A DNA stretch of 64,000 nucleotides from NCBI GenBank assembly GCA_022457155.1, contig JAJGOT010000200.1, positions 1,240,001-1,304,000 of the forward strand, given 5' to 3'. The notes beneath the pieces are model-generated. The model was not told the DNA's origin. It saw only the letters and a list, made by a program, of their open reading frames with translations, and did no database searches. The position numbers and the translations under genes are program-made. This DNA is from Cladopsammia gracilis (taxonomy: Eukaryota; Cnidaria; Anthozoa; Scleractinia; Dendrophylliidae). Positions 1 to 64,000 of the stretch are shown in pieces (the stretch's first letter is position 1; the number at the start of each line of letters is the position of its first letter).

Positions 1-47
1 TTTTGCTTCGGTAGAACAGAAACGATAGCTAGACTAACAGTATAACG

Positions 48-335
48 ATGAAGTTTGTTGCGCTTCGCCTTCTTCTATCCCTCGCAGCTTTCCACTGTAT
101 GACCTGTACCGTTTCCGCAGATCTGCTCTCGGAGTACGCTCATCATGCTGTCTTGGACGCAAAAGAGAAGGTAAAGCTCTTCTGGACCGTTGATTGGGAC
201 GCTGAAAGTGTATCTTTCGCCGTGGAGGCAGAGACCACAGGATGGGTTGGATTGGGATTCTCCACTAACTCTGGGCAAATGGTCGGCAGTGACCTTGTGA
301 TCGGCTGGGTGAAAAATAACAAGGGATATCTCACG
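48..335 (+). CDS. MOXD1-like exon 1: signal peptide and start of DOMON
   Basis: Encodes residues 1-96. A hydrophobic signal peptide (MKFVALRLLLSLAAF) is followed by DOMON sequence including TTGWVGLGFS. The donor is gtaaga at 336, phase 0. Positions 1-47 are 5' UTR or upstream sequence. Confidence 0.93.
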
Positions 336-3300
336 GTAAGAGCAATTCCAATATTATTTTCACTATTTTCTGCCCGATTATAAAAGAGCAATTTCAGCTG
401 CGTTGCTACGGCAAGCTAGCTGGAAGCCGAGTTTTAAAAAGCACTATAAGCTGTCATAAGTAAACGACTTTTTCTACCTCACTATTCCTTTTTTTCACTG
501 CTACCTTTTTTTAATTGCTACCTTGACATCGATTTACTACCGCGATGACAGTGATGAAATGTATTCTATCGTGATATAAATTTCCTAGCGTGATGTAATA
601 TTTTCTCACCTTGATACAAGAATATATTTCAGTTTACCGTGATGTAATGTTTACTACCTTGATATCAGGCAATTTTATTTCAGTGACGTAATGTACTCTG
701 CCTTGATATCAATTTACTTCCGTGATGTAATGTTTTCTATCTTAATATCAATTTGCTTCCGTGATGAAATATCGCTACCCTGATCTCAATTTAGTACCAT
801 GATGTATCGATCCTCCGCAAAAGAACAAAAGTGGCAAACATTCCATTTACAACGGAATAATTTCATTTCACTAGGACTTTAACAGGTTTACAATCCGTGA
901 ATAGATAGTGTTTTTTTTTAATTTTTTTTACAGACAACAATAACAACAGTCCTACTCAGCAAAATACACACATCCACGCACGCACGCACGCACACACCAC
1001 ACGCATACACACGTACACGCACACTCTTTCTACCACACCAACTATTACAGTTATTACATTTTACAAAATACTAATAAGTACTTGCTTTACAATTTTACAA
1101 TTTTATAAATTTCGACAAAACATGCAAATACAGATAGACAGATAAAGATAAAAGGGGGCCTCACAAGGTGCTACATACTTAAGAAATTAGATGATATAAT
1201 ATTAAGGTAGTTTAAGATGATGTTCTTGTGTTAGGAGCGTATCCCATTTTTTATGATGAAAAGAGAGTTTATTTCTTTCTTTAGCGATTCGACGCTCCAT
1301 TTCAAAAACTGCTTTCACTTTTGCTAAAAGGTATAATATTCTTAAGTTTACAGCTATAAATATACTGTTTCGAGAGCAAGATTAGGTGATTATAAAGGAG
1401 CCAATCTTTAAGTGGTCGAGTGACACCAAAAATAACATCGATTTCAGAAATTGTATAGCTTTCAAAAAGGGGTTGTATTGAACGCCAGAAATGTTGTACA
1501 TAAGAGCATTGAAAAAACAAATGAGGCATGTTTTCCTCTGTTGTATGACAAAAGGTGCAGAGAGGAGACTCATTCTTCCCAATCTTAAAAAGAAAGTCAT
1601 TGAAGGGGAAAATTCTATTCAAAACTTTATATTGGAATTCACGCGATTTTGTATCAATAGCACATTCGAAAGCAATTGAGTAAATAGTTTCCCAATCGAA
1701 AGAGGGTTCATCGAAAGCATGTTGATCTTCAAATTTTCTTTTCGCTGTAGGTGGCTTTGATATCTTTGAAATAAGGAGTTTGTAAATCTTCTTTGATGAT
1801 AATAACTCTGCTTCTGAATAATCTACCGCATTAAAAGGTGTTGTCTTTAGTAGAACCTCACTTGCATTGTTAATCATGATCTTTTTCCACTCTGGCAATA
1901 GGGAATGATACAAGCCCTTCAAATAAAGTAAATCCACCATGTTAAGTTGCAATTCTGTTATGCGTGGTTCAATACAGACAAATTTAAATAAGTCTCCGAC
2001 TTTATAGAATCCTTTAGAGAATAATCTTTGGTTAAACACTGATTTGTCATTTACACAAACATATCTATTATTCCAAATAATTTGGTTAGCTATCTCATCA
2101 AGAGAGGAGGGATTAGTGTTGTTCAAAAGGGCCCAAGCAATCAAACATTCTTTATAATATCTTGGCAATTCCAGAGGCAATTTCGAGAAGTTAAAATTGC
2201 AGAGAAATAACACTTTTCCTCCAACTCTGTTAAGGTAATGATTTAGAAAATACTTCCAAGAACGTGGCGAGTCATCCAAAAACTTCCGGATGCAAGTAAT
2301 TCTTTGTGCATCGATCATAGATTCAATGTGAGGCATCTTTAAACCACCTTCGTTGATATCATTTATTAAAGAAACACGTTTCACTTTATCTTTTCCTTTC
2401 CAAACAAAATTATACAGTATTCGGTTGATCTCTTTTATAAAGTCTTTATTGGTACCGATTAAACTCATACGGTATAAAACTTTCGGAATGGCAAATGTTT
2501 TGATGATCTGTATTTTACCAATCAACGTGAGGCCTCTCCAATTCCAACTATGAAGCGTCTTCTTTAGGGATTTAGTGATAGTCTCTAGGTTAAGTTTGAA
2601 TAAAAGCATAAGCTTGAATGAAAGTGTTGTTGTTGTTGTTTGTTGTATCATCTCAAGAGACCTTTACTTATGGGAGCAACTGATGAGGATCACTTAAAAA
2701 CCAAATTTCGTGTTTTAATTCCAATATGACAATTTCAGATTTGGATCTTAGACGCTTTCATCCGTGATGAAGAAACACTTTATCACAAGTCTTGCATTGC
2801 ACACCACATTCTCGTCCCCAGAGCTCCACGTTTTTTTTAAAATTGCGTCTCATGTAGCTCTGGTAACGGACAAAAATTTCAATTTTTTGATTGGCCGTTT
2901 AAAAATTAATGCCCAGCAAGGTAAAAAAAATTACGCTTCTACGCATAAGGTTTTACTTCCGGTTGAATTTCAAATGTTGAAGTCCTATGACGACTACATC
3001 AACAAAACCAACGTTTTAAAAAATTTAAACGCATTCAACGACCAATGTCACCCAGTTTTGTTCGGTTTAGCAGGTAAAGGTACGGCTGCTAAATTTCAGA
3101 GTATAACGGGATCTGATTGTCGCTAAAAATGAGCGATTCGTTTCCGAAAATAATCAGTATGTGTCTTGGAAGACGAAGCTATAAGCGGCCACGAATATTA
3201 AAGAAGTATGTTGCTTGCAACAGGGACGAGTATTAATTAAAGGAGAGGCAGAAATCCTGAAGAAAGCCCAAGGGTGAAAAGAAATATTACCACTAGGTAA

Positions 3301-4922
3301 CCCATTTTAAATAACAACAACAACGCTATCAGCACTCTCGTAAGCAAGTTATATTTTCTTTATTAGGTAGTAGACAACTTGAAATACAAATCTAGAAAAC
3401 GAAGGTCACTCGAAGCCCAATTAAAATAACATGAAACGAATGCAAAACAGAAATTCCTCGATATTGTTTACCACTGTTCGATGAAATAAGCCTAATTAAT
3501 GACCACATCGTGTCCATGAACAAACTTAGCTGTCCCATACACAGCTCCCAAACGAAAGAAATCGGTTGACTTATCGAGGATTTTCTAAAACCAGTTGGCA
3601 AAATACAAAGACAATCTTTCTTCTTAATAACAGCAGCACGTAAAGCTTTTCTTCTTTCTTTCTCAGTGCGATGTTTTCCTGTTATTGTTAAGACTTGTAC
3701 AGTCCTTTCAAACGCCATTCCACACACACAACATTCTCGTCTCCAGAGCTCAACCAAACGAAACGAGGGCTCTGGGGACGAGAATGCAGACACGAAAGGT
3801 TTTTTATTTCCGGTTTCTGGCATTGAGCAAGCGCAATAGAACATTAATGCATTAGGCATGCGCTAACGGATGTCGAGGATTTTACGACATCCGGAAGGCT
3901 TTGGTCCCAGAGCCTTCGTTTTTTTCCGCTAACCAAATGAAACGAGGGCTCTGGGGACGAGAATGTGCACACCGCAGACTTAAGACTCTAAGGCCCGGTT
4001 TAAACGTCGCATTTCACATGTGCCGAATCTAATACCTATTTGGATCGACTCACCCCAAATAACGGGTGTTTCTTGGTGTAGCGGAAGCCATTGTTGGTTG
4101 GCTTTTGTGTTGTGGTGTGGGTATTGTTCAGTGTCTTTTGAATCTTTTGTTTTACGTCATTTGGTGATCACACCATCCGCAACACCAAGAAACTACTCAA
4201 ATAACGAAATTCGACATTTGATTTAGACGTCGAATTTAAGAAAGTCGCATTGAATTCATGAGCGAGTTTTTATAGAAAAAATGCAGAATTGTGGGAAAAA
4301 CATAATTAAATTATTCGGTTCGACGTATAAAACAACTGTGGAACTTCTTGCGAATATTCGACTGGCTCATTTTTATTGCAGCACAAGTGAGCCAAAGAAA
4401 CCCTTATACTGGCCAGGAGATATTGGCACATCGGGTCGGGGGGGGGGGGGGGGGGGGGACGGGATGGACACCTCCTGTCATTAGAGAGATTATCTTAAAG
4501 GGTCAATATATTTTATTGCCAGACTTGTCACATCCTAATGGTGATCTAAAAAGACAAATCTCTCGGAAGCCGAACTTGGGAAAACTATTCTGAATTGGCT
4601 TTTTTATTTAAATACATTTTGCGACTTGTGTCTCTTTTTACACTTTCATTAATAACTTATTAAGTTTGAACAACAACAAAAAATCATAAGCATGACAGTG
4701 GTTGGAAAACCCGATATTAATTAGCATATATTTTGGCGACTTTATTCCTTCGTTTTCTCTGTATTTAACGATCAGTGCTGCGTCTTGGTTTTTGATATCC
4801 TGATGAAGCACTCTTTCTTATGTTTAAAAGACTTCATATTTATTTATTTATTTATTTATTTATTTATTTTATTAGCCATATTACAATAACACATTAATAT
4901 AAGAAAAATAGAGGTAACAATA

Positions 4923-4957
<35 letters not shown>

Positions 4958-5317
4958 TAATTAGACCTCCTCAGCTTTAGTTTTGTAAGATGACATTAGC
5001 AAAATAAGAACATGACGACGGATACGTTTTGACACATTTATATAAGATTACTAATATTTATTACAAATAAACGTCTTATTTGCTTTTTTAAAGGAGGCAG
5101 GGGAGGACGAGTTCACGATCTCATTAGATAAGGAGTTGTAAATATAACACGAAAACTATCACGAACACTATCACGTTAGTAATGCGATATCAAGGTAGAG
5201 TCAATTTTGACGCTTTAATTCAAGCAAATTCAAATCTAAGGCGACGCCATTCGAAATGATGACACAATTCCCGCGTCATATGACGTCATCACGTCACATA
5301 AAAAACCCTCCCAGTTA

Positions 5318-5349
<32 letters not shown>

Positions 5350-8335
5350 GGTTTAATATCAGCGTTTCCACAAAAGTGGCTCTTCATCTGGTATAAACTA
5401 CAATAATATTGAAAATATTAAATAATATATAAAAAAACAAAAAAATTCAAATTATGTTTAACTAATTTAATTTTTCATAGCCATAGCTTTTACATTGTCG
5501 AAGTTCTTGCAGTTTAATATTCTTAAAGTCCGCTCAAGCAGTTTAAGGTCTGGGTTTAAAGTCTGTTCCGAAAATATGGTTGACACTTAATATCTTCGGC
5601 TAGATTGCCTAGACCAGGTTGAAATTTTCCCTGAATGTTAATCTTGATGTGTTCTTCTGCCTTAATGCATAAGTTTGGTCACGTAACATGTCACGTGATC
5701 AAAATTTAAAAATTAAGCAAATTGGCGATATGCCAGCGAAGTTTCTTTGTATAGTTGAATAAATTAGCTTTTCTGATGGACGTTTAATATATGTAACCTT
5801 CTACGTTTGGAATGATTGTCCTCCAGTTTTAAAATTACAGTTATATATAATTAAAGGTTTAATTTTGGACTTAAAAATGACCTTTGTCCTCCCAAGTTTT
5901 TTTTTAGAGACCAATGGACGATCATTCCAAACGTGAAGGGCTGGAAATATTTAATCTGCATCAAAAAAGCGTTTTTATTTTATGTTTTCTCTTAAACCCG
6001 TCACCAATTCGTCAAATATATGCTATTTTAAGAAAAATGGCCACGTGACATCTCACGTGACTTATGGGAAAGCTTATTAGTCTTGTTAAATTGTTAAGGA
6101 CGATAAGACCTTTCCATGTGCCAAATTTCGATTCAGTTCCATGCCCTATGTTAAAGTTATCCCGAATAAGCTGCTTTTTCCTGATTAAAGCCTTTGACCC
6201 AGGCCTTAAACTAGTTGAGCGGTCTGAATAAGGTTAGAATGTTCTACTTTGACACCTAACCCTAAGGCCTCCGCCATGTTTTCTTGCCAACTAACCACAA
6301 CCAAGAGAAAATGTTTCACTTGCTTTAACACAATTTCGGCGCCAAGAGTCCATGAAAAGGAAACAATTTTTTTCTATTTTATAAGAACAATAATTCTCTT
6401 CAATGGATAATTTATGTGCCAAGAAAAATCTGTTATTTTGAATGGTATGAACTTTTATGCTGTTCAAACAATAGAAATTCGGCAACCAACCATAATGCTT
6501 CGTCAAAACGACTCAGCCAATGAACTTCATTTTAATTCCAGTCAACCAGTCAAAACAACTATGACATCACGGTTGTGAGGAATAATATTGACATCATTTT
6601 CCTAAAATAACTAAAACCTGTCAAACCGGTTAACAAACCTGTTGGTAACCTAAAAAAGAACATGACATCATCTTATTTTTATGTATTCCACAGCAAGTTA
6701 ATAAGATTCCTCCGCATTTTATTCATGAGATAAAGACACTAGGCTATGACGTCGTCTACGTTAATGTAAAAAATAGATACTATTCACGGCATCTGGCAGT
6801 CTCGAAACCTTACACTATTTGGAAGATGTCTTATAACTAAAAGCCTTGGCATCTCGCAGCTAGTACATTCCACTTTGATTCTTGATATCCCTAAAAAATG
6901 CATTCAAGATGTTAATTCTATGATATTTAAATTTATATGGAAAAACAAGAAAGACAAAATCAATCGCAAAGTCATGTTTCAAGACTACGACAATGGAGGT
7001 CTACGTGCGCCTAGCATAGAAACTATGTCCAAATCACTCAAATTGGCATGGATCTCGAAATTTTTAATAAACGACCAAATGGGCAGTGAATCCTGGAAGG
7101 TTATCCCAAACTATTATTTCGATAAATATGGTGGCTTAAAATTCCTATTGCACTGTAACTATGATGAAAAGTTTCTCGAGCAGGCAAAATTCCCGCACTT
7201 CTACAAGCAGATGTTACTATATTTCTCTGAACTTAAAGCATTATATAATTCAGAATCTGATCAGGATTTGATCCTATTTAATAATAAAGAAATTCGAATT
7301 AACAGTCAAACCATCTTTTATCGGAGTTGGTTCAGTAGGAATATTATTTTTATTCACGATCTGTTGAAGGCGGATGGAAAAATTCTCCCTTACGCAGAGT
7401 TCATCCGAAAATACGAACTGAGCTGTAATTTCCTAACATACATGCAAGTTGTATCTGCAATACCTCAGACCCTCATCATTAAGGCAAGGATAAAATGTCC
7501 AGATAAAACTATTCTTCTTTCAGAATATGAGTTTCAGCTGTCTAGGGATAATACCATAAATTTACTTAAACTAAAAAACAGGGATTACTACTGGCTTTTG
7601 ATAAATAAGGACAAGCAAGTATTGAAGGCAAGCGTAAAGTGGGAGAGAGATTTACAGTCAGACATGGTGCGGATTGACTCTTTTTTTAGTCGTGTAAAAT
7701 ATATTTCTAGAGAAAACAAGCTGAGAGAATTTTACTTCAAACTTTTGCACAGAATAGTTGTTACAAAGAGAGAACTGCATTTATTTGGTATTAAAAATGA
7801 TATGCTTTGCATTTACTGTCGAGAAAATGATTCCATTATTCACACTTTTTCTAATTGTCAGTGGTCTAAAGAGTTTTTCTTGGAAGTTATTAAGTGGTTT
7901 AACAAAGAAAATGGCACCTCTTTCTCCTTATCCCCAACGGAAATTCTCTTCGGCACGAACTCCTCCAAGACTGACATGATTACCAATAATTTAAACTGTA
8001 CTCCCCTCTTTGCTAAATATTACCTCTATACCCAAAAGCTAGCACAGAAAAACCTATCTTTAGAAGAATTTGTAGTTAAATTAAACTGTCGATCTCATTT
8101 AGAAAAATTCCCTCTGCAATCTAAAACATAAGTATTATATAAATTAAAACATACTGTTAACTATTGAAGTTATCAAATGATTAGTGCAGTTTCAGACTAT
8201 AAACAAAAATTGAAATTGCCAACGCCAACCCAGTCTCGGAATGTCTAGTGTAGTGTATTGCTGTAACATCTTGTCATGTATTCCTTTGTATTGTAACCTT
8301 TCAAATTGCTTGTTAAGTAAATGTTTTGCATAAAT

Positions 8336-8366
<31 letters not shown>

Positions 8367-11300
8367 CGGTTGCGAGGAATAATATTGACATCATTTTCCT
8401 AAAATAACTAAAACCTGTCAAACCGGTTAACAAACCTGTTGGTAACCTAAAAAAGAACATGACATCATCTTATTTTTATGTATTCCACAGCAAGTTAATA
8501 AGATTCCTCCGCATTTTATTCATGAGATAAAGACACTAGGCTATGACGCCGTCTACGTTTATGTATTCCTCCGTAAATTAATTAGATTCCTCTGCAAAAA
8601 AAGAAAAGAAAAGAAAACAAAACAAAAAAAAACCGGGGTAACCGGTGTCTACTATATTGCTGTTAGGCAAGTAAATTTAAAGTACATCTACTTCTAGATG
8701 GTATACTACTGTAGGTCAAAGTCTGACTCATCCAGGAAAGCGTGGCAGTATATTGCATTGTATATACTATGTATATATTTTTTTATCGCAGGATCGTTAC
8801 GCTGACGCAAGAGCAATTCCACCAATTGACGAACAGCAAGATTACGAGCTTACAGGTTTCCAAGAAAGCGGCGGGAAAACTGTACTAAAGTTCAAGAGAA
8901 AGTTTGACACGTGCGATACACGTGACAGGAAACTCGAGGTTGGTATTTTTATGCATCATTTTGATCGAAAAATCCTTGTTGTATCTGGTACCCATTTATG
9001 CTTATACTTAGGTACTTTAAAATAGACAGCAGACTGAAAACAACGGAAAAGCAAAGAAAAAGGAGCAAAATAAAAAAAACCCCACTAGTACAAAAAAGGG
9101 GGTCTAAATGGAGTATAGCTTTGACAGTTGACGGTATATAAAGAAGTATTTTGACAGTGACGCAGACTGGTACCTTGTGCCCGAGACTATTCCCAGGTAC
9201 ATGGTCTCCACTTTGTAGCCGGTACCTAAGCGCTGTTTTAAATTTGCGCACGGGCGTTCACACTGGTAATTGCCAGGCACCGTGCCCTGACATAGTGCCT
9301 GGGAATCAAATGCGAACACTGTCTAAGGAAACAATGTGTTCCATGCATAGAGCAGCTGAGATCGTAGCACCGACCATCTGATCGAACGACCGACGCGCTA
9401 ACTGAAACACTACCCCGCTTCTGCGAGTTAAAAACAAACTAATATAAATCCCTAAAGTGATCGGGAAGGGGAAGGGGGTGGAAAATGTTATGTAACGCTG
9501 TGTTCACATTACAGGTGGGAACTACCAAGGTTGTATTCGCATATCACTCCGAGGACCCAGTATCATCTATGGACATGAAATATCACGAATACAGAGGCGT
9601 TAAAACCATCCCACTGCTAAACAGCATGGATAAAAGAAACATCAACGAGACCGGCTGGAGCAAATTCAACTTGATTACAAAGAATGTAAGAAATATGTGC
9701 CACGAACGCCATTTTCTATACCAAAGTAAAATGGTTGTTTGTCAGTTTATCTTGTGTGCTGTTAAATTTACTTTGCTTTGAAAAGGTAACAGGTGATGAC
9801 ACGATAAATGATCAATACCAAGGCAGACGCATAAAATGGTGACCTCAATAGACTATGTATTCTACGACAACAAAAAGGCAAAATTTTCAAACATTATCTG
9901 GAGAAGGGAGAAAGGCGGAAACGCGAGATGTGATCGTGACGGAGCCTGAAGTCGCGGGATCATAAACCTAAGTCTCAGTAGAATAACTCAAACAAATTGA
10001 ACAATTGGAATATCAAAACTAACCTGAAATATTCTTGGTAAATTTGCCTCAAACCAATACTACGGAACACAGTTAGTCTACTGTTCATTTCAGCTCCGGT
10101 TTAACATTTCACAGTGATAATTCACCCTCTTTTCGACCGATCATTTCAGGTCAAACTAGCTCACCCTTTACATCCAAAACTACATTTAAGCGTATGCCTA
10201 CGGGGGGTCTTGTTGTGAGCATGGGCTCCCTGTGTCAGAGATATTACTTAAAATTTAATGGTACTTCCAGTGTGTAGTGATTTGGCTAGTTATATTAGAC
10301 AGAACAAACAAACAAATTTCAGGGGCAACCAACTGTTTTCCATATCATTTTAGTGCCTTTAAAGGAAACTCTATGACAGCTCATACAGTTAGGGTACACA
10401 GTATCCCCCGAATTCACTAGCGGCTTTTACCTTTCCGAAATTCATGATAGCCGATCCTATTTCGTACCAAAACTATTTTTTTATCCATCTGAAAACAAAA
10501 GGCGTTAAATGTTACAAAAATTTGAGGCAACATTTTACTATAGAAAACTCTAGTTTTTAATCGAATTTATTCGTCGCGAAGCGAGGTTTATAAATTTGTC
10601 ACGCGTGGATCGCTTTAGGGCGGTGGAATCTCGAGTTGCCTTTATATATATAGTTGGTGTCCTGCAGTTGCCTAGCAACAAAACCGTGACAGTGCTCCGA
10701 TTGACGTCATCCAGTGTGACGAGCAACTGAGAATGTCTCAACTTCAAATTTCGGGGCCTTTGTGGCCATGCAACCCAACCTCACCAGTTAAACCAGAAAT
10801 TCCATCTCTTCCTCCCCCGTCGCTAAAATCAGTTTTGCGGTGCACCCTCCCCCGAGCTTCGCGAGGTTCTGCGAAATACGTATTTCAGTAAATTATCCCC
10901 ATTCATGGCAATGATGATGATCTCCCCAATTTTTACATATAATAGCGAAGTCTGGTGATCATGAGAAAACCTGACTCATTATAAGCCTCGTGGTTTCTTT
11001 CAGGCCTCCTAGCCATTCACTTTTTTTCTCTAATTTGTTTTGTTTTTTATTTTGTTTGTTTTTAATAAAAAAGTCCTTCAATTCATCTTCTTGCGTTTCT
11101 ACATTTCTCCTTCACTTGGGGGCCTGTAGCTGCGCTTACATCCCATTCTTTCCTCTTTATCTTCCATGCAATTTATATTTCCCTGTTTCTTCTGTCTTAT
11201 TGTCCTCTCGGGCTCTGGGTCTTATCTCCATTGTACCGTGGTTGCGATCATGCAATTTACGGTCCTGTTGGGCTTTGGTTATGTGTTTCTGTTTCCGTGG

Positions 11301-12232
11301 GGCTTTGGCTGTAGTCTCGGGGTCCTATAATTTTGGATTCAGTCCCAAACACAAACATTCGAGGTTACGAAAGTTAATGCGACATTTTACTATAGAAAAC
11401 TATACTATAGAAAACTATACTATAGAAAACTATAGAATACTATAGAAAACTATATACTATAGAAAACGTTAGTTTTTTTAATCGAATTTATCAAAAGTTA
11501 TTAAGATGACTAACGCCTTCCAAACAGTTTTCCACGGAAACCATTCGTTGGTGCATGCTCCTGAAATTTGAGCAAAGTGCCATAGCGGACAAACTGACTC
11601 TTACAAGCTCGTTTTTTGCTCTCAAGGTACCAATCCCAGCAAAAAAAACCACTTACTGGTGTACTCTGCTGAAAAGTCCAGAACTGAAATCCAAACACCA
11701 CATCACTAAGGTATGCCTAGTAACTAATGCTCAACTGTTATATTTGGCATTATACCTAGCTTGTAAGTTGCTGGTAAGCTTAAGGAAGAAACGAAATAGA
11801 ACTAACAATAGATTATTGTTCAAACTTTACCTGCAAAGTGAATGTGAATTTTAATTTTGTTGCCTTTAGGAATTATATATCAGGCATCGGATATTCACCA
11901 TTTTAGCATTACCGGTAATGATTCGATTTAGGGCCCTTCTTCCAATAAGCGCCCCTTTATAATAATAATATTATACGCCCCTCTCCGGCCCTTGAGTATT
12001 GTTTTTAGCGCCCCTATTTCGGACATCGAAGATTCTACGTCAAAAAGCTATCTTAATGATGAAAGTCACATTGAAAACATTGAGGTATAATAGCGAATTA
12101 TGTTCTGACTATGCGAACCATTGTAATTACCGTTGTTTTGACTATACAGTACAAATTGTACGTTTTCTGTTATTGCTCATGTAAAACGTTAAGTAAAAAA
12201 TAACGTTTAAATTAAATAAATAAATAAATAGA

Positions 12233-12263
<31 letters not shown>

Positions 12264-15200
12264 AACGTTATTATTATTGGTGTTTGTTTTCCAGTTTATC
12301 TGATGAAAAGCTTCGCTTCATTCATTTATTTCAGATGGTGCCTTCTATTCAGAAAGGAAATGAAAGATTCGTCCATCACTTAAGGATCTTCGAATGCGAT
12401 GGTAACTTTGCCGAGGAACACTTCAATCAGGGTGTGGAATGTGCTGTAGGTACAAACGTTCACATTCCGTATCTGAAATGCCGTTCTTCTACACTGTTCG
12501 CTGCCTGGGCTGTAGGAAGAGAGGTAAACAAATCATCAGCTTTTATATTTCCACATAGTATGTTATACCGCGCGTTTGTCCGTTTATATCAAAGGCTCCT
12601 ATGAGCCAACTCGTGAATACGAAACGCTCTAAATAAAAGATTCTGTACACCTTCAGTCCTCCCCTCTCCTAGGCGTTTTGTTCCACCGACCTCCAACCCC
12701 CTGCGTCCAACTCCACACTCTCCCCTCCCTCCAAATACCGTCCCCATGGGTAAGACAGGTGACCATTTCATATTGCGGCTCAATGTTAACAGCTGACCGA
12801 CCGACCAACCGAGTGGAATTTCTCCCTAAATGCTGTAACTCGTTTCAACGCCTCGCGTACAGTAGTAGTTATAAGAATATTCCTTTTCTATCAAAGTTAT
12901 TTTCCTGTCATTTTTGACACTAAAAAAAAAAAAATTTTTTTATGTTATTTCCTTATCATTTTTTTTGATACTTTAAAAAAATAAATAACCCGATTGCTCA
13001 CTCACTCGTTCGTTCTGTTCGCTCACTCATTCATTCGTTTACTCACTACACTCACTACACTCACTACACTCACTACACTCACTACACTCACTACACTCAC
13101 TACACTCACTTCATTCGTTTGTTCGTTCGCTTCGCTTCGCTTCGCTTCACTTCGTTCACTCACTCACTGCACTCATTCGTTCGTTACGTTCGTTTCGTAA
13201 CCGGGTTATTTATTTTTTTAAAGTATAAAAAAAAATGATAAGGAAATAACATAAAAAGTTGTATTTTTTAGTGTCAAAAATGACAGGAAAATAACTTTGA
13301 CAGAAAAGGGAATATTCTTATAACTACTATTTTATATACTTTTGAATCTATATGCAAAATAAGATTGTTTTGACTGTGATGAATATTTAATGATTTACAG
13401 AATATTCTCCATAGAGTTTTTCCCTTTTTTTAACCAATCAAAATGATTACACAAAAGTTTTCAATATTTTGAAATTATTTTTGAAACTTTTCAAAATTTT
13501 GAAATTATCTGTGAAAATCAGTGATACATTAAATATGCGATTTTAGTTGATATAGAAAAAATAATTAAGTTTAAAGAAATAATATAAACATAATATAAAA
13601 GGATGTCTTCAAAAGATTTAAATAACTTATCATATGATGAACTTATGAAAATAGCTAAAAAAGAAACTAAAGAAAATAGAAAAATTAAAAAAGAATGAAA
13701 GAGACAAAAATTGATTAAATACATTAACATTAAAAGAGAAAATGTTAAATTAAAAAAGAAAGAAGTAAAAAAATAAGAAACAAAAAAAGAAACAGAAACA
13801 GAAACCAAAGAAAATAAAAATTTTTGATGATTATTTTCAAGTCTGTATTAAAAATAAAAAGATTCCAAAAGATACCCCAAAATACTTAATAAAAGCTCTT
13901 CAAAGAGCAATTAGAGAATACCAAGCTGGGATCAAACTTGAAAAATCAGCTCTTGAAAATTTTGCTGATACGTTTCCCGAGGGATTCAATTCTATGAAGT
14001 TGCAATAGAAAAGTTAAGCGTTTTTTTCATTCAGATGCCAACATCTTTGAGTTTGACCTATTTTTTCTTTTTACCTCTTTTCTTTAGGGCCTTGATTTTC
14101 CTCCACATGTTGGATATCCTATTGGAGCAAAGTACTCTCCCAAGAGTTATCTGCTAGAAATACATTATGACAACCCAAACCTCATTAAAGGTCTGTTCGT
14201 TTTCCGTCAATTTTAATTATATTTTATTATGAGTTATTTATGAATTGTGCTTGACCAGCAGGAGTCCAAACTCATGAAAATCTAAAATATTTTGGTCTGT
14301 GGAAATGCTTTAAATAAAGGTATGGGAGTCCTACTCTCCAGGAAATAGGCTCCCAACTGCAGTTAATAATTAATAAGATATTCATTTACAGTCACGAGCC
14401 ATTTTGGTACACTTTGAAGAATGATTATACCTCTGGACGTGCTCAAAACCTCTCGTAAAGATTTTTCTCAACGCGGACCTCTCCGTTGTAAATAAAAAAG
14501 CTTATAGACCTTATATATGCAACGGCGTCTTGCCACTATGACTTTTTTCTGAAGAATGTTTTCGTAAAGTGTAAACCCGTAATACCTGCATTGCCACTCG
14601 TTTATTGAACTTTGTACCAGTTGACCTGATTACAATTGCAATCTATGCGAGAGGTTTTGCTTTAAAGCTGGTTACAGCTACACTGCTAGCTGTCCCTTTT
14701 CAGGCAGTTAAGTGGGCGAGATAATCGCAAAATAGCCAAGTCGACCTGAAAGACATTCCTTAGAGGGTATTGCTGTCGGAAGGAATTCCTTGCCCATCCA
14801 CGTTTCTTACCTTGGTTGAAAGTAAAACAAGAGCTACAACCTTCCTAACATTTTATGTAAGGTGCGCTGACAACGGTTTCTAGTAATTTCCAGTACCTAC
14901 ATTTTGACGGATCAATGCTACCACTCTTTATCAGTTGATGCTACAATAATGGTATCAAATCAGTGCCCAGTAATTGGTGAACAACTTATGGAAAGAAATT
15001 ACTAGAAACTGTTGTCAACCACCTTTAGAGCTTTTCGTATCCAGCCCACAAGAGCCTTTAAGTAATTAAAAGGGATCACTCATCGGCAGCCAAGTCGACC
15101 TGAAAGACATTCCTTAGAAGGTCTGCTGTCGGAAGAAATTCCTTGCCCATCCACGTTCCTTACCTTGGTCTGTTTTTGAAAGTAAGACTAGGGCTACAAC

Positions 15201-18200
15201 CTTAGCCTTGTTTCACAAATAAATACAAGATTAAAAGATGTGAATAACAAGAGTTCAATGTCCTTAATATAACAGCTAAACCTTATCTTCTGTTTGCCTA
15301 ACACTAACTGAACTACACAAAGCAAATCTCGGTGGTTGTCTCGATATTTTGGTTAAACAAGGGAAAATGTCTCAAAATCTTTATTCCTTTTGGCAACGTT
15401 CGTAAATGTGCCCAACTGTGTTGATCTCATGCTCTGCACGGTCAAGGTTACTATTTATAACGTGAACTAAACATGCCGATTAACCACGATCGTTCAAGTG
15501 AGTCTAAAACATAACAAGGATGTCACTTCATAACGTTTTATTCAAAACCGTTTTGGATCCTTGAGTTGCCTTTAATTAATTAACAGGGATTACTTGCCGT
15601 CAACTGAAATTTCAGAAAACGACAGCGTTTATTTTATTGAAAGTCTCATTTGTTATGTCAAGGTGCTGTTACACGTAAGAATTTTTCGTGCATTTTGCCT
15701 CGCAAAAATTGTTGCAAGTCGCACGTACAATGTTACACGTTACAATTTCCATTCAACTTGACAAGAGCCATGTAACATGTATTTTTGTTGTATAACTTGA
15801 ATAAATTTGTTGCATAAAGTAAAAAACGATTCAACTGTTCATGCAACTGAAAAAACAACAACAAAGTTAACATTCAGTTGCACGAGATGTAACACTTAAA
15901 AGTCGTGCGTACAACTTGCAACAATTTGTTTTGCACTTTTAAATATTACGCGTAACAGCACCTTAAATTAATGTCTTTTTAGGCATAAAGGACAGCTCAG
16001 GTCTCACTTCCTACTTTACTGACAAACTGCGAAAATATGACGCCGGGGTTGTACCTGTGAGTCTCAGAGGAACCTCCTGGTTTGTTATTCCTCCTAAACA
16101 GAACAACTGGGTGTCTGCTGGATACTGCATGCACCAATGCACAGAGGTGATTGAAGAGAAACGTGTGTCTGCCTTTTGTCCTCTCGAGTGACCCAAATCT
16201 TCGTGATCCTCACTTTAAATGCATTTATCAACTTTACCTAGTTGTGGTTCATTCCTTCGGGATTTTATTACAATCAATCATTTCTGAAAACTATGATATT
16301 TTTGCATAACATGAAAAAGTTGGTGGCATACATCGCATATGGTACTATATAAAAAACCCTATAAATATAAACACTTGCTTATGGACTTTTGGCATCAACC
16401 CTTTTACTCCCAGAGTCAATTATGCAGACATGTATTGTAGTTCTAACTTTTGGGTCTGTGGACGAAATCCTATGGTGTGACCATTCAAATGAAACCTCTT
16501 CAGCAGTACTTTTGCATGGTACCATTTGTTCTAACTTTTGAGTCTGTTGATGAAATCCTATGGTGTGACCATTCAAATGAAACCTCTTCAGCAGTACTGT
16601 TGCATGGTACCATTTGTTTCTTTAGCATTTTACAAAATGAAATTTGGGATTTTAGATGAATTTTTATCTTTGGCACTCTTGGGAGTTGAAGGATTAAACA
16701 AAGGAGAATAAGTGAAAGAGTCTATTGCTCATTTATTTACACCCCTGTTTCAATGATTATTCCGTTGGTACCAGCCTTGCTCAAATATTTTGTTCTCGCA
16801 TGTTGATTTTAGTGACGGAAACGATAAGAACATCTTGGTCATAAATAAGAAATGCGGATCGATCTAACTGATTGGCTGGTCTCTGAGTGATGGAGGTTGA
16901 ACTAAAAGTAATCAAAGAGGAATTATCATTGATATGAGCATATATGATGGGGGGAGTCCCTCCAGTTTGCTTTAAAAGCCCAAAGTTGCTCTCTAGTGCT
17001 AGTTAGTGTAGCCTCTATTGTTCATTCTCTGACCGGACACTAGACTGGGCACTAGACGGGAACTAGACTCCTATTTCATATGCATCACGCGTGAAGCATA
17101 GGAAATAGGAGACGTCTGTGCGCAGGCTACCCAGGCACCATAATTAATATTGACTTTTCCTTTGTTTTGTTGAAAGGGTGTGTAGTTTACTTTTTGCATA
17201 TTGCAGTAATTTGAAAACGTGTTATTACTGTTTTAGTCCTTATTTAATTCTACGGGATTACCTGGAGGTGGAATCAACATATTTGCTGTTGCACTACACA
17301 CCCACTTGGCAGGTAAACAGTTAACTATTCCGTACTATTGCCAGTGCAATAGACTGACTTCTCAACAAAAACTACAGCGACGCTTATACTTCTGCTTGTG
17401 TCGGACTCGTTATCACGTTGACATAAGGGCTGTTATGCTTGTCGCTAGAAAAAGAAACAGGCCTTAAAACTGAAAGGGACCATGTCACGGGATTTTTTTT
17501 TTTCAGGTTAACTGTGACTGAGAAAAGAAAAAAAAAACAGAAAATCTACTCATGTACTAAAAAAGCGCCTCTAGAGCAGAGAAAGAAAAAATGTCACGTG
17601 ATTTCTCCAAAGGAGAATAAACCATAACCAGTTCTTAGCGAATTCTCCAAAACAAGGGAAATAATTGAGAAAAAAAAAATGGCCAATGTTTTCTAGTTGC
17701 TCTCCATTTTCATCCTGGCCAGATACTATAGCCTACAACTATATTAAGAGAGATGTATGTCACGAGTATGAGACAAAGAGAAAATCTGAGTCTTCTGAGC
17801 TACTGATTCGGGAAGGACAAGGGTTCGATTCCGCTCAGAGATTCAGATTGTTGCGCCTTCTGCGCATGTACGCGTAGACACTTTGCTGTTGAAGGTGTAG
17901 TAGAGTTGATATGTCTTTCTTATTTCGTGACCTAGCTTATAAACGTTTACAATATATTTTTCTTTCACTACTCAATAAACAATTATTGGATGAAGTTTTT
18001 GTGATATCCAGAATAATCAAAGTAAAGGTAACTGTTATCTTCGGCTTCGGCTGATAACACTTACCGAGACCTTGATTATTCCGGATATTACAAAAACCGA
18101 ATCTAATAATTGTTTTATAGTATACATTGTTTTAAAGAAAATAACGACAAACATCAAAAAGATTTCACACACTTGTGCTAATTCCTTTTTGTTGCCCGGC

Positions 18201-21200
18201 TCCTGAATGTTTTTCTCCTTAAGGTATTCGTGGTGTCGATCTTTTTGTGTTTTCCAAGTCTTTATCGTTTAGCAATTTCTCAATTTCTTGCTCTGTTGAA
18301 GAAGCGAATCGACGAGCCATGTTTTTCCTTGGCTGTGTGCAAAGCTGCCACTCACCACCCGTGAACTTGACATTGCTCTTAGAAATCATGCATTGCGCGA
18401 GCACCCTACAGATTTTTCACTAATCTACAAACACATAAGTGAATAATCTGTAGGGTGAGCTGATTTCCAGAATTAACTGTAGGCTCTCAGCCAATGAGAA
18501 GACAGATAGTGACTATAATTAATAATAATTATAATAATTGCTTACAAAACAGGACAATTATTTTTTAAAGTTATTTCAAAAGTGTTGACAAAAAAACAGA
18601 AAATATTGCCTCTTCGAAAGAAAACGGCCAAAACTGGGGACAGAAAAATGTGCTAGGTTTCAAAGGGACTAAAACCCATGACATTTTGGTTTTCTCGAAG
18701 TATTAAATCTCGGCCCTACACCAACAGCCTGGGTATAGTATTACCCAGGGTGCAGTGTGGGGACCAGATAACGAATTATTCAGCAAATTTCTTTGGACAT
18801 CTCGGCGAAAAAACTGGGAGAAAAGTGAGCCGAAAGCAGATCGGAGGTCTTACCATAGGCAATCAATTTAATTTTCGTTTCTTCTAGTACTCTTGGATAT
18901 TACCATTGTTCATTTTTTTTCTGATCCTCTCGCTCCGTCTACAGGTCGTGCTGCTTGGACTAAACATGTTCGTAACGGGAAAGAGCTCCCAGAGATTGCT
19001 CGTGATGACCATTACGACTTTAATTTCCAGGTGTAGTAATTCACTTGCAAAGTTACTTTTTTAAAGTTTGAAAGAGGAGTCAGTAGATTTATTTGGTCTT
19101 ATTTGAACTCTAGCGAAAAGCTAATATTCGAATTCCAATCTCATTTTTAACTTTGAAATAGGTTAACTCCACGTTTTGCTTTTATGTGATTCTATTTCTA
19201 CTTTTCAGAGCCAACACATTCTCAGGAAAGAAATCAACATTCAGCCTGTAAGTAACTAAAGAAGCAATTTAGATTTTGTTTGGTTGGTGCCGGTTGATAT
19301 GAGTAAGATAAAAGGTGATATATAAAAAATGCTCCCTCGCACGAATGAAGGCTGTCCAAAAATTACACTCGGATATCAAGGTATACCATTTTATAGATTT
19401 TATGCGAGCCTATGCCTGCTTCTTTAATTCCATGATGGATCGAGGCATAGTAAGAAAACACTAGTCAGCCACCGTACGTATAAATGTAATGAAAACCAAA
19501 AAACATAATATAATAAAAAAAAGTGTGACAAAGATAAATAATTGGTCCGATTTTCACTGGTGTTGTTATCATGGTGTATTTATATAATAAATCGTTAAGA
19601 AAAACAGAACAGAAAAAAAAGCATTTTCAAGGAAAATAAAAATTGAACCTTAAATATTCAGCGAGCGTCAAGTGATTCCAAGCAATTGTTTCACTGGACA
19701 AAACAAAAGGAAGAGTTTTCTTTTACCACATGTTCTCTTAAATGTGTTCTCATCATTTTATTTTGAGCAAATTCAAAAAACCATCGCTTTTTACGTTGGT
19801 TATCCAACGATTGAAATAAACAGATCGCCTTCGTTGCTAAATTATTTGAAAATTTGTTCTATTCTTCTGTTTAAATTTGAAAATGCAGTCCATCAAAAAG
19901 CACTACTGCGGATCTTAAGAGACTCTTAGTTTTCGAAGTGAAGCGGTTCCCATTGCCGAAAATGGTCGCTTACGTATACGTTTTATTCAACGCAGCGGTT
20001 ATAGTTCATGATATCTTTCAATGGAAATTTCCTGGTGATGCTTGTAATTGCTCTGAACGACGTTTTCCACAACTTGAAAAGTTTTCTCCTTGCAAGCTTG
20101 GCACTTTCAGATTTTCTATTCGCCACTGCCTTCTTACCCAGTCGTGTGGTTTCAGTGGCATGCCAAGAATGGATCTTTGGCGAGAAATGGTGTCATGACT
20201 TTGCATTCCTCGCCCGAATTCTGTACATCAACACAATTTTTCCTCAGTGTGCGCCTTTTCATACGAACGGTACCTAAAATTACTTATGGTATGTCTGTTT
20301 AAATCGCTTCACCTCCTGAGCTTACTACTGTACAGAATTTCCTCACGCGATGCCACAAATGAAACCATATTTCTTATCCTATTTTTATAGAAGAACTACT
20401 AGAAAAGTCTGACCATTCTCTTTATGTTAGAATTTTAAGAAATCAATCTCATCCTCTTTTTCCTGTATTACCTCGTGTAAAACAGAGCTCGCTTCATCTT
20501 AGGAATCCATTAAGTATGCTTCCTCGAGTAAATATGGAAAGATTTAAATCTAGTTTTTTCAATAGATTACATTTTAAATATCAATTAACTCTGTAAGTAC
20601 TGTTATATATATTATTTTTATCATCTTTTTAATCTGTTAACGAATTTGTAAATAGTTATATACATGCATATTTTTTGCTATTGATCTCTCTCGGACCGGA
20701 CTTTTTTAGTGTTCTGTGACATGGGTGGGGAAGAGTGAAGGATAAAACAAGAAAATAAAATTTGGGAAAATGCCTGTCAAAGCATGGTTGCCATGAAACC
20801 GTCAAATGACATGATATTAAATAAAGTCAGTATCATAAAAATATTATCTTATAAATTTCACGGAAAATCATCAAGCTTTTTGACTGGTTTAAGGTTTTTG
20901 ATGACTATAAACGCTTTTACTTCGCTTCGGCCTTCCCTGGTGAACAAGTGTAATTCCGCCCGAATATAGCGATGTTTGGCGTTATGTATTGTTTCAACCC
21001 GAGGTTTATTAGTTGTTGATGTTTACTTTTTGTGCTAAAACAATATCACGTAAACCCTTTGAACTGTCCTTTAATCCTGATGCCTGTTTTCTTAAATATT
21101 TTTTTAGGGAGACGACATTATTCACTACTGTAAATATGATTCCATGGATAGAGATCAACTGATCCGAGTAAGTGATTTTAAGGTTGTCGACAAAAATGAC

Positions 21201-24200
21201 AAACAAAAAAAAAAAAAACCCGGCAAGACCGGAATTTTGTTCTGATTATCATGCTAGTTTGTCAATTGTTGGTTTACCCCCGAGTAGATAAATTGATCGG
21301 CTACTTATCCGGGTAAAAACATTGAATGACCCCCTTAGTTTTCATCCATTATTTTATGAAAATCTGTACATGCACTATGCTTGAGAAGGAACACAAAGAT
21401 CTTTGTTGGAGCGATTTTTCAGTTACAGATAGATGTCCTGGATTTGGAGGAAAACCGCTTTGTCAAACTATGGCGTCCCGTTTTAACAAAATTATCAAAG
21501 AAATAAAAACGAAAAAACGTTCTCCGAAATGATGGTCGTTTCCTACACACAGAAGTCGAAAACTTAAAATGTATGTCGAAAATTGATTGCAAAAGTCGAA
21601 CTCTTTCACATTTACATTGAACAGATTCAAAATTACTTCCAAATATCCGCAAATACAACGAAAGATACTAACAAAATATCTAATACACTCTGAACACATT
21701 GAAGTACACATAAGAAACACAAAACACTCATAAATGGGACAAAAAGTATTTAAACAACTTCGAAACGGCCGAAATTGAATCGAACCGCTCAAAATTGAAT
21801 CGAAACGCACAAAAATAAATTGAAACCACAAAAATCAATCAAAGGGAAACGGAAGTCACGAAGTCGCCGGAAGTACGTTACCGGAAGCGCTCTGCCGGAA
21901 ATGTCTAGTCTTGACAACCTGGAGTTTTCAAGCGGAAGTGGAACCCACTGAGCATCTCTCTAGCATCCGTGAGATTTTCAAAACAGATCACCACTGTACA
22001 AGCCATGTCCGGATGCAATAACGCCATGATGAAACAACGGAGGTTCAAAGAAACCACTCAGAAACAGAATAAAACAAGGAGCTAAAACATAAACTGCAAG
22101 AAGTGATTATTCCAATAGAGATACGGCAGCTTCAGACTTTGATCTTAGACGCTTACATCCGTGATAAAGATCCACTTTCTCACAAGTCTTGCACACCGCA
22201 GACTTAGACGCTAAATCACGGGCTGAGAGATTGACTGATCCTAGCATATTCATAACAATAACAAAAACTGCAGCCGATCACTACTTATCTTGCAACAAAA
22301 GTTAGCCAAAGAAGCCCTAACATATACCAAGAGAGTTAGCATGACGAAGGAATAGAGAAAAAATAATTCTATAAATGACTATGCACAGCATGTAAACTGA
22401 CCTCCTGTCGTTAAAGAGATTTATATCCCAAAGATCAAAGAGTCATACACTACATATCGAGCACTTGTCACATCTCTATTTTGATGATTTAAGGGGAACA
22501 AATATCTCGAAGACCTTCTTGGGAAAGCTATTCTAAAGGCTTCTTTATACATTTTGCGACTAGCGGGAGTCGTGTTTGGCCTGTCACATTTATAATACAG
22601 TACATCCAAATAAGAAAGTAGTTGTTCTTCTGAACGATGGGATTCGTGCATCCTCAAAGACAAAATGCTTAAAGTTCTCTCGAAACCGTCAAGACGTCGG
22701 GAGATGAATTCCGCAGAATCAAATGATAAGTCACTGTCGATAGAGAGGACTAGTAAGTTTTGTAAGGACCGAAAGAACTCTGCTAATTCGTAGTCGCTGA
22801 GCTGGTTTCTCACCGCCATTTTAAAAAGCCTTCAAACTTGCATTACTTCCGGTTTCCTTGGTTCTCCACTTCCGGGAAGGTATTTCCGGTAGAAAGCATC
22901 CGGTAACGTACTTCCGGCGACTTCGTGACTTCCGTTTCCTTTCGATTCATTTTTGTGTGTTTGTGTGTTTCGATTTAATTTTAAGCGGTTCGATTCAATT
23001 TCGGCCGTTTCGAAGTTGTTTAAATACTTTTTGTCCCATTTATGCGTGTTTTGTGTTTCTTATGTGTACTTCAATGCGTTCAGAGTGCATTAGATATTTT
23101 GTTAGCATCTTTCGTTGTATTTGCGGATTTTTGGAAGTAATTTTGAGTCTGTTAAATGTAATTTGAAAGAGTTCGACTTTTGCAATCAATTTTCGACATA
23201 CATTTTAAGTTTTCGACTTCTGTGTGTAGGAAACGACCATCATTTCGGAGAAAGTTTTTTCGTTTTTATTTCTTTGATAATTTTGTCCGTAACGGAACGC
23301 CATAGTTGCTGTTTGTCCTTATTAGAAGATGAACTGTCTTTCCCAACACAATTGGCATTACTCTTAGAGGCTAGTTTAAGAAAATACACTGCTCTAAAAA
23401 CAGCCCAAAATAAACTCTCTCGTATTCAAAGGAAAATTGCGTCGATGCGGGGCTGAGTTGTCGATCGCGAAACCATTCTTCACTGCATTCTTGTGAACTT
23501 TAACGCCCTGTTTTCTTTTTCTCGGTAAAACACATTACCACTAAAGAAAGAAGAATGTGAACCTAGCTTGCATACACGTGAAAAACACAGTCTACCAGGC
23601 CGGCGCAAAATAAATCGCGACAGGAGTGCTGCGGCCATGTTTGTTTATCTTTTTTCTTGACTCAAATTTTCAAAAGTCCCGCGGGTAAATTAGAACCCAA
23701 TCTGCGCGCGCCAAAAAACTATATCGAGCCACCTTAACTTAATTTTGGACTTCAGATTTCGCGTGTTATTGAAAAGCGCAGTAAACATTTAGACGTTGGC
23801 TCAAAGACATGACTTTTATGTTCAAGGGGCAGGAACACGATCTCACTCTACTTCGTTCCCAGTCTTTAACGGACTGAGGTAGCGAAGCAAGAGGACTTGT
23901 CACCGATCTTCCTAATTACCGAGTGACGTCACACTCATTACGCGCCATTGACAGTAATAATAATTGACGACTTGGAACGATGCTGGTCACCTCGTGAATA
24001 TTGTTCTTGCCACTGTGCACACCATAGCCAGCCCAAGCCCAAGGGGGAGTGTCACACGCGAGATGTGACGTGTGGACTGCGACCTGTTTTAAACGAAATT
24101 CGTTTTCCAAAAATTTTGCCTTGTGGGTAGCTGTTGATTTCAGCTGCCAATTCGATTCGAGAAAGAGTGTCGGTAGATCATTTTGCCTCGCTTTTATGTT

Positions 24201-27137
24201 GTTCAACAACACAACAGGCCATTGTAACGCTGGCTCAACTGTTTCTCAGGAGTATCTGACTTTCAGGATTTTGTCAGTATGTGCTCGGGGGCGAATGTAC
24301 CAAATGAGCCATTAGTTTGTTATGTAATATATCAAACACGAGTAACAGTGTTTCATCAGATATCCAAACACCGCGAAGTGGATTGAAAAACGAGGCGTAG
24401 TCGAGTTTTTTTTAACCCATTACAAGGTGTTTGGATACCTGATGAAACACTTTTTCGAGTGTTTGATATAGCTTCTCAAACTGATCGTTAAATGCAGAGA
24501 AAACAAAGGAATAAAATCGCCAAAATCTATGCAAATTAAGACATTAACCTCCTTCACGGTAGTGATTTCCTTTGTGTTCACGCCATGAATTATTAATGAG
24601 TTTGAGAAGCTTGTGGACCCTATTACCTAATACATTACCAATATATTTTTTTATTGATCAAGAGAAATATGACGCATCTACTCACACCACTTCAAATTCC
24701 ATCAGGAACTATAAATTATAACGTTATAATTTCATAGTATAACACAAAGCAGTCCACATGTCTCGTCACGCGTGTCATGCACTTGGGCTACCCATGTGTG
24801 CAAATAGGTGATCTAGAAGAGACTGTATGCGAATAGCTTTCTCTGTTTATTCCTGCTTTCATTCATATTTTTAGGGAGGCGAATCAACAACAAATGAGAT
24901 GTGCACAAACATATTATTCTACTATCCTCGTATTAAAGAATTCACAATCTGTGAAAATATGTTCTTTCTACCTTCATTGGAACTAATTTACAAATACTTG
25001 TAAGTATATATTTCTACATTCCGTTGCACTGGTTAAGAAAAGTAGTCTCGTGTTGCTAAACACATTCTATTTTTCTGCCATTCGTTTCTACCATACTGAG
25101 GCCTAGTCAACTTTCATACGCATGCGATGTCATGATGTCTCATCGGAAATAATCTTAGCTTTTTTAGCATTTTAGCACTTAGTTTTTAGTATTTTAGCTA
25201 ACTATTTGTAACATATTGTATGGTTTTTTAGTTAATTAATTATCGTATCTATTTTATTATATTAAACTGTAGGTGTCCCCTATTAGTAGAGGGCTTGCCC
25301 CTCGGCTAGTTCTTCCTGACACATAAATAAAGTTTCTATCTATCTATAGTTGAGTTCCAGGTGCAGACAATCGTTTGGGGGGTTGCTTTCCATTTCCCAA
25401 GTGGCCCCACTGTACACCGCAAGGTTTAGATACTTTTTGTTCCCTATGCTTCTATTATTGGTTATGTTATTATTGTCAGTTACGTTTCATCTTTACTTAG
25501 AGAACCAGTTAAAGCCCTTAGCCAACCAATGTTGTTTCTTCATCAGCGACCTCCAGGAGAGTTCAAAGTCTGAATTGACCAGAAACCCATTTCGCCTTCT
25601 TTCAAGCCGCAACTGGAGTTGATTTTAAGTCTTGAAGCATGCGTACAATTATTGCCAAAAGTATTTCATTTCCCGGTTGTTGATCCTTCTGCCTGTTCTG
25701 AGTGTTCTGGATTAAGTCCACCTAAAGTTAATTACGAATTCTTGAAGCCCAAGCATGCGTTTCTCAAAACTCCCGAAGACATTTAGGGCCCGGAAGGTAT
25801 TTTTTTTTAATTTAGTTTCTAACGAATGGCGTTGAAGTTTTTAGTCCGTAAACCAGCTCGATTTGTGTGGTAAAAACGTAAGATATTATTGCTTAGCTTT
25901 TAAAATTAACAAAAACAAAATCTTTATTGGTGAACATTCTGGCCCGAAACGCTGTCGGAACTTTCGAGAAATGCACGCCAGGGCTTATAACTGAGAGTTT
26001 ACGGTATTGTCATGAACACAGGATCTTACAGTGAAAATTTGTTTCCATTTTCTTTTTGAAAGTCCCAACGTAAAAATGGCGAGAACCAATCCACTTGTGA
26101 CAATGGACATTAAATGGACGGGTGAAATGATTAATGACTTTAGAAAATACCAAAGCGAGGTTGATACTTTGATTCCCGGATGTTGGCTCAGCTCTGCCAA
26201 GGTGAGTATTGATTAACTAAGCGCGAACTAAGCGCCAGAAATCGCTGCTACACAGCACACAAATGTCAGATGAACTTTTTATGTTTGATAGAGCGAGCGT
26301 GCACCGACATGGCCATCCTCGCTTCGAATCTCACAGCGTGGCACATTTGTATCCATCAGTATTCACCGTGGATTCGTGTTCTTACATGAATTCTGGGATA
26401 GTTTTCAATCTCGTAACCAGAATCTTTTTGAAGAAACCAAAGAAACCGGAACCGTATGATTTCTGCTGTGCAAAAGTTCCTCCCGGCGACCTACTGCTGA
26501 CCAAGGAGTATGAGGACTCTGTATATGAGGTTGTAATAAAAATTATCCGCTCGAAAGAGAGTTAAACACCCGATCATAGAAGTCTGCTCTCTGCACAATC
26601 AGCTACCTGAATGTCAACCCTTTCCCTTGGAGAGGTAGCACAGTGTAGCTCGTAACAAATGAAAAGTTTCGGGCGGTCACTGGCTTGAAAGACGATGGCT
26701 TTTCCCGGCTTCACCAGAATCATAACAAAAGAAGTGGTTATTATTCATGACCACGGGTGTCCCAGTGATTTATGGTTAAAATTATATTTAAATTTAACAC
26801 CATCACTGCAAAATCAACTGACCCTCGGTCGCTTTTTGGGTGCTTTAATTTACAGGATATAATGGATCCAAAATTCAGAGTACCCATACCGAAAATAACC
26901 GAACCGCTGCCTCCTGAAAAGCCGACTTGCCCCATCTCAAGCCCCATCAAATACCACATCAAAAGAAGCATCAAACGCCACATCAAAAGCAACATCACAA
27001 GCCACGTCATTAACAACCCCATCGAAGGCCACGTCACTAAAAGCCCTATCTCATCTGGAGCAGTCACTCCTGCGTATTGCGCTCTTCTCGTTGTAGCGCT
27101 GAGCGCTGTGATTGTTGCTTTAGTTCAGCTGAAGTGA
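48..27137 (+). CDS. MOXD1-like: DBH-like monooxygenase (MOXD1-like), complete, 14 exons
   Basis: A copper type II, ascorbate-dependent monooxygenase of the DBH/PHM/MOXD1 family, which hydroxylates small substrates in the secretory pathway; the substrate here is unknown. Joined exons: 48-335, 8792-8938, 9515-9685, 11627-11710, 12335-12523, 14088-14190, 15983-16146, 17237-17312, 18945-19030, 19209-19247, 21108-21167, 24875-24999, 26063-26201, 26856-27137. They sum to 1953 bp (650 residues plus stop). Every junction has AG/GT and all phases agree. The order is signal peptide (about 1-24), DOMON domain (about 33-165), N-terminal copper domain (about 200-365), C-terminal copper domain (about 375-520) and a hydrophobic tail (630-650). 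Expected ligands are present: H244, H245 and H319 for one copper; H403, H405 (motif LHTHLAG) and M478 (NEMC) for the other. The start is the first ATG of the signal peptide. Human MOXD1 is 613 residues. The tail, with SSGA before it, could be a GPI signal or a membrane anchor. Exon calls are by eye; no transcript was available. Confidence 0.92.
523..812. repeat. Degenerate minisatellite, about 45-bp unit
   Basis: About six or seven imperfect copies of a unit built from taccttgatatcaatttac and ccgtgatgtaatgt lie in intron 1. No coding potential is visible. Confidence 0.7.
910..2650 (-). mobile_element. L1-like LINE, 5'-truncated, C-terminal ORF2 part
   Basis: An open frame at 1302-2651 (-) gives about 449 residues from the post-reverse-transcriptase part of an L1-superfamily ORF2. 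WNWRGLTLIGKIQIIKTF is the usual thumb-region segment. Near the end, CTFCHTTEENMPHLFFQC is the C-terminal CCHC-like knuckle. The EN and RT core are missing. Downstream on its own strand there is a CA-rich 3' UTR (about 965-1025 on +) and an A-rich tail (T runs at 911-931 on +). A short (GTT)n run marks the truncated 5' end. It lies antisense in intron 1. The open frame is long for a dead copy, so it may be fairly young. Confidence 0.85.
2798..2805. repeat. Target site duplication, left copy (tgcacacc)
   Basis: Eight bases repeated exactly at 3966-3973 on the other side of the CATTCTCG-ended element. Confidence 0.75.
3560..3717 (-). pseudogene. RecQ-like helicase fragment with damaged Walker A
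   Basis: On the minus strand from an ATG at 3717 the frame reads MAFERTVQVLTITGKH, then IKKKDCLCILPTGFRKS. This resembles the N-terminal helicase motif I region of RecQ/BLM-like proteins. The Walker A glycine before Lys is Arg (PTGFRKS instead of PTGxGKS), and homology fades after about 55 residues. It lies inside the 2806-3965 transposon, so it is more likely a captured or internally deleted remnant than a host gene. The family call is from the motif alone. Confidence 0.55.
3732..3786. repeat. Nested tiny TIR pair inside the transposon
   Basis: cattctcgtctccagagc and gctctggggacgagaatg face each other about 20 bp apart, a second copy of the 2806-3965 element's ends. It looks like a near-empty non-autonomous copy inserted into a relative. 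Confidence 0.65.
3966..3973. repeat. Target site duplication, right copy (tgcacacc)
   Basis: Partner of 2798-2805. Confidence 0.75.
4438..4458. repeat. Homopolymer (G)21
   Basis: Twenty-one consecutive G within intron 1. A similar 19-G run occurs at 63503-63521. Confidence 0.95.
4837..4872. repeat. (TATT)n microsatellite
   Basis: About nine tetranucleotide units in intron 1. The rest of intron 1 from 3974 to 6569 shows no convincing gene. Confidence 0.9.
5318..5348. repeat. (AATA)n microsatellite
   Basis: About seven to eight units in intron 1. Confidence 0.9.
6570..6768 (+). repeat. 199-bp direct repeat, left copy
   Basis: Starts cggttgtgaggaataatatt and matches 8367-8565 over 199 bp with about three mismatches. 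It abuts the 5' truncation point of the LINE at 6769. Confidence 0.93.
6769..8366 (+). mobile_element. L1-like LINE, 5'-truncated, between 199-bp direct repeats
   Basis: Open frame from about 6778 to 8131. It begins GIWQSRNLTLFGRC, the post-RT segment of L1-superfamily ORF2, and ends after a zinc-knuckle region (MLCIYCRENDSIIHTFSNC) near the C-terminus. The RT core and EN are absent. The 3' UTR ends in taaataaatt plus an A run at 8351-8366. The element sits exactly between the repeats 6570-6768 and 8367-8565, so these look like an extremely long target duplication. It is sense-oriented in intron 1 and distinct in sequence from the copy at 910-2650. Confidence 0.88.
8367..8565 (+). repeat. 199-bp direct repeat, right copy
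   Basis: Begins directly after the LINE A tail and pairs with 6570-6768. About three differences are seen, for example ggttgc for ggttgt and gacgcc for gacgtc. Confidence 0.93.
8792..8938 (+). CDS. MOXD1-like exon 2: DOMON middle
   Basis: Encodes residues 97-145, starting DRYADARAIPP. The acceptor is tatcgcag and the donor is gttggt. The length is 147 bp, phase 0 at both ends. Confidence 0.92.
9515..9685 (+). CDS. MOXD1-like exon 3: DOMON end and linker
   Basis: Encodes residues 146-202 (VGTTKVVFAYHSEDP through FNLITKN). The acceptor is cattacag and the donor is gtaaga; 171 bp, phase 0. Confidence 0.92.
11379..11488 (+). repeat. Tandem actatagaaa repeats, related to 10533-10572
   Basis: Five or more copies of an actatagaaaact unit lie in intron 3, then a T-rich run and atcgaattta. 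The flanks acattttactatagaaaac and aatcgaattta recur together at 10533-10572 without the expansion. This suggests a slipped-strand expansion within a dispersed repeat. Confidence 0.7.
11627..11710 (+). CDS. MOXD1-like exon 4: start of first copper domain
   Basis: Encodes residues 203-230 with TTYWCTLLKSPEL and KHHITK, the family's conserved TYWC and KHHI segments. Flanked by ctctcaag and gtatgc; 84 bp, phase 0. Small and easily missed, but the family alignment needs it. Confidence 0.9.
12214..12263. repeat. (AAAT)n microsatellite
   Basis: About a dozen aaat/aata units in intron 4, some 70 bp upstream of exon 5. Confidence 0.9.
12335..12523 (+). CDS. MOXD1-like exon 5: first copper site His-His
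   Basis: Encodes residues 231-293. The FVHHLRIFEC motif supplies two adjacent His copper ligands (244, 245). The acceptor is atttcag and the donor is gtaaac; 189 bp, phase 0. Confidence 0.93.
12863..13331. mobile_element. Palindromic element with CACTA-rich loop
   Basis: Arms of about 125 bp (12863-12990 and 13200-13331) are inverted copies: tagttataagaatattcc pairs with ggaatattcttataacta. The loop is low-complexity, with eight or nine cactacactca-type units at about 13043-13110 and ttcgttcgc runs. It lies in intron 5. No transposase is present, so it is a foldback or MITE-like element. Confidence 0.75.
13603..14008 (+). pseudogene. Degraded AT-rich Lys-rich ORF, function unknown
   Basis: An ATG at 13603 opens MSSKDLNNLSYDELMKIAKK. 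A Lys/Glu-rich stretch broken by in-frame stops (TGA after KIKKE, TAA after KKEVKK) follows. After a shift of frame there is KIFDDYFQVCIKNKK, then FADTFPEGFNSMKLQ and a stop at 14008. Codons are almost all A/T-ending, unlike the adjacent monooxygenase exons. It ends 80 bp before exon 6 of that gene, in intron 5. I do not recognise the family. It looks like a relic of an AT-rich foreign or mobile-element gene. Confidence 0.5.
14088..14190 (+). CDS. MOXD1-like exon 6: third ligand of first copper site
   Basis: Encodes residues 294-327 plus one base of codon 328. PPHVGYPIGAKYSP precedes YLLEIHYDNPN, which carries His319. Acceptor tctttag, donor gtctgt. Confidence 0.92.
14737..14843 (+). repeat. 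Direct repeat, copy 1 (about 110 bp)
   Basis: Starts caagtcgacctgaaagacat and recurs at 15091-15203 with small indels, in intron 6. Confidence 0.85.
14859..15025. mobile_element. Small MITE-like palindromic element
   Basis: About 30-bp imperfect inverted ends: aaggtgcgctgacaacggtt on the left and the complement of aaggtggttgacaacagttt on the right. It sits between the two direct repeats at 14737 and 15091. Confidence 0.7.
15091..15203 (+). repeat. Direct repeat, copy 2
   Basis: Pairs with 14737-14843. Confidence 0.85.
15660..15964. mobile_element. 305-bp MITE ending 18 bp before exon 7
   Basis: The inverted ends are aaggtgctgttacacgta and tacgcgtaacagcacctt. Internal sequence is rich in gcaac/gttgc pairs and partly self-complementary. 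No ORF. It probably supplies part of the pyrimidine and branch-point context for the exon at 15983. Confidence 0.75.
15983..16146 (+). CDS. MOXD1-like exon 7: domain junction
   Basis: Completes codon 328 and encodes residues 329-382, including VIPPKQNNWVSAGYC, a family signature with paired cysteines. A 305-bp palindromic element ends only 18 bp before the exon. Donor gtgatt. Confidence 0.92.
16441..16616 (+). repeat. Tandem repeat, two 88-bp units
   Basis: ttctaacttttgggtctg begins at 16441 and a close copy begins at 16529. Both contain ctatggtgtgaccattcaaa and run to accatttgtt. It lies in intron 7. Confidence 0.9.
17237..17312 (+). CDS. MOXD1-like exon 8: second copper site HxH
   Basis: Encodes residues 383-407 plus one base. 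GGGINIFAVALHTHLAG carries His403 and His405. Acceptor tgttttag, donor gtaaac. Confidence 0.93.
17974..18120. mobile_element. MITE-like palindrome, about 47-bp TIRs
   Basis: aataaacaattattggatga through atccagaataatcaa on the left pairs with ttgattattccggatatt through taataattgttttat on the right. The centre holds a small hairpin, gttatcttcggcttcggctgataac. Intron 8. Confidence 0.75.
18219..18320 (-). pseudogene. Fragment resembling N-terminus of Crypton/KIAA1958-like proteins
   Basis: The minus-strand frame from an ATG at 18320 reads MARRFASSTEQEIEKLLNDK and stops soon after (ENTKRSTPRIP). It resembles the start of the ZMYM/KIAA1958-type proteins, derived from Crypton tyrosine recombinases, that are common in invertebrate genomes. 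Only about 33 residues match and no catalytic part is present, so the name is tentative. Confidence 0.4.
18402..18457. repeat. Short inverted repeat
   Basis: caccctacagatttttcact pairs with agtgaataatctgtagggtg. It may be an element end next to the Crypton-like fragment. Confidence 0.65.
18945..19030 (+). CDS. MOXD1-like exon 9
   Basis: Encodes residues 408-436 (GRAAWTKHVRNGKELP through YDFNFQ), part of the second copper domain. Acceptor gtctacag, donor gtgtag. Confidence 0.92.
19209..19247 (+). CDS. MOXD1-like exon 10 (13-codon microexon)
   Basis: Encodes residues 437-449 (SQHILRKEINIQP). 39 bp, phase 0, between cttttcag and gtaagt. It joins NFQ to GDDIIHYC exactly as the family expects. 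Confidence 0.9.
19962..20302 (+). pseudogene. Class A GPCR relic, TM1-TM3 only
   Basis: The segments together give a rhodopsin-family N-terminal half. TM1 is AYVYVLFNAAVIV then GNFLVMLVIALND after a frame change near 20008. TM2 is SFLLASLALSDFLFATAF. An extracellular WIFGEKWCHDF segment holds the conserved Trp and Cys, and TM3 leads to AFSYERYLK, the DRY-equivalent, in yet another frame near 20240. No TM4-TM7 follows. It has no introns and lies in intron 10 of the monooxygenase gene, so a processed or duplicated pseudogene is likely. The ligand type cannot be read. Confidence 0.75.
20388..20690 (+). mobile_element. LINE 3' fragment (C-terminus plus 3' UTR)
   Basis: A frame ending at about 20597 reads EELLEKSDHSLYVRILRNQ, then HPLFPVLPRVKQSS and MERFKSSFFNRLHFKY. 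I recognise this as the C-terminal tail of non-LTR ORF2 proteins in invertebrates. A short AT-rich 3' UTR follows. The clade cannot be assigned. Confidence 0.55.
21108..21167 (+). CDS. MOXD1-like exon 11
   Basis: Encodes residues 450-469 (GDDIIHYCKYDSMDRDQLIR), matching the family's GD..I..C.Y.T.DR stretch. Acceptor tttttag, donor gtaagt. Confidence 0.92.
21466..21885 (+). repeat. Foldback element left arm
   Basis: Inverted partner of 22899-23307. Confidence 0.85.
22128..22205 (-). pseudogene. Short CxxC...HHGC coding relic, repeated near 2735
   Basis: On the minus strand this reads CKTCEKVDLYHGCKRLRSKS. The interrupted relative at about 2735-2800 reads CKTCDKVFLHHG, a stop, then KRLRSKSEIV. 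Two independent copies keep the same Cys/His spacing, so this was once a coding segment, probably a zinc-binding part of a mobile-element protein. The family is not recognised. Confidence 0.45.
22421..22819 (-). CDS. Hypothetical 132-residue ORF inside the foldback element
   Basis: Starts MAVRNQLSDYELAEFFRSLQ and is predicted mostly helical (SIDSDLSFDSAEFISRRLDG, then LSILSLRMHESHRSEEQLL). Its ATG lies about 80 bp from the inner edge of the right arm. It has the composition of a real protein but no motif I can name. It may be an accessory protein of the element or the first exon of its lost transposase. Confidence 0.4.
   Translation of the reverse strand: MAVRNQLSDYELAEFFRSLQNLLVLSIDSDLSFDSAEFISRRLDGFERTLSILSLRMHESHRSEEQLLSYLDVLYYKCDRPNTTPASRKMYKEAFRIAFPRRSSRYLFPLNHQNRDVTSARYVVYDSLIFGI
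22899..23307 (-). repeat. Foldback element right arm
   Basis: Inverted partner of 21466-21885. TTCCGG cores cluster at its inner edge (about 22848-22940). Confidence 0.85.
24329..24469. mobile_element. 141-bp MITE-like palindrome
   Basis: Outer atatcaaacacgagtaacag through atccaaacac pairs with gtgtttggatacctgatgaa through gtgtttgatat. No ORF. Intron 11. Confidence 0.8.
24875..24999 (+). CDS. MOXD1-like exon 12: Met ligand of second copper site
   Basis: Encodes residues 470-510 plus two bases. STTNEMCTNILFYYP carries Met478, the expected methionine ligand. The donor is gtaagt after phase 2. Confidence 0.92.
25150..25347 (+). mobile_element. LINE 3' end with TCTA tail
   Basis: Sequence ending cacataaataaagtttctatctatctat has a polyadenylation-like AATAAA followed by a short tandem tail, the form of a CR1/L2-type 3' end. 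No coding remnant is left. Intron 12. Confidence 0.5.
26063..26201 (+). CDS. MOXD1-like exon 13
   Basis: Completes codon 511 and encodes residues 512-557, ending PGCWLSSAK. Two upstream AG acceptors (cacag and cttacag) run into stop codons. The acceptor gaaag at 26062 keeps phase 1 open, so it was chosen. Donor gtgagt. Confidence 0.82.
26856..27137 (+). CDS. MOXD1-like exon 14: His-rich repeat tail and hydrophobic C-terminus
   Basis: Encodes residues 558-650 and the stop. After a proline-rich stretch come short repeats pairing His with Ile/Val, Lys or Ser (YHIKRSIKRHIKSN and on). SSGA and a hydrophobic stretch ending ALVQLK follow. This suggests a GPI-anchor signal or a tail anchor. The His-rich spacer is not a feature I associate with the family. 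Confidence 0.88.
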   Translation, partial: DIMDPKFRVPIPKITEPLPPEKPTCPISSPIKYHIKRSIKRHIKSNITSHVINNPIEGHVTKSPISSGAVTPAYCALLVVALSAVIVALVQLK

Positions 27138-28470
27138 TCGTATCAGACAAGAGCTTTGCATAACTCATATATAATTACTGTAGTGTATCACTGAATAGAT
27201 TAGGGGGCCTAGATGGAGTTAACCCTTACGTGCTATCGGCACTATATTTCTACTGTTATAAACCCTAAAATTGTAATGTTAACTGTTATAAAAGATGCAA
27301 AATTACAGTTTAAGTTACAGGTAACTGGGTGTTATATTGCATCCCAGATACTATAAAAAAATATAATATAGTTATCCGAGGCTAAGAAGAAAAGGTTTCA
27401 AAGAGAACAAGAATAGTTATTCACAATGAAACGTTTTTGCTGGAGGAACATTTTTACTGTTAGAGTGTTACAAGACGACCTAAAATTTTAATGTTAGCTG
27501 TTATGTGGCTTTGGTCTGAAATGTTATTATTAGCTGTTATGCGGACCCCGTATCTAGGCCCTCATATTAGAAAAGCTATTGATTTACAAAGAATTTTTAG
27601 AAGATGAATGTTCAGCATTATCTTTTCTTGTTTGTTTGTTTGTTCCATTAAAATATATGATATTGAGATGTAGCGCTTTTATTTTTTCTAATTTTACATG
27701 TGAATTTTTTAGATAATTTAGAAAGCTGTGCTAAGGAGAAAAGGAAAGCCACAAAGGCGCGAACGGTCCCCCGACAAATGTTTTACCATTGTCATTGATA
27801 CGCGACCCTTCAATAAATTTGTGTCAGTCATGCTTTATATGGGAGGAGTAAATAAACCGTCTTTGTTTCGCTTTGCTCGCTTGGAAAAAAGATGAAATTT
27901 TCCAAGGCTTCACCTCCTAAGGTCTGAAAATGGTGAATGGTCCTCCTATTAACTACTGATTTAGTGTGACTGACCAATGAAGCCATGTTTTTCGTTTAAA
28001 GCCCATCTTACCAACCCCACCTCTGCCCCCCGGCCCGAGACAATGTTGAAATCCACAAATCATTTTTATTACACTGGCTCAACATTGTAAGAGGGGTAGG
28101 GGTCGGAAAACGGACATTTATCGTTTGAAGTATAAAGCAAGGCTGATACTACGTAAACATTAACGCGACAACGACATGATAAAGCCCAAATTGAAAGCCA
28201 AAATGCAATCGTGGACAGCTGTTTCGACCTGGTTGGGTCTCGTCAGCACAGTGTAGCAGCAAAAAAAATTTAAAAAAACTAGCGCGAACGCCAATTCTCT
28301 ACCAATTCGCACGTGGTGATGGCTACAGATGAGCTCGAATTCAAAAGTTTGTCAATTGACCCACGTTACAGCGGCGCGTGACTATGAGTAATAGGCAAAG
28401 AATTTGAAATATCATGTCGTTTTCGCGATAAAAAAAGTGAGGATAGACAGAACCATCCCTCAGCGAATAC
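27138..28470. other. 3' flank of the first monooxygenase gene
   Basis: No gene is seen here. The first about 70 bp and a block at about 27888-27957 (atgaaattttccaaggcttc) have inverted counterparts beside the second paralog (63909-63845 and about 63060-62990). Confidence 0.6.
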
Positions 28471-28572
28471 ATGGCCATTGTCTGCTTAGGGAAACATCGT
28501 AAAAGCGAATATCGTCCCAACTCTTTTGTCCAGATTGTAGCTTGTTACCTTGGTTATATTTGTTACATTTTG

Positions 28573-28770
28573 CCCCACTCCTTTCTTCTTGGTTTGATGC
28601 TTTCGTTATTTTTGGTAACAAGCTTGTTATTTCTGTTATTCTTGTTATATTCGTTATTTTTGTTACAATTGTGGGACCCCTTTCTTCTTGGTTTCATACT
28701 TTCGTTATTGTTGTTAACAATCTTGTTATTTTCGTTATTTTTATAGCAATAGCAACCAAAGCTTGTTATT
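28573..28770 (+). repeat. Two about 102-bp tandem units rich in TTGTTATT
   Basis: ctttcttcttggtttgatgc recurs about 102 bp later as ctttcttcttggtttcatac, and each copy is followed by cttgttatt/cgttatttt runs. The open frames over it are low-complexity artefacts. Confidence 0.75.
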
Positions 28771-29386
28771 TTGGTTGTGTTCCTTATTTCGTTCTTAAAG
28801 TAACGTAGACTTGTTATTGTCGTTATTTTTTCGATTGTGTGCAATATCCTGGAATATCCTCCCCCCTTAGGAAAAATTTAACACCCCCCCCCTTTTGGAC
28901 AATTAAAAATATATGTGCTCCTCCCCCTGAGAAGAAGTTGTTACCTTTGCTATTATATCTGCATCCTGTTAGGCCTTCACGTGGTTCGGATGACCACGTG
29001 GCAATGGCGGTCGCGTCTCCGGTAGGGGACGTAAAAACAGTGTCCCAGAGTGTCCTCAATTAGTACTTAGTTTCTCAGTTCCTCCGTTTTTTGGTGCGTG
29101 TTGCTACAACCATAGACAACACACCTCAATAGAACCATGTTTCTTCCTCAGAGCGCACCAAAAAGTGCGAGGAACCGAGAAACCGCTACACCGGTATTCT
29201 TGTATTGACGTCACAGCGGACTATTTCCAGTCTTTCTTCTTGCGTGGTTTTATAACCCACCGGAAATGAAATTCCACGTTTTTAGACGGCTAAAACACGG
29301 AAAAGAAAATCGATATTGAAAAAACTCTGTTCGATTTTCTTATCAGAACGCCATGTAGATTCTAACAAGGAAATAAATAATATCTG

Positions 29387-29665
29387 TCACATACACTTTA
29401 AGGATTTAGTCCAAATATGGTGAAACAAAAATCCTAAATTGTCTGGAAAGCACAGTATATCAATCGTTTTCAAACCTAACAAATCAGCAGCCCGATCTGC
29501 TGCTAAAAACAGGGACTTGAAGACGGCTTGATCCCTCGCGAGAATGTAAATCTTAGATGGCTCGCTATTTGCACACTCTTTAATCTGTGCATGAATGAAT
29601 TCTGATATTGTAGCTAAGTCACCAACAAGAAAAGGCTCTGCCTGGCGCGGAACCACCCTTGCCTT
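29387..29665 (-). pseudogene. DIRS tyrosine recombinase, middle part, truncated
   Basis: From the Gypsy junction the frame reads RVVPRQAEPFLVGDLATISE, then YILARDQAVFKSLFLAADRA and DLLGLKTIDILCFPDN, ending at WTKSLKCM and a stop. DRAADLLGL carries the first catalytic Arg region of DIRS recombinases. The C-terminal His/Arg/Tyr box is missing. Confidence 0.8.
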
Positions 29666-29835
29666 TGTTACACTCCGACAAAATGTTCTTTAATCTTTCT
29701 TCGAAAACAGACGCGCTTACAGAAAACATCGAGTGATCCGACTTTTTACAACTCGAACTTCGCACATGGGATTCTTTTACATCCCATAATATCAACTCGG
29801 GACTGGGCCCAGTCTCTTGCGACTTGCTTGCTACA
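29666..29835 (-). repeat. Gypsy 3' LTR (170 bp)
   Basis: Plus-strand ends tgttacactcc...gcttgctaca, i.e. TG...CA on the element strand. Pairs with 36176-36345. Confidence 0.93.
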
Positions 29836-30198
29836 CACTCCCCCTCCAGCTGAAATGTCGTCCCGACATTTGCATAGTAAATGTAAGCTATGCTTAATTT
29901 CAATTACAAAGGCAACTGAAAGACAAATAAATACTGATTCTTGTGGCCCTAGTGGCCGCTGCTGAAATGAGTATCATTTCCTATTTTTAAACTAAGTAAA
30001 CTTATTGACAGCACTGACTTGGTCATTGTTCGTTTGTGACAATCCTGTGTGTCCTTTCCGTAATTAATTCCGAATACTATCAGTTCCTCAGTTCCTCGGT
30101 TTCTGCATTTAAATCCGTCTGGTCTGCCATAGTGACGTTGTCCACTTGTATGGAGAGAATGTCAACCCATAGTATCATGTGTTATCAGTAAGACATGC

Positions 30199-32385
30199 CT
30201 AGTACTGGCTTATCCATACGGGCTGTGGAAATGTAATCGGTAACTGTGGTTGGTACAGTGGGTACCACGGAATGTGTTGGGTGCAATTAGGCAGTAGCCA
30301 GCCAGCCATGACTGGTGGGGACATCACCTGGGGGGCTTGGATCACGTCTACTACAGGATTCAGGCACTGATACTCTGGTACTCCCAGCTGGTTATAAGTA
30401 AGGATCAGGGGTGGTTGTCTGTCTCTCCTTGGCCGCGTAGTAGCCGCTAGGTGTTCGTCAGAATCCGAGTCTGAACCTTCTGGGGAATTGCAGCCCTCTG
30501 TTTCAAATAGTTCGGCTGCTTCTGCTGCCTGTGAACCATCATCCACTTCTGGGTCAAACTGAGTCTCAGAGTGAATATCGTAATTTTCCTCAGAATCCAT
30601 AGGGTGACATTGTTCCTCTGGGTCAATAGACGGCGTGTCTATTTTATGTCCATCACGGTCAGCGTCGTGGACAACAGAAGGATATCGTATATCAATTCCA
30701 TATTCATCGTCAGAACTTTCTTCATTGTCCCCGGAGGGAGATACGTGTACTGCAGTGCGGGTAGGCTGGGTCAACTTGCGAGACCTTCTCTTATAGTCTG
30801 GTAGATCTAATGGTAAGGCATCACAGGGAAGGAGCAAATTACGGTGTAGTACTCTCTGTTTGCCACGGCCATGCTCGGGTTTTATACGGTAGACTGGGCT
30901 GTCAGATATACGTTCTTCGACTACACGTATTTGCTGTTCCCAGTGTGAAAGGAGTTTCCCGGGTCCTCCTCTTTCTGAGAGATTTCTCACAAGTACACGG
31001 TCACCAGGGTGTAGAACAGCACTAGGAGCTTTCCTGTCAAAATACGCTTTACTTCTGACAGATGATTTCTCAATTCGCCTGGATGATAGGGCGTATGCTT
31101 GTCGCATTTCTCTTTGCCATTTCTTTACATAATCCGGGTAATCACCCTGCTGATCGTCGTTGTCGACATCAAACATCAGGTCAACTGGCAAAAGTGGCGT
31201 ACGGTCAAACATTAGGTAAAATGGTAAAAAGCCAGTGGCTTCATGCTTTGTACAATTGTAAGCATGGATGAGTTTGTTCAAAGAGTCTTTCCAGTTTGCT
31301 TTCTTTTCCTCCGGTAAGGTTCTCAACATTGATAGCAGGGTACGGTTCATGTGCTCCACCTGTCCGTTGCCCTGTGGGTGATATGGGGTGGTCCGAGATT
31401 TAGCCACCCCACTCAGGCGTTCAAGGTGATGAAACAATTTGTTTTCAAACTCTCCTCCTTGATCGTGGTGTATACGCGCGGGAAAACCAAACCTTGGAAT
31501 AAACTCGTTGTAGATCTTCTCAGCAGCTGTGCGGGCTGTCTTGTTGCGTGTCGCATACGCTTGTGCATATCTAGTAAAATGGTCGACAATAAGCAATACG
31601 TATTCATATCCACCCTTGCTCTTGTCCAGATGTAAAAAATCGATGGACACCAGTTCAAAGGGTGCCGATGTCATTATGCTGCTCATAGGTGCCTTGGCAG
31701 TCGTGTTAGGTTTCTTCTGTTTAAGGCACGTGCACCTGTGTTTCACAAACTGTTCAATGTCATCGTACATATGGGGCCAGTGAAAGCGAGATCTTGCCAG
31801 ATCAGCTACTCTTTCCACTCCAAGGTATCCCATCTCTACATGAAGTTCCTTTGACACCAATGGTATAAACTGCCTCGGCAGGACTAATTGTATATTAGAG
31901 CTAGTCCGTCGCCGTAGAATACCATTATCATCAATTTCCAATTTGTTCCATTCTCGTACCAGGATGGTGACATCACGGGGATCGTGTTTCAGTTGGGTTC
32001 CATGCGGTCTGGCTCCATGGGACTTGTATTGAATTACTCGACTAATAACAGTGTCCTTGTGCTGTGCCTCCTTGATTTCTTGTGGGCTGTGTGTCTTCAT
32101 GTCTCTAAGTGTAAGTTCAGCTGTTGTCAAGCCACCAGTGATCGCTGTTATCCACGGAGTTTTAACTTTTGGCTGTTCCCTAACTGCTTCGATTGTGGCT
32201 CCAAGGACTTCCTGAGATACTTCTTCGGTACAGGTTCTCATGTATCTGTCCATGTCTAATGGCATCCTTGACAGAACATCTGCGTCAACATTCATGTGAT
32301 CGGGCTTATACTTGATGGTAAAATTATAGTCCGCCAGTTCCTCCACCCATCTATGACCGGTTGCATTCAACTTGGCCGATGACAT
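30199..32385 (-). CDS. Gypsy integrase and C-terminal tail
   Basis: 728 residues open. The RNase H end (ADYNFTIKYKPDHMNVDADV) is followed by a zinc-binding region with HVEMGYLGVERV, where the second His of the usual HHCC pair is Tyr, and RCTCLKQKK. The DDE core follows: VSIDFLHLD, IHHDQGGEFEN and GNGQVEHMNRTLL supply D, D and E. A conserved module follows (APSAVLHPGDRVLVRNL) and then an acidic low-complexity tail. It inserts cDNA into the genome. It is the longest intact part of this element, but upstream breaks prevent expression of the polyprotein. Confidence 0.92.
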   Translation of the reverse strand: MSSAKLNATGHRWVEELADYNFTIKYKPDHMNVDADVLSRMPLDMDRYMRTCTEEVSQEVLGATIEAVREQPKVKTPWITAITGGLTTAELTLRDMKTHSPQEIKEAQHKDTVISRVIQYKSHGARPHGTQLKHDPRDVTILVREWNKLEIDDNGILRRRTSSNIQLVLPRQFIPLVSKELHVEMGYLGVERVADLARSRFHWPHMYDDIEQFVKHRCTCLKQKKPNTTAKAPMSSIMTSAPFELVSIDFLHLDKSKGGYEYVLLIVDHFTRYAQAYATRNKTARTAAEKIYNEFIPRFGFPARIHHDQGGEFENKLFHHLERLSGVAKSRTTPYHPQGNGQVEHMNRTLLSMLRTLPEEKKANWKDSLNKLIHAYNCTKHEATGFLPFYLMFDRTPLLPVDLMFDVDNDDQQGDYPDYVKKWQREMRQAYALSSRRIEKSSVRSKAYFDRKAPSAVLHPGDRVLVRNLSERGGPGKLLSHWEQQIRVVEERISDSPVYRIKPEHGRGKQRVLHRNLLLPCDALPLDLPDYKRRSRKLTQPTRTAVHVSPSGDNEESSDDEYGIDIRYPSVVHDADRDGHKIDTPSIDPEEQCHPMDSEENYDIHSETQFDPEVDDGSQAAEAAELFETEGCNSPEGSDSDSDEHLAATTRPRRDRQPPLILTYNQLGVPEYQCLNPVVDVIQAPQVMSPPVMAGWLLPNCTQHIPWYPLYQPQLPITFPQPVWISQY

Positions 32386-32948
32386 AACGTACGTTAGCGG
32401 GTTGTTGTCGGTGAATACAACGAAAGACGACGCATAGAATAGATAGGCCCAGAATTTTTCAGTGATGACCCATTTCAGGGCCAGAAATTCCAGTTTCCCC
32501 GAATGAAGATGATAGTTACGTTCTGCTGGTGTGAGTGTCCTTGAGCCGTATCCAACAACTCTCAGCTTGCCCTCCTGGCCTGTTCCTGATACAGGACCGC
32601 TCCAAGGCGTTCACACGAGGCGTCTGTGTGTAACACAAATGGTTTCTCAAAGTTAGGGTAAGCCATTACTCCTGGCTGCAACAAAAGGTCGACTAAGAGG
32701 TTTAGTCGTTCTTGAAGTTCTGGAAATGTCGACCTCTTGGGCTCTTTCCGTTTCCCAGTTGTGATGCCTTGGTTACTTATGTCTTTAGCTGATGACAGCA
32801 GGTCATAGAGTGGCTTAGCTGGTCTGGAGAAGTCCTTTATGTACTGCCGGTAATAGCTAATGAAACCGAGGAGTTTGCATAGGGCACCTACAGTCTTTGG
32901 CTTCGTTTCTTTGAGGGCTGTTACGGCTGCCAGATCAGCGGGATCCAT
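32386..32948 (-). pseudogene. Gypsy RT thumb and RNase H, frameshifted
   Basis: [20 protein letters not shown] and LLGFISYYRQYIKDFSRPAK are RT connection sequence. KPFVLHTDASCERLGAVLYQ starts RNase H with its first Asp. The frame breaks near 32562. Later RNase H residues (FTDNNPLTYVMSSAKLNATG) are in the frame that enters the integrase ORF. Confidence 0.85.
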
Positions 32949-34146
32949 TGTGTAACTATCTTTCCCAAGTAACGAACACTTGGCTTAAACAGATGACACT
33001 TCTTTGCCTTAGGTTTAATGCCATGTCCTTGCAAACGTTTCAGTACCTGTCTTACATCTTCTACATGCTCCATAAACGTTTTACTATATACTAGGATGTC
33101 GTCCAGGTAGGGGATACATATCTCATCTCGCAAGCCCTCTAAGCAGTTCTCCATGTATCTCTGATAAGCTGCTGGGGCATTTTTTAGACCAAATGGAATG
33201 CGGTTCCATTGGTACAACCCCCAAGGTGTGATGAATGCTGTTAAGTGGCGGTGTTCTTCTGCTACGAATCCCTGGTGATACGCTTTCCCTTGGTCGAGAA
33301 ATCTATATTTTTATAAGTGTTGTATTATCTGTAGTTTTTCTTGTTTAGTGTGTTCTTGTAAAATGTATATATCTATTGTTATGAGTAAAATAAAATTGTA
33401 TTGTATTGTATTGTAAAAGTGGGTGTTACCACTAAGGCTGTTCAGAATGTCTTGGATACGGGGGATCGGTTGGCGATCATCTTTGGTTTTGCTGTTTAAT
33501 TGACGATAATCTACACATAATCTAAAGGTACCATCTTTTTTTCTGATGCAAACCACTGGTGATGAATATGGTGACTTTGATTTGGTTATCTAAGTACGAG
33601 TAATCATGTCTTGCAGATGCACTTTTACCTCTCCGTACAAGGGCTTGGGATGGACTTGTAATTTTTCTGCACTGGCTTATCATCATTAAGGTTAATTTGA
33701 AGTTCCAATTCCCTAGCATAACCTATGTCACCATCATCCATAGCAAAGGCTCCGGACTCCTCCTTTAACATTGCCTCTACTATTCCTCTCTGTTCACACG
33801 GCAAGTGGCTCAGGTCAACTTGCGGAACCCATTGTCCTTCTCCTTCTTCGAACTTTTCAGACTGTCGATTACCATCAGTTGCATCATTTCCTATATTAGC
33901 CACCTCTGTAACACCACGTCTGCCTTCAGGCTCCCCTTGCTTGTTGTCTTCGAATGGCAATGGGGTAACAAACTGAACTAACTGTATCGTGCCCAGTTCG
34001 GTACGTTTGCGTAAAGTTATCCCCCTCTGTGTCTGGTTGCATACTGGGATAAATATTCTGCTTGAAGACCCGGCCTGGATCCGGTTAAGGCATTCTTTCA
34101 CTTCGAGTCCCTCAGGCCACATCCCGTCTTCTTTAGGTTCAAACAC
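32921..34146 (-). pseudogene. Gypsy reverse transcriptase with a 117-bp insertion
   Basis: Upstream linker (34146-33625) leads to RT. MVCIRKKDGTFRLCVDYRQL lies at 33556 and continues to SGNTHF, where foreign sequence intervenes (33301-33417). RT resumes with [10 protein letters not shown]. The palm motif YLDDILVYS lies at about 33100. A frameshift after VRYLGKIVT (about 32950) passes reading to the next piece. Confidence 0.88.
33301..33417 (+). mobile_element. 117-bp LINE/SINE 3' tail inserted in the Gypsy RT
   Basis: AT-rich sequence ending aaaataaaattgtattgtat, with a tandem attgt tail, interrupts the RT between NTHF and LDQGKAY. The tail polarity places it on the plus strand. Confidence 0.7.
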
Positions 34147-34158
34147 AACTGGTACATC

Positions 34159-35421
34159 TTACTCTAATGGCCCAAAGTGCACTGGACATTTAATCCATAC
34201 AGTCTCTTCTGGTGCTAGATGTATGTCATGCTTTCCAACTCTAAGCACCCCGGTATCAGCCTCCTTTTCCTTGGTTTGAAGGAAGTTAACAAGTGATTTT
34301 GCCTTGCCCCCCACTACTGATGGAAATGAATCATTCACTATTTGCGTTAAGACATTTGGGGCGTCAGAACTCCCATTTCTTTTTATCACCTCTTCAATGA
34401 CATTAAACCCGATGATGGGATGTTCTTGGTTATCCTGACTTCCTACAAGTATGGGAATTGTCAATAGTTCAGACTCTTCGTTCTCTCCGGCTAGCTGAAA
34501 ATCTACCTTGACCCAACCATCATATGGAATTTCCGTACCATTTACAGCTTGAAGATTCAGTTCCTCTCCCTCCAGTAACTCACTGATGTCTCTTATTGGT
34601 TCTTCAGGTAAATGAATCTCTTTCCAACGCTTCGGCATAACACAGACCTGAGTACCAGTATCCCACAGGGCATCCACTCTTCTCCCCTGCAGTACACAGC
34701 TTACCATACATTTTCTTCCCACTAACTTGGTCAATTTTGTACGCTGTCGTGGTGTTAGATGAGAGGAAAATGACGTATTCATTTCTCCAACACTTGCCCT
34801 GGTTTGTCTGGATTCCACCTCTCTAATGGCTTGGCAAAGTTTTTTGTGTTCCACCCAATGTGTCCTCTGACACACGTTTGAACAATAATAGCTGGCATGG
34901 CACTGTGAGCAGCGTAAGTACCTATTGCCCTGTTGTCCTCCTTTCCCGCAATTCATGCATTGTTGGGACTGTTCATGTATCTTCTGGGTTGCCCTTGTCC
35001 CGCGGTGGCGACCCCATGCCGTTTCCCTGGAAATGTTCTGGGCTTTGTAACCTTGGTCTGAAACACTGGTAACTAAAACGTCCACGCCCTCCACAACTGA
35101 AGCAATGGTCACAACAGTAACCCACACCTTCTCTTTGCAACTCAAGCAACCCCTGGGGCGCGACCTCCCCTGCTCTACAAATCTGTATTGATTTGGGGGG
35201 ACAGTGTTACGTTGGTTTCCCATGGTTTCCCTGATGGCTGCAAGTTCTGCTTTCATCTCTCTAACTTCAGTAAGTAAGTTGACTTTTGCTGGCTTTTCCG
35301 GGGTCTTACCCTCCGCCACACCTCGATTTTCACCTGAGGAAACCATTTGAGCTACTTGTTGTAGGGGGCCCTGTCTCAGGTGCTGTTCACGCCGGGGGCC
35401 AAGCGTTTGACATCGTTCCAT
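34159..35421 (-). CDS. Gypsy MYND-type zinc finger plus aspartic protease ORF
   Basis: Open for 420 residues. Residues 155-196 (genomic 34959-34834) contain Cys/His with MYND spacing: C155, C158, C171, C174, C180, C184, H192, C196. Further on, ALWDTGTQVCVMP is the DTG active site of a retroviral-type aspartic protease, followed by GEELNLQAVNGTEIPYDGW. It lies between gag and RT, where the nucleocapsid and protease normally sit. The finger appears to replace or supplement the usual CCHC knuckle. It may work by frameshift with gag; the start ATG at 35421 is only the first Met of the open frame. Confidence 0.75.
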   Translation of the reverse strand: MERCQTLGPRREQHLRQGPLQQVAQMVSSGENRGVAEGKTPEKPAKVNLLTEVREMKAELAAIRETMGNQRNTVPPNQYRFVEQGRSRPRGCLSCKEKVWVTVVTIASVVEGVDVLVTSVSDQGYKAQNISRETAWGRHRGTRATQKIHEQSQQCMNCGKGGQQGNRYLRCSQCHASYYCSNVCQRTHWVEHKKLCQAIREVESRQTRASVGEMNTSFSSHLTPRQRTKLTKLVGRKCMVSCVLQGRRVDALWDTGTQVCVMPKRWKEIHLPEEPIRDISELLEGEELNLQAVNGTEIPYDGWVKVDFQLAGENEESELLTIPILVGSQDNQEHPIIGFNVIEEVIKRNGSSDAPNVLTQIVNDSFPSVVGGKAKSLVNFLQTKEKEADTGVLRVGKHDIHLAPEETVWIKCPVHFGPLE

Positions 35422-35436
35422 TTCATTGCTAACTAA

Positions 35437-36160
35437 TTAATTTAGCTTTTCAAACAGTTCTTCATCTGTCACTTCAGCATTTTGAAGGTAAGGCTTTACT
35501 TCCGATTTAATACTGTCACTCTGTAAGTCAGCAGTCGCCCCTTTTTCTTGGAAGTGCGACCGAAGAATTTTACCTAGTGTGGCTAAAGTCAAATCGGGCT
35601 TACCTTCAAGGTAACTTCTTAGCCTTAGTCCAGGATTGATCGCCCGGATGACCGCCTCCGTTACATCCTTTTCGTTGTAGCCACGATTTAACCCAGCGTT
35701 AATTTGATGACAAGCCAAGATAAGCCAAGCTGAAAAAGCTAAGTCGATCCTTTTGACGCAAATCCCCGATCTGTCCCGATATTTTAAACTCTTTCTTGAA
35801 TGGTGGGATTGCTGTAAATCCTTTCGATGTATCCACACTCAGCACACTCGCCTCAGGCTGATCTGATTTCTGCTCGGATGCCTTCTTTTTCGTGTCCTGT
35901 TCGCTCTTGACCCTCGCAAGAGATTTCATCTTCGCCACAACCGTCGCTCTCAGTTTCTGCAATGCTTCTATTTCTTATTCTTCGGCGTCCAAGTATTTAG
36001 TAACTCGTTGAATCAGGGCAAGGCAGCCCGTCTCGTTCTCCTTTAACTCGATTTGTAATTCCACACATAACTCCCGAAGAGTCGCTTCGTCTAACTGACA
36101 AATTGCGGCTCTTAACTCGATCTGGGTTTCTTCCACTACGCTGGCCTTTCTCTGTGTCAC
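35437..36160 (-). pseudogene. Gypsy gag-like ORF, frameshifted
   Basis: Three overlapping open pieces: MTQRKASVVEETQIELRAAI from 36160, MQKLRATVVAKMKSLARVKS from 35962, and a helical capsid-like piece from 35838 with WLILACHQINAGLNRGYNEK. A Gypsy gag is expected at this place and the helical composition fits. The breaks near 35970 and 35770 make it inactive. No classical CCHC knuckle is seen here. Confidence 0.7.
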
Positions 36161-36175
36161 GTCGGGGTCACCAAA

Positions 36176-36345
36176 TGTTACACTCCTACAAAACGTTCTT
36201 TAATCTTTCTTCGAAAACAGACCCACTCACAGAAAACATTGAGTGATCCGACTTTTTACAACTCGAACTTCGCACATGGGATTCTTTTACATCCCATAAT
36301 ATCAACTTGGGACTGGGCCCAGTCTCTTGCGACTTGCTTGCTACA
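36176..36345 (-). repeat. Gypsy 5' LTR (170 bp)
   Basis: About 96% identical to 29666-29835 by eye. Next to it on the element strand is TTTGGTGACCCCGACGTG, the likely primer binding site. Confidence 0.93.
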
Positions 36346-36926
36346 CCTTCAACTGTTTTTCCCTAACATTTGATAGATACTGTTTTACTGAGCGATCTGC
36401 GGCCGGGTTACCAATCCCCATGAGGGGCTGCCATTCAGTATCTCTCCCATTTTCTGCAAAAATTGATCTCAATTTTCCTATTAGAGAATCTACTGTTCCA
36501 TGGGCAAGACGTAAAGGGCACTGACCGGACGCCTGCCTCTGGCACTCCGGCTGATGGACGCGTGTTCGTCCTCCACGATCTTTCCATACAAGGAATGCAA
36601 CCACGTCAGCCGGCAGAGCTGTGGCGATAGATTTAGGCGAGGACAGGCTGAACAAGAAATTGGACAGCTCACGCTCGAAAGAACTTTTTTGTCTGACGTA
36701 GCGCGATGACTGGTGCCGTCGAGCAAAATGCAAGTTGCTCTACGCGTTCAGAGATGGCACTTCCTTGAACGACTTTCTTTAACTGTTGCCCTACTTCACT
36801 ATCTTGAGCCCTTTTCCATTCATAGCCACATTGTCGACAGTACTTGAACATTTCGTCATTTGCGTACGAACACGAAGGGCAGGCCACCGAGGGAGTGAAG
36901 AGTTTGGGAATCCTTGGCAATGTCTG
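36346..36926 (-). pseudogene. DIRS tyrosine recombinase, N-terminal part
   Basis: Begins with a zinc-ribbon-like segment (ACPSCSYANDEMFKYCRQCG; Cys pairs) at about 36880. A frame change near 36700 leads to ELSNFLFSLSSPKSIATALP, DVVAFLVWKDRGGRTRV and GTVDSLIGKLRSIF, ending NVREKQLK at the Gypsy junction. This is the SAM-like core-binding region of DIRS recombinases. Confidence 0.8.
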
Positions 36927-37622
36927 AAAGGAAGGGTTGCAAAACGGCTTAAATGATAAGTCCTAATATGTTGAATGGAATTAGAACCGCGATACCCTAA
37001 AGTCCCACAGAGGACAAGGACAGGTTACTGGCATGTATCCGCGCGTAGAGGGGGCAAGAATAACACCTGCAGCACCACATCCACCCAGAAGAATTCTGTT
37101 TTGAGACCGAGCCATCAGTTCAGGCCACTAATAGGAATAGTGACTTAACTGGGGAACAATTATAGTAAACGGTATGCTGAGGGTATAGAGGAACTTCTAA
37201 ACAGGGCCAACAAGTCCGAAAGGCGGGAAAACGTAAGGGTTCGACATGTCCTCAAAGTCGAGCAGATTTTGTGAGAACAAGTTAACACTTGCTGACTGTG
37301 GGATAGGGTGGGGCGAGAAATGGGGCAGGGGATGCCCTTCTTTCCTAACATTAAGAGACATTCGACCGTTGTCATTTGCGGATGCAATGGCATGGCTCAT
37401 TTTCCGAATGAATAGCGTAGCTGCCGGAACAGCTAGAGAAAGAGAGATACACTTCCACTGAAATCTTTGCAAAGTTTTTACATTTATGTACTTCTTACAT
37501 CCCAAGATGTTTTTCCTCAGTACTGCTAAAGCCTCTATCTTCCGATCGGGACAATGAATGCCTGCTTTACAGAATCCACCGTTAACACAGGTGGTCGGAT
37601 ATAGCACAGATGTAGCAATGCC
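36927..37622 (-). pseudogene. DIRS RT/RNase H, second half
   Basis: Directly after the palindrome junction the minus strand reads GIATSVLYPTT, the continuation of the RT frame at 50729. It passes two compensating frame changes (the sequence VDSVKQAFIVP is in another frame) and continues DRKIEALAVLRKNILGCKKY, then TLQRFQWKCISLSLAVPA. The last part (37390-36930) is degraded. Confidence 0.8.
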
Positions 37623-37628
37623 GATAGT
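37623..37628. repeat. 6-bp target duplication GATAGT, left
   Basis: Repeated at 50723-50728. A single copy restores the DIRS coding phase GGA TAC ACT ATC GGC ATT on the minus strand. Confidence 0.9.
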
Positions 37629-38110
37629 AGTAGTATACAGAATAGCGGTTCTGCAACCGGTGGACCATGTGGATCATGTGGATCAAGCGGGTCCGCATAT
37701 ATTAAGCAATTTAAGCGGGAAAATGACATCATCGTGGTAAACAATAGGGTTTGAAGGCCTGTTTAAGCTTGCCCAGTCAGTAAAGTATGACGTGATGGTT
37801 ATAAATACGGTACTTTTGTATGCGTGTTTGCTTTCTTGTAATGTTTTTGTGTTTTGTATTGTCAGCAAAATAATGGTGTGATAGAATTGTATTATGAAAG
37901 CGGGACTGTACAGATTAAAAAATTTGTAGGTTCATTGTCTCTTCTATCAACAACTTTGACATCCTAATTAATCTTTTCTAATTTTCTCTAGTAAGTGATT
38001 GGTTTAAAAGGGGTTTTTGATCGACTTCATGTAATAAGTTTAACGAGGGCCATTCGATTCCTAATTTGTGATGTGTAAATCTAAGTAGATGTATTGACTG
38101 AAATAAATAT

Positions 38111-38299
38111 ATGCGTATCTTCCTTCTGTACATAACACCCATGGGAGCGCTCTGTTTTGGTCCAAATGCAAATGTAGAACACTGTTTCAAGGTTTGTAGT
38201 TTAGATTACCGCATAACGAAAGAACACCCAGACAGTTATCATTTCAACTTGTATTTATTTGATATGTTCATCAGCGTTCCAATGGTAGTTAAAAGGTAA
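38111..38299 (+). CDS. 62-codon ORF near the left end of the palindrome
   Basis: MRIFLLYITPMGALCFGPNA through MFISVPMVVKR. Present in both arms and open in both, convergent with the polymerase. Unknown; it may be a chance frame because the arms are so similar. Confidence 0.3.
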   Translation: MRIFLLYITPMGALCFGPNANVEHCFKVCSLDYRITKEHPDSYHFNLYLFDMFISVPMVVKR

Positions 38300-38363
38300 G
38301 TCAACAAATCTAAAGTTCCGAGTGATATTTACATACAGCTACAAACATTTTTTTTCAAAGGAC

Positions 38364-41300
38364 TCAACAAGCATTGATTTTATAATGTCCATACGCCAGT
38401 GTTTGGCATCCATTACTTAGAATGTGTCGTTTGTCATCATAAGGTGAAAGGCTTGTCTTCGTCAAAGTTACAGAATAGATCTGATGGTTCTCGCTCCTAA
38501 TTTGATTCATCTGTGCCATCTGTGGACGTTTATCAAATAGGCAGCTCTTATAATCCTGGTGGCGAATTTTCCTCTTTGTAGTACTCTTGGAGATACCCTT
38601 TGCTGTTTTCTTTTCCACTGGTTTGTTGTCTTCAGTGAACAGGATTGAGTACATTCTGGGTCGAAGACCGATAAACTCAATTATTGGCAAGCCGTGAGTT
38701 TCGTTCTTCATTTTACCTAGGGCTTTCTTGTTTTGCGTACTGTACAGAAAATGGTCAGGTGGGTACTCTGACGTGTCAAAACAATCCAGATCTTGAAGGA
38801 AATCGCGGTACAGATCATCTGTGTGCACATCATAACACAGACTGTCGGTATCAGTAAAAAGAAGTTTACATTTAGCTCCATACTTTGAAACCATATAGTT
38901 GTAATGAAAATCATACATGAGCACTTTCGACAAATCAAGTATGGTAAAACCAACGTAAATAGGGCGATTCAGGTACAACTTTGTCTTTCTCATATTAACA
39001 GCGACCAGGTCTTCGGAGAAGATGCGGAAAGAATCAAAGGCAGCTCAGGTGATGCAGTGAACTTGTTGAGTGTTTCTGGCTTTGTCAGCAGCTTGACATT
39101 CACACGCTTTCGTAGGTTTTCCACAGTCTTACCAAAGACAGCATTGTTCATGAGTTTAAAGAAGTCTTTCTCAAAATCATTCGCTGCCATTTTACGTTTT
39201 GCTGTGTTGAAGTCAATGTAACTCTTCAGCCAAGTGCTTTGTGCAAAGCCTAATACTCTGTGAATCTTTGTCAACTTCATGCCAAGGTCTAGGTATAGTT
39301 TCAGGTTGCGGTAGTGGAGAATGTAACGATTTTTGTTGAAAAGATTCGGCACCAACTTTGGGACCGCTGCGCCGCCCAACTTTAGGTCTTCATTGAGTTG
39401 TTGACAGTAAGGAGACAGCAAGTTAGAAGTGACCCTCATTTTCTCAGGTGCTAGCGGATAATCTGAATGGAGGTTGTGAAGCTCTGGTGGGTACTCTAAA
39501 TCTACATCAAGAATGTAACCCTCCTCGCAGTCATCAGCCACCTTCTGCACATCTAAATCTTCGATTTCTTTTTCTGAAAGCCAGAAAAAATCATGAGTCG
39601 GGAGAGGTTGACTCATGGCCCAACCATACAAGTTGTTGGCGTCTAGGTACATGATATAGTTCTTATCTTGTGTTGAGTCATAGCCAGGGGCATATGGGTT
39701 ATTTGCTTTGCTGTAGCGATTGCTGATCATGGAAATACCGCCACGAATGCCCTCCTCTAGGAAAAGGTAGATACCAGGCTCGGTTATAAGTTTAAGTGCT
39801 ACTTCGGTCATCTTGAGGCAGGCGGACCAGGCTAGACCAGGAGAAGTGTAGTAATGAGCGGGGTCCAGTCCATGGTAATTCAAACAGATGCTTCGGAAGT
39901 TTTCGAACACATCGGTCAATAAAAGCACATCTGAGAGAAGGTAAAGATCGTGGTAGTCGCCGAGATTTTGCATTTGAAAGGTCATAAACACATTTTGCGC
40001 CTGTTGATAATCTTGGTCACTAATGTGCTCTTCAGTTAGCCGGCTGAAGAAGGCTTCTTTGGGAGGAAGCTGTCGTTCTTGAAATTTGTGCATGTCATCC
40101 ATATAATCGTACGGGTAAACACCTTTTCTCAACAACAGAGGCACTTTGTTTTCTTCAATGTAGCGCTTGAGAACGTGAAATTTGCCATCTCCTTCCTGAG
40201 ACAAGTTACACACAAGTTTCTCTAATGACGCGTTCATAAACTTATATGAATCAATAAAATCCAGGTGACCAATCGAGAAGGAAATGTACTTTTCCGTGTT
40301 GTTCGGGATGCAGTTAAGGGGTTTGTTCTTAAGCTTCTCAGCGCCTTGCATGATGAGATGAGAGTCATACCCCCTGAGATTATGAAAATTGACTGGTATT
40401 CGACCAGTAAATTGAAAGTTTAAGTTGCAAGAATTATGAGCCGCCCCTCTAAATCTGCCGGTGAGATGACAGTGATCACGCACTCTATCGGCTCCAAGTT
40501 CCTCTCTACAGATATGACAATGAGTGGCGCATTGAAACTGCTGTTCCTCAGTAGGTGTCAGTTGCATGGGAACAATCTGTCTTAAGATGGCCTGAATTCT
40601 CTCCTCCTCTTGTTGTATAGACTCAAGAAACTTGTTCACAGCATCTTCGCCTCGGTAGACTACAGGAGGTTTGCAGTAATCAAGCCTCTCGGAGACTATG
40701 ACATAAGAGAACCCACATGCTTGGTGGTTCTGGAACTTTTCGGTCGATGATTTGCTGGGATCGGGCGAGACAGTATGTATCTTGGTGGTCAAGCTCTCAA
40801 AATCCGCATAAATCACAAAGGGGACCCGGAGCTGCTTATGGAAATCTTTAAACTGGAGAATCATGTTGTCGTCGCTTGGTAGTTCTATTCTCTGAGACCC
40901 ATGTTGACTGCAAAGAAGCTTGTGATCTTCTAAAAGTTGCTCTCGCACAAAATCGTGAAGACAGTGAGGGCAGTAGAACATTTGACCTTCATATCGCGTT
41001 TGACTTGAAAGAAGTCGGTTGAGGTTTCGGATCAGGCAGCAATGGCGTTTCTCACCCAGAGAATAGAGCATTGAGTTGACGTGAACAGGATAGCGTTCCT
41101 TGCTTATGAAAACAGGAAATAATGCACCTTGCTCAAATCCAAACACGTTAACAGCTATCTGGGTTTGCTTTTCAAATGTTGGAATTTTACTAACAGGCAC
41201 AGGAAATTCTATACCTTCAAAGTTCAGTTCCTTTACGTGTGCTTGGTAATGATGAATCCGTGCAGGGTAAGATCTCCGTGGAATTGGATGTAAAGCTGCC

Positions 41301-42217
41301 AGCACGCTCCACATGAAGCACTTGTTGTCGCCATTCTTGATATTAACAATCGCCTTTTTGTTCTTTAATTTCTTTGGCAGAGGGAGATAGCTCGATCCTT
41401 TCAGAGGCTTGTACTGAGCTACATTTAAATCTAGATGCAGTATTTCTAAGAGCATCCAGCCACTTCCTTCTTTTTGATAAGTCGCAAAGGCGCTTAAAAT
41501 CTTCTGGTTAGCGTCGTTAAGCTGTTCTTCTATTTCATGTGCGTTGACTGTACTCATGCATAAACTCGGAAAATGCGGTTCTGCGACCAGATCGGAACCA
41601 TCTGCTTTTGGTTTCACGAACTTCACTTGAACGCTGACAAACCACTTTATTCCTTTCTTAGCAGCACGTTCTTGTTTCAAACGATGAAGGAGCGGCTTCT
41701 TCTTGCTATGTAGAAACAGTCTTAGATCGTTTTTCTCTTGAATACGAGGTTTTAACTTGAAGGTCTTCAAAGTACACTTAAACGCCGAGATGAAATCGCA
41801 ATGATCTTCTGTGTTGTCGTCTTGCACAGCTTCATTTGCGGCTTGTGGGGGCACACTGTGCTCCACCTTGTCATCCAGTTTGATTTCTTTACTTGCTGGA
41901 GCGTCGCTATCCACCTCTATGGTGCTAAGTTTTCGTTTCATGCCATTATCAAAGGCTGGCCGTTTCTCGACCTCGCATAGCTTTTGGTGTTCTAAGCACA
42001 TATCTTGACGATAAAACTTGCGACTGCAATGCTGACATTGATGTGTCTTGTCTTGAGAACGTTTCTTCATATGCCGCTTTAAAGCACCTTTTCGATTAAA
42101 GGAATCACCACACCGCTCACGATGAAAAGAACTGCCACCGTGAACTGCTTTCTTATGTCGTGCCAGGTTAGTTTCCTGAGAAAACTGCTTCTCGCAAATA
42201 TCACATATAAAAGCCAT
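38364..42217 (-). pseudogene. Family B DNA polymerase with C2H2 fingers and endonuclease VII-like insert, left copy
   Basis: Protein-primed-type DNA polymerase (organellar/viral family B). Long frame from an ATG at 42217, broken by an extra 5 nt (gagct) near 39045; the remainder (38993-38364) is open to the end. Order: C2H2 fingers at about 5-81, exonuclease motif YADFES (472 and 474), a Cys/His motif CHICREEL...DHCHLTGRFRG at about 567-601 as in endonuclease VII/HNH domains, GYDSHLI (about 618), YLLSDVLLL (about 763), catalytic YLDANNLYGW (about 859), KLMNNAVFGKT, and FTDTDSLCYD after the break. The region DNKCFMWSVLAALHP at about 297-311 is conserved but unassigned. This copy keeps an 8-residue stretch, TAKRKMAA, that is absent from the right copy. 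Confidence 0.9.
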
Positions 42218-42574
42218 TCTATACTCTTAACAATCGCTGTCCGCTTACTTTTTGATCCACACTCTTCGAAAGCTTGTTTCGAAATAAATCATGGTTGTAC
42301 AAGAGTTAAATTTATTTGCGTCCTAAACAATGCTATTGTGAAATCCCTCTCTTCATTGGTTGGTTAAAGAAACCATTATGACGTCACTATGGCAAGCCTG
42401 GCCATGTTTGGAGAACTCGACGACATCTAAAATGCAACTGTCAGCAGAATATGGCGCTGTTGACGGTTTTGACGTATTTGGCCTGGCTTTAGCTTTTTTT
42501 GGCCAGGTTTTGGCCTGTTTGATCATCAATGTATACAGAAAAATTGTTACACAAATGTCATTTGTGTCTTGTCG
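42218..42574. promoter_or_regulatory. Divergent promoter region, left arm (inferred)
   Basis: Lies between the polymerase start (42217, -) and the likely start of the zinc-finger ORF (first candidate ATGs at 42360 and 42555, +). Divergent genes this close imply a shared control region. The mirror copy is about 45806-46162. No specific motif is claimed. Confidence 0.45.
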
Positions 42575-42977
42575 TCTAACTGTAAACATGGTCTACAAAA
42601 GAGTTTGTAGAGATTGTCCGATTCGAGGATGCGGTGCAAAGTACCTCGTAAGACTAGCTGACCATCTTGCAGATGTTCATCAGTTGGATCACACGCAACG
42701 GAGAAAGTACCTTCAAGAAGCCAAACTACAACCAAAAGTTAAAGTAATTATCTACCACAACACGGAGAACAACCGCAAAGACTCGGGAGAATGTTTCACA
42801 AGCGAAACACTGCCATCGACTGAACAAGAAGAACAACGCACTGTTTGTCATGTATCGACACCCAGAGAACCAAAAGCTTTACCGCAGTTTAAAGCAAGCG
42901 GTGTTAGAAAAACAACAAAAACTATTAAACGCCGTCAAAGGACAAAACATTTACCTTCTCAATGGCTCACTTTATAA
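42360..42977 (+). CDS. Small zinc-finger protein, left arm (205 codons at most)
   Basis: Open in both arms and divergent from the polymerase. The core CRDCPIRGCGAKYLVRLADH then LADVHQLD has C-x4-C-x10-H-x4-H spacing. A basic C-terminus (KTTKTIKRRQRTKHLP) suggests nucleic-acid binding. The first ATG gives 205 residues; an internal ATG (MSFVSCRLTVNMVYK, at 42555) gives a more compact protein with the finger near its start and seems more likely. AATAAA lies at 42998-43003, 21 nt after the stop. A plausible role is a DNA-binding or regulatory protein of the element; no family name is claimed. Confidence 0.65.
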   Translation: MVKETIMTSLWQAWPCLENSTTSKMQLSAEYGAVDGFDVFGLALAFFGQVLACLIINVYRKIVTQMSFVSCRLTVNMVYKRVCRDCPIRGCGAKYLVRLADHLADVHQLDHTQRRKYLQEAKLQPKVKVIIYHNTENNRKDSGECFTSETLPSTEQEEQRTVCHVSTPREPKALPQFKASGVRKTTKTIKRRQRTKHLPSQWLTL

Positions 42978-43036
42978 CCTATTAATGTCAGGAGCACAAT
43001 AAACTTAAATCTGTAAAACCATTTACACCACCACAG

Positions 43037-43196
43037 ATGGCACGGATGAACCAAATTAGAAGCAAGAATCATCAACTCTATTCAGTCTATGACTTTGACC
43101 AAAACAAGTCTATCTCCCTATGACGACAAACGCTATATTTTACAAAACGGATGTAAGACACTGGCTTATGGACATTATAAGATCAACGCTTGTTAA
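43037..43196 (+). pseudogene. Diverged polymerase C-terminal tail, left arm
   Basis: Reads MARMNQIRSKNHQLYSV, then in another frame TLTKTSLSPYDDKRYIL and LAYGHYKINAC with a stop at 43196. It matches the last about 50 residues of the polymerase genes but is clearly more diverged from them than the arms are from each other, and it has opposite polarity to the full gene in the same arm. Sequence after it (43202-43450) also resembles 37861-38105 at the arm's outer end. Confidence 0.8.
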
Positions 43197-43717
43197 CGCT
43201 TGTTTGTCAATGGAATAATTGTATTGTAGAATTATAATGTATTGCAGAGTTGGGTAGATATATGCTCTCGTCTTTATAGTGTTCGCTTCTATTCTTTGTA
43301 AAACTTAATCTTAATAAAACATTGTTTCTCTCTCTCTAGAAGACGATTGGTTAAAAGCGGTTTTCGCACCATTCAATTCTATGAATTGGTAGTTTTATGA
43401 AGGTCATTCGATCCATAAATTGTGGTGTATTTTAATCGATGATTTCAGTAGGTTTAGTCTACTCTTTATTTATCACTTTGACTTTCCGGTAGCTTCAAAG
43501 TTCAAACTTTTAATTATGCGAACACTGAACTATAAATTTGCATGGAAAATAAGCACCTCTGTCAAAAAAAAAACAAAGCAGCCGTGCTAAGACAACAAAG
43601 CCACACGTTTAATTTTAACAAACCTCGTCAAAGTTATATCAAATCGTCATGTCAACAAAAGCGGTTTTATTTACAACCATTCAAATCCACGCACAGCACA
43701 GTCAAATGGTAAGAAAA

Positions 43718-44659
43718 GTTGGTTTCTGCAAAACACCAAAAATTAAGTTACTGAAACGACAAACAATAAATTGGAGTCATTCAGCGCGAATTAAACCGAC
43801 CCCTTGGTTAGTTTTGCAGAAACTAACTTTTGTGCCCTAGTCAATGTGGCTGACTTGATTCTCTGGCAATGGATCGATCAGCAATCACAACGGAACCATT
43901 TCATGCATTATCACCTGAGTTATCACTGGCATTTTCTTAACGAAAGAGACGTTTATTTAGTAAATGGGCACCAACACGATTTTACATTACGTTAATTACT
44001 AAAAAATGGTCAGTTTGTATATAGTTTCGACAGCGGAGCCGAAAGTTTTTAAGGAGAAAATGTTGCGGGAATATATGGTAGAAAAATTAGAACCCGCAAA
44101 AATTTAGTGCGAACGGTAATACAGACCAGCAAAATCATATATTTTTACACAAACATTACGTAATGTCTTCTTACAATCTCATGTTTTCAACAGTATGCAA
44201 ATACAAATGAATAGTTCAATTACCCTTGAGACAGCTTAATTGCAATTAAAAAGAGTATTTTGAACTCGTGTCTATTCTCTTTAGCACGCGAATAGCGCTG
44301 TGCATCCAAACAATCCTTGACTTCAAGAAAAAGCATTGTTAATTCGTTCCTAAACTGTTATCGCTATTTGAACGTTCATTCGTCACGCTTTAAACTATCG
44401 CAGGCCAGTTACTTTTCTTTCGAGTAAAGTTGTTAAATTTAATACAAATTAATGTTTGGACATGCAACTTTGCTTTGGTTATCTGGTTACTTTCTTATAA
44501 ATAAATATGGTCAAGGATTTCCGAAAACAGCCTCGAATCCAACAAGTTAATTTATTGGATGATAAACGTAAAAGTGCGAACTCGGCTTCACTGATTGATA
44601 TCGCCGAACGTTATAAGTATTTCAAGGAAGAAGACGATCGGTTCCATCGTTAAGTTTGA
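43718..44659. other. Unique 942-bp loop of the palindrome
   Basis: The only single-copy part of the element. It holds no polymerase or integrase sequence. One short plus-strand ORF reaches its right edge; the rest is AT-rich with no recognised feature. Confidence 0.85.
44507..44653 (+). CDS. 48-residue charged ORF in the palindrome loop
   Basis: MVKDFRKQPRIQQVNLLDDK to YKYFKEEDDRFHR, ending 6 bp before the right arm. The AT-rich tataaataaat just upstream is too close to be a TATA box for this ATG. Unknown; listed because it is the only coding candidate unique to the loop. Confidence 0.3.
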   Translation: MVKDFRKQPRIQQVNLLDDKRKSANSASLIDIAERYKYFKEEDDRFHR

Positions 44660-45183
44660 TTTTCTTACCATTTGACTGTGCTGTGCGTGGATTTGAATGG
44701 TTGTAAATAAAACCGCTTTTGTTGACATGACGATTTGATATAACTTTGACGAGGTTTGTTAAAATTAAACGTGTGGCTTTGTTGTCTTAGCACGGCTGCT
44801 TTGTTTTTTTTTTTTTGACAGAGGTGCTTATTTTCCATGCAAATTTATAGTTCAGTGTTCGCATAATTAAAAGTTTGAACTTTGAAGCTACCGGAAAGTC
44901 AAAGTGATAAATAAAGAGTAGACTAAACCTACTGAAATCATCGATTAAAATACACCACAATTTATGGATCGAATGACCTTCATAAAACTACCAATTCATA
45001 GAATTGAATGGTGCGAAAACCGCTTTTAACCAATCGTCTTCTAGAGAGAGAGAAACAATGTTTTATTAAGATTAAGTTTTACAAAGAATAGAAGCGAACA
45101 CTATAAAGACGAGAGCATATATCTACCCAACTCTGCAATACATTATAATTCTACAATACAATTATTCCATTGACAAACAAGCG

Positions 45184-45343
45184 TTAACAAGCGTTGATCT
45201 TATAATGTCCATAAGCCAGTGTCTTACATCCGTTTTGTAAAATATAGCGTTTGTCGTCATAGGGAGATAGACTTGTTTTGGTCAAAGTCATAGACTGAAT
45301 AGAGTTGATGATTCTTGCTTCTAATTTGGTTCATCCGTGCCAT
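45184..45343 (-). pseudogene. Diverged polymerase C-terminal tail, right arm
   Basis: Mirror copy of 43037-43196, so it was already present when the palindrome formed. Confidence 0.8.
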
Positions 45344-45402
45344 CTGTGGTGGTGTAAATGGTTTTACAGATTTAAGTTTATTGTGCTCCTGACATTAATA
45401 GG

Positions 45403-46020
45403 TTATAAAGTGAGCCATTGAGAAGGTAAATGTTTTGTCCTTTGACGGCGTTTAATAGTTTTTGTTGTTTTTCTAACACCGCTTGCTTTAAACTGCGGTA
45501 AAGCTTTTGGTTCTCTGGGTGTCGATACATGACAAACAGTGCGTTGTTCTTCTTGTTCAGTCGATGGCAGTGTTTCGCTTGTGAAACATTCTCCCGAGTC
45601 TTTGCGGTTGTTCTCCGTGTTGTGGTAGATAATTACTTTAACTTTTGGTTGTAGTTTGGCTTCTTGAAGGTACTTTCTCCGTTGCGTGTGATCCAACTGA
45701 TGAACATCTGCAAGATGGTCAGCTAGTCTTACGAGGTACTTTGCACCGCATCCTCGAATCGGACAATCTCTACAAACTCTTTTGTAGACCATGTTTACAG
45801 TTAGACGACAAGACACAAATGACATTTGTGTAACAATTTTTCTGTATACATTGATGATCAAACAGGCCAAAACCTGGCCAAAAAAAGCTAAAGCCAGGCC
45901 AAATACGTCAAAACCGTCAACAGCGCCATATTCTGCTGACAGTTGCATTTTAGATGTCGTCGAGTTCTCCAAACATGGCCAGGCTTGCCATAGTGACGTC
46001 ATAATGGTTTCTTTAACCAA
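45403..46020 (-). CDS. Small zinc-finger protein, right arm
   Basis: Mirror copy of 42360-42977 with identical translation. Identity between arms while the polymerases accumulated indels could reflect constraint, recent formation or arm-to-arm conversion. Confidence 0.65.
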   Translation of the reverse strand: MVKETIMTSLWQAWPCLENSTTSKMQLSAEYGAVDGFDVFGLALAFFGQVLACLIINVYRKIVTQMSFVSCRLTVNMVYKRVCRDCPIRGCGAKYLVRLADHLADVHQLDHTQRRKYLQEAKLQPKVKVIIYHNTENNRKDSGECFTSETLPSTEQEEQRTVCHVSTPREPKALPQFKASGVRKTTKTIKRRQRTKHLPSQWLTL

Positions 46021-46162
46021 CCAATGAAGAGAGGGATTTCACAATAGCATTGTTTAGGACGCAAATAAATTTAACTCTTGTACAACCATGATTTATTTCG
46101 AAACAAGCTTTCGAAGAGTGTGGATCAAAAAGTAAGCGGACAGCGATTGTTAAGAGTATAGA

Positions 46163-49100
46163 ATGGCTTTTATATGTGATATTTGCGAGAAGCAGTTTTC
46201 TCAGGAAACTAACCTGGCACGACATAAGAAAGCAGTTCACGGTGGCAGTTCTTTTCATCGTGAGCGGTGTGGTGATTCCTTTAATCGAAAAGGTGCTTTA
46301 AAGCGGCATATGAAGAAACGTTCTCAAGACAAGACACATCAATGTCAGCATTGCAGTCGCAAGTTTTATCGTCAAGATATGTGCTTAGAACACCAAAAGC
46401 TATGCGAGGTCGAGAAACGGCCAGCCTTTGATAATGGCATGAAACGAAAACTTAGCACCATAGAGGTGGATAGCGACGCTCCAGCAAGTAAAGAAATCAA
46501 ACTGGATGACAAGGTGGAGCACAGTGTGCCCCCACAAGCCGCAAATGAAGCTGTGCAAGACGACAACACAGAAGATCATTGCGATTTCATCTCGGCGTTT
46601 AAGTGTACTTTGAAGACCTTCAAGTTAAAACCTCGTATTCAAGAGAAAAACGATCTAAGACTGTTTCTACATAGCAAGAAGAAGCCGCTCCTTCATCGTT
46701 TGAAACAAGAACGTGCTGCTAAGAAAGGAATAAAGTGGTTTGTCAGCGTTCAAGTGAAGTTCGTGAAACCAAAAGCAGATGGTTCCGATCTGGTCGCAGA
46801 ACCGCATTTTCCGAGTTTATGCATGAGTACAGTCAACGCACATGAAATAGAAGAACAGCTTAACGACGCTAACCAGAAGATTTTAAGCGCCTTTGCGACT
46901 TATCAAAAAGAAGGAAGTGGCTGGATGCTCTTAGAAATACTGCATCTAGATTTAAATGTAGCTCAGTACAAGCCTCTGAAAGGATCGAGCTATCTCCCTC
47001 TGCCAAAGAAATTAAAGAACAAAAAGGCGATTGTTAATATCAAGAATGGCGACAACAAGTGCTTCATGTGGAGCGTGCTGGCAGCTTTACATCCAATTCC
47101 ACGGAGATCTTACCCTGCACGGATTCATCATTACCAAGCACACGTAAAGGAACTGAACTTTGAAGGTATAGAATTTCCTGTGCCTGTTAGTAAAATTCCA
47201 ACATTTGAAAAGCAAACCCAGATAGCTGTTAACGTGTTTGGATTTGAGCAAGGTGCATTATTTCCTGTTTTCATAAGCAAGGAACGCTATCCTGTTCACG
47301 TCAACTCAATGCTCTATTCTCTGGGTGAGAAACGCCATTGCTGCCTGATCCGAAACCTCAACCGACTTCTTTCAAGTCAAACGCGATATGAAGGTCAAAT
47401 GTTCTACTGCCCTCACTGTCTTCACGATTTTGTGCGAGAGCAACTTTTAGAAGATCACAAGCTTCTTTGCAGTCAACATGGGTCTCAGAGAATAGAACTA
47501 CCAAGCGACGACAACATGATTCTCCAGTTTAAAGATTTCCATAAGCAGCTCCGGGTCCCCTTTGTGATTTATGCGGATTTTGAGAGCTTGACCACCAAGA
47601 TACATACTGTCTCGCCCGATCCCAGCAAATCATCGACCGAAAAGTTCCAGAACCACCAAGCATGTGGGTTCTCTTATGTCATAGTCTCCGAGAGGCTTGA
47701 TTACTGCAAACCTCCTGTAGTCTACCGAGGCGAAGATGCTGTGAACAAGTTTCTTGAGTCTATACAACAAGAGGAGGAGAGAATTCAGGCCATCTTAAGA
47801 CAGATTGTTCCCATGCAACTGACACCTACTGAGGAACAGCAGTTTCAATGCGCCACTCATTGTCATATCTGTAGAGAGGAACTTGGAGCCGATAGAGTGC
47901 GTGATCACTGTCATCTCACCGGCAGATTTAGAGGGGCGGCTCATAATTCTTGCAACTTAAACTTTCAATTTACTGGTCGAATACCAGTCAATTTTCATAA
48001 TCTCAGGGGATATGACTCTCATCTCATCATGCAAGGCGCTGAGAAGCTTAAGAACAAACCCCTTAACTGCATCCCGAACAACACGGAAAAGTACATTTCC
48101 TTCTCGATTGGTCACCTGGATTTTATTGATTCATATCAGTTTATGATCGCGTCATTAGAGAAACTTGTGTGTAACTTGTCTCAGGAAGGAGATGGCAAAT
48201 TTCACGTTCTCAAGCGCTACATTGAAGAAAACAAAGTGCCTCTGTTGTTGAGAAAAGGTGTTTACCCGTACGATTATATGGATGACATGCACAAATTTCA
48301 AGAACGACAGCTTCCTCCCAAAGAAGCCTTCTTCAGCCGGCTAACTGAAGAGCACATTAGTGACCAAGATTATCAACAGGCGCAAAATGTGTTTATGACC
48401 TTTCAAATGCAAAATCTCGGCGACTACCACGATCTTTACCTTCTCTCAGATGTGCTTTTATTGGCCGATGTGTTCGAAAACTTCCGAAGCATCTGTTTGA
48501 ATTACTATGGACTGGACCCCGCTCATTACTACACTTCTCCTGGTCTAGCCTGGTCCGCCTGCCTCAAGATGACCGAAGTAGCACTTAAACTTATAACCGA
48601 GCCTGGTATCTACCTTTTCCTAGAGGAGGGCATTCGTGGCGGTATTTCCATGATCAGCAATCGCTACAGCAAAGCAAATAACCCATATGCCCCTGGCTAT
48701 GACTCAACACAAGATAAGAACTATATCATGTACCTAGACGCCAACAACTTGTATGGTTGGGCCATGAGTCAACCTCTCCCGACTCATGATTTTTTCTGGC
48801 TTTCAGAAAAAGAAATCGAAGATTTAGATGTGCAGAAGGTGGCTGATGACTGCGAGGAGGGTTACATTCTTGATGTAGATTTAGAGTACCCACCAGAGCT
48901 TCACAACCTCCATTCAGATTATCCGCTAGCACCTGAGAAAATGAGGGTCACTTCTAACTTGCTGTCTCCTTACTGTCAACAACTCAATGAAGACCTAAAG
49001 TTGGGCGGCGCAGCGGTCCCAAAGTTGGTGCCGAATCTTTTCAACAAAAATCGTTACATTCTCCACTACCGCAACCTGATACTATACCTAGACCTTGGCA

Positions 49101-49986
49101 TGAAGTTGACAAAGATTCACAGAGTATTAGGCTTTGCACAAAGCACTTGGCTGAAGAGTTACATTGACTTCAACAATGATTTTGAGAAAGACTTCTTTAA
49201 ACTCATGAACAATGCTGTCTTTGGTAAGACTGTGGAAAACCTACGAAAGCGTGTGAATGTCAAGCTGCTGACAAAGCCAGAGAAACTCAACAAGTTCACT
49301 GCATCACCTGCCTTTGATTCTTTCCGCATCTTCTCCGAAGACCTGGTCGCTGTTAATATGAGAAAGACAAAGTTGTACCTGAATCGCCCTATTACGTTGG
49401 TTTTACCATACTTGATTTGTCGAAAGTGCTCATGTATGACTTTCATTACAACTATATGGTTTCAAAGTATGGAGCTAAATGTAAACTTCTTTTTACTGAT
49501 ACCGACAGTCTGTGTTTTGATGTGCACACAGATGATCTGTACCGCGATTTCCTTCAAGATCTGGATTGTTTTGACACGTCAGAGTACCCACCTGACCATT
49601 TTCTGTACAGTACGCAAAACAAGAAAGCCCTAGGTAAAATGAAGAACGAAACTCACGGCTTGCCAATAATTGAGTTTATCGGTCTTCGACCCAAAATGTA
49701 CTCGATCCTGTTCACTGAAGACAACAAACCAGTGGAAAAGAAAACAGCAAAGGGTATCTCCAAGAGTACTACAAAGAGGAAAATTCGCCACCAGGATTAT
49801 AAGAGCTGCCTATTTGATAAACGTCCACAGATGGCACAGATGAATCAAATTAGGAGCGAGAACCATCAGATCTATTCTGTAACTTTAACGAAGACAAGCC
49901 TTTCACCTTACGATGACAAACGACACATTCTAAGTAATGGATGCCAAACACTGGCGTATGGACATTATAAAATCAATGCTTGTTGA
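46163..49986 (+). pseudogene. Family B DNA polymerase with C2H2 fingers and endonuclease VII-like insert, right copy
   Basis: Same gene as 38364-42217 in mirror orientation. The frame is open from 46163 through the exonuclease motifs, endonuclease VII-like motif and the first palm motifs. It lacks 24 nt before NDFEKDFFKL (about 49176), an in-frame loss. It then loses one T near 49394 (in cctattacg), which throws the rest out of frame. The C-terminal palm with FTDTDSLCFD and thumb continue in another frame at 49417-49986. The break is therefore at a different site from the left copy. Only small substitutions separate the two elsewhere (for example FQMIASLEK against FKNASLEK). Confidence 0.9.
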
Positions 49987-50051
49987 GTCCTTTGAAAAAA
50001 AAATGTTTGTAGCTGTATGTAAATATCACTCGGAACTTTAGATTTGTTGAC

Positions 50052-50240
50052 TTACCTTTTAACTACCTTTGGAACGTTGATGAACATATCAAATAAATAC
50101 AAGTTGAAATGATAACTGTCTGGGTGTTCTTTCGTTATGCGGTAATCTAAACTACAAACCTTGAAACAGTGTTCTACATTTGCATTTGGACCAAAACAGA
50201 GCGCTCCCATGGGTGTTATGTACAGAAGGTAGATACGCAT
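50052..50240 (-). CDS. 62-codon ORF near the right end of the palindrome
   Basis: Mirror copy of 38111-38299 with three or so substitutions (for example FINVPKVVKR) and no break. Confidence 0.3.
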   Translation of the reverse strand: MRIYLLYITPMGALCFGPNANVEHCFKVCSLDYRITKEHPDSYHFNLYLFDMFINVPKVVKR

Positions 50241-50722
50241 ATATGTATTTCAGGCAATACATCTACTTATATTTACACATCACAAATTAGGAATCGAATG
50301 GCCCTCGTTAAACTTATTACATGAAATCGATCAAAAACCCCTTTTAAACCAATCACGTACTAGAGAAAATTAGAAAAGATTAATTAGGATGTCAAAGTTG
50401 TTGATAGAAGAGACAATGAACCTACAAATGTTTTAATCTGTACAGACCCGCTTTCATAATACAATTCTATCACACCATTATTTTGCTGACAATACAAAAC
50501 ACAAAAACATTACAAGAAAGCAAACACGCATACAAAAGTACCGTATTTATAACCATCACGTCATACTTTACTGACTGGGCAAGCTTAAACAGGCCTTCAA
50601 ACCCTATTGTTTACCACGATGATGTCATTTTCCCGCTTAAATTGCTTAATATATGCGGACCCGCTTGATCCACATGATCCACATGATCCACCGGTTGCAG
50701 AACCGCTATTCTGTATACTACT

Positions 50723-50728
50723 GATAGT
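50723..50728. repeat. 6-bp target duplication GATAGT, right
   Basis: Partner of 37623-37628. Confidence 0.9.
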
Positions 50729-51560
50729 GTATCCGACATCAACTAGGAGCGACAAAACACAATAGATAGCCGCTGTAGCTGCATTGAATCTGTATTCCTG
50801 GCCTCTGTTTGCTGGCAATATCGACTAAGGTCTTTGAGTTGTCATAAGTTCCCCATTTAGCCGGTCATCAATGTATAAAGAACACGGAAAACCGCGGGCG
50901 CGAAGATAGCCAGACGCTACCAGGCTGATGGTATGGCATATGTACGGGGAGATTTTCCATCCAAATGGTAATGTAGTACAAACAAACCAGAATCCATTCC
51001 ACTGGAAGCCAACATAAGTCTGCGAAGACGGTGATAGGGAAACATGATCGTAGCCAGATTTGTCATCGCATTTAGTTATATATGATCCTTTATAAACATA
51101 CCGGGGAACATCAGCTAGCCTATCAAGTGGGAAAGGCGCGTCTCTCATCCATAAATTTAAAAACCTAGCATCTAGTCAGAGCCTAGGTTTGGTTGGCTCG
51201 ACGGTCAATGGGAGAACCAGATAGGGCGGAGAGTCTTCACTGACTATTCTCCATACTCTGAGCGCACCGGTCGTTAAACGTTTCAAGATTTCATAAGAAA
51301 CAAAATCTGAAAATGCTTTGCAAGAGGCGTGGTTACTAAATTGTTTGGACGGCGGGAAATCTGAGCAATAGTGTTGAGCCTTGTAAGAACCTTTGAAGTG
51401 TTGAGTGAATTTTGTAATGTCAATCTTGCTTCGTATCCAGTCCCCGATTGTGTCCTTCTGGGGGTGGTCTACCAATATTCTATCCCAAGCTTCAGGATTC
51501 CTGTGGAGCCCACCCGCAACAAACTGGTTTGGATCTAAGGCGAATATTTTTCAGATCTGG
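50729..51560 (-). pseudogene. DIRS reverse transcriptase, first half
   Basis: Frame from about 51560 reads NQFVAGGLHRNPEAWDRILV, then YLVLPLTVEPTKPRL. One in-frame TGA (about 51177) follows, then LDARFLNLWMRDAPFPLDRL, KCDDKSGYDHVSLSPSSQTY and the catalytic SLYIDDRLNG. After one more stop it continues EYRFNAATAAIYCVLSLLVD and VGYTI, where the palindrome begins. CDDKSGYDH and YIDD are DIRS-type RT motifs. Confidence 0.88.
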
Positions 51561-52200
51561 TTTCTCTTCGGAGCAAAGGACTTCTTCCTAACCGCTAGTA
51601 AGTTGCTTTTCCTCCTGAATGGGAATCCCATTTATATCAACCCAGTTTTCAAAGGTTTTAGGATGTGAAGCTGCTAGTTGTGCAGCGAACCAGTTATTAT
51701 TTTCCTGGGTTTGTTCGGCTCTTTGTTTCTTTCTTGCAGGGCCCTAAACAAGATTGAAGGCCAATTATTTTCTTTTAAACCGAGAAAACTGTGGATGAAA
51801 AATGAGATTCCCAATCAGAAGGGAACAACTTCACAACCCCTGGATCAACCCCTGTCACCGAGAAAAACGGCCTGGCAAACCAATAGGAGTTACTCGCTCT
51901 CAATTGGAAGTTTAGAGTATTTTGAGAAAACAAACAAAACAATTCAGGCCCAAGAAACTGTTTTACTTGTAGTATACGGTATAGGAACTCTACTATACAC
52001 AAATACTTCAAAAAAGAAAACATACTATATAGCCTCTAGAACTAGCCATGTAGGTCTGAGAAGCGCCTAACTCAGATACCCTATGGCCACAGTCCTAAAT
52101 GAAAGAAAACAAAGGTATATATGCAAAGTGTCTTTATTCTAATTGACAAGTCAATAATCTTTATGTACAACAATTTGTCAATGTCTTAATAGCCATCAAA
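51561..52200 (-). other. DIRS region between gag-like ORF and RT
   Basis: Expected to hold the RT ORF start. Open frames here are short and broken and I cannot align a recognisable domain. Confidence 0.4.
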
Positions 52201-52545
52201 TTAAGGCAGACCCCTGCCATTCTGACCGCCACGAGCTCCTCTTCTGTAGGGAGAAGGATTTGGGCGACGAGAAAGGGGACTCCACTCGTAACGCCTCCTA
52301 AATGAACGGGTTGCTTGGAAATGGCCATATCCACCACAGCTATAGCAGCGACGCCCACTATCCCTCCGGTTTGGCGTTGAATTTCGCATTGCCTTTTCAG
52401 CCTTAGACATAAGCTCCATAATCTTCTCATCATCCTTGTTTCCAAGGAGAACCTCCAGGTATTGCTTGAAATTATTATCTGAGATAGCAGCTTTCTGGGA
52501 CATTGCTTGAAATACAGAGCCATAGAATCCCTGCTTTCTCGTGGT
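52201..52545 (-). pseudogene. DIRS gag-like protein, C-terminal part
   Basis: Reads FYGSVFQAMSQKAAISDNNF, then YLEVLLGNKDDEKIMELM, a zinc-knuckle-like CYSCGGYGHFQ that lacks the final His/Cys order, and an Arg/Gly/Pro-rich tail (PYRRGARGGQNGRGLP). Its N-terminal part lies at 55349-55510 beyond the LINE. Confidence 0.75.
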
Positions 52546-52709
52546 TCCTTTAATCTTTAATCATTGTTTATACACGGTAAAAATCATCAGGTATAAAAAA
52601 TTCCTATACAATGACTAACATACTAAAACCTTAAAATCCTAATCTTAACATTAAATATTAACTTACAACAATATGCCACGTAAAAACCTGATTTCCATGA
52701 ATGCCGTGT

Positions 52710-54625
52710 TTAAAAATTATAATAGAGAAGGTGTTTGAATTCACTTAATGAACAAGACTCTCTAATGTTACAGGGTAAGCTGTTCCAAACGGTTGCCCCG
52801 CTGTAACTAAAACTATTTTTAATATAGTTAGTTCTTGGAAAGGGGACAACAAGTTTGTTTACCGAGTTCCTCAAAGAATAGTTTGATTCATTTCGCTTTA
52901 TAAATTTACATGTGAGATATTCAGGTACCAGACCGTTTAAAGACTTGAAGACCATCAAGGCGTTCTGAATTTGACGTTGAGAATACAAGTCTTTCCAGTT
53001 GAGTTTGTGAAACAAGGAATAAACATCTAAGTCATAGTTTGACGAAGTAATTACTCGTGCAGCACGGTTTTGTAGTTTTTGTAGTTTGTTAGATAATGTT
53101 TTGCCACAATTACCCCAGACTGGGCTGCAGTAATCAAAGTGAGATTGAACTAATGAGTTGTATATATTGAGTAGGATGGATTGAGGCCCAAATGGCTTAA
53201 CTCGCTTTATGGCTCCAATTGCAGAAGCGATCTCTTTACACAGTTTATCAATGTGGGAATGCCACGTTAAATTTTCATCGATATAAATTCCAAGTGATTT
53301 CACAGAAGAAACTTGTTCAATCGGAACATTATTAATGGAAAGTTCGAGTGTATCAGATAGAGTATTTAATCTTTGCCTTGAGCCGATCAACATAAATTCA
53401 GTTTTTGTAGGGTTCAAGGTAAGTCTGTTAGACACAAGCCATTTACTTAGCTTTTCAAGTTCTTGAGATAGACTAGACTGAATCGAATGCAAATCAGAAC
53501 CAGCATAAGTAATGTGGGTGTCATCAGCATACATTCTAGGCACGCTGAACGATAGACAGTTAGGCAAGTCGTTAATATAAATTAGAAATAAAAGGGGGCC
53601 AATGATCGTTCCTTGTGGCACACCACATTTAAGAGTGGTGAAGTCAGAAAGACAGCCATTAACTGAGCACCGTTGTGTGCGATTCGTCAAATACGATTTA
53701 AACCAATGAAGAGTTTTACCTTGAATCCCACATCGATTCATTTTAGTTAGTAATATCTCATGATCAACGGTGTCAAATGCCTTTTTAAGTCGAGAAACAC
53801 TACGGCATTTACGTAGCCACGATCGATATTAAATGCCCAGCTGTCAGTGGCTTCTAGAAGAGCAGTAACAGTTGAGTGTAAAGACCGAAAACCAGCTTGT
53901 TGTTTAGAGATGATTTGTTCACCATTTAAGAAGTTGTATAACTGATCGTACACAATCCTCTCGAACACTTTGGCGACTACGGAAATGACTGAGATAGGTC
54001 GGTAATTGTTTAAATCAAATGACTCACCCTGTTTAAACAACGGATTCACTCTGGCACATTTCCAGTCGTCAGGAAAGATACCAGACATCAGAGATTTATT
54101 AACGCATAACGAGTCTGAAATAATATCAGCACACTCACGAATCAACCTAGAAGAGATATTATCGAGTCCTATAGCTTTAGTTTCTGACAATCTATTTAGA
54201 TAGGTAAAGACCTTACTGGTAGTAATTGGACGAAAACAGAATTCGTTGTTATTTTCGGGAATATTGTTTAAATAAGTAGACTCTTCGTCCGAAGTTAAAG
54301 GTATTTCGCAGGCTAGTCTAGGCCCAAAAGTTGAAAAGTGTTCGTTAAAGGCATTGGAAATCTCGTTAGAGTTACAGGTAGAGATGCCATTTACTTTCAC
54401 ATCCTTTACTATCTGGTTGTTTTGACAACGAGACATTAAGTTGTTAATAGTTTTCCAAGTCCTTCGAGCATTTCCTTCGGATTGAATAAAACTATTGTTA
54501 TAATAGGATGCCTTAGTGGTTTTAACTTTATTGTTGATTCGATTTCGGAGTTTTCTGTAATAAGCCCAGTCTTTAGGATTCTTTGTTTTTATCGCTTTCT
54601 TTTTAGCAGCATCGCGATAGCGCAT
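52710..54625 (-). pseudogene. LINE reverse transcriptase (CR1/L2-like), one frameshift
   Basis: 54625-53747 covers the N-terminal extension and first RT blocks (KCARVNPLFKQGESFDLNNY, RPISVISVVAKVFERIV, NGEQIISKQQAGFR). A shift after VVFLDLK (about 53785) passes to 53741-52710, which has the remaining blocks: CGVPQGTIIGPLLFLIYIND, MYADDTHITYAG and NPTKTEFMLIGSR. YADD is the catalytic pair. Confidence 0.92.
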
Positions 54626-54785
54626 ACGTACCTTTCTTCAAGGCTAAATTGATCCAGGGTGTTTTGGTCAATTTAGTACGTCTAAATTGACGTCTAGCAT
54701 GTGAATTAACAACGCGCAAAAATTTTATTTTCCAGTTAGACCATACCAGATTTGGATCTTCTGATTCATCAAACGACCAGTCTTG

Positions 54786-55340
54786 CTAAGAGATTTCATT
54801 TCGAAAATTTTCATGATCAAAATTTCGAAAATTTCTGTAAGAGATGGAAGAGTGTCCCTTAGAAGGTATATCAGAAGATAGTTTCCGATAAACATACACG
54901 AGGCTATGATCACTGATGGCAATATGGGAGACACTGGAACAGCCTACCCTGTCTGTATAATTTGTAAAGATCAAATCAATAAGTGTAGAGGAGGATTCTG
55001 TAATACGCGTTGGTTCATTTATTAGTTGTTTGAGTCCATATAAATCAGAAATCTCTAGTAAACTATGAGTGTTTGCATCAGGTGTAGGAGAGACCAAATT
55101 ACAGTTTAAGTCACCTAACAAATAGTACTCTAAGTCAAGAGAATCTAATTTACCTATAAATGACCCATAGCTCGAAAATAAATCGATTGGAGAACAGGGA
55201 GGTCTGTACCATGTCGCAATTAGAAATGGCTTAGAGTTCGGTTTACGAATTTCTATAGTTAAATTTTCAAGATTAATCACGTTTAGATCGGAGCGGACTA
55301 TATAAGAATTAGAAGACTTAATGTAAAAACCTACCCCTCC
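54786..55340 (-). pseudogene. LINE endonuclease domain, C-terminal part
   Basis: LLGDLNCNLVSPTPDAN carries the conserved GDLN motif and ISDHSLVYV the catalytic SDH of exonuclease-endonuclease-phosphatase nucleases. The N-terminal catalytic residues are lost to 5' truncation. Confidence 0.88.
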
Positions 55341-55348
55341 ACTCCTCT

Positions 55349-55510
55349 ACTTGGAGATCAGCTTTAATGACAATAAACTATCTAGAACCTGGCTCTTACT
55401 GAAGTTTGGAGACTTCAACAGCACTCGCAAGTTCTGCAGTGATGTTTCGACAGTAGCCTGTTGTGCTTCTTCCAGTTTTTTAAGCCTGGCCAGTACTTTA
55501 ACCCAATCCT
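55349..55510 (-). pseudogene. DIRS gag-like protein, N-terminal part
   Basis: DWVKVLARLKKLEEAQQATV to SQVLDSLLSLKLISK, a coiled-coil-like stretch. It continues in concept at 52545 on the far side of the LINE. Upstream (above 55510) the frame is lost in a (TTTA)n run. Confidence 0.6.
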
Positions 55511-55537
55511 ATGGCCAAAAAGAGAAGAGTGAATTTT

Positions 55538-55540
<3 letters not shown>

Positions 55541-55568
<28 letters not shown>

Positions 55569-55569
55569 T
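55541..55569. repeat. (TTTA)n microsatellite
   Basis: About seven units at the right edge of the DIRS remnant. Confidence 0.9.
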
Positions 55570-55830
55570 TTAGTCTCCAAGGTTCAACAGTTCCAGGCAT
55601 CATTGCCACGCAGGTCTATTTTATGCATTACAACACAGGCGAATTGTCCAAAAATGATTTCTTGTTAATTGTATTTTTTATTTTTATGTAATTTTTACGG
55701 ACCAACTGTTACATGCATCATTGCCAGGCAGGTTCATTTCCACAGGTCTATTCTTTTTTTTTTCACAAAGGTCAAAGTATTGCATGCCTCACTTGCCACA
55801 CAGGTCAATTTGCCACACAGGTCTGGTCTG
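55570..55830 (+). repeat. Degenerate repeat cluster A
   Basis: Several imperfect units built of caaggtca(a)...ttgcatgcctca, ttgccacacaggtc and tattt. The same units recur in the same orientation at 59060-59290. Confidence 0.7.
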
Positions 55831-55923
55831 TTATTATTATTATCTTTCGAAGCATCAAGGTTCATTTCCGTTTTTTTAAGCGATGACGAAGTCATCCCGT
55901 TATTGCCGTCGTGCCATGATGTC

Positions 55924-55958
55924 TGTCCGGCTGTCCGGCTGTCCGGCTGTCCGGATTA
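55924..55958 (+). repeat. (GTCCGGCT)n, about four units
   Basis: An 8-bp tandem repeat. The region 55960-56390 around it contains no supported gene. Confidence 0.9.
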
Positions 55959-56339
55959 CACCCGAGAAACATTGGGAACTAGCCTTGGAGGATAAGATAG
56001 TCACGTGACCACCTCGTCCCAGAGAGTTTGCTTTGTAACGCCATTTTGTTTTGAGGTGTGGAGGTCGAGAAAAGGTTTGTTTGTTTTCATTTTACACCGC
56101 CGTGCTTCATTTATCGTGAATATATTTGCGCTCACTTGCAAACAAACAGACATGAAGTGATATACATACATCAGAAGTACATACTCGCACTCGCGATAGG
56201 CAAAAGGTCTACACTAACTTATCGAGTCTGGGTGCTGTTTTGCCTGTCTCAGAAAGAACTTGCCAGAACTGAAGGCCAGAAATAGCACTGAAATAGCATT
56301 GATTTACTGAAGCTGACTTATAACTGAGTATCCTACGAG

Positions 56340-57475
56340 AGCTGTTACTTGAAAACGAAGTGTGCGGTGGTTCACGATCAGCAACTTCATTGTATCGAAG
56401 GAAGAGAAGGAAATTAAACAGTTTATCTCGGATTCAAGCTATTAATAAAGGTGAGCCATCATTACCAGCATATTGTGTATACAATTATGGTATCTTTAAT
56501 GCAATATAGAGCCGCTGTGGGGTTGTATAATGCTCATCTCAAAGCCAGAGAATGTTTAAATCGTGTCAAAGGAAAATTCTGATCTATGTTGTTATTTCTG
56601 TTTTATCTAGAAGCTATAAGCTTATACACTAAGCTTTGGTTCACACAAATCTGCATGTATCGTTGTTATATTCCACTTTTGATTCGACTTGCTAACGATG
56701 TACTGTAGAAATGAATCCTGGTCCTTGCTATTTTGTAGATACCTCAAAGGTAGTTACAGCTGATTTTCATCAGGGCAATGTCTTGCCGTTTGGAAGTAAT
56801 TCTGGTAAACAGTGTGTAGCCATCACCCCCTGTGCTTGACGGCCGTTGTTTACAATTTTAGAATGAATGCATCGACTTGGATTAGAAACAATTTCAATGA
56901 AATATTGTTGCTTGGTAATTCACTTTATAACCATTGATGTAACCATTACAACCTGCTTTCGATATGTTGATGACACAGTATAATGCTTTTCTGTTGACCA
57001 TTGAAATAAACACAGTTGCTGTTATTGTTGACAACCATGGTCATTACAAATTATTTGATTCCCATTCACGAGATAGTCATGGAAATGTTGCTACAAATGG
57101 ATAGGGGAAGTGGTGCAATATCTTCAGAATTTCTATTGTGACAAGGAGGTAGTCCCATTTGAAGTATTGGGTGTCAAATAATTATGTCACTTATTTTCCA
57201 GATGACCAGAGTTCCATGCACAACTTATTTTGTAATCTGACATTTACTGAAAAAGAACGTACACCCGATAGTACAAAGTCATGTGATAATAATATTACGT
57301 ATAAAATATGTGACCCTTCGTCAGATGGAAATGAAAATCAGAAAGCTATATTAGACTCGGAAATGGGGCTGGTGGCTGTGCAAGCTCTACCTAGGAAAAC
57401 AAGAATTTTCCTTCTGTCTAAGTTCACCGGTTATTTCTTTCCTTTGGCTCTTTGTGCATGAATGTTTTTCGCTAC
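56340..57475 (+). pseudogene. Relic of a mobile-element protein with a cysteine-peptidase-like motif
   Basis: Three pieces in several frames. The first is YRRKRRKLNSLSRIQAINK at about 56400-56450. The second (56709-56840) is VEMNPGPCYFVDTSK then TADFHQGNVLPFGSNSGKQC, then a stop. The third (about 56980-57150) is NAFLLTIEINTVAVIVDNHG then YKLFDSHSRDSHGN. A Cys in a GKQC context followed by FDSHSRD is reminiscent of the papain-like deubiquitinase fold of large DNA viruses and some transposons. The comparison is from motif shape only. The open 100-residue frame at 57159-57461 may be its continuation. Confidence 0.4.
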
Positions 57476-59059
57476 TTTTGCCGGGTAGGAATTTTTTTTT
57501 GGTGGTCCATCCCTAAATGTGACTCAGTAGCCACATGTAATAGTTTTTTCAATACATAAAATAAAATCTCTCAGCTCCCAAATTGAATTCTTCACCATCC
57601 ATTGTATCTCTAAATGAAGCACTTTAATTCCTCTTTTAAGTCCCCATAAAGCCATTTTGGTTTTAAACTTTAGTATGACAAAACACTTAAAAAAATGAAT
57701 TGAATCTCAAGGTAATTTATTTATTTTCTTTTTAAAGGTACTTAATCACCTCCAGTCAATGCATCTGCAAACATTTAGCACATCAACTAATGCTGGTAAC
57801 AATGACGAAAAGTCTCAAGTGTTGAAGAAACTGGTGACCTGCTGTTCGTGCTTTAATGAAACCACAAGATGTCAAACTACAAATAATCTCTGAAAACATG
57901 TTCAGAGCTGCTGAAGTCTTTTCACTGAATTTCTGAAGCACAAACATGGAAACAATTTCCAGTTGTCATTTAGTAATTGTAACAGTTTTAGCCATGTACA
58001 TTGTACAGTTTGAATTGTGCTTCCCGTATTAACACTTCATAGTAAGACTGTAAGGAATCAGAAAAATGCACAAAGAATGCATGTTAGCCCACATAATACT
58101 CCTGTAAGTTAAACATTAACTTACAGGAGATAAAAACAGCTATCTGGACAACAATGGACTGATTATCAATTCATTGTAACTTGCAAAATGTACAAATATT
58201 GAATTGCACACAAGTGAAACTAACTCAGATGTAATTTTAATCTGAAATAATTTGAAAATGAAAATCTTACTTCTGCTTAACGGGTGTGTGACATATATTA
58301 AGCCTGATCAGCATAAAATTATACCAACCAAGTATGACAAAATAAATTTGAATCCATATTTGTCACATTTGTTTTCAAATATGAAGGAAAAACGATGAAT
58401 TGTTTTGATTTTGCGCACAACTTTGTACAACATGATTTGAATAAAATGAACAATTACCAATGCAGCAACCACAGTTGTATAATACAGTGTATATCTTCTC
58501 ATGCATATCACGAGTATCAGTGTCAGCCAGGACCTTAAAGACCCAGTAATGACCATTACGCTCCGAGCGCCACTGTTATTGTTATTTATTTGAACACGGG
58601 ATCGAGACTTCTTCAACAGGAAGTTCTGGTATAAAAGGGGTTTAGCCCGGGGCTTGACCTGGTCATTCTCGCCTTCGGTTTTCAATCAAACACAAAATAA
58701 TCAACAACTGACAAACATACGTTATTCCTTCGACCATAACATAAGTACAAAAATTGAAAATGTTTGGAAAGTTCTATCACAAGTCCTTGGCTACTTCTGG
58801 TATTATATTATTTGCTGGGGCGATATTCTGGTTTGATGAGCTTTTTTAAGCAAATTTCATTTATAGGACGCTCTGGTCAATAGCATACACCGACTGAAAG
58901 ACGCCAAAATTTGCATTTCACACTGACCCGTTTCTAGTGGAACTTCGGATTGAAGTCGAGTGATCCACTGATTTTATCAGAGCACCCCAGACCTATTGAT
59001 TTAACGCCAAGTTCAAATTCGTCATCGCTTCTGTACGCATTGCGTACCTATTTTTTTAA
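57476..59059. other. No supported gene; one minus-strand ORF of unknown value
   Basis: A minus-strand 125-residue open frame (58308-58685) has two hydrophobic stretches (SWLTLILVICM and TVVAALVIVHFIQIML). It has no recognisable homology. I see nothing else in the stretch. Confidence 0.3.
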
Positions 59060-59290
59060 AAACCCTCCAAGTTCAAAATATTGCCTGAATGCTACACAGG
59101 GCTCTGTTGTCACACAGGTTTATTTGCCACACAAAACCATTGCATGCCTCGCTACCACACAGGTCTATTTTCATTTATTCTAAGATACCAAGGTCAAAAT
59201 ATTGCATGCCTCATTGGCACACGGGACTATCTTTCACACAGGTTTATTGCATAGTTTAAGATCACACAGGTCTTTCACAAGGTGTAGGGA
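59060..59290 (+). repeat. Degenerate repeat cluster B
   Basis: Same units as 55570-55830 (aaggtcaaaatattgcatgc, ccacacaggtctatttt), same orientation, 3.5 kb apart. Confidence 0.7.
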
Positions 59291-59974
59291 CAACAGACTG
59301 AATAAAAGTGGATAGAAATAACGCAAATATAAAATTACAATAACACTGAGTTACATACACCAAAGACAATATAACGCTAACGAGCTACAAAAGGGAAGAA
59401 CAATCTTGAGCACAACAGAGACTACAACAATTTTCTAGAATACTAGAATTATGCGGGATACATTCGTGGCTAGTGAAAAATACGAAGGAATCAATGCCAC
59501 GAGGGCCGAAGCGAAACCAACTGTGACGGCCAAAATAAAGTCACTACTGCTCAATCGACTACGAAAAATGCGTGTACTTAAACCCAACTAGAACAGGCTA
59601 GGGAGTAAAAAATTCGGAATAGTTACCTCAGGCGGTGCTTTCTGGGCAATGACGTTGGCTGCAGCGGGAAGCGGGTGTTCAACTTGAGCTACCTGGAGCT
59701 GCAAGGACAGGCTCTGGAACTGGTAGCACAGGAGCTGGTACTGCCGGGTGTTGGAGCGATATTTACAACATCTAGCTCTTGGTTTGGTGCCGGAGGGGCA
59801 GGCACTTGTTCAACCATGAAGCGAGGGAAGGGGTTTGGAGTGCCAGCTAAGCAGCTAGATCTTATCTAAACGGCAGTCTAGAGTAGAGTGCAAGGGGTGG
59901 GCCCGACGTGGTCCTTTTATATTGATAATTTGCATATCCCCAGGGCATTTTATTAATATATGCAAATGACTTTG

Positions 59975-60170
59975 CATGGGCAGTTCATTTAGCGCAAAAG
60001 ATCCTATCCCTAAAGAGCTCCGTGCGTGTGTGGTATATAAATTTGTTTGCGTTGTCTGTGCAGCCAACTATGTGGGTGAAACCACACGACACCATGCCAC
60101 TCGGATACGTGAAAACCTTAGTACGGATAAAACATCACATATATACAAACACCTTGAGAGAAACATGTCT
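59975..60170 (+). pseudogene. Penelope-like GIY-YIG endonuclease fragment
   Basis: SAKDPIPKELRACVVYKFVC, then NYVGETTRHHATRIREN and TSHIYKHLERN. This is the C-terminal GIY-YIG region of Penelope-like retroelements: YKF.C..C, YVGETTR and the RI.E helix. The RT is absent and the frame runs into unrelated sequence after about 60170. Confidence 0.75.
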
Positions 60171-60305
60171 GCATTAAAAGTTGTAGTATTCGCTTTAAGA
60201 CTCAAATTAATAATAGCGGAGCTCCAGCAGCCGAAGGCCCATTCGCGGAGCTCCATACTCATAGAACCATGCCCGTCAATTTTCATGGCCATGGGTAGCA
60301 GAATG

Positions 60306-60402
60306 TTTCGCGGGCGCGTACGACGTCGTGCAGGGTTAGCTCGCGGCTGCGTACGACGTCGCGCAGGGTCAGCTTGCGGCCGCGTACGACGTGACGCAAC
60401 AT
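60306..60402 (+). repeat. GC-rich tandem repeat, three units of 31-33 bp
   Basis: Each unit contains gcgtacgacgt(c/g) and two of them end gcgcagggt or gtgcagggt. It is CpG-dense, unlike the AT-rich surroundings. Confidence 0.85.
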
Positions 60403-60799
60403 CCGGGATTTTAGGAATTTTGAAACCAAAACGAGGCTTTATTTTTGTCGCGCTTCCCACGGGCTATACGGCCGATGTAACGCCAGCTACAGTAAACACT
60501 TTTGTTGTGTTTATAGTCCGGCGGCATAGCTTCAAATTTCGGCTCAATTGTGCACTTCTTGTTACCAACCTGAAATTTGGAACACAGGGAGAGACTATCG
60601 AGGAAAACATTTTTAGCTATGGAACCACCTTGACAGAAATGCCGTTTCCATGGACACTGCATTTAGATGAGCTACATGTGAAAAACGATTTGCTGTATGT
60701 TTCACAGGAGATTTGGGCGTGTGGGCATATAGGCATGGCCAGGAGCGGCCATTCCGATATGTAGAACGGGATTTAATGTCGTCGCCATGGCAACCGCAT

Positions 60800-62280
60800 C
60801 TTCGAATTTTACTTCGACCCAGAAAAAACTGTTTATTAGACGCCGACTAGACTACTGGCTCATAAACAGGGAAACTCAGGACGATGTATCTAAAACTCAG
60901 ATTATTCGTAAAATAAAGTCAGATCATTCGGCAATCGCTCTGTTGCTTAATAGTCTCGATAAACAACCCCATGGTCCGTCCTATTGGAAATTCAACTCCA
61001 GTTTATTAGAAGATTCCTCCTATGTCGAACTTATTACCTCAAAATATCCTGGATGGCTTGATGAATTTGAAAAAGTAACTGACAACCGCGTTTTGTGAGA
61101 CTTAATAAAATATAGAATAAGTTTTTTTTACTATCAAATATAGCAAAGAAAAGACGAAAGAACGTAGATCACGTCTGGCTGAATCGGAACAGAAAGTTAA
61201 GAGATATGAGTCGATCTGTAACGATGACCCCTCACAAAAAATATAAATGACTTTGAAGCCGCGAAATACGAATAGGAACTTCTCTACGACTTCATCGTTT
61301 TTGCATAGTGAGTGCGTTCTAGAATTAACTGGTATGAGAATGGTGAGAGAAACTCAAAATAATTTTTAAATTTAGAAAAATCAAGATGCGGTAAAACTGC
61401 TGTCCGACGACTTCACGATTCCAAAGGAAAAATAACTGTTTAACCTCAATCCATAATGAACGAACTTGAAGACTATTACCAAAACCTGTATATTAACCAC
61501 TATTCCAATGAAAACGAAGAATTTATGCCAGACTTTTTAGCTAACGACAACATACCCACACTAAGTGAGCATTTAAAGATGATGTGTGAAGGAGCGCTTT
61601 CGTGCGCTGAATGTCTCGAAGCCTTAATAAAGTTTCCTAATGGCGAAACTCTCGGTAATGATGGACTTACTGCTGAATTTTACAAAAGTTTCTGGAACTT
61701 ATTAGGCCAACAACTCATTGACTCCCTGAATTATTCCTTTGAGCACGGCGAGCTATCTACCTCCCAAAAGCAAGCTATAATCAAATTAATTGACAAAACT
61801 GAAGACAGAGACAGAAGGTATATTAAAAATTGGAGGCCATTTTCTCTTCTAAATGTAGATGTGAAGATTACTTCAAAGGCCCTCGCCCTACACTTAGAAA
61901 AGATCCTACCAGAGATTAGACTTGTTGACCAATACGCATACATTAAAGGAAGAACGATATTCGATGCTGTTCGCACAATTGATAATATCATGGGGTATAC
62001 TAAATTTCAACAACTGCCTGGCCTAATGGTTGCTTTCGACTTCGAGAAGGCCTTCGATTCATTAAGCTGGTCTTTTTTATTCAGAGCCTTGCGGTCATTT
62101 AACTTTGGCTAAACATTCATTAATTGGGTTTCTGTCCTCTATCGTAATATATCAAGTTGCGTTCTGAATAACGGTTTTTCAACAAAGCTCTTCGATGTTC
62201 GCAGAGGCGTTAGACAAGGTGACCCATTGTCGGCATACCTTTTCATTATTGTACTTGAACTTTCGCTCATTAAAATCAGA
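60800..62280 (+). mobile_element. L1-like LINE fragment, endonuclease end to mid-RT
   Basis: Starts with the C-terminal endonuclease segment RRRLDYWLINRETQDDV and IKSDHSAIALLL (catalytic SDH). A degraded linker follows (61100-61455), then RT at 61456-62112 (GNDGLTAEFYKSFWNLLGQQ; WRPFSLLNVDVKITSKALA; VAFDFEKAFDSLSW). After one stop, RRGVRQGDPLSAYLFIIVLE ends near 62275. It is cut before the catalytic DD motif. It has the opposite part of ORF2 from the two L1-like copies in intron 1. Confidence 0.88.
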
Positions 62281-62292
62281 AGTGACGATTAA

Positions 62293-63909
62293 TTACACAA
62301 TTTTCCAGCTATGCCGCCGGACTATAGCGAAGAAAACGGTTTGCAAAATCGTTTTTCCGTGCATTTTTTCGCGGTTTGCTATTCAAGACAGGTTTGACAT
62401 TTCTCAAACAGTGGTCAAGACCGCATTTTTGGCTGCGTAGCTCTACAAGTCAAACGTTTTTGGACGGATATAGAGCTCAGTGCTTACTTCAGTTTAAACC
62501 TGATTTCGTCTTAGGACAATTGAATGCATATAATTAGTAACTTGAAATTATGGAACTTGTAGCGTGCGCACTGTAATGCAGTTATAGCTAAAAAAGTGTT
62601 CTAGAATATGGGAATTCACGGAGCTCCGCTGTTAGGCTAAGACTATCTATATGTATTATTGATACAACAGGGAAAGAGTTTCTTTCTTCTTCTTGATTGC
62701 GGACTCATATAGATAACATACGCCCATCTAGGGGAGATTTAAACTGTGTGTCAGTTAAAAAGGTTAAAAGAGCTTTGGGCTTAAAAATGGAGATATGAAT
62801 AAAGCTTGAGGATTCAAAAGTAATCTTAGAATTAATATTCACGTTGTTAACGAACTTGACAACAGCCTTCCTCACGTTGAAAACGGCAGGCGGTAAACGC
62901 CGCGTAAACGATGCCTTAAACTATCCCTCCCCTTGTCTGCTCATTGCTTCCAAGTATATTCAGGGAGAGGGTCATTACTAAGAGTAAAAAAGGGGGACCG
63001 GAGCATTCACCATTTTCTAACCTTAAAAGGTGAAGCCTTGAAAATTTCATATTTTAAGATACTGCCATGTAAGGTGTGATTGACAGAAATCTATTAGCAA
63101 CTGCTCAGAGGAGTTTTGATTTAAGGGGTCGCGTGTCAGTGAATGAATGAGCGCGTACCAATAAAATGTTTCAGATACCATGCACCTCTTCAGAACCTCT
63201 AATTTCATTGGACCTGGGTATCACGCAGATGTATTGTTTCCATTGTTCTGTGAGGCGTTCCGAGACGTACATGCCGCTTCAAATGGTAAGACATTTTTTG
63301 GCAGACAGTCTGCGCTTTTGTGGCTTTCCTCTTCTCCTAAGCACAGCTTTCCAAATTTTCTAAAATATCCACTTGGAAAATTGAAAAAAAAAAAAAAAAC
63401 CATAAAGAATATCAATATCATTTATTTTAATGTCAGAAACGAACAAACAAATAAACAATTTTCTCAAAACTCTTTGTAAATAGCTTATCTAATCTATATG
63501 GAGGGGGGGGGGGGGGGGGGGTCTGCATAACAGCAAATAATAACATTTTGGGCCCAAGCCATTTAACAGCTAACTGTAAAACTTTCGCTCTAACAATAAA
63601 AAAAACATTACGTCCCCCCGAAAATAAAAAGGAAAGGAATGAAAAAAAAAATAGTCGAAAATTGAAAAGTAGCATGTTAATGAAAAAATTTCTTCGTCCT
63701 GTAGTTTTATTTTTAATTTTTCATGTTTTAACATGAAAATGTTTTAACATTTTCAATAACACTTTAAATTGTAGTTTTGTATCATGTCTAACAGGTAACA
63801 TTAAAATTTTGAGGTTTAGAACACTGAACAGTTATTTCTAACACTAATTCATTCAGTGATACACTACAGTAATAGTATATGACGTATGCAAAGCTGTCGT
63901 CTGATTTGA
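62293..63909. other. Intergenic, no gene; 3' flank of the second paralog
   Basis: About 62990-63060 is an inverted match to 27888-27957 (rc: atgaaattttcaaggcttca), and 63845-63909 matches 27138-27205. Otherwise only AT-rich sequence and a poly-G run are seen. Confidence 0.6.
63503..63521. repeat. Homopolymer (G)19
   Basis: Nineteen consecutive G, comparable to the 21-G run at 4438-4458. Confidence 0.95.
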
Positions 63910-64000
63910 TCACTTCAATTGAACTAAAGCACCAATCACAGCGCTCAATGCTACAACGAGAAGAGCGCAAGACGCAGGCGTAACTGCTCCAGATAAGATG
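63910..64000 (-). CDS. MOXD1-like: Second MOXD1-like paralog, last-exon fragment, cut by the window edge
   Basis: Read on the minus strand, 64000-63910 encodes SGAVTPASCALLVVALSA and then GALVQLK with a stop at 63912-63910. This matches the last 28 codons of the gene ending at 27137 with only a few changes. Sequence past the stop (63909 down to about 63845) also matches the first gene's 3' flank after 27137, including tactgtagtgtatcactgaa. It is therefore an inverted gene duplicate whose other exons lie beyond 64000. The two genes converge. Confidence 0.85.
   Translation of the reverse strand, partial: ILSGAVTPASCALLVVALSAVIGALVQLK

Follow-up and report, generated by a model that had tools for sequence, protein, structure and literature searches.

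A family of palindromic elements with Polinton-type ends and twin DNA polymerase B genes in Cladopsammia gracilis

Introduction

How does a mobile element arise and persist when nearly all of it is an inverted repeat of itself, with a gene for DNA polymerase B (PolB) in either arm? The question is raised by a 64,000-nt stretch of DNA from Cladopsammia gracilis (GCA_022457155.1, contig JAJGOT010000200.1, 1,240,001-1,304,000 of the forward strand; this whole stretch is hereafter called the window), in which a 13,094-bp palindromic element occupies positions 37629-50722. Its ends are of the Polinton type (AGTAGT...ACTACT). The description of vertebrate Mavericks (PMC8097293) gives (AGT)2//(ACT)2 ends, 6-bp target duplications and, for intact elements, terminal inverted repeats (TIRs) of 46-1,447 bp, whereas the palindrome arms described below measure 5.3-6.8 kb. 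The original prediction left two alternatives: a snap-back product of a linear protein-primed element that was integrated in trans, or a distinct polymerase-only family.

Results

The window element comprises the following features (positions in the window; strand where one applies):

37623-37628, target-site duplication GATAGT, left copy
37629-37640, plus strand, left terminus AGTAGTATACAG
37629-43717, plus strand, left palindrome arm (6089 bp)
38364-38993, minus strand, C-terminal part of the left PolB in another frame (motif C, tail)
38990-42217, minus strand, main part of the left PolB (C2H2 fingers, N-terminal region, exonuclease with HNH/EndoVII insert, polymerase to the motif B region)
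42555-42977, plus strand, small zinc-finger-like ORF (CRDCPIxGCGAKYLVRL...) with 325 relatives among public proteins
43031-43194, plus strand, relic of a second PolB tail, nearest to B-subfamily elements (86-94%)
43204-43583, plus strand, segment resembling the B-subfamily terminal region (90-93%)
43718-44659, loop, 942 bp
44660-50722, minus strand, right palindrome arm (6063 bp)
45186-45349, minus strand, mirror copy of the PolB-tail relic
45403-46020, minus strand, right-arm copy of the small zinc-finger-like ORF, in a longer frame
46163-49633, plus strand, main part of the right PolB, 1156-aa ORF
49417-49986, plus strand, C-terminal part of the right PolB in another frame
50711-50722, minus strand, right terminus, the 12-mer AGTAGTATACAG
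50723-50728, target-site duplication GATAGT, right copy

The palindromic structure in the window is confirmed: the arms foreseen at about 6.1 kb measure 6,089 and 6,063 bp around a loop of the expected 942 bp, the Polinton-like ends and the exact 6-bp duplication GATAGT are both present (37623-37628 and 50723-50728), and the two head-to-head PolB genes lie one in each arm, with their 5' ends facing the loop. Aligned to each other, the arms are identical in 6,034 of 6,093 columns. Within the window, AGTAGTATACAG occurs free of mismatches only at the two ends of the element. Both PolB copies carry a frameshift (left, 38990-42217 / 38364-38993; right, 46163-49633 / 49417-49986).

Further insertions of this kind were sought in the host assembly, as had been proposed, and 24 with both ends present were examined. 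Exact 6-bp duplications, differing from insertion to insertion, flank 21 of the 24 (inexact are C699 with 4/6, C1343 with 5/6 and C1020 with 1/6), and inverted arms cover at least half of the length in 19. Below half palindromic are C305b, C318a, C325, C408 and C699; in C408, which has short terminal arms, a second insertion interrupts the palindrome, and C325, likewise short in its terminal arms, has kept one arm over only about 0.2 kb. Five palindromes are near-perfect, with total lengths of 10.7-13.7 kb and loops that measure 11-105 bp, and arm lengths of 5,332-6,830 bp are found in seven elements (the window element, C439, C1112, C318b, C182, C1122 and C674). Since seven of the 24 insertions entered through PolB matches (six of them picked as head-to-head pairs), this sample is biased towards palindromes; of those found by end pairs alone (n=15, with the window element), 10 have inverted arms over half of their length or more. 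A PolB search of the assembly returned 29 loci, 11 of which lie outside the set examined; PolB pairs occur at 11 of the 29, head-to-head in every case. Also outside the 24 are C1415, C621 and C1015, whose two ends were not read, and C803, a further B-end pair. The exact 12-mer has 157 matches in the assembly; seven of the eight loci inspected among the 100 listed are devoid of family sequence, so that many 12-mer matches are due to chance. None of the 24 insertions is an ordinary member with these ends and short TIRs. The window element thus belongs to a whole family of palindromic elements, up to 13.7 kb long and, in the full members, with twin divergent PolB genes of the protein-primed type; the literature searched yielded no such palindromic polymerase-only family.

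The recurrence of one structure at many independent sites, each with a target duplication of its own, is not a matter of chance and argues against an assembly error in which one arm was duplicated by the assembler. Perfect palindromes are hard to assemble, and over their inner 3.3 kb the two arms of the window element differ by no more than one 3-bp indel; such an artefact is nevertheless extremely improbable in view of the 21 exact and mutually different duplications, the arm-specific differences and the head-to-head order at 11 loci.

The centres of the palindromes bear on their origin. The window loop recurs, whole or in parts, in C439, C305b, C318a, C699, C621 and C1015, and a 39-bp loop is common to C182 and C1122; the presence of the same loop at different insertions means that centres are inherited. 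Of the two alternatives first offered, the distinct polymerase-only family is upheld, with sibling palindromes of the same ends, arms and loop (or parts of the loop) elsewhere, whereas a single snap-back product integrated once is unsupported, because the loop passes between insertions. In a broader version, every palindrome would have arisen separately from an ordinary linear Polinton, by a snap-back deletion, and been integrated in trans. This would account for the centres that vary by group (C1112, C92, C621 and the loops of 39-105 bp), and a hairpin-forming deletion derivative of the kalilo plasmid, cited in PMC11071308, is reportedly a precedent. We consider this version improbable: the shared loops led us to set aside a per-copy origin, and none of the 24 insertions is a linear element that has such ends and such a PolB and could have been the parent. 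Snap-back may be the origin of the palindromic form itself and of new centres (C1112, C92, C621). Foldback transposons have arms built up from short tandem repeats; in a scan of the central regions, C1112 and C182 show short tandem arrays there, the window element only two-copy ones. An apparent flip of the loop between the window element and C439, once read as evidence of recombination, merely reflects the orientation of insertion and was dropped.

In the six elements compared, the arms are 99.6-99.9% identical within an element, as against 93-97% between elements of one subfamily, which points to both arms of an element having come from one template. Sites cross-shared between the window element and C439 are completely absent. 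A point on the other side is that the left and right 550-bp ends are nearest to each other in 11 of 15 elements and not in C285, C318a, C325 and C699. Shorter members have lower arm identity (C305a 97.6%, C699 93.5%, C624 and C714 about 91%). Alternatively, it may be gene conversion in the chromosome, as in sex-chromosome palindromes, and not transposition that homogenises the arms, once the element has inserted, a reading that we regard as unlikely but serious. In its favour, two long arms lying near one another convert each other readily as a general rule, and all 25 arm-to-arm substitutions of the window element lie in the outer half, with none in the inner (19, 6, 0 and 0 by quarter). This outer bias is, however, absent or reversed in other elements, and the lack of cross-shared sites between the window element and C439 would require whole-arm conversion in every element. 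In C1112 and four B elements, 26 of 43 arm mismatches fall in the inner quarter, a crowding that a simple model of arms identical at birth does not predict. Chromosomal gene conversion, too, could make arms alike, as the window element with its identical inner and differing outer half illustrates.

By its motifs, relatives and fold, the window protein is a predicted PolB of Polinton type. Pfam returned no PolB profile for it at E 0.01, and in Foldseek nothing reached E 0.001; the Foldseek order is headed by zinc fingers, with the African swine fever virus (ASFV) polymerase a weak match at rank 4, and the matches to sequences of solved structures are zinc-finger chains (among the best 60 of 98 and the best 60 of 109). 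The PolB of C315, 60% identical, adjoins an adenovirus-type ATPase gene, and an ORF nearby resembles an adenain-type protease (named by eye). In the PolB tree, the nearest named sequence comes from the anthozoan Actinostola. A scan of IMG/VR with the single protein as query gave no relative; two distant relatives are found in IMG/VR, L001 with integrase and ATPase (Pfam) and L002, virus-like by eye. Seven short contigs matched in bacterial genomes are most likely eukaryotic contamination; in L005 and L008 an integrase-like frame (by eye) adjoins PolB.

Comparison between subfamilies shows strong purifying selection on PolB (dN/dS 0.095, dS near 1), and its reading frame is still open in C1112 and C318b. 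These observations weigh against a non-autonomous, foldback-like family moved as DNA only by an integrase in trans, with PolB as a passenger, as does the finding that arms are most alike in the PolB-bearing C1112, C824 and B elements and less so in members devoid of PolB. We judge such a family very improbable, even though the palindromes read for genes contain no integrase and several members retain at most the PolB tail (C305a, C380, C447, C624, C714 and the outer part of C408).

No integrase appears among the ORFs listed for the window or, in C1112, C318b, C182 and C1122, for the left half, and the same sequences are without genes for a packaging ATPase, a protease or a jelly-roll capsid, as the original prediction had it for the window element. 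Beyond the PolB pieces, the largest frame measures 141 aa in the four left halves and 205 aa in the window, the latter without a Pfam match. A frame near the loop (43393-43587) looked integrase-like and was rejected as a candidate, being unsupported by Pfam. A complete-looking Polinton family is abundant in the genome (122 integrase copies) and was at first read as the supplier in trans; it has AGTAGTATA in common with the palindrome ends in C290, C268 and C776, but no more than AGTAGT in C408. All four of these copies, the ones checked, have 5-bp duplications as against 6 bp in the palindromes, which makes these Polintons unlikely suppliers. Of the 122 matches to the integrase of one lineage, none comes as close as 100 kb to any of the 29 PolB loci, and no Polinton with a 6-bp duplication was identified. 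The proposed integration in trans fits the absence of integrase from the palindromes read, but its supplier was not found.

Discussion

With Polintons/Mavericks the palindromes share the (AGT)2//(ACT)2 ends, the 6-bp duplications and a Polinton-type PolB; they differ in the two head-to-head PolB genes and, in those read, in the absence of integrase, ATPase, protease and capsid. Palindromic or hairpin derivatives are known from adenovirus and the kalilo plasmid, both protein-primed replicons, and like them our elements have the polymerase-side end inverted and duplicated and are capable of forming hairpins; unlike them, they are inherited, split into subfamilies and genome-resident, with PolB under selection. 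Foldback transposons (FB, Galileo, Tetris, Tm1) likewise consist mostly of inverted repeats, vary in length and include gene-less members, whereas the arms here hold PolB, ends and duplications are of Polinton type, and no P or Mutator transposase was seen. Bidnaviruses combine a Polinton-derived PolB and inverted ends with a smaller genome (PMC4061559). They are not palindromic, however, and still have genes for a capsid and a helicase.

Taken together, the palindromes, their ends and duplications, the inherited loops, the homogenisation of arms within each element, the selection on PolB and the lack of integrase in the palindromes read for genes are what we observe, and they underlie the reading that we favour and consider fairly probable: a Polinton-derived, polymerase-only family, all inverted repeat, that would have spread as self-complementary DNA, probably via a hairpin, and been integrated in trans. 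Synthesis would be begun at a free end by PolB with its terminal-protein-like N-terminal region; the displaced single strand would fold on itself over its full length, and the resulting hairpin would be copied from its single open end, restoring the linear palindrome. The arms may be made identical before integration, by pairing within one strand (with repair) or by one arm being copied from the other, and an integrase acting in trans would insert the product, giving rise to the 6-bp duplication. More tentatively, and with rather less confidence, we raise the possibility of a self-sustaining mobile DNA, one self-complementary strand that replicates only as a protein-primed giant hairpin from a single open end and borrows only the integrase.

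If this is true, the elements would form a self-complementary class in which every cycle makes the two copies of the one essential gene identical again, and, in borrowing an integrase, the mirror image of polymerase-borrowing satellites. The panhandle intermediate has long been drawn for protein-primed replicons; a family consisting of the panhandle alone, with arms reset at each insertion, would put that step to a test in nature and supply a clock comparable to LTR pairs. The findings further suggest that a Polinton lineage can lose the genes for integrase and virion and still survive over long periods on the polymerase alone (PolB dS near 1 between subfamilies). Near-perfect chromosomal palindromes of 13 kb by themselves test the tolerance of an animal genome for such structures.

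Structure of the element

The original prediction, of a 13-kb palindrome carrying two head-to-head genes for a protein-primed-type DNA polymerase B (PolB), was borne out in its coordinates, arms, loop, ends and GATAGT duplication.

Features of the window
37629-50722: palindromic element, 13,094 bp
37629-43717: left arm, 6,089 bp
43718-44659: loop, 942 bp
44660-50722: right arm, 6,063 bp
42555-42977: small zinc-finger-like frame
29666-36346: LTR-type retroelement near the palindrome, with direct repeats (29666-29836 / 36176-36346) that are 96% alike, a frame with an integrase core (30199-32385) and one with a MYND finger (34159-35421)
1302-2651, 6875-8131, 52710-54625, 61456-62112: non-LTR retrotransposon remains (reverse transcriptase and zf-RVT matches)
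21486-21813 / 22960-23286: inverted repeat of ~330 bp (95-98%) around 1.1 kb of spacer, perhaps a further palindromic element of small size

The arms match at 6,034 of 6,093 aligned columns, the termini (AGTAGTATACAG...CTGTATACTACT) occur without mismatch within the window only at the element's two ends, and GATAGT is present at both flanks. Each arm holds one PolB gene directed outward (an orientation in which no PolB transcript would need to cross the centre), and both copies are disrupted by frameshifts, at different places in each arm.

A palindromic family in the host assembly

The assembly (878 Mb, 1,469 contigs) contains 157 exact matches to the terminal 12-mer and 108 to its reversed control; among the 100 places listed of these 157, at least 15 convergent pairs lie less than 25 kb apart (window included), ~0.18 being expected for all 157. 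We examined the window and fourteen other end pairs, ten PolB loci and two places with B-type ends. This search for further insertions with the same ends and 6-bp duplications, proposed with the original prediction, recovered an exact duplication, different in sequence each time, in 21 of 24 two-ended insertions (exceptions, named by contig: C699, C1343 and C1020). Inverted arms extend over at least half of the length in 19 of the 24 (10 of 15 for end-pair insertions alone; seven of the 24 were found via PolB matches, six of these picked as head-to-head pairs). As for the other five, C305b and C318a retain one nearly complete arm and the loop, C699 carries deletions in both arms, C408 is a palindromic element interrupted by another insertion, and C325 has its left end reduced to ~0.2 kb. 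A PolB search (40 of 5,630 candidates scored) gave at least 47 matches at no fewer than 29 loci; two PolB genes are present at 11 of the 29, divergent and head-to-head in every case. Palindromes devoid of PolB except at most its tail (C305a, C380, C447, C624, C714 and the outer part of C408) look like non-autonomous members.

Five members are near-perfect palindromes: C1112 and four elements of a second subfamily, B (ends AGTAGTATATATAAT, 3 bp being absent from one C318b end), as distinct from subfamily A of the window; the arms of these four B elements measure ~6.8 kb.

Near-perfect palindromes
C1112: arms 5,332 bp, 8 arm substitutions, loop 11 bp
C318b (B): 12 arm substitutions, loop 105 bp
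C182 (B): 10 arm substitutions, loop 39 bp
C1122 (B): 4 arm substitutions, loop 39 bp
C674 (B): 9 arm substitutions, loop 53 bp

PolB frames run uninterrupted from start to stop in C1112 (1,282 aa) and C318b (1,280 aa). Some element centres (fetched loci L038-L047) sit in 10-bp tandem arrays (e.g. ACTCAGAGCA), and in C621 (L052-L053) the loop is doubled and inverted, so that the palindrome is centred anew within the old loop; the right arm of this element is truncated.

Inheritance of centres and homogenisation of arms

The window loop recurs, whole or in parts, in C439, C305b, C318a, C699, C621 and C1015, and a 39-bp loop is common to C182 and C1122, so the palindromic form is passed on between insertions. 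Arm identity within elements (window 99.59%, C439 99.64%; subfamily B 99.82-99.94%) far exceeds that between them (window versus C439 ~96.4%; subfamily B 93.1-97.3%), and thus a single template gives both arms of an insertion, much as for a pair of LTRs. Between window and C439, 190 sites are element-specific, 46 private and none common to one arm of each; across the eight arms of subfamily B the counts are 574 element-level sites, 21 private sites and 2 shared arm differences. In a 550-bp end comparison an element's own two ends were mutually closest in 11 of 15 cases (exceptions C285, C318a, C325 and C699), and arm similarity falls to ~91% in shorter members.

The simple version of a single template is countered by the clustering of arm mismatches, 26 of 43 in the inner quarter for C1112 and the B elements (p ~9e-7) and 25 of 25 window substitutions in the outer half, so that some process also acts after insertion. 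The main rival explanation is that chromosomal conversion after insertion maintains the arm likeness.

Gene content and PolB history

In the left halves of C1112, C318b, C182 and C1122, the ORF lists contain no integrase, ATPase, protease or capsid gene, since the largest frame beyond PolB pieces is 141 aa. The small zinc-finger-like frame recurs in the palindromes and has 325 relatives, two of the longest (public proteins P0123 and P0124) holding about five tandem motif copies.

The PolBs of the two subfamilies (one gene pair) are 83.1% identical, with dS 0.98, dN 0.093 and a ratio of 0.095; PolB has stayed functional over a long time. In a tree of 35 proteins they join an Actinostola protein (P0011), then a group containing a Dendronephthya protein. 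The subfamilies have swapped parts: a PolB tail and terminal region of B type survive as a relic near the A-arm centre, while A-type terminal sequence, PolB tail and small frame are present in the B arm. The PolB family is also encoded on contigs filed as bacterial genomes (L003-L009); these are most probably eukaryotic sequences that contaminate the genome bins.

Resident Polintons and a proposed replication cycle

The C408 insert (L027-L029), nested in a palindromic element, is a Polinton of 17.2 kb that looks complete, with AGTAGT... ends and TIRs of 263 bp that are identical, in which Pfam names PolB, rve integrase, Pox_A32 ATPase and YqaJ (other large frames being nameless). The comparison with a full Polinton of the same species, also suggested originally, sets an integrase and ATPase in the Polinton against neither in the palindromes read. 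At least 122 copies of the Polinton's integrase are present (95-100% identity, 121 stop-free), so this family has spread recently, and none of these copies lies within 100 kb of any of 29 PolB loci. Target duplication length is set by the integrase; as the duplications of this family are 5 bp in four of four copies (AAACT in C408; exactly 5 bp in C290, C268 and C776) versus 6 bp in the palindromes, it is an unlikely helper, despite the AGTAGTATA common to palindrome ends and the Polinton ends in C290, C268 and C776. No helper leaving 6-bp duplications was identified in this analysis.

Structure, inheritance, homogenisation, selection and the absence of an integrase are what the sequences show. 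For the replication cycle and its helper, which we infer, the best-supported reading is a hairpin cycle with protein priming and integration in trans. Linear palindromic DNA would be primed by protein at its ends, and the displaced strand would fold as one long hairpin, restoring a duplex end and pairing the arms; copying and repair would turn the arms identical, and an integrase acting in trans would insert the product.

Relation to known elements

In the result listings of full-text literature searches we saw no palindromic family derived from Polintons; going by titles, the closest precedent is reportedly a deletion derivative of the kalilo plasmid that forms a hairpin. The C408-type duplications are themselves one base shorter than the 6 bp described for Mavericks. 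A PolB on C315 (60% identical) adjoins an adenovirus-type ATPase gene and a frame that, by eye, resembles a protease; the 4-kb stretches read on its two sides share no inverted arm. The palindromic family has the ends, duplications and PolB of Polintons, whereas the defining integrase, virion genes and short TIRs were looked for in the palindromes read and not found; on these sequence grounds we name it Polinton-derived rather than a Polinton, and it has the appearance of an ordinary Polinton lineage that kept PolB and lost the rest.
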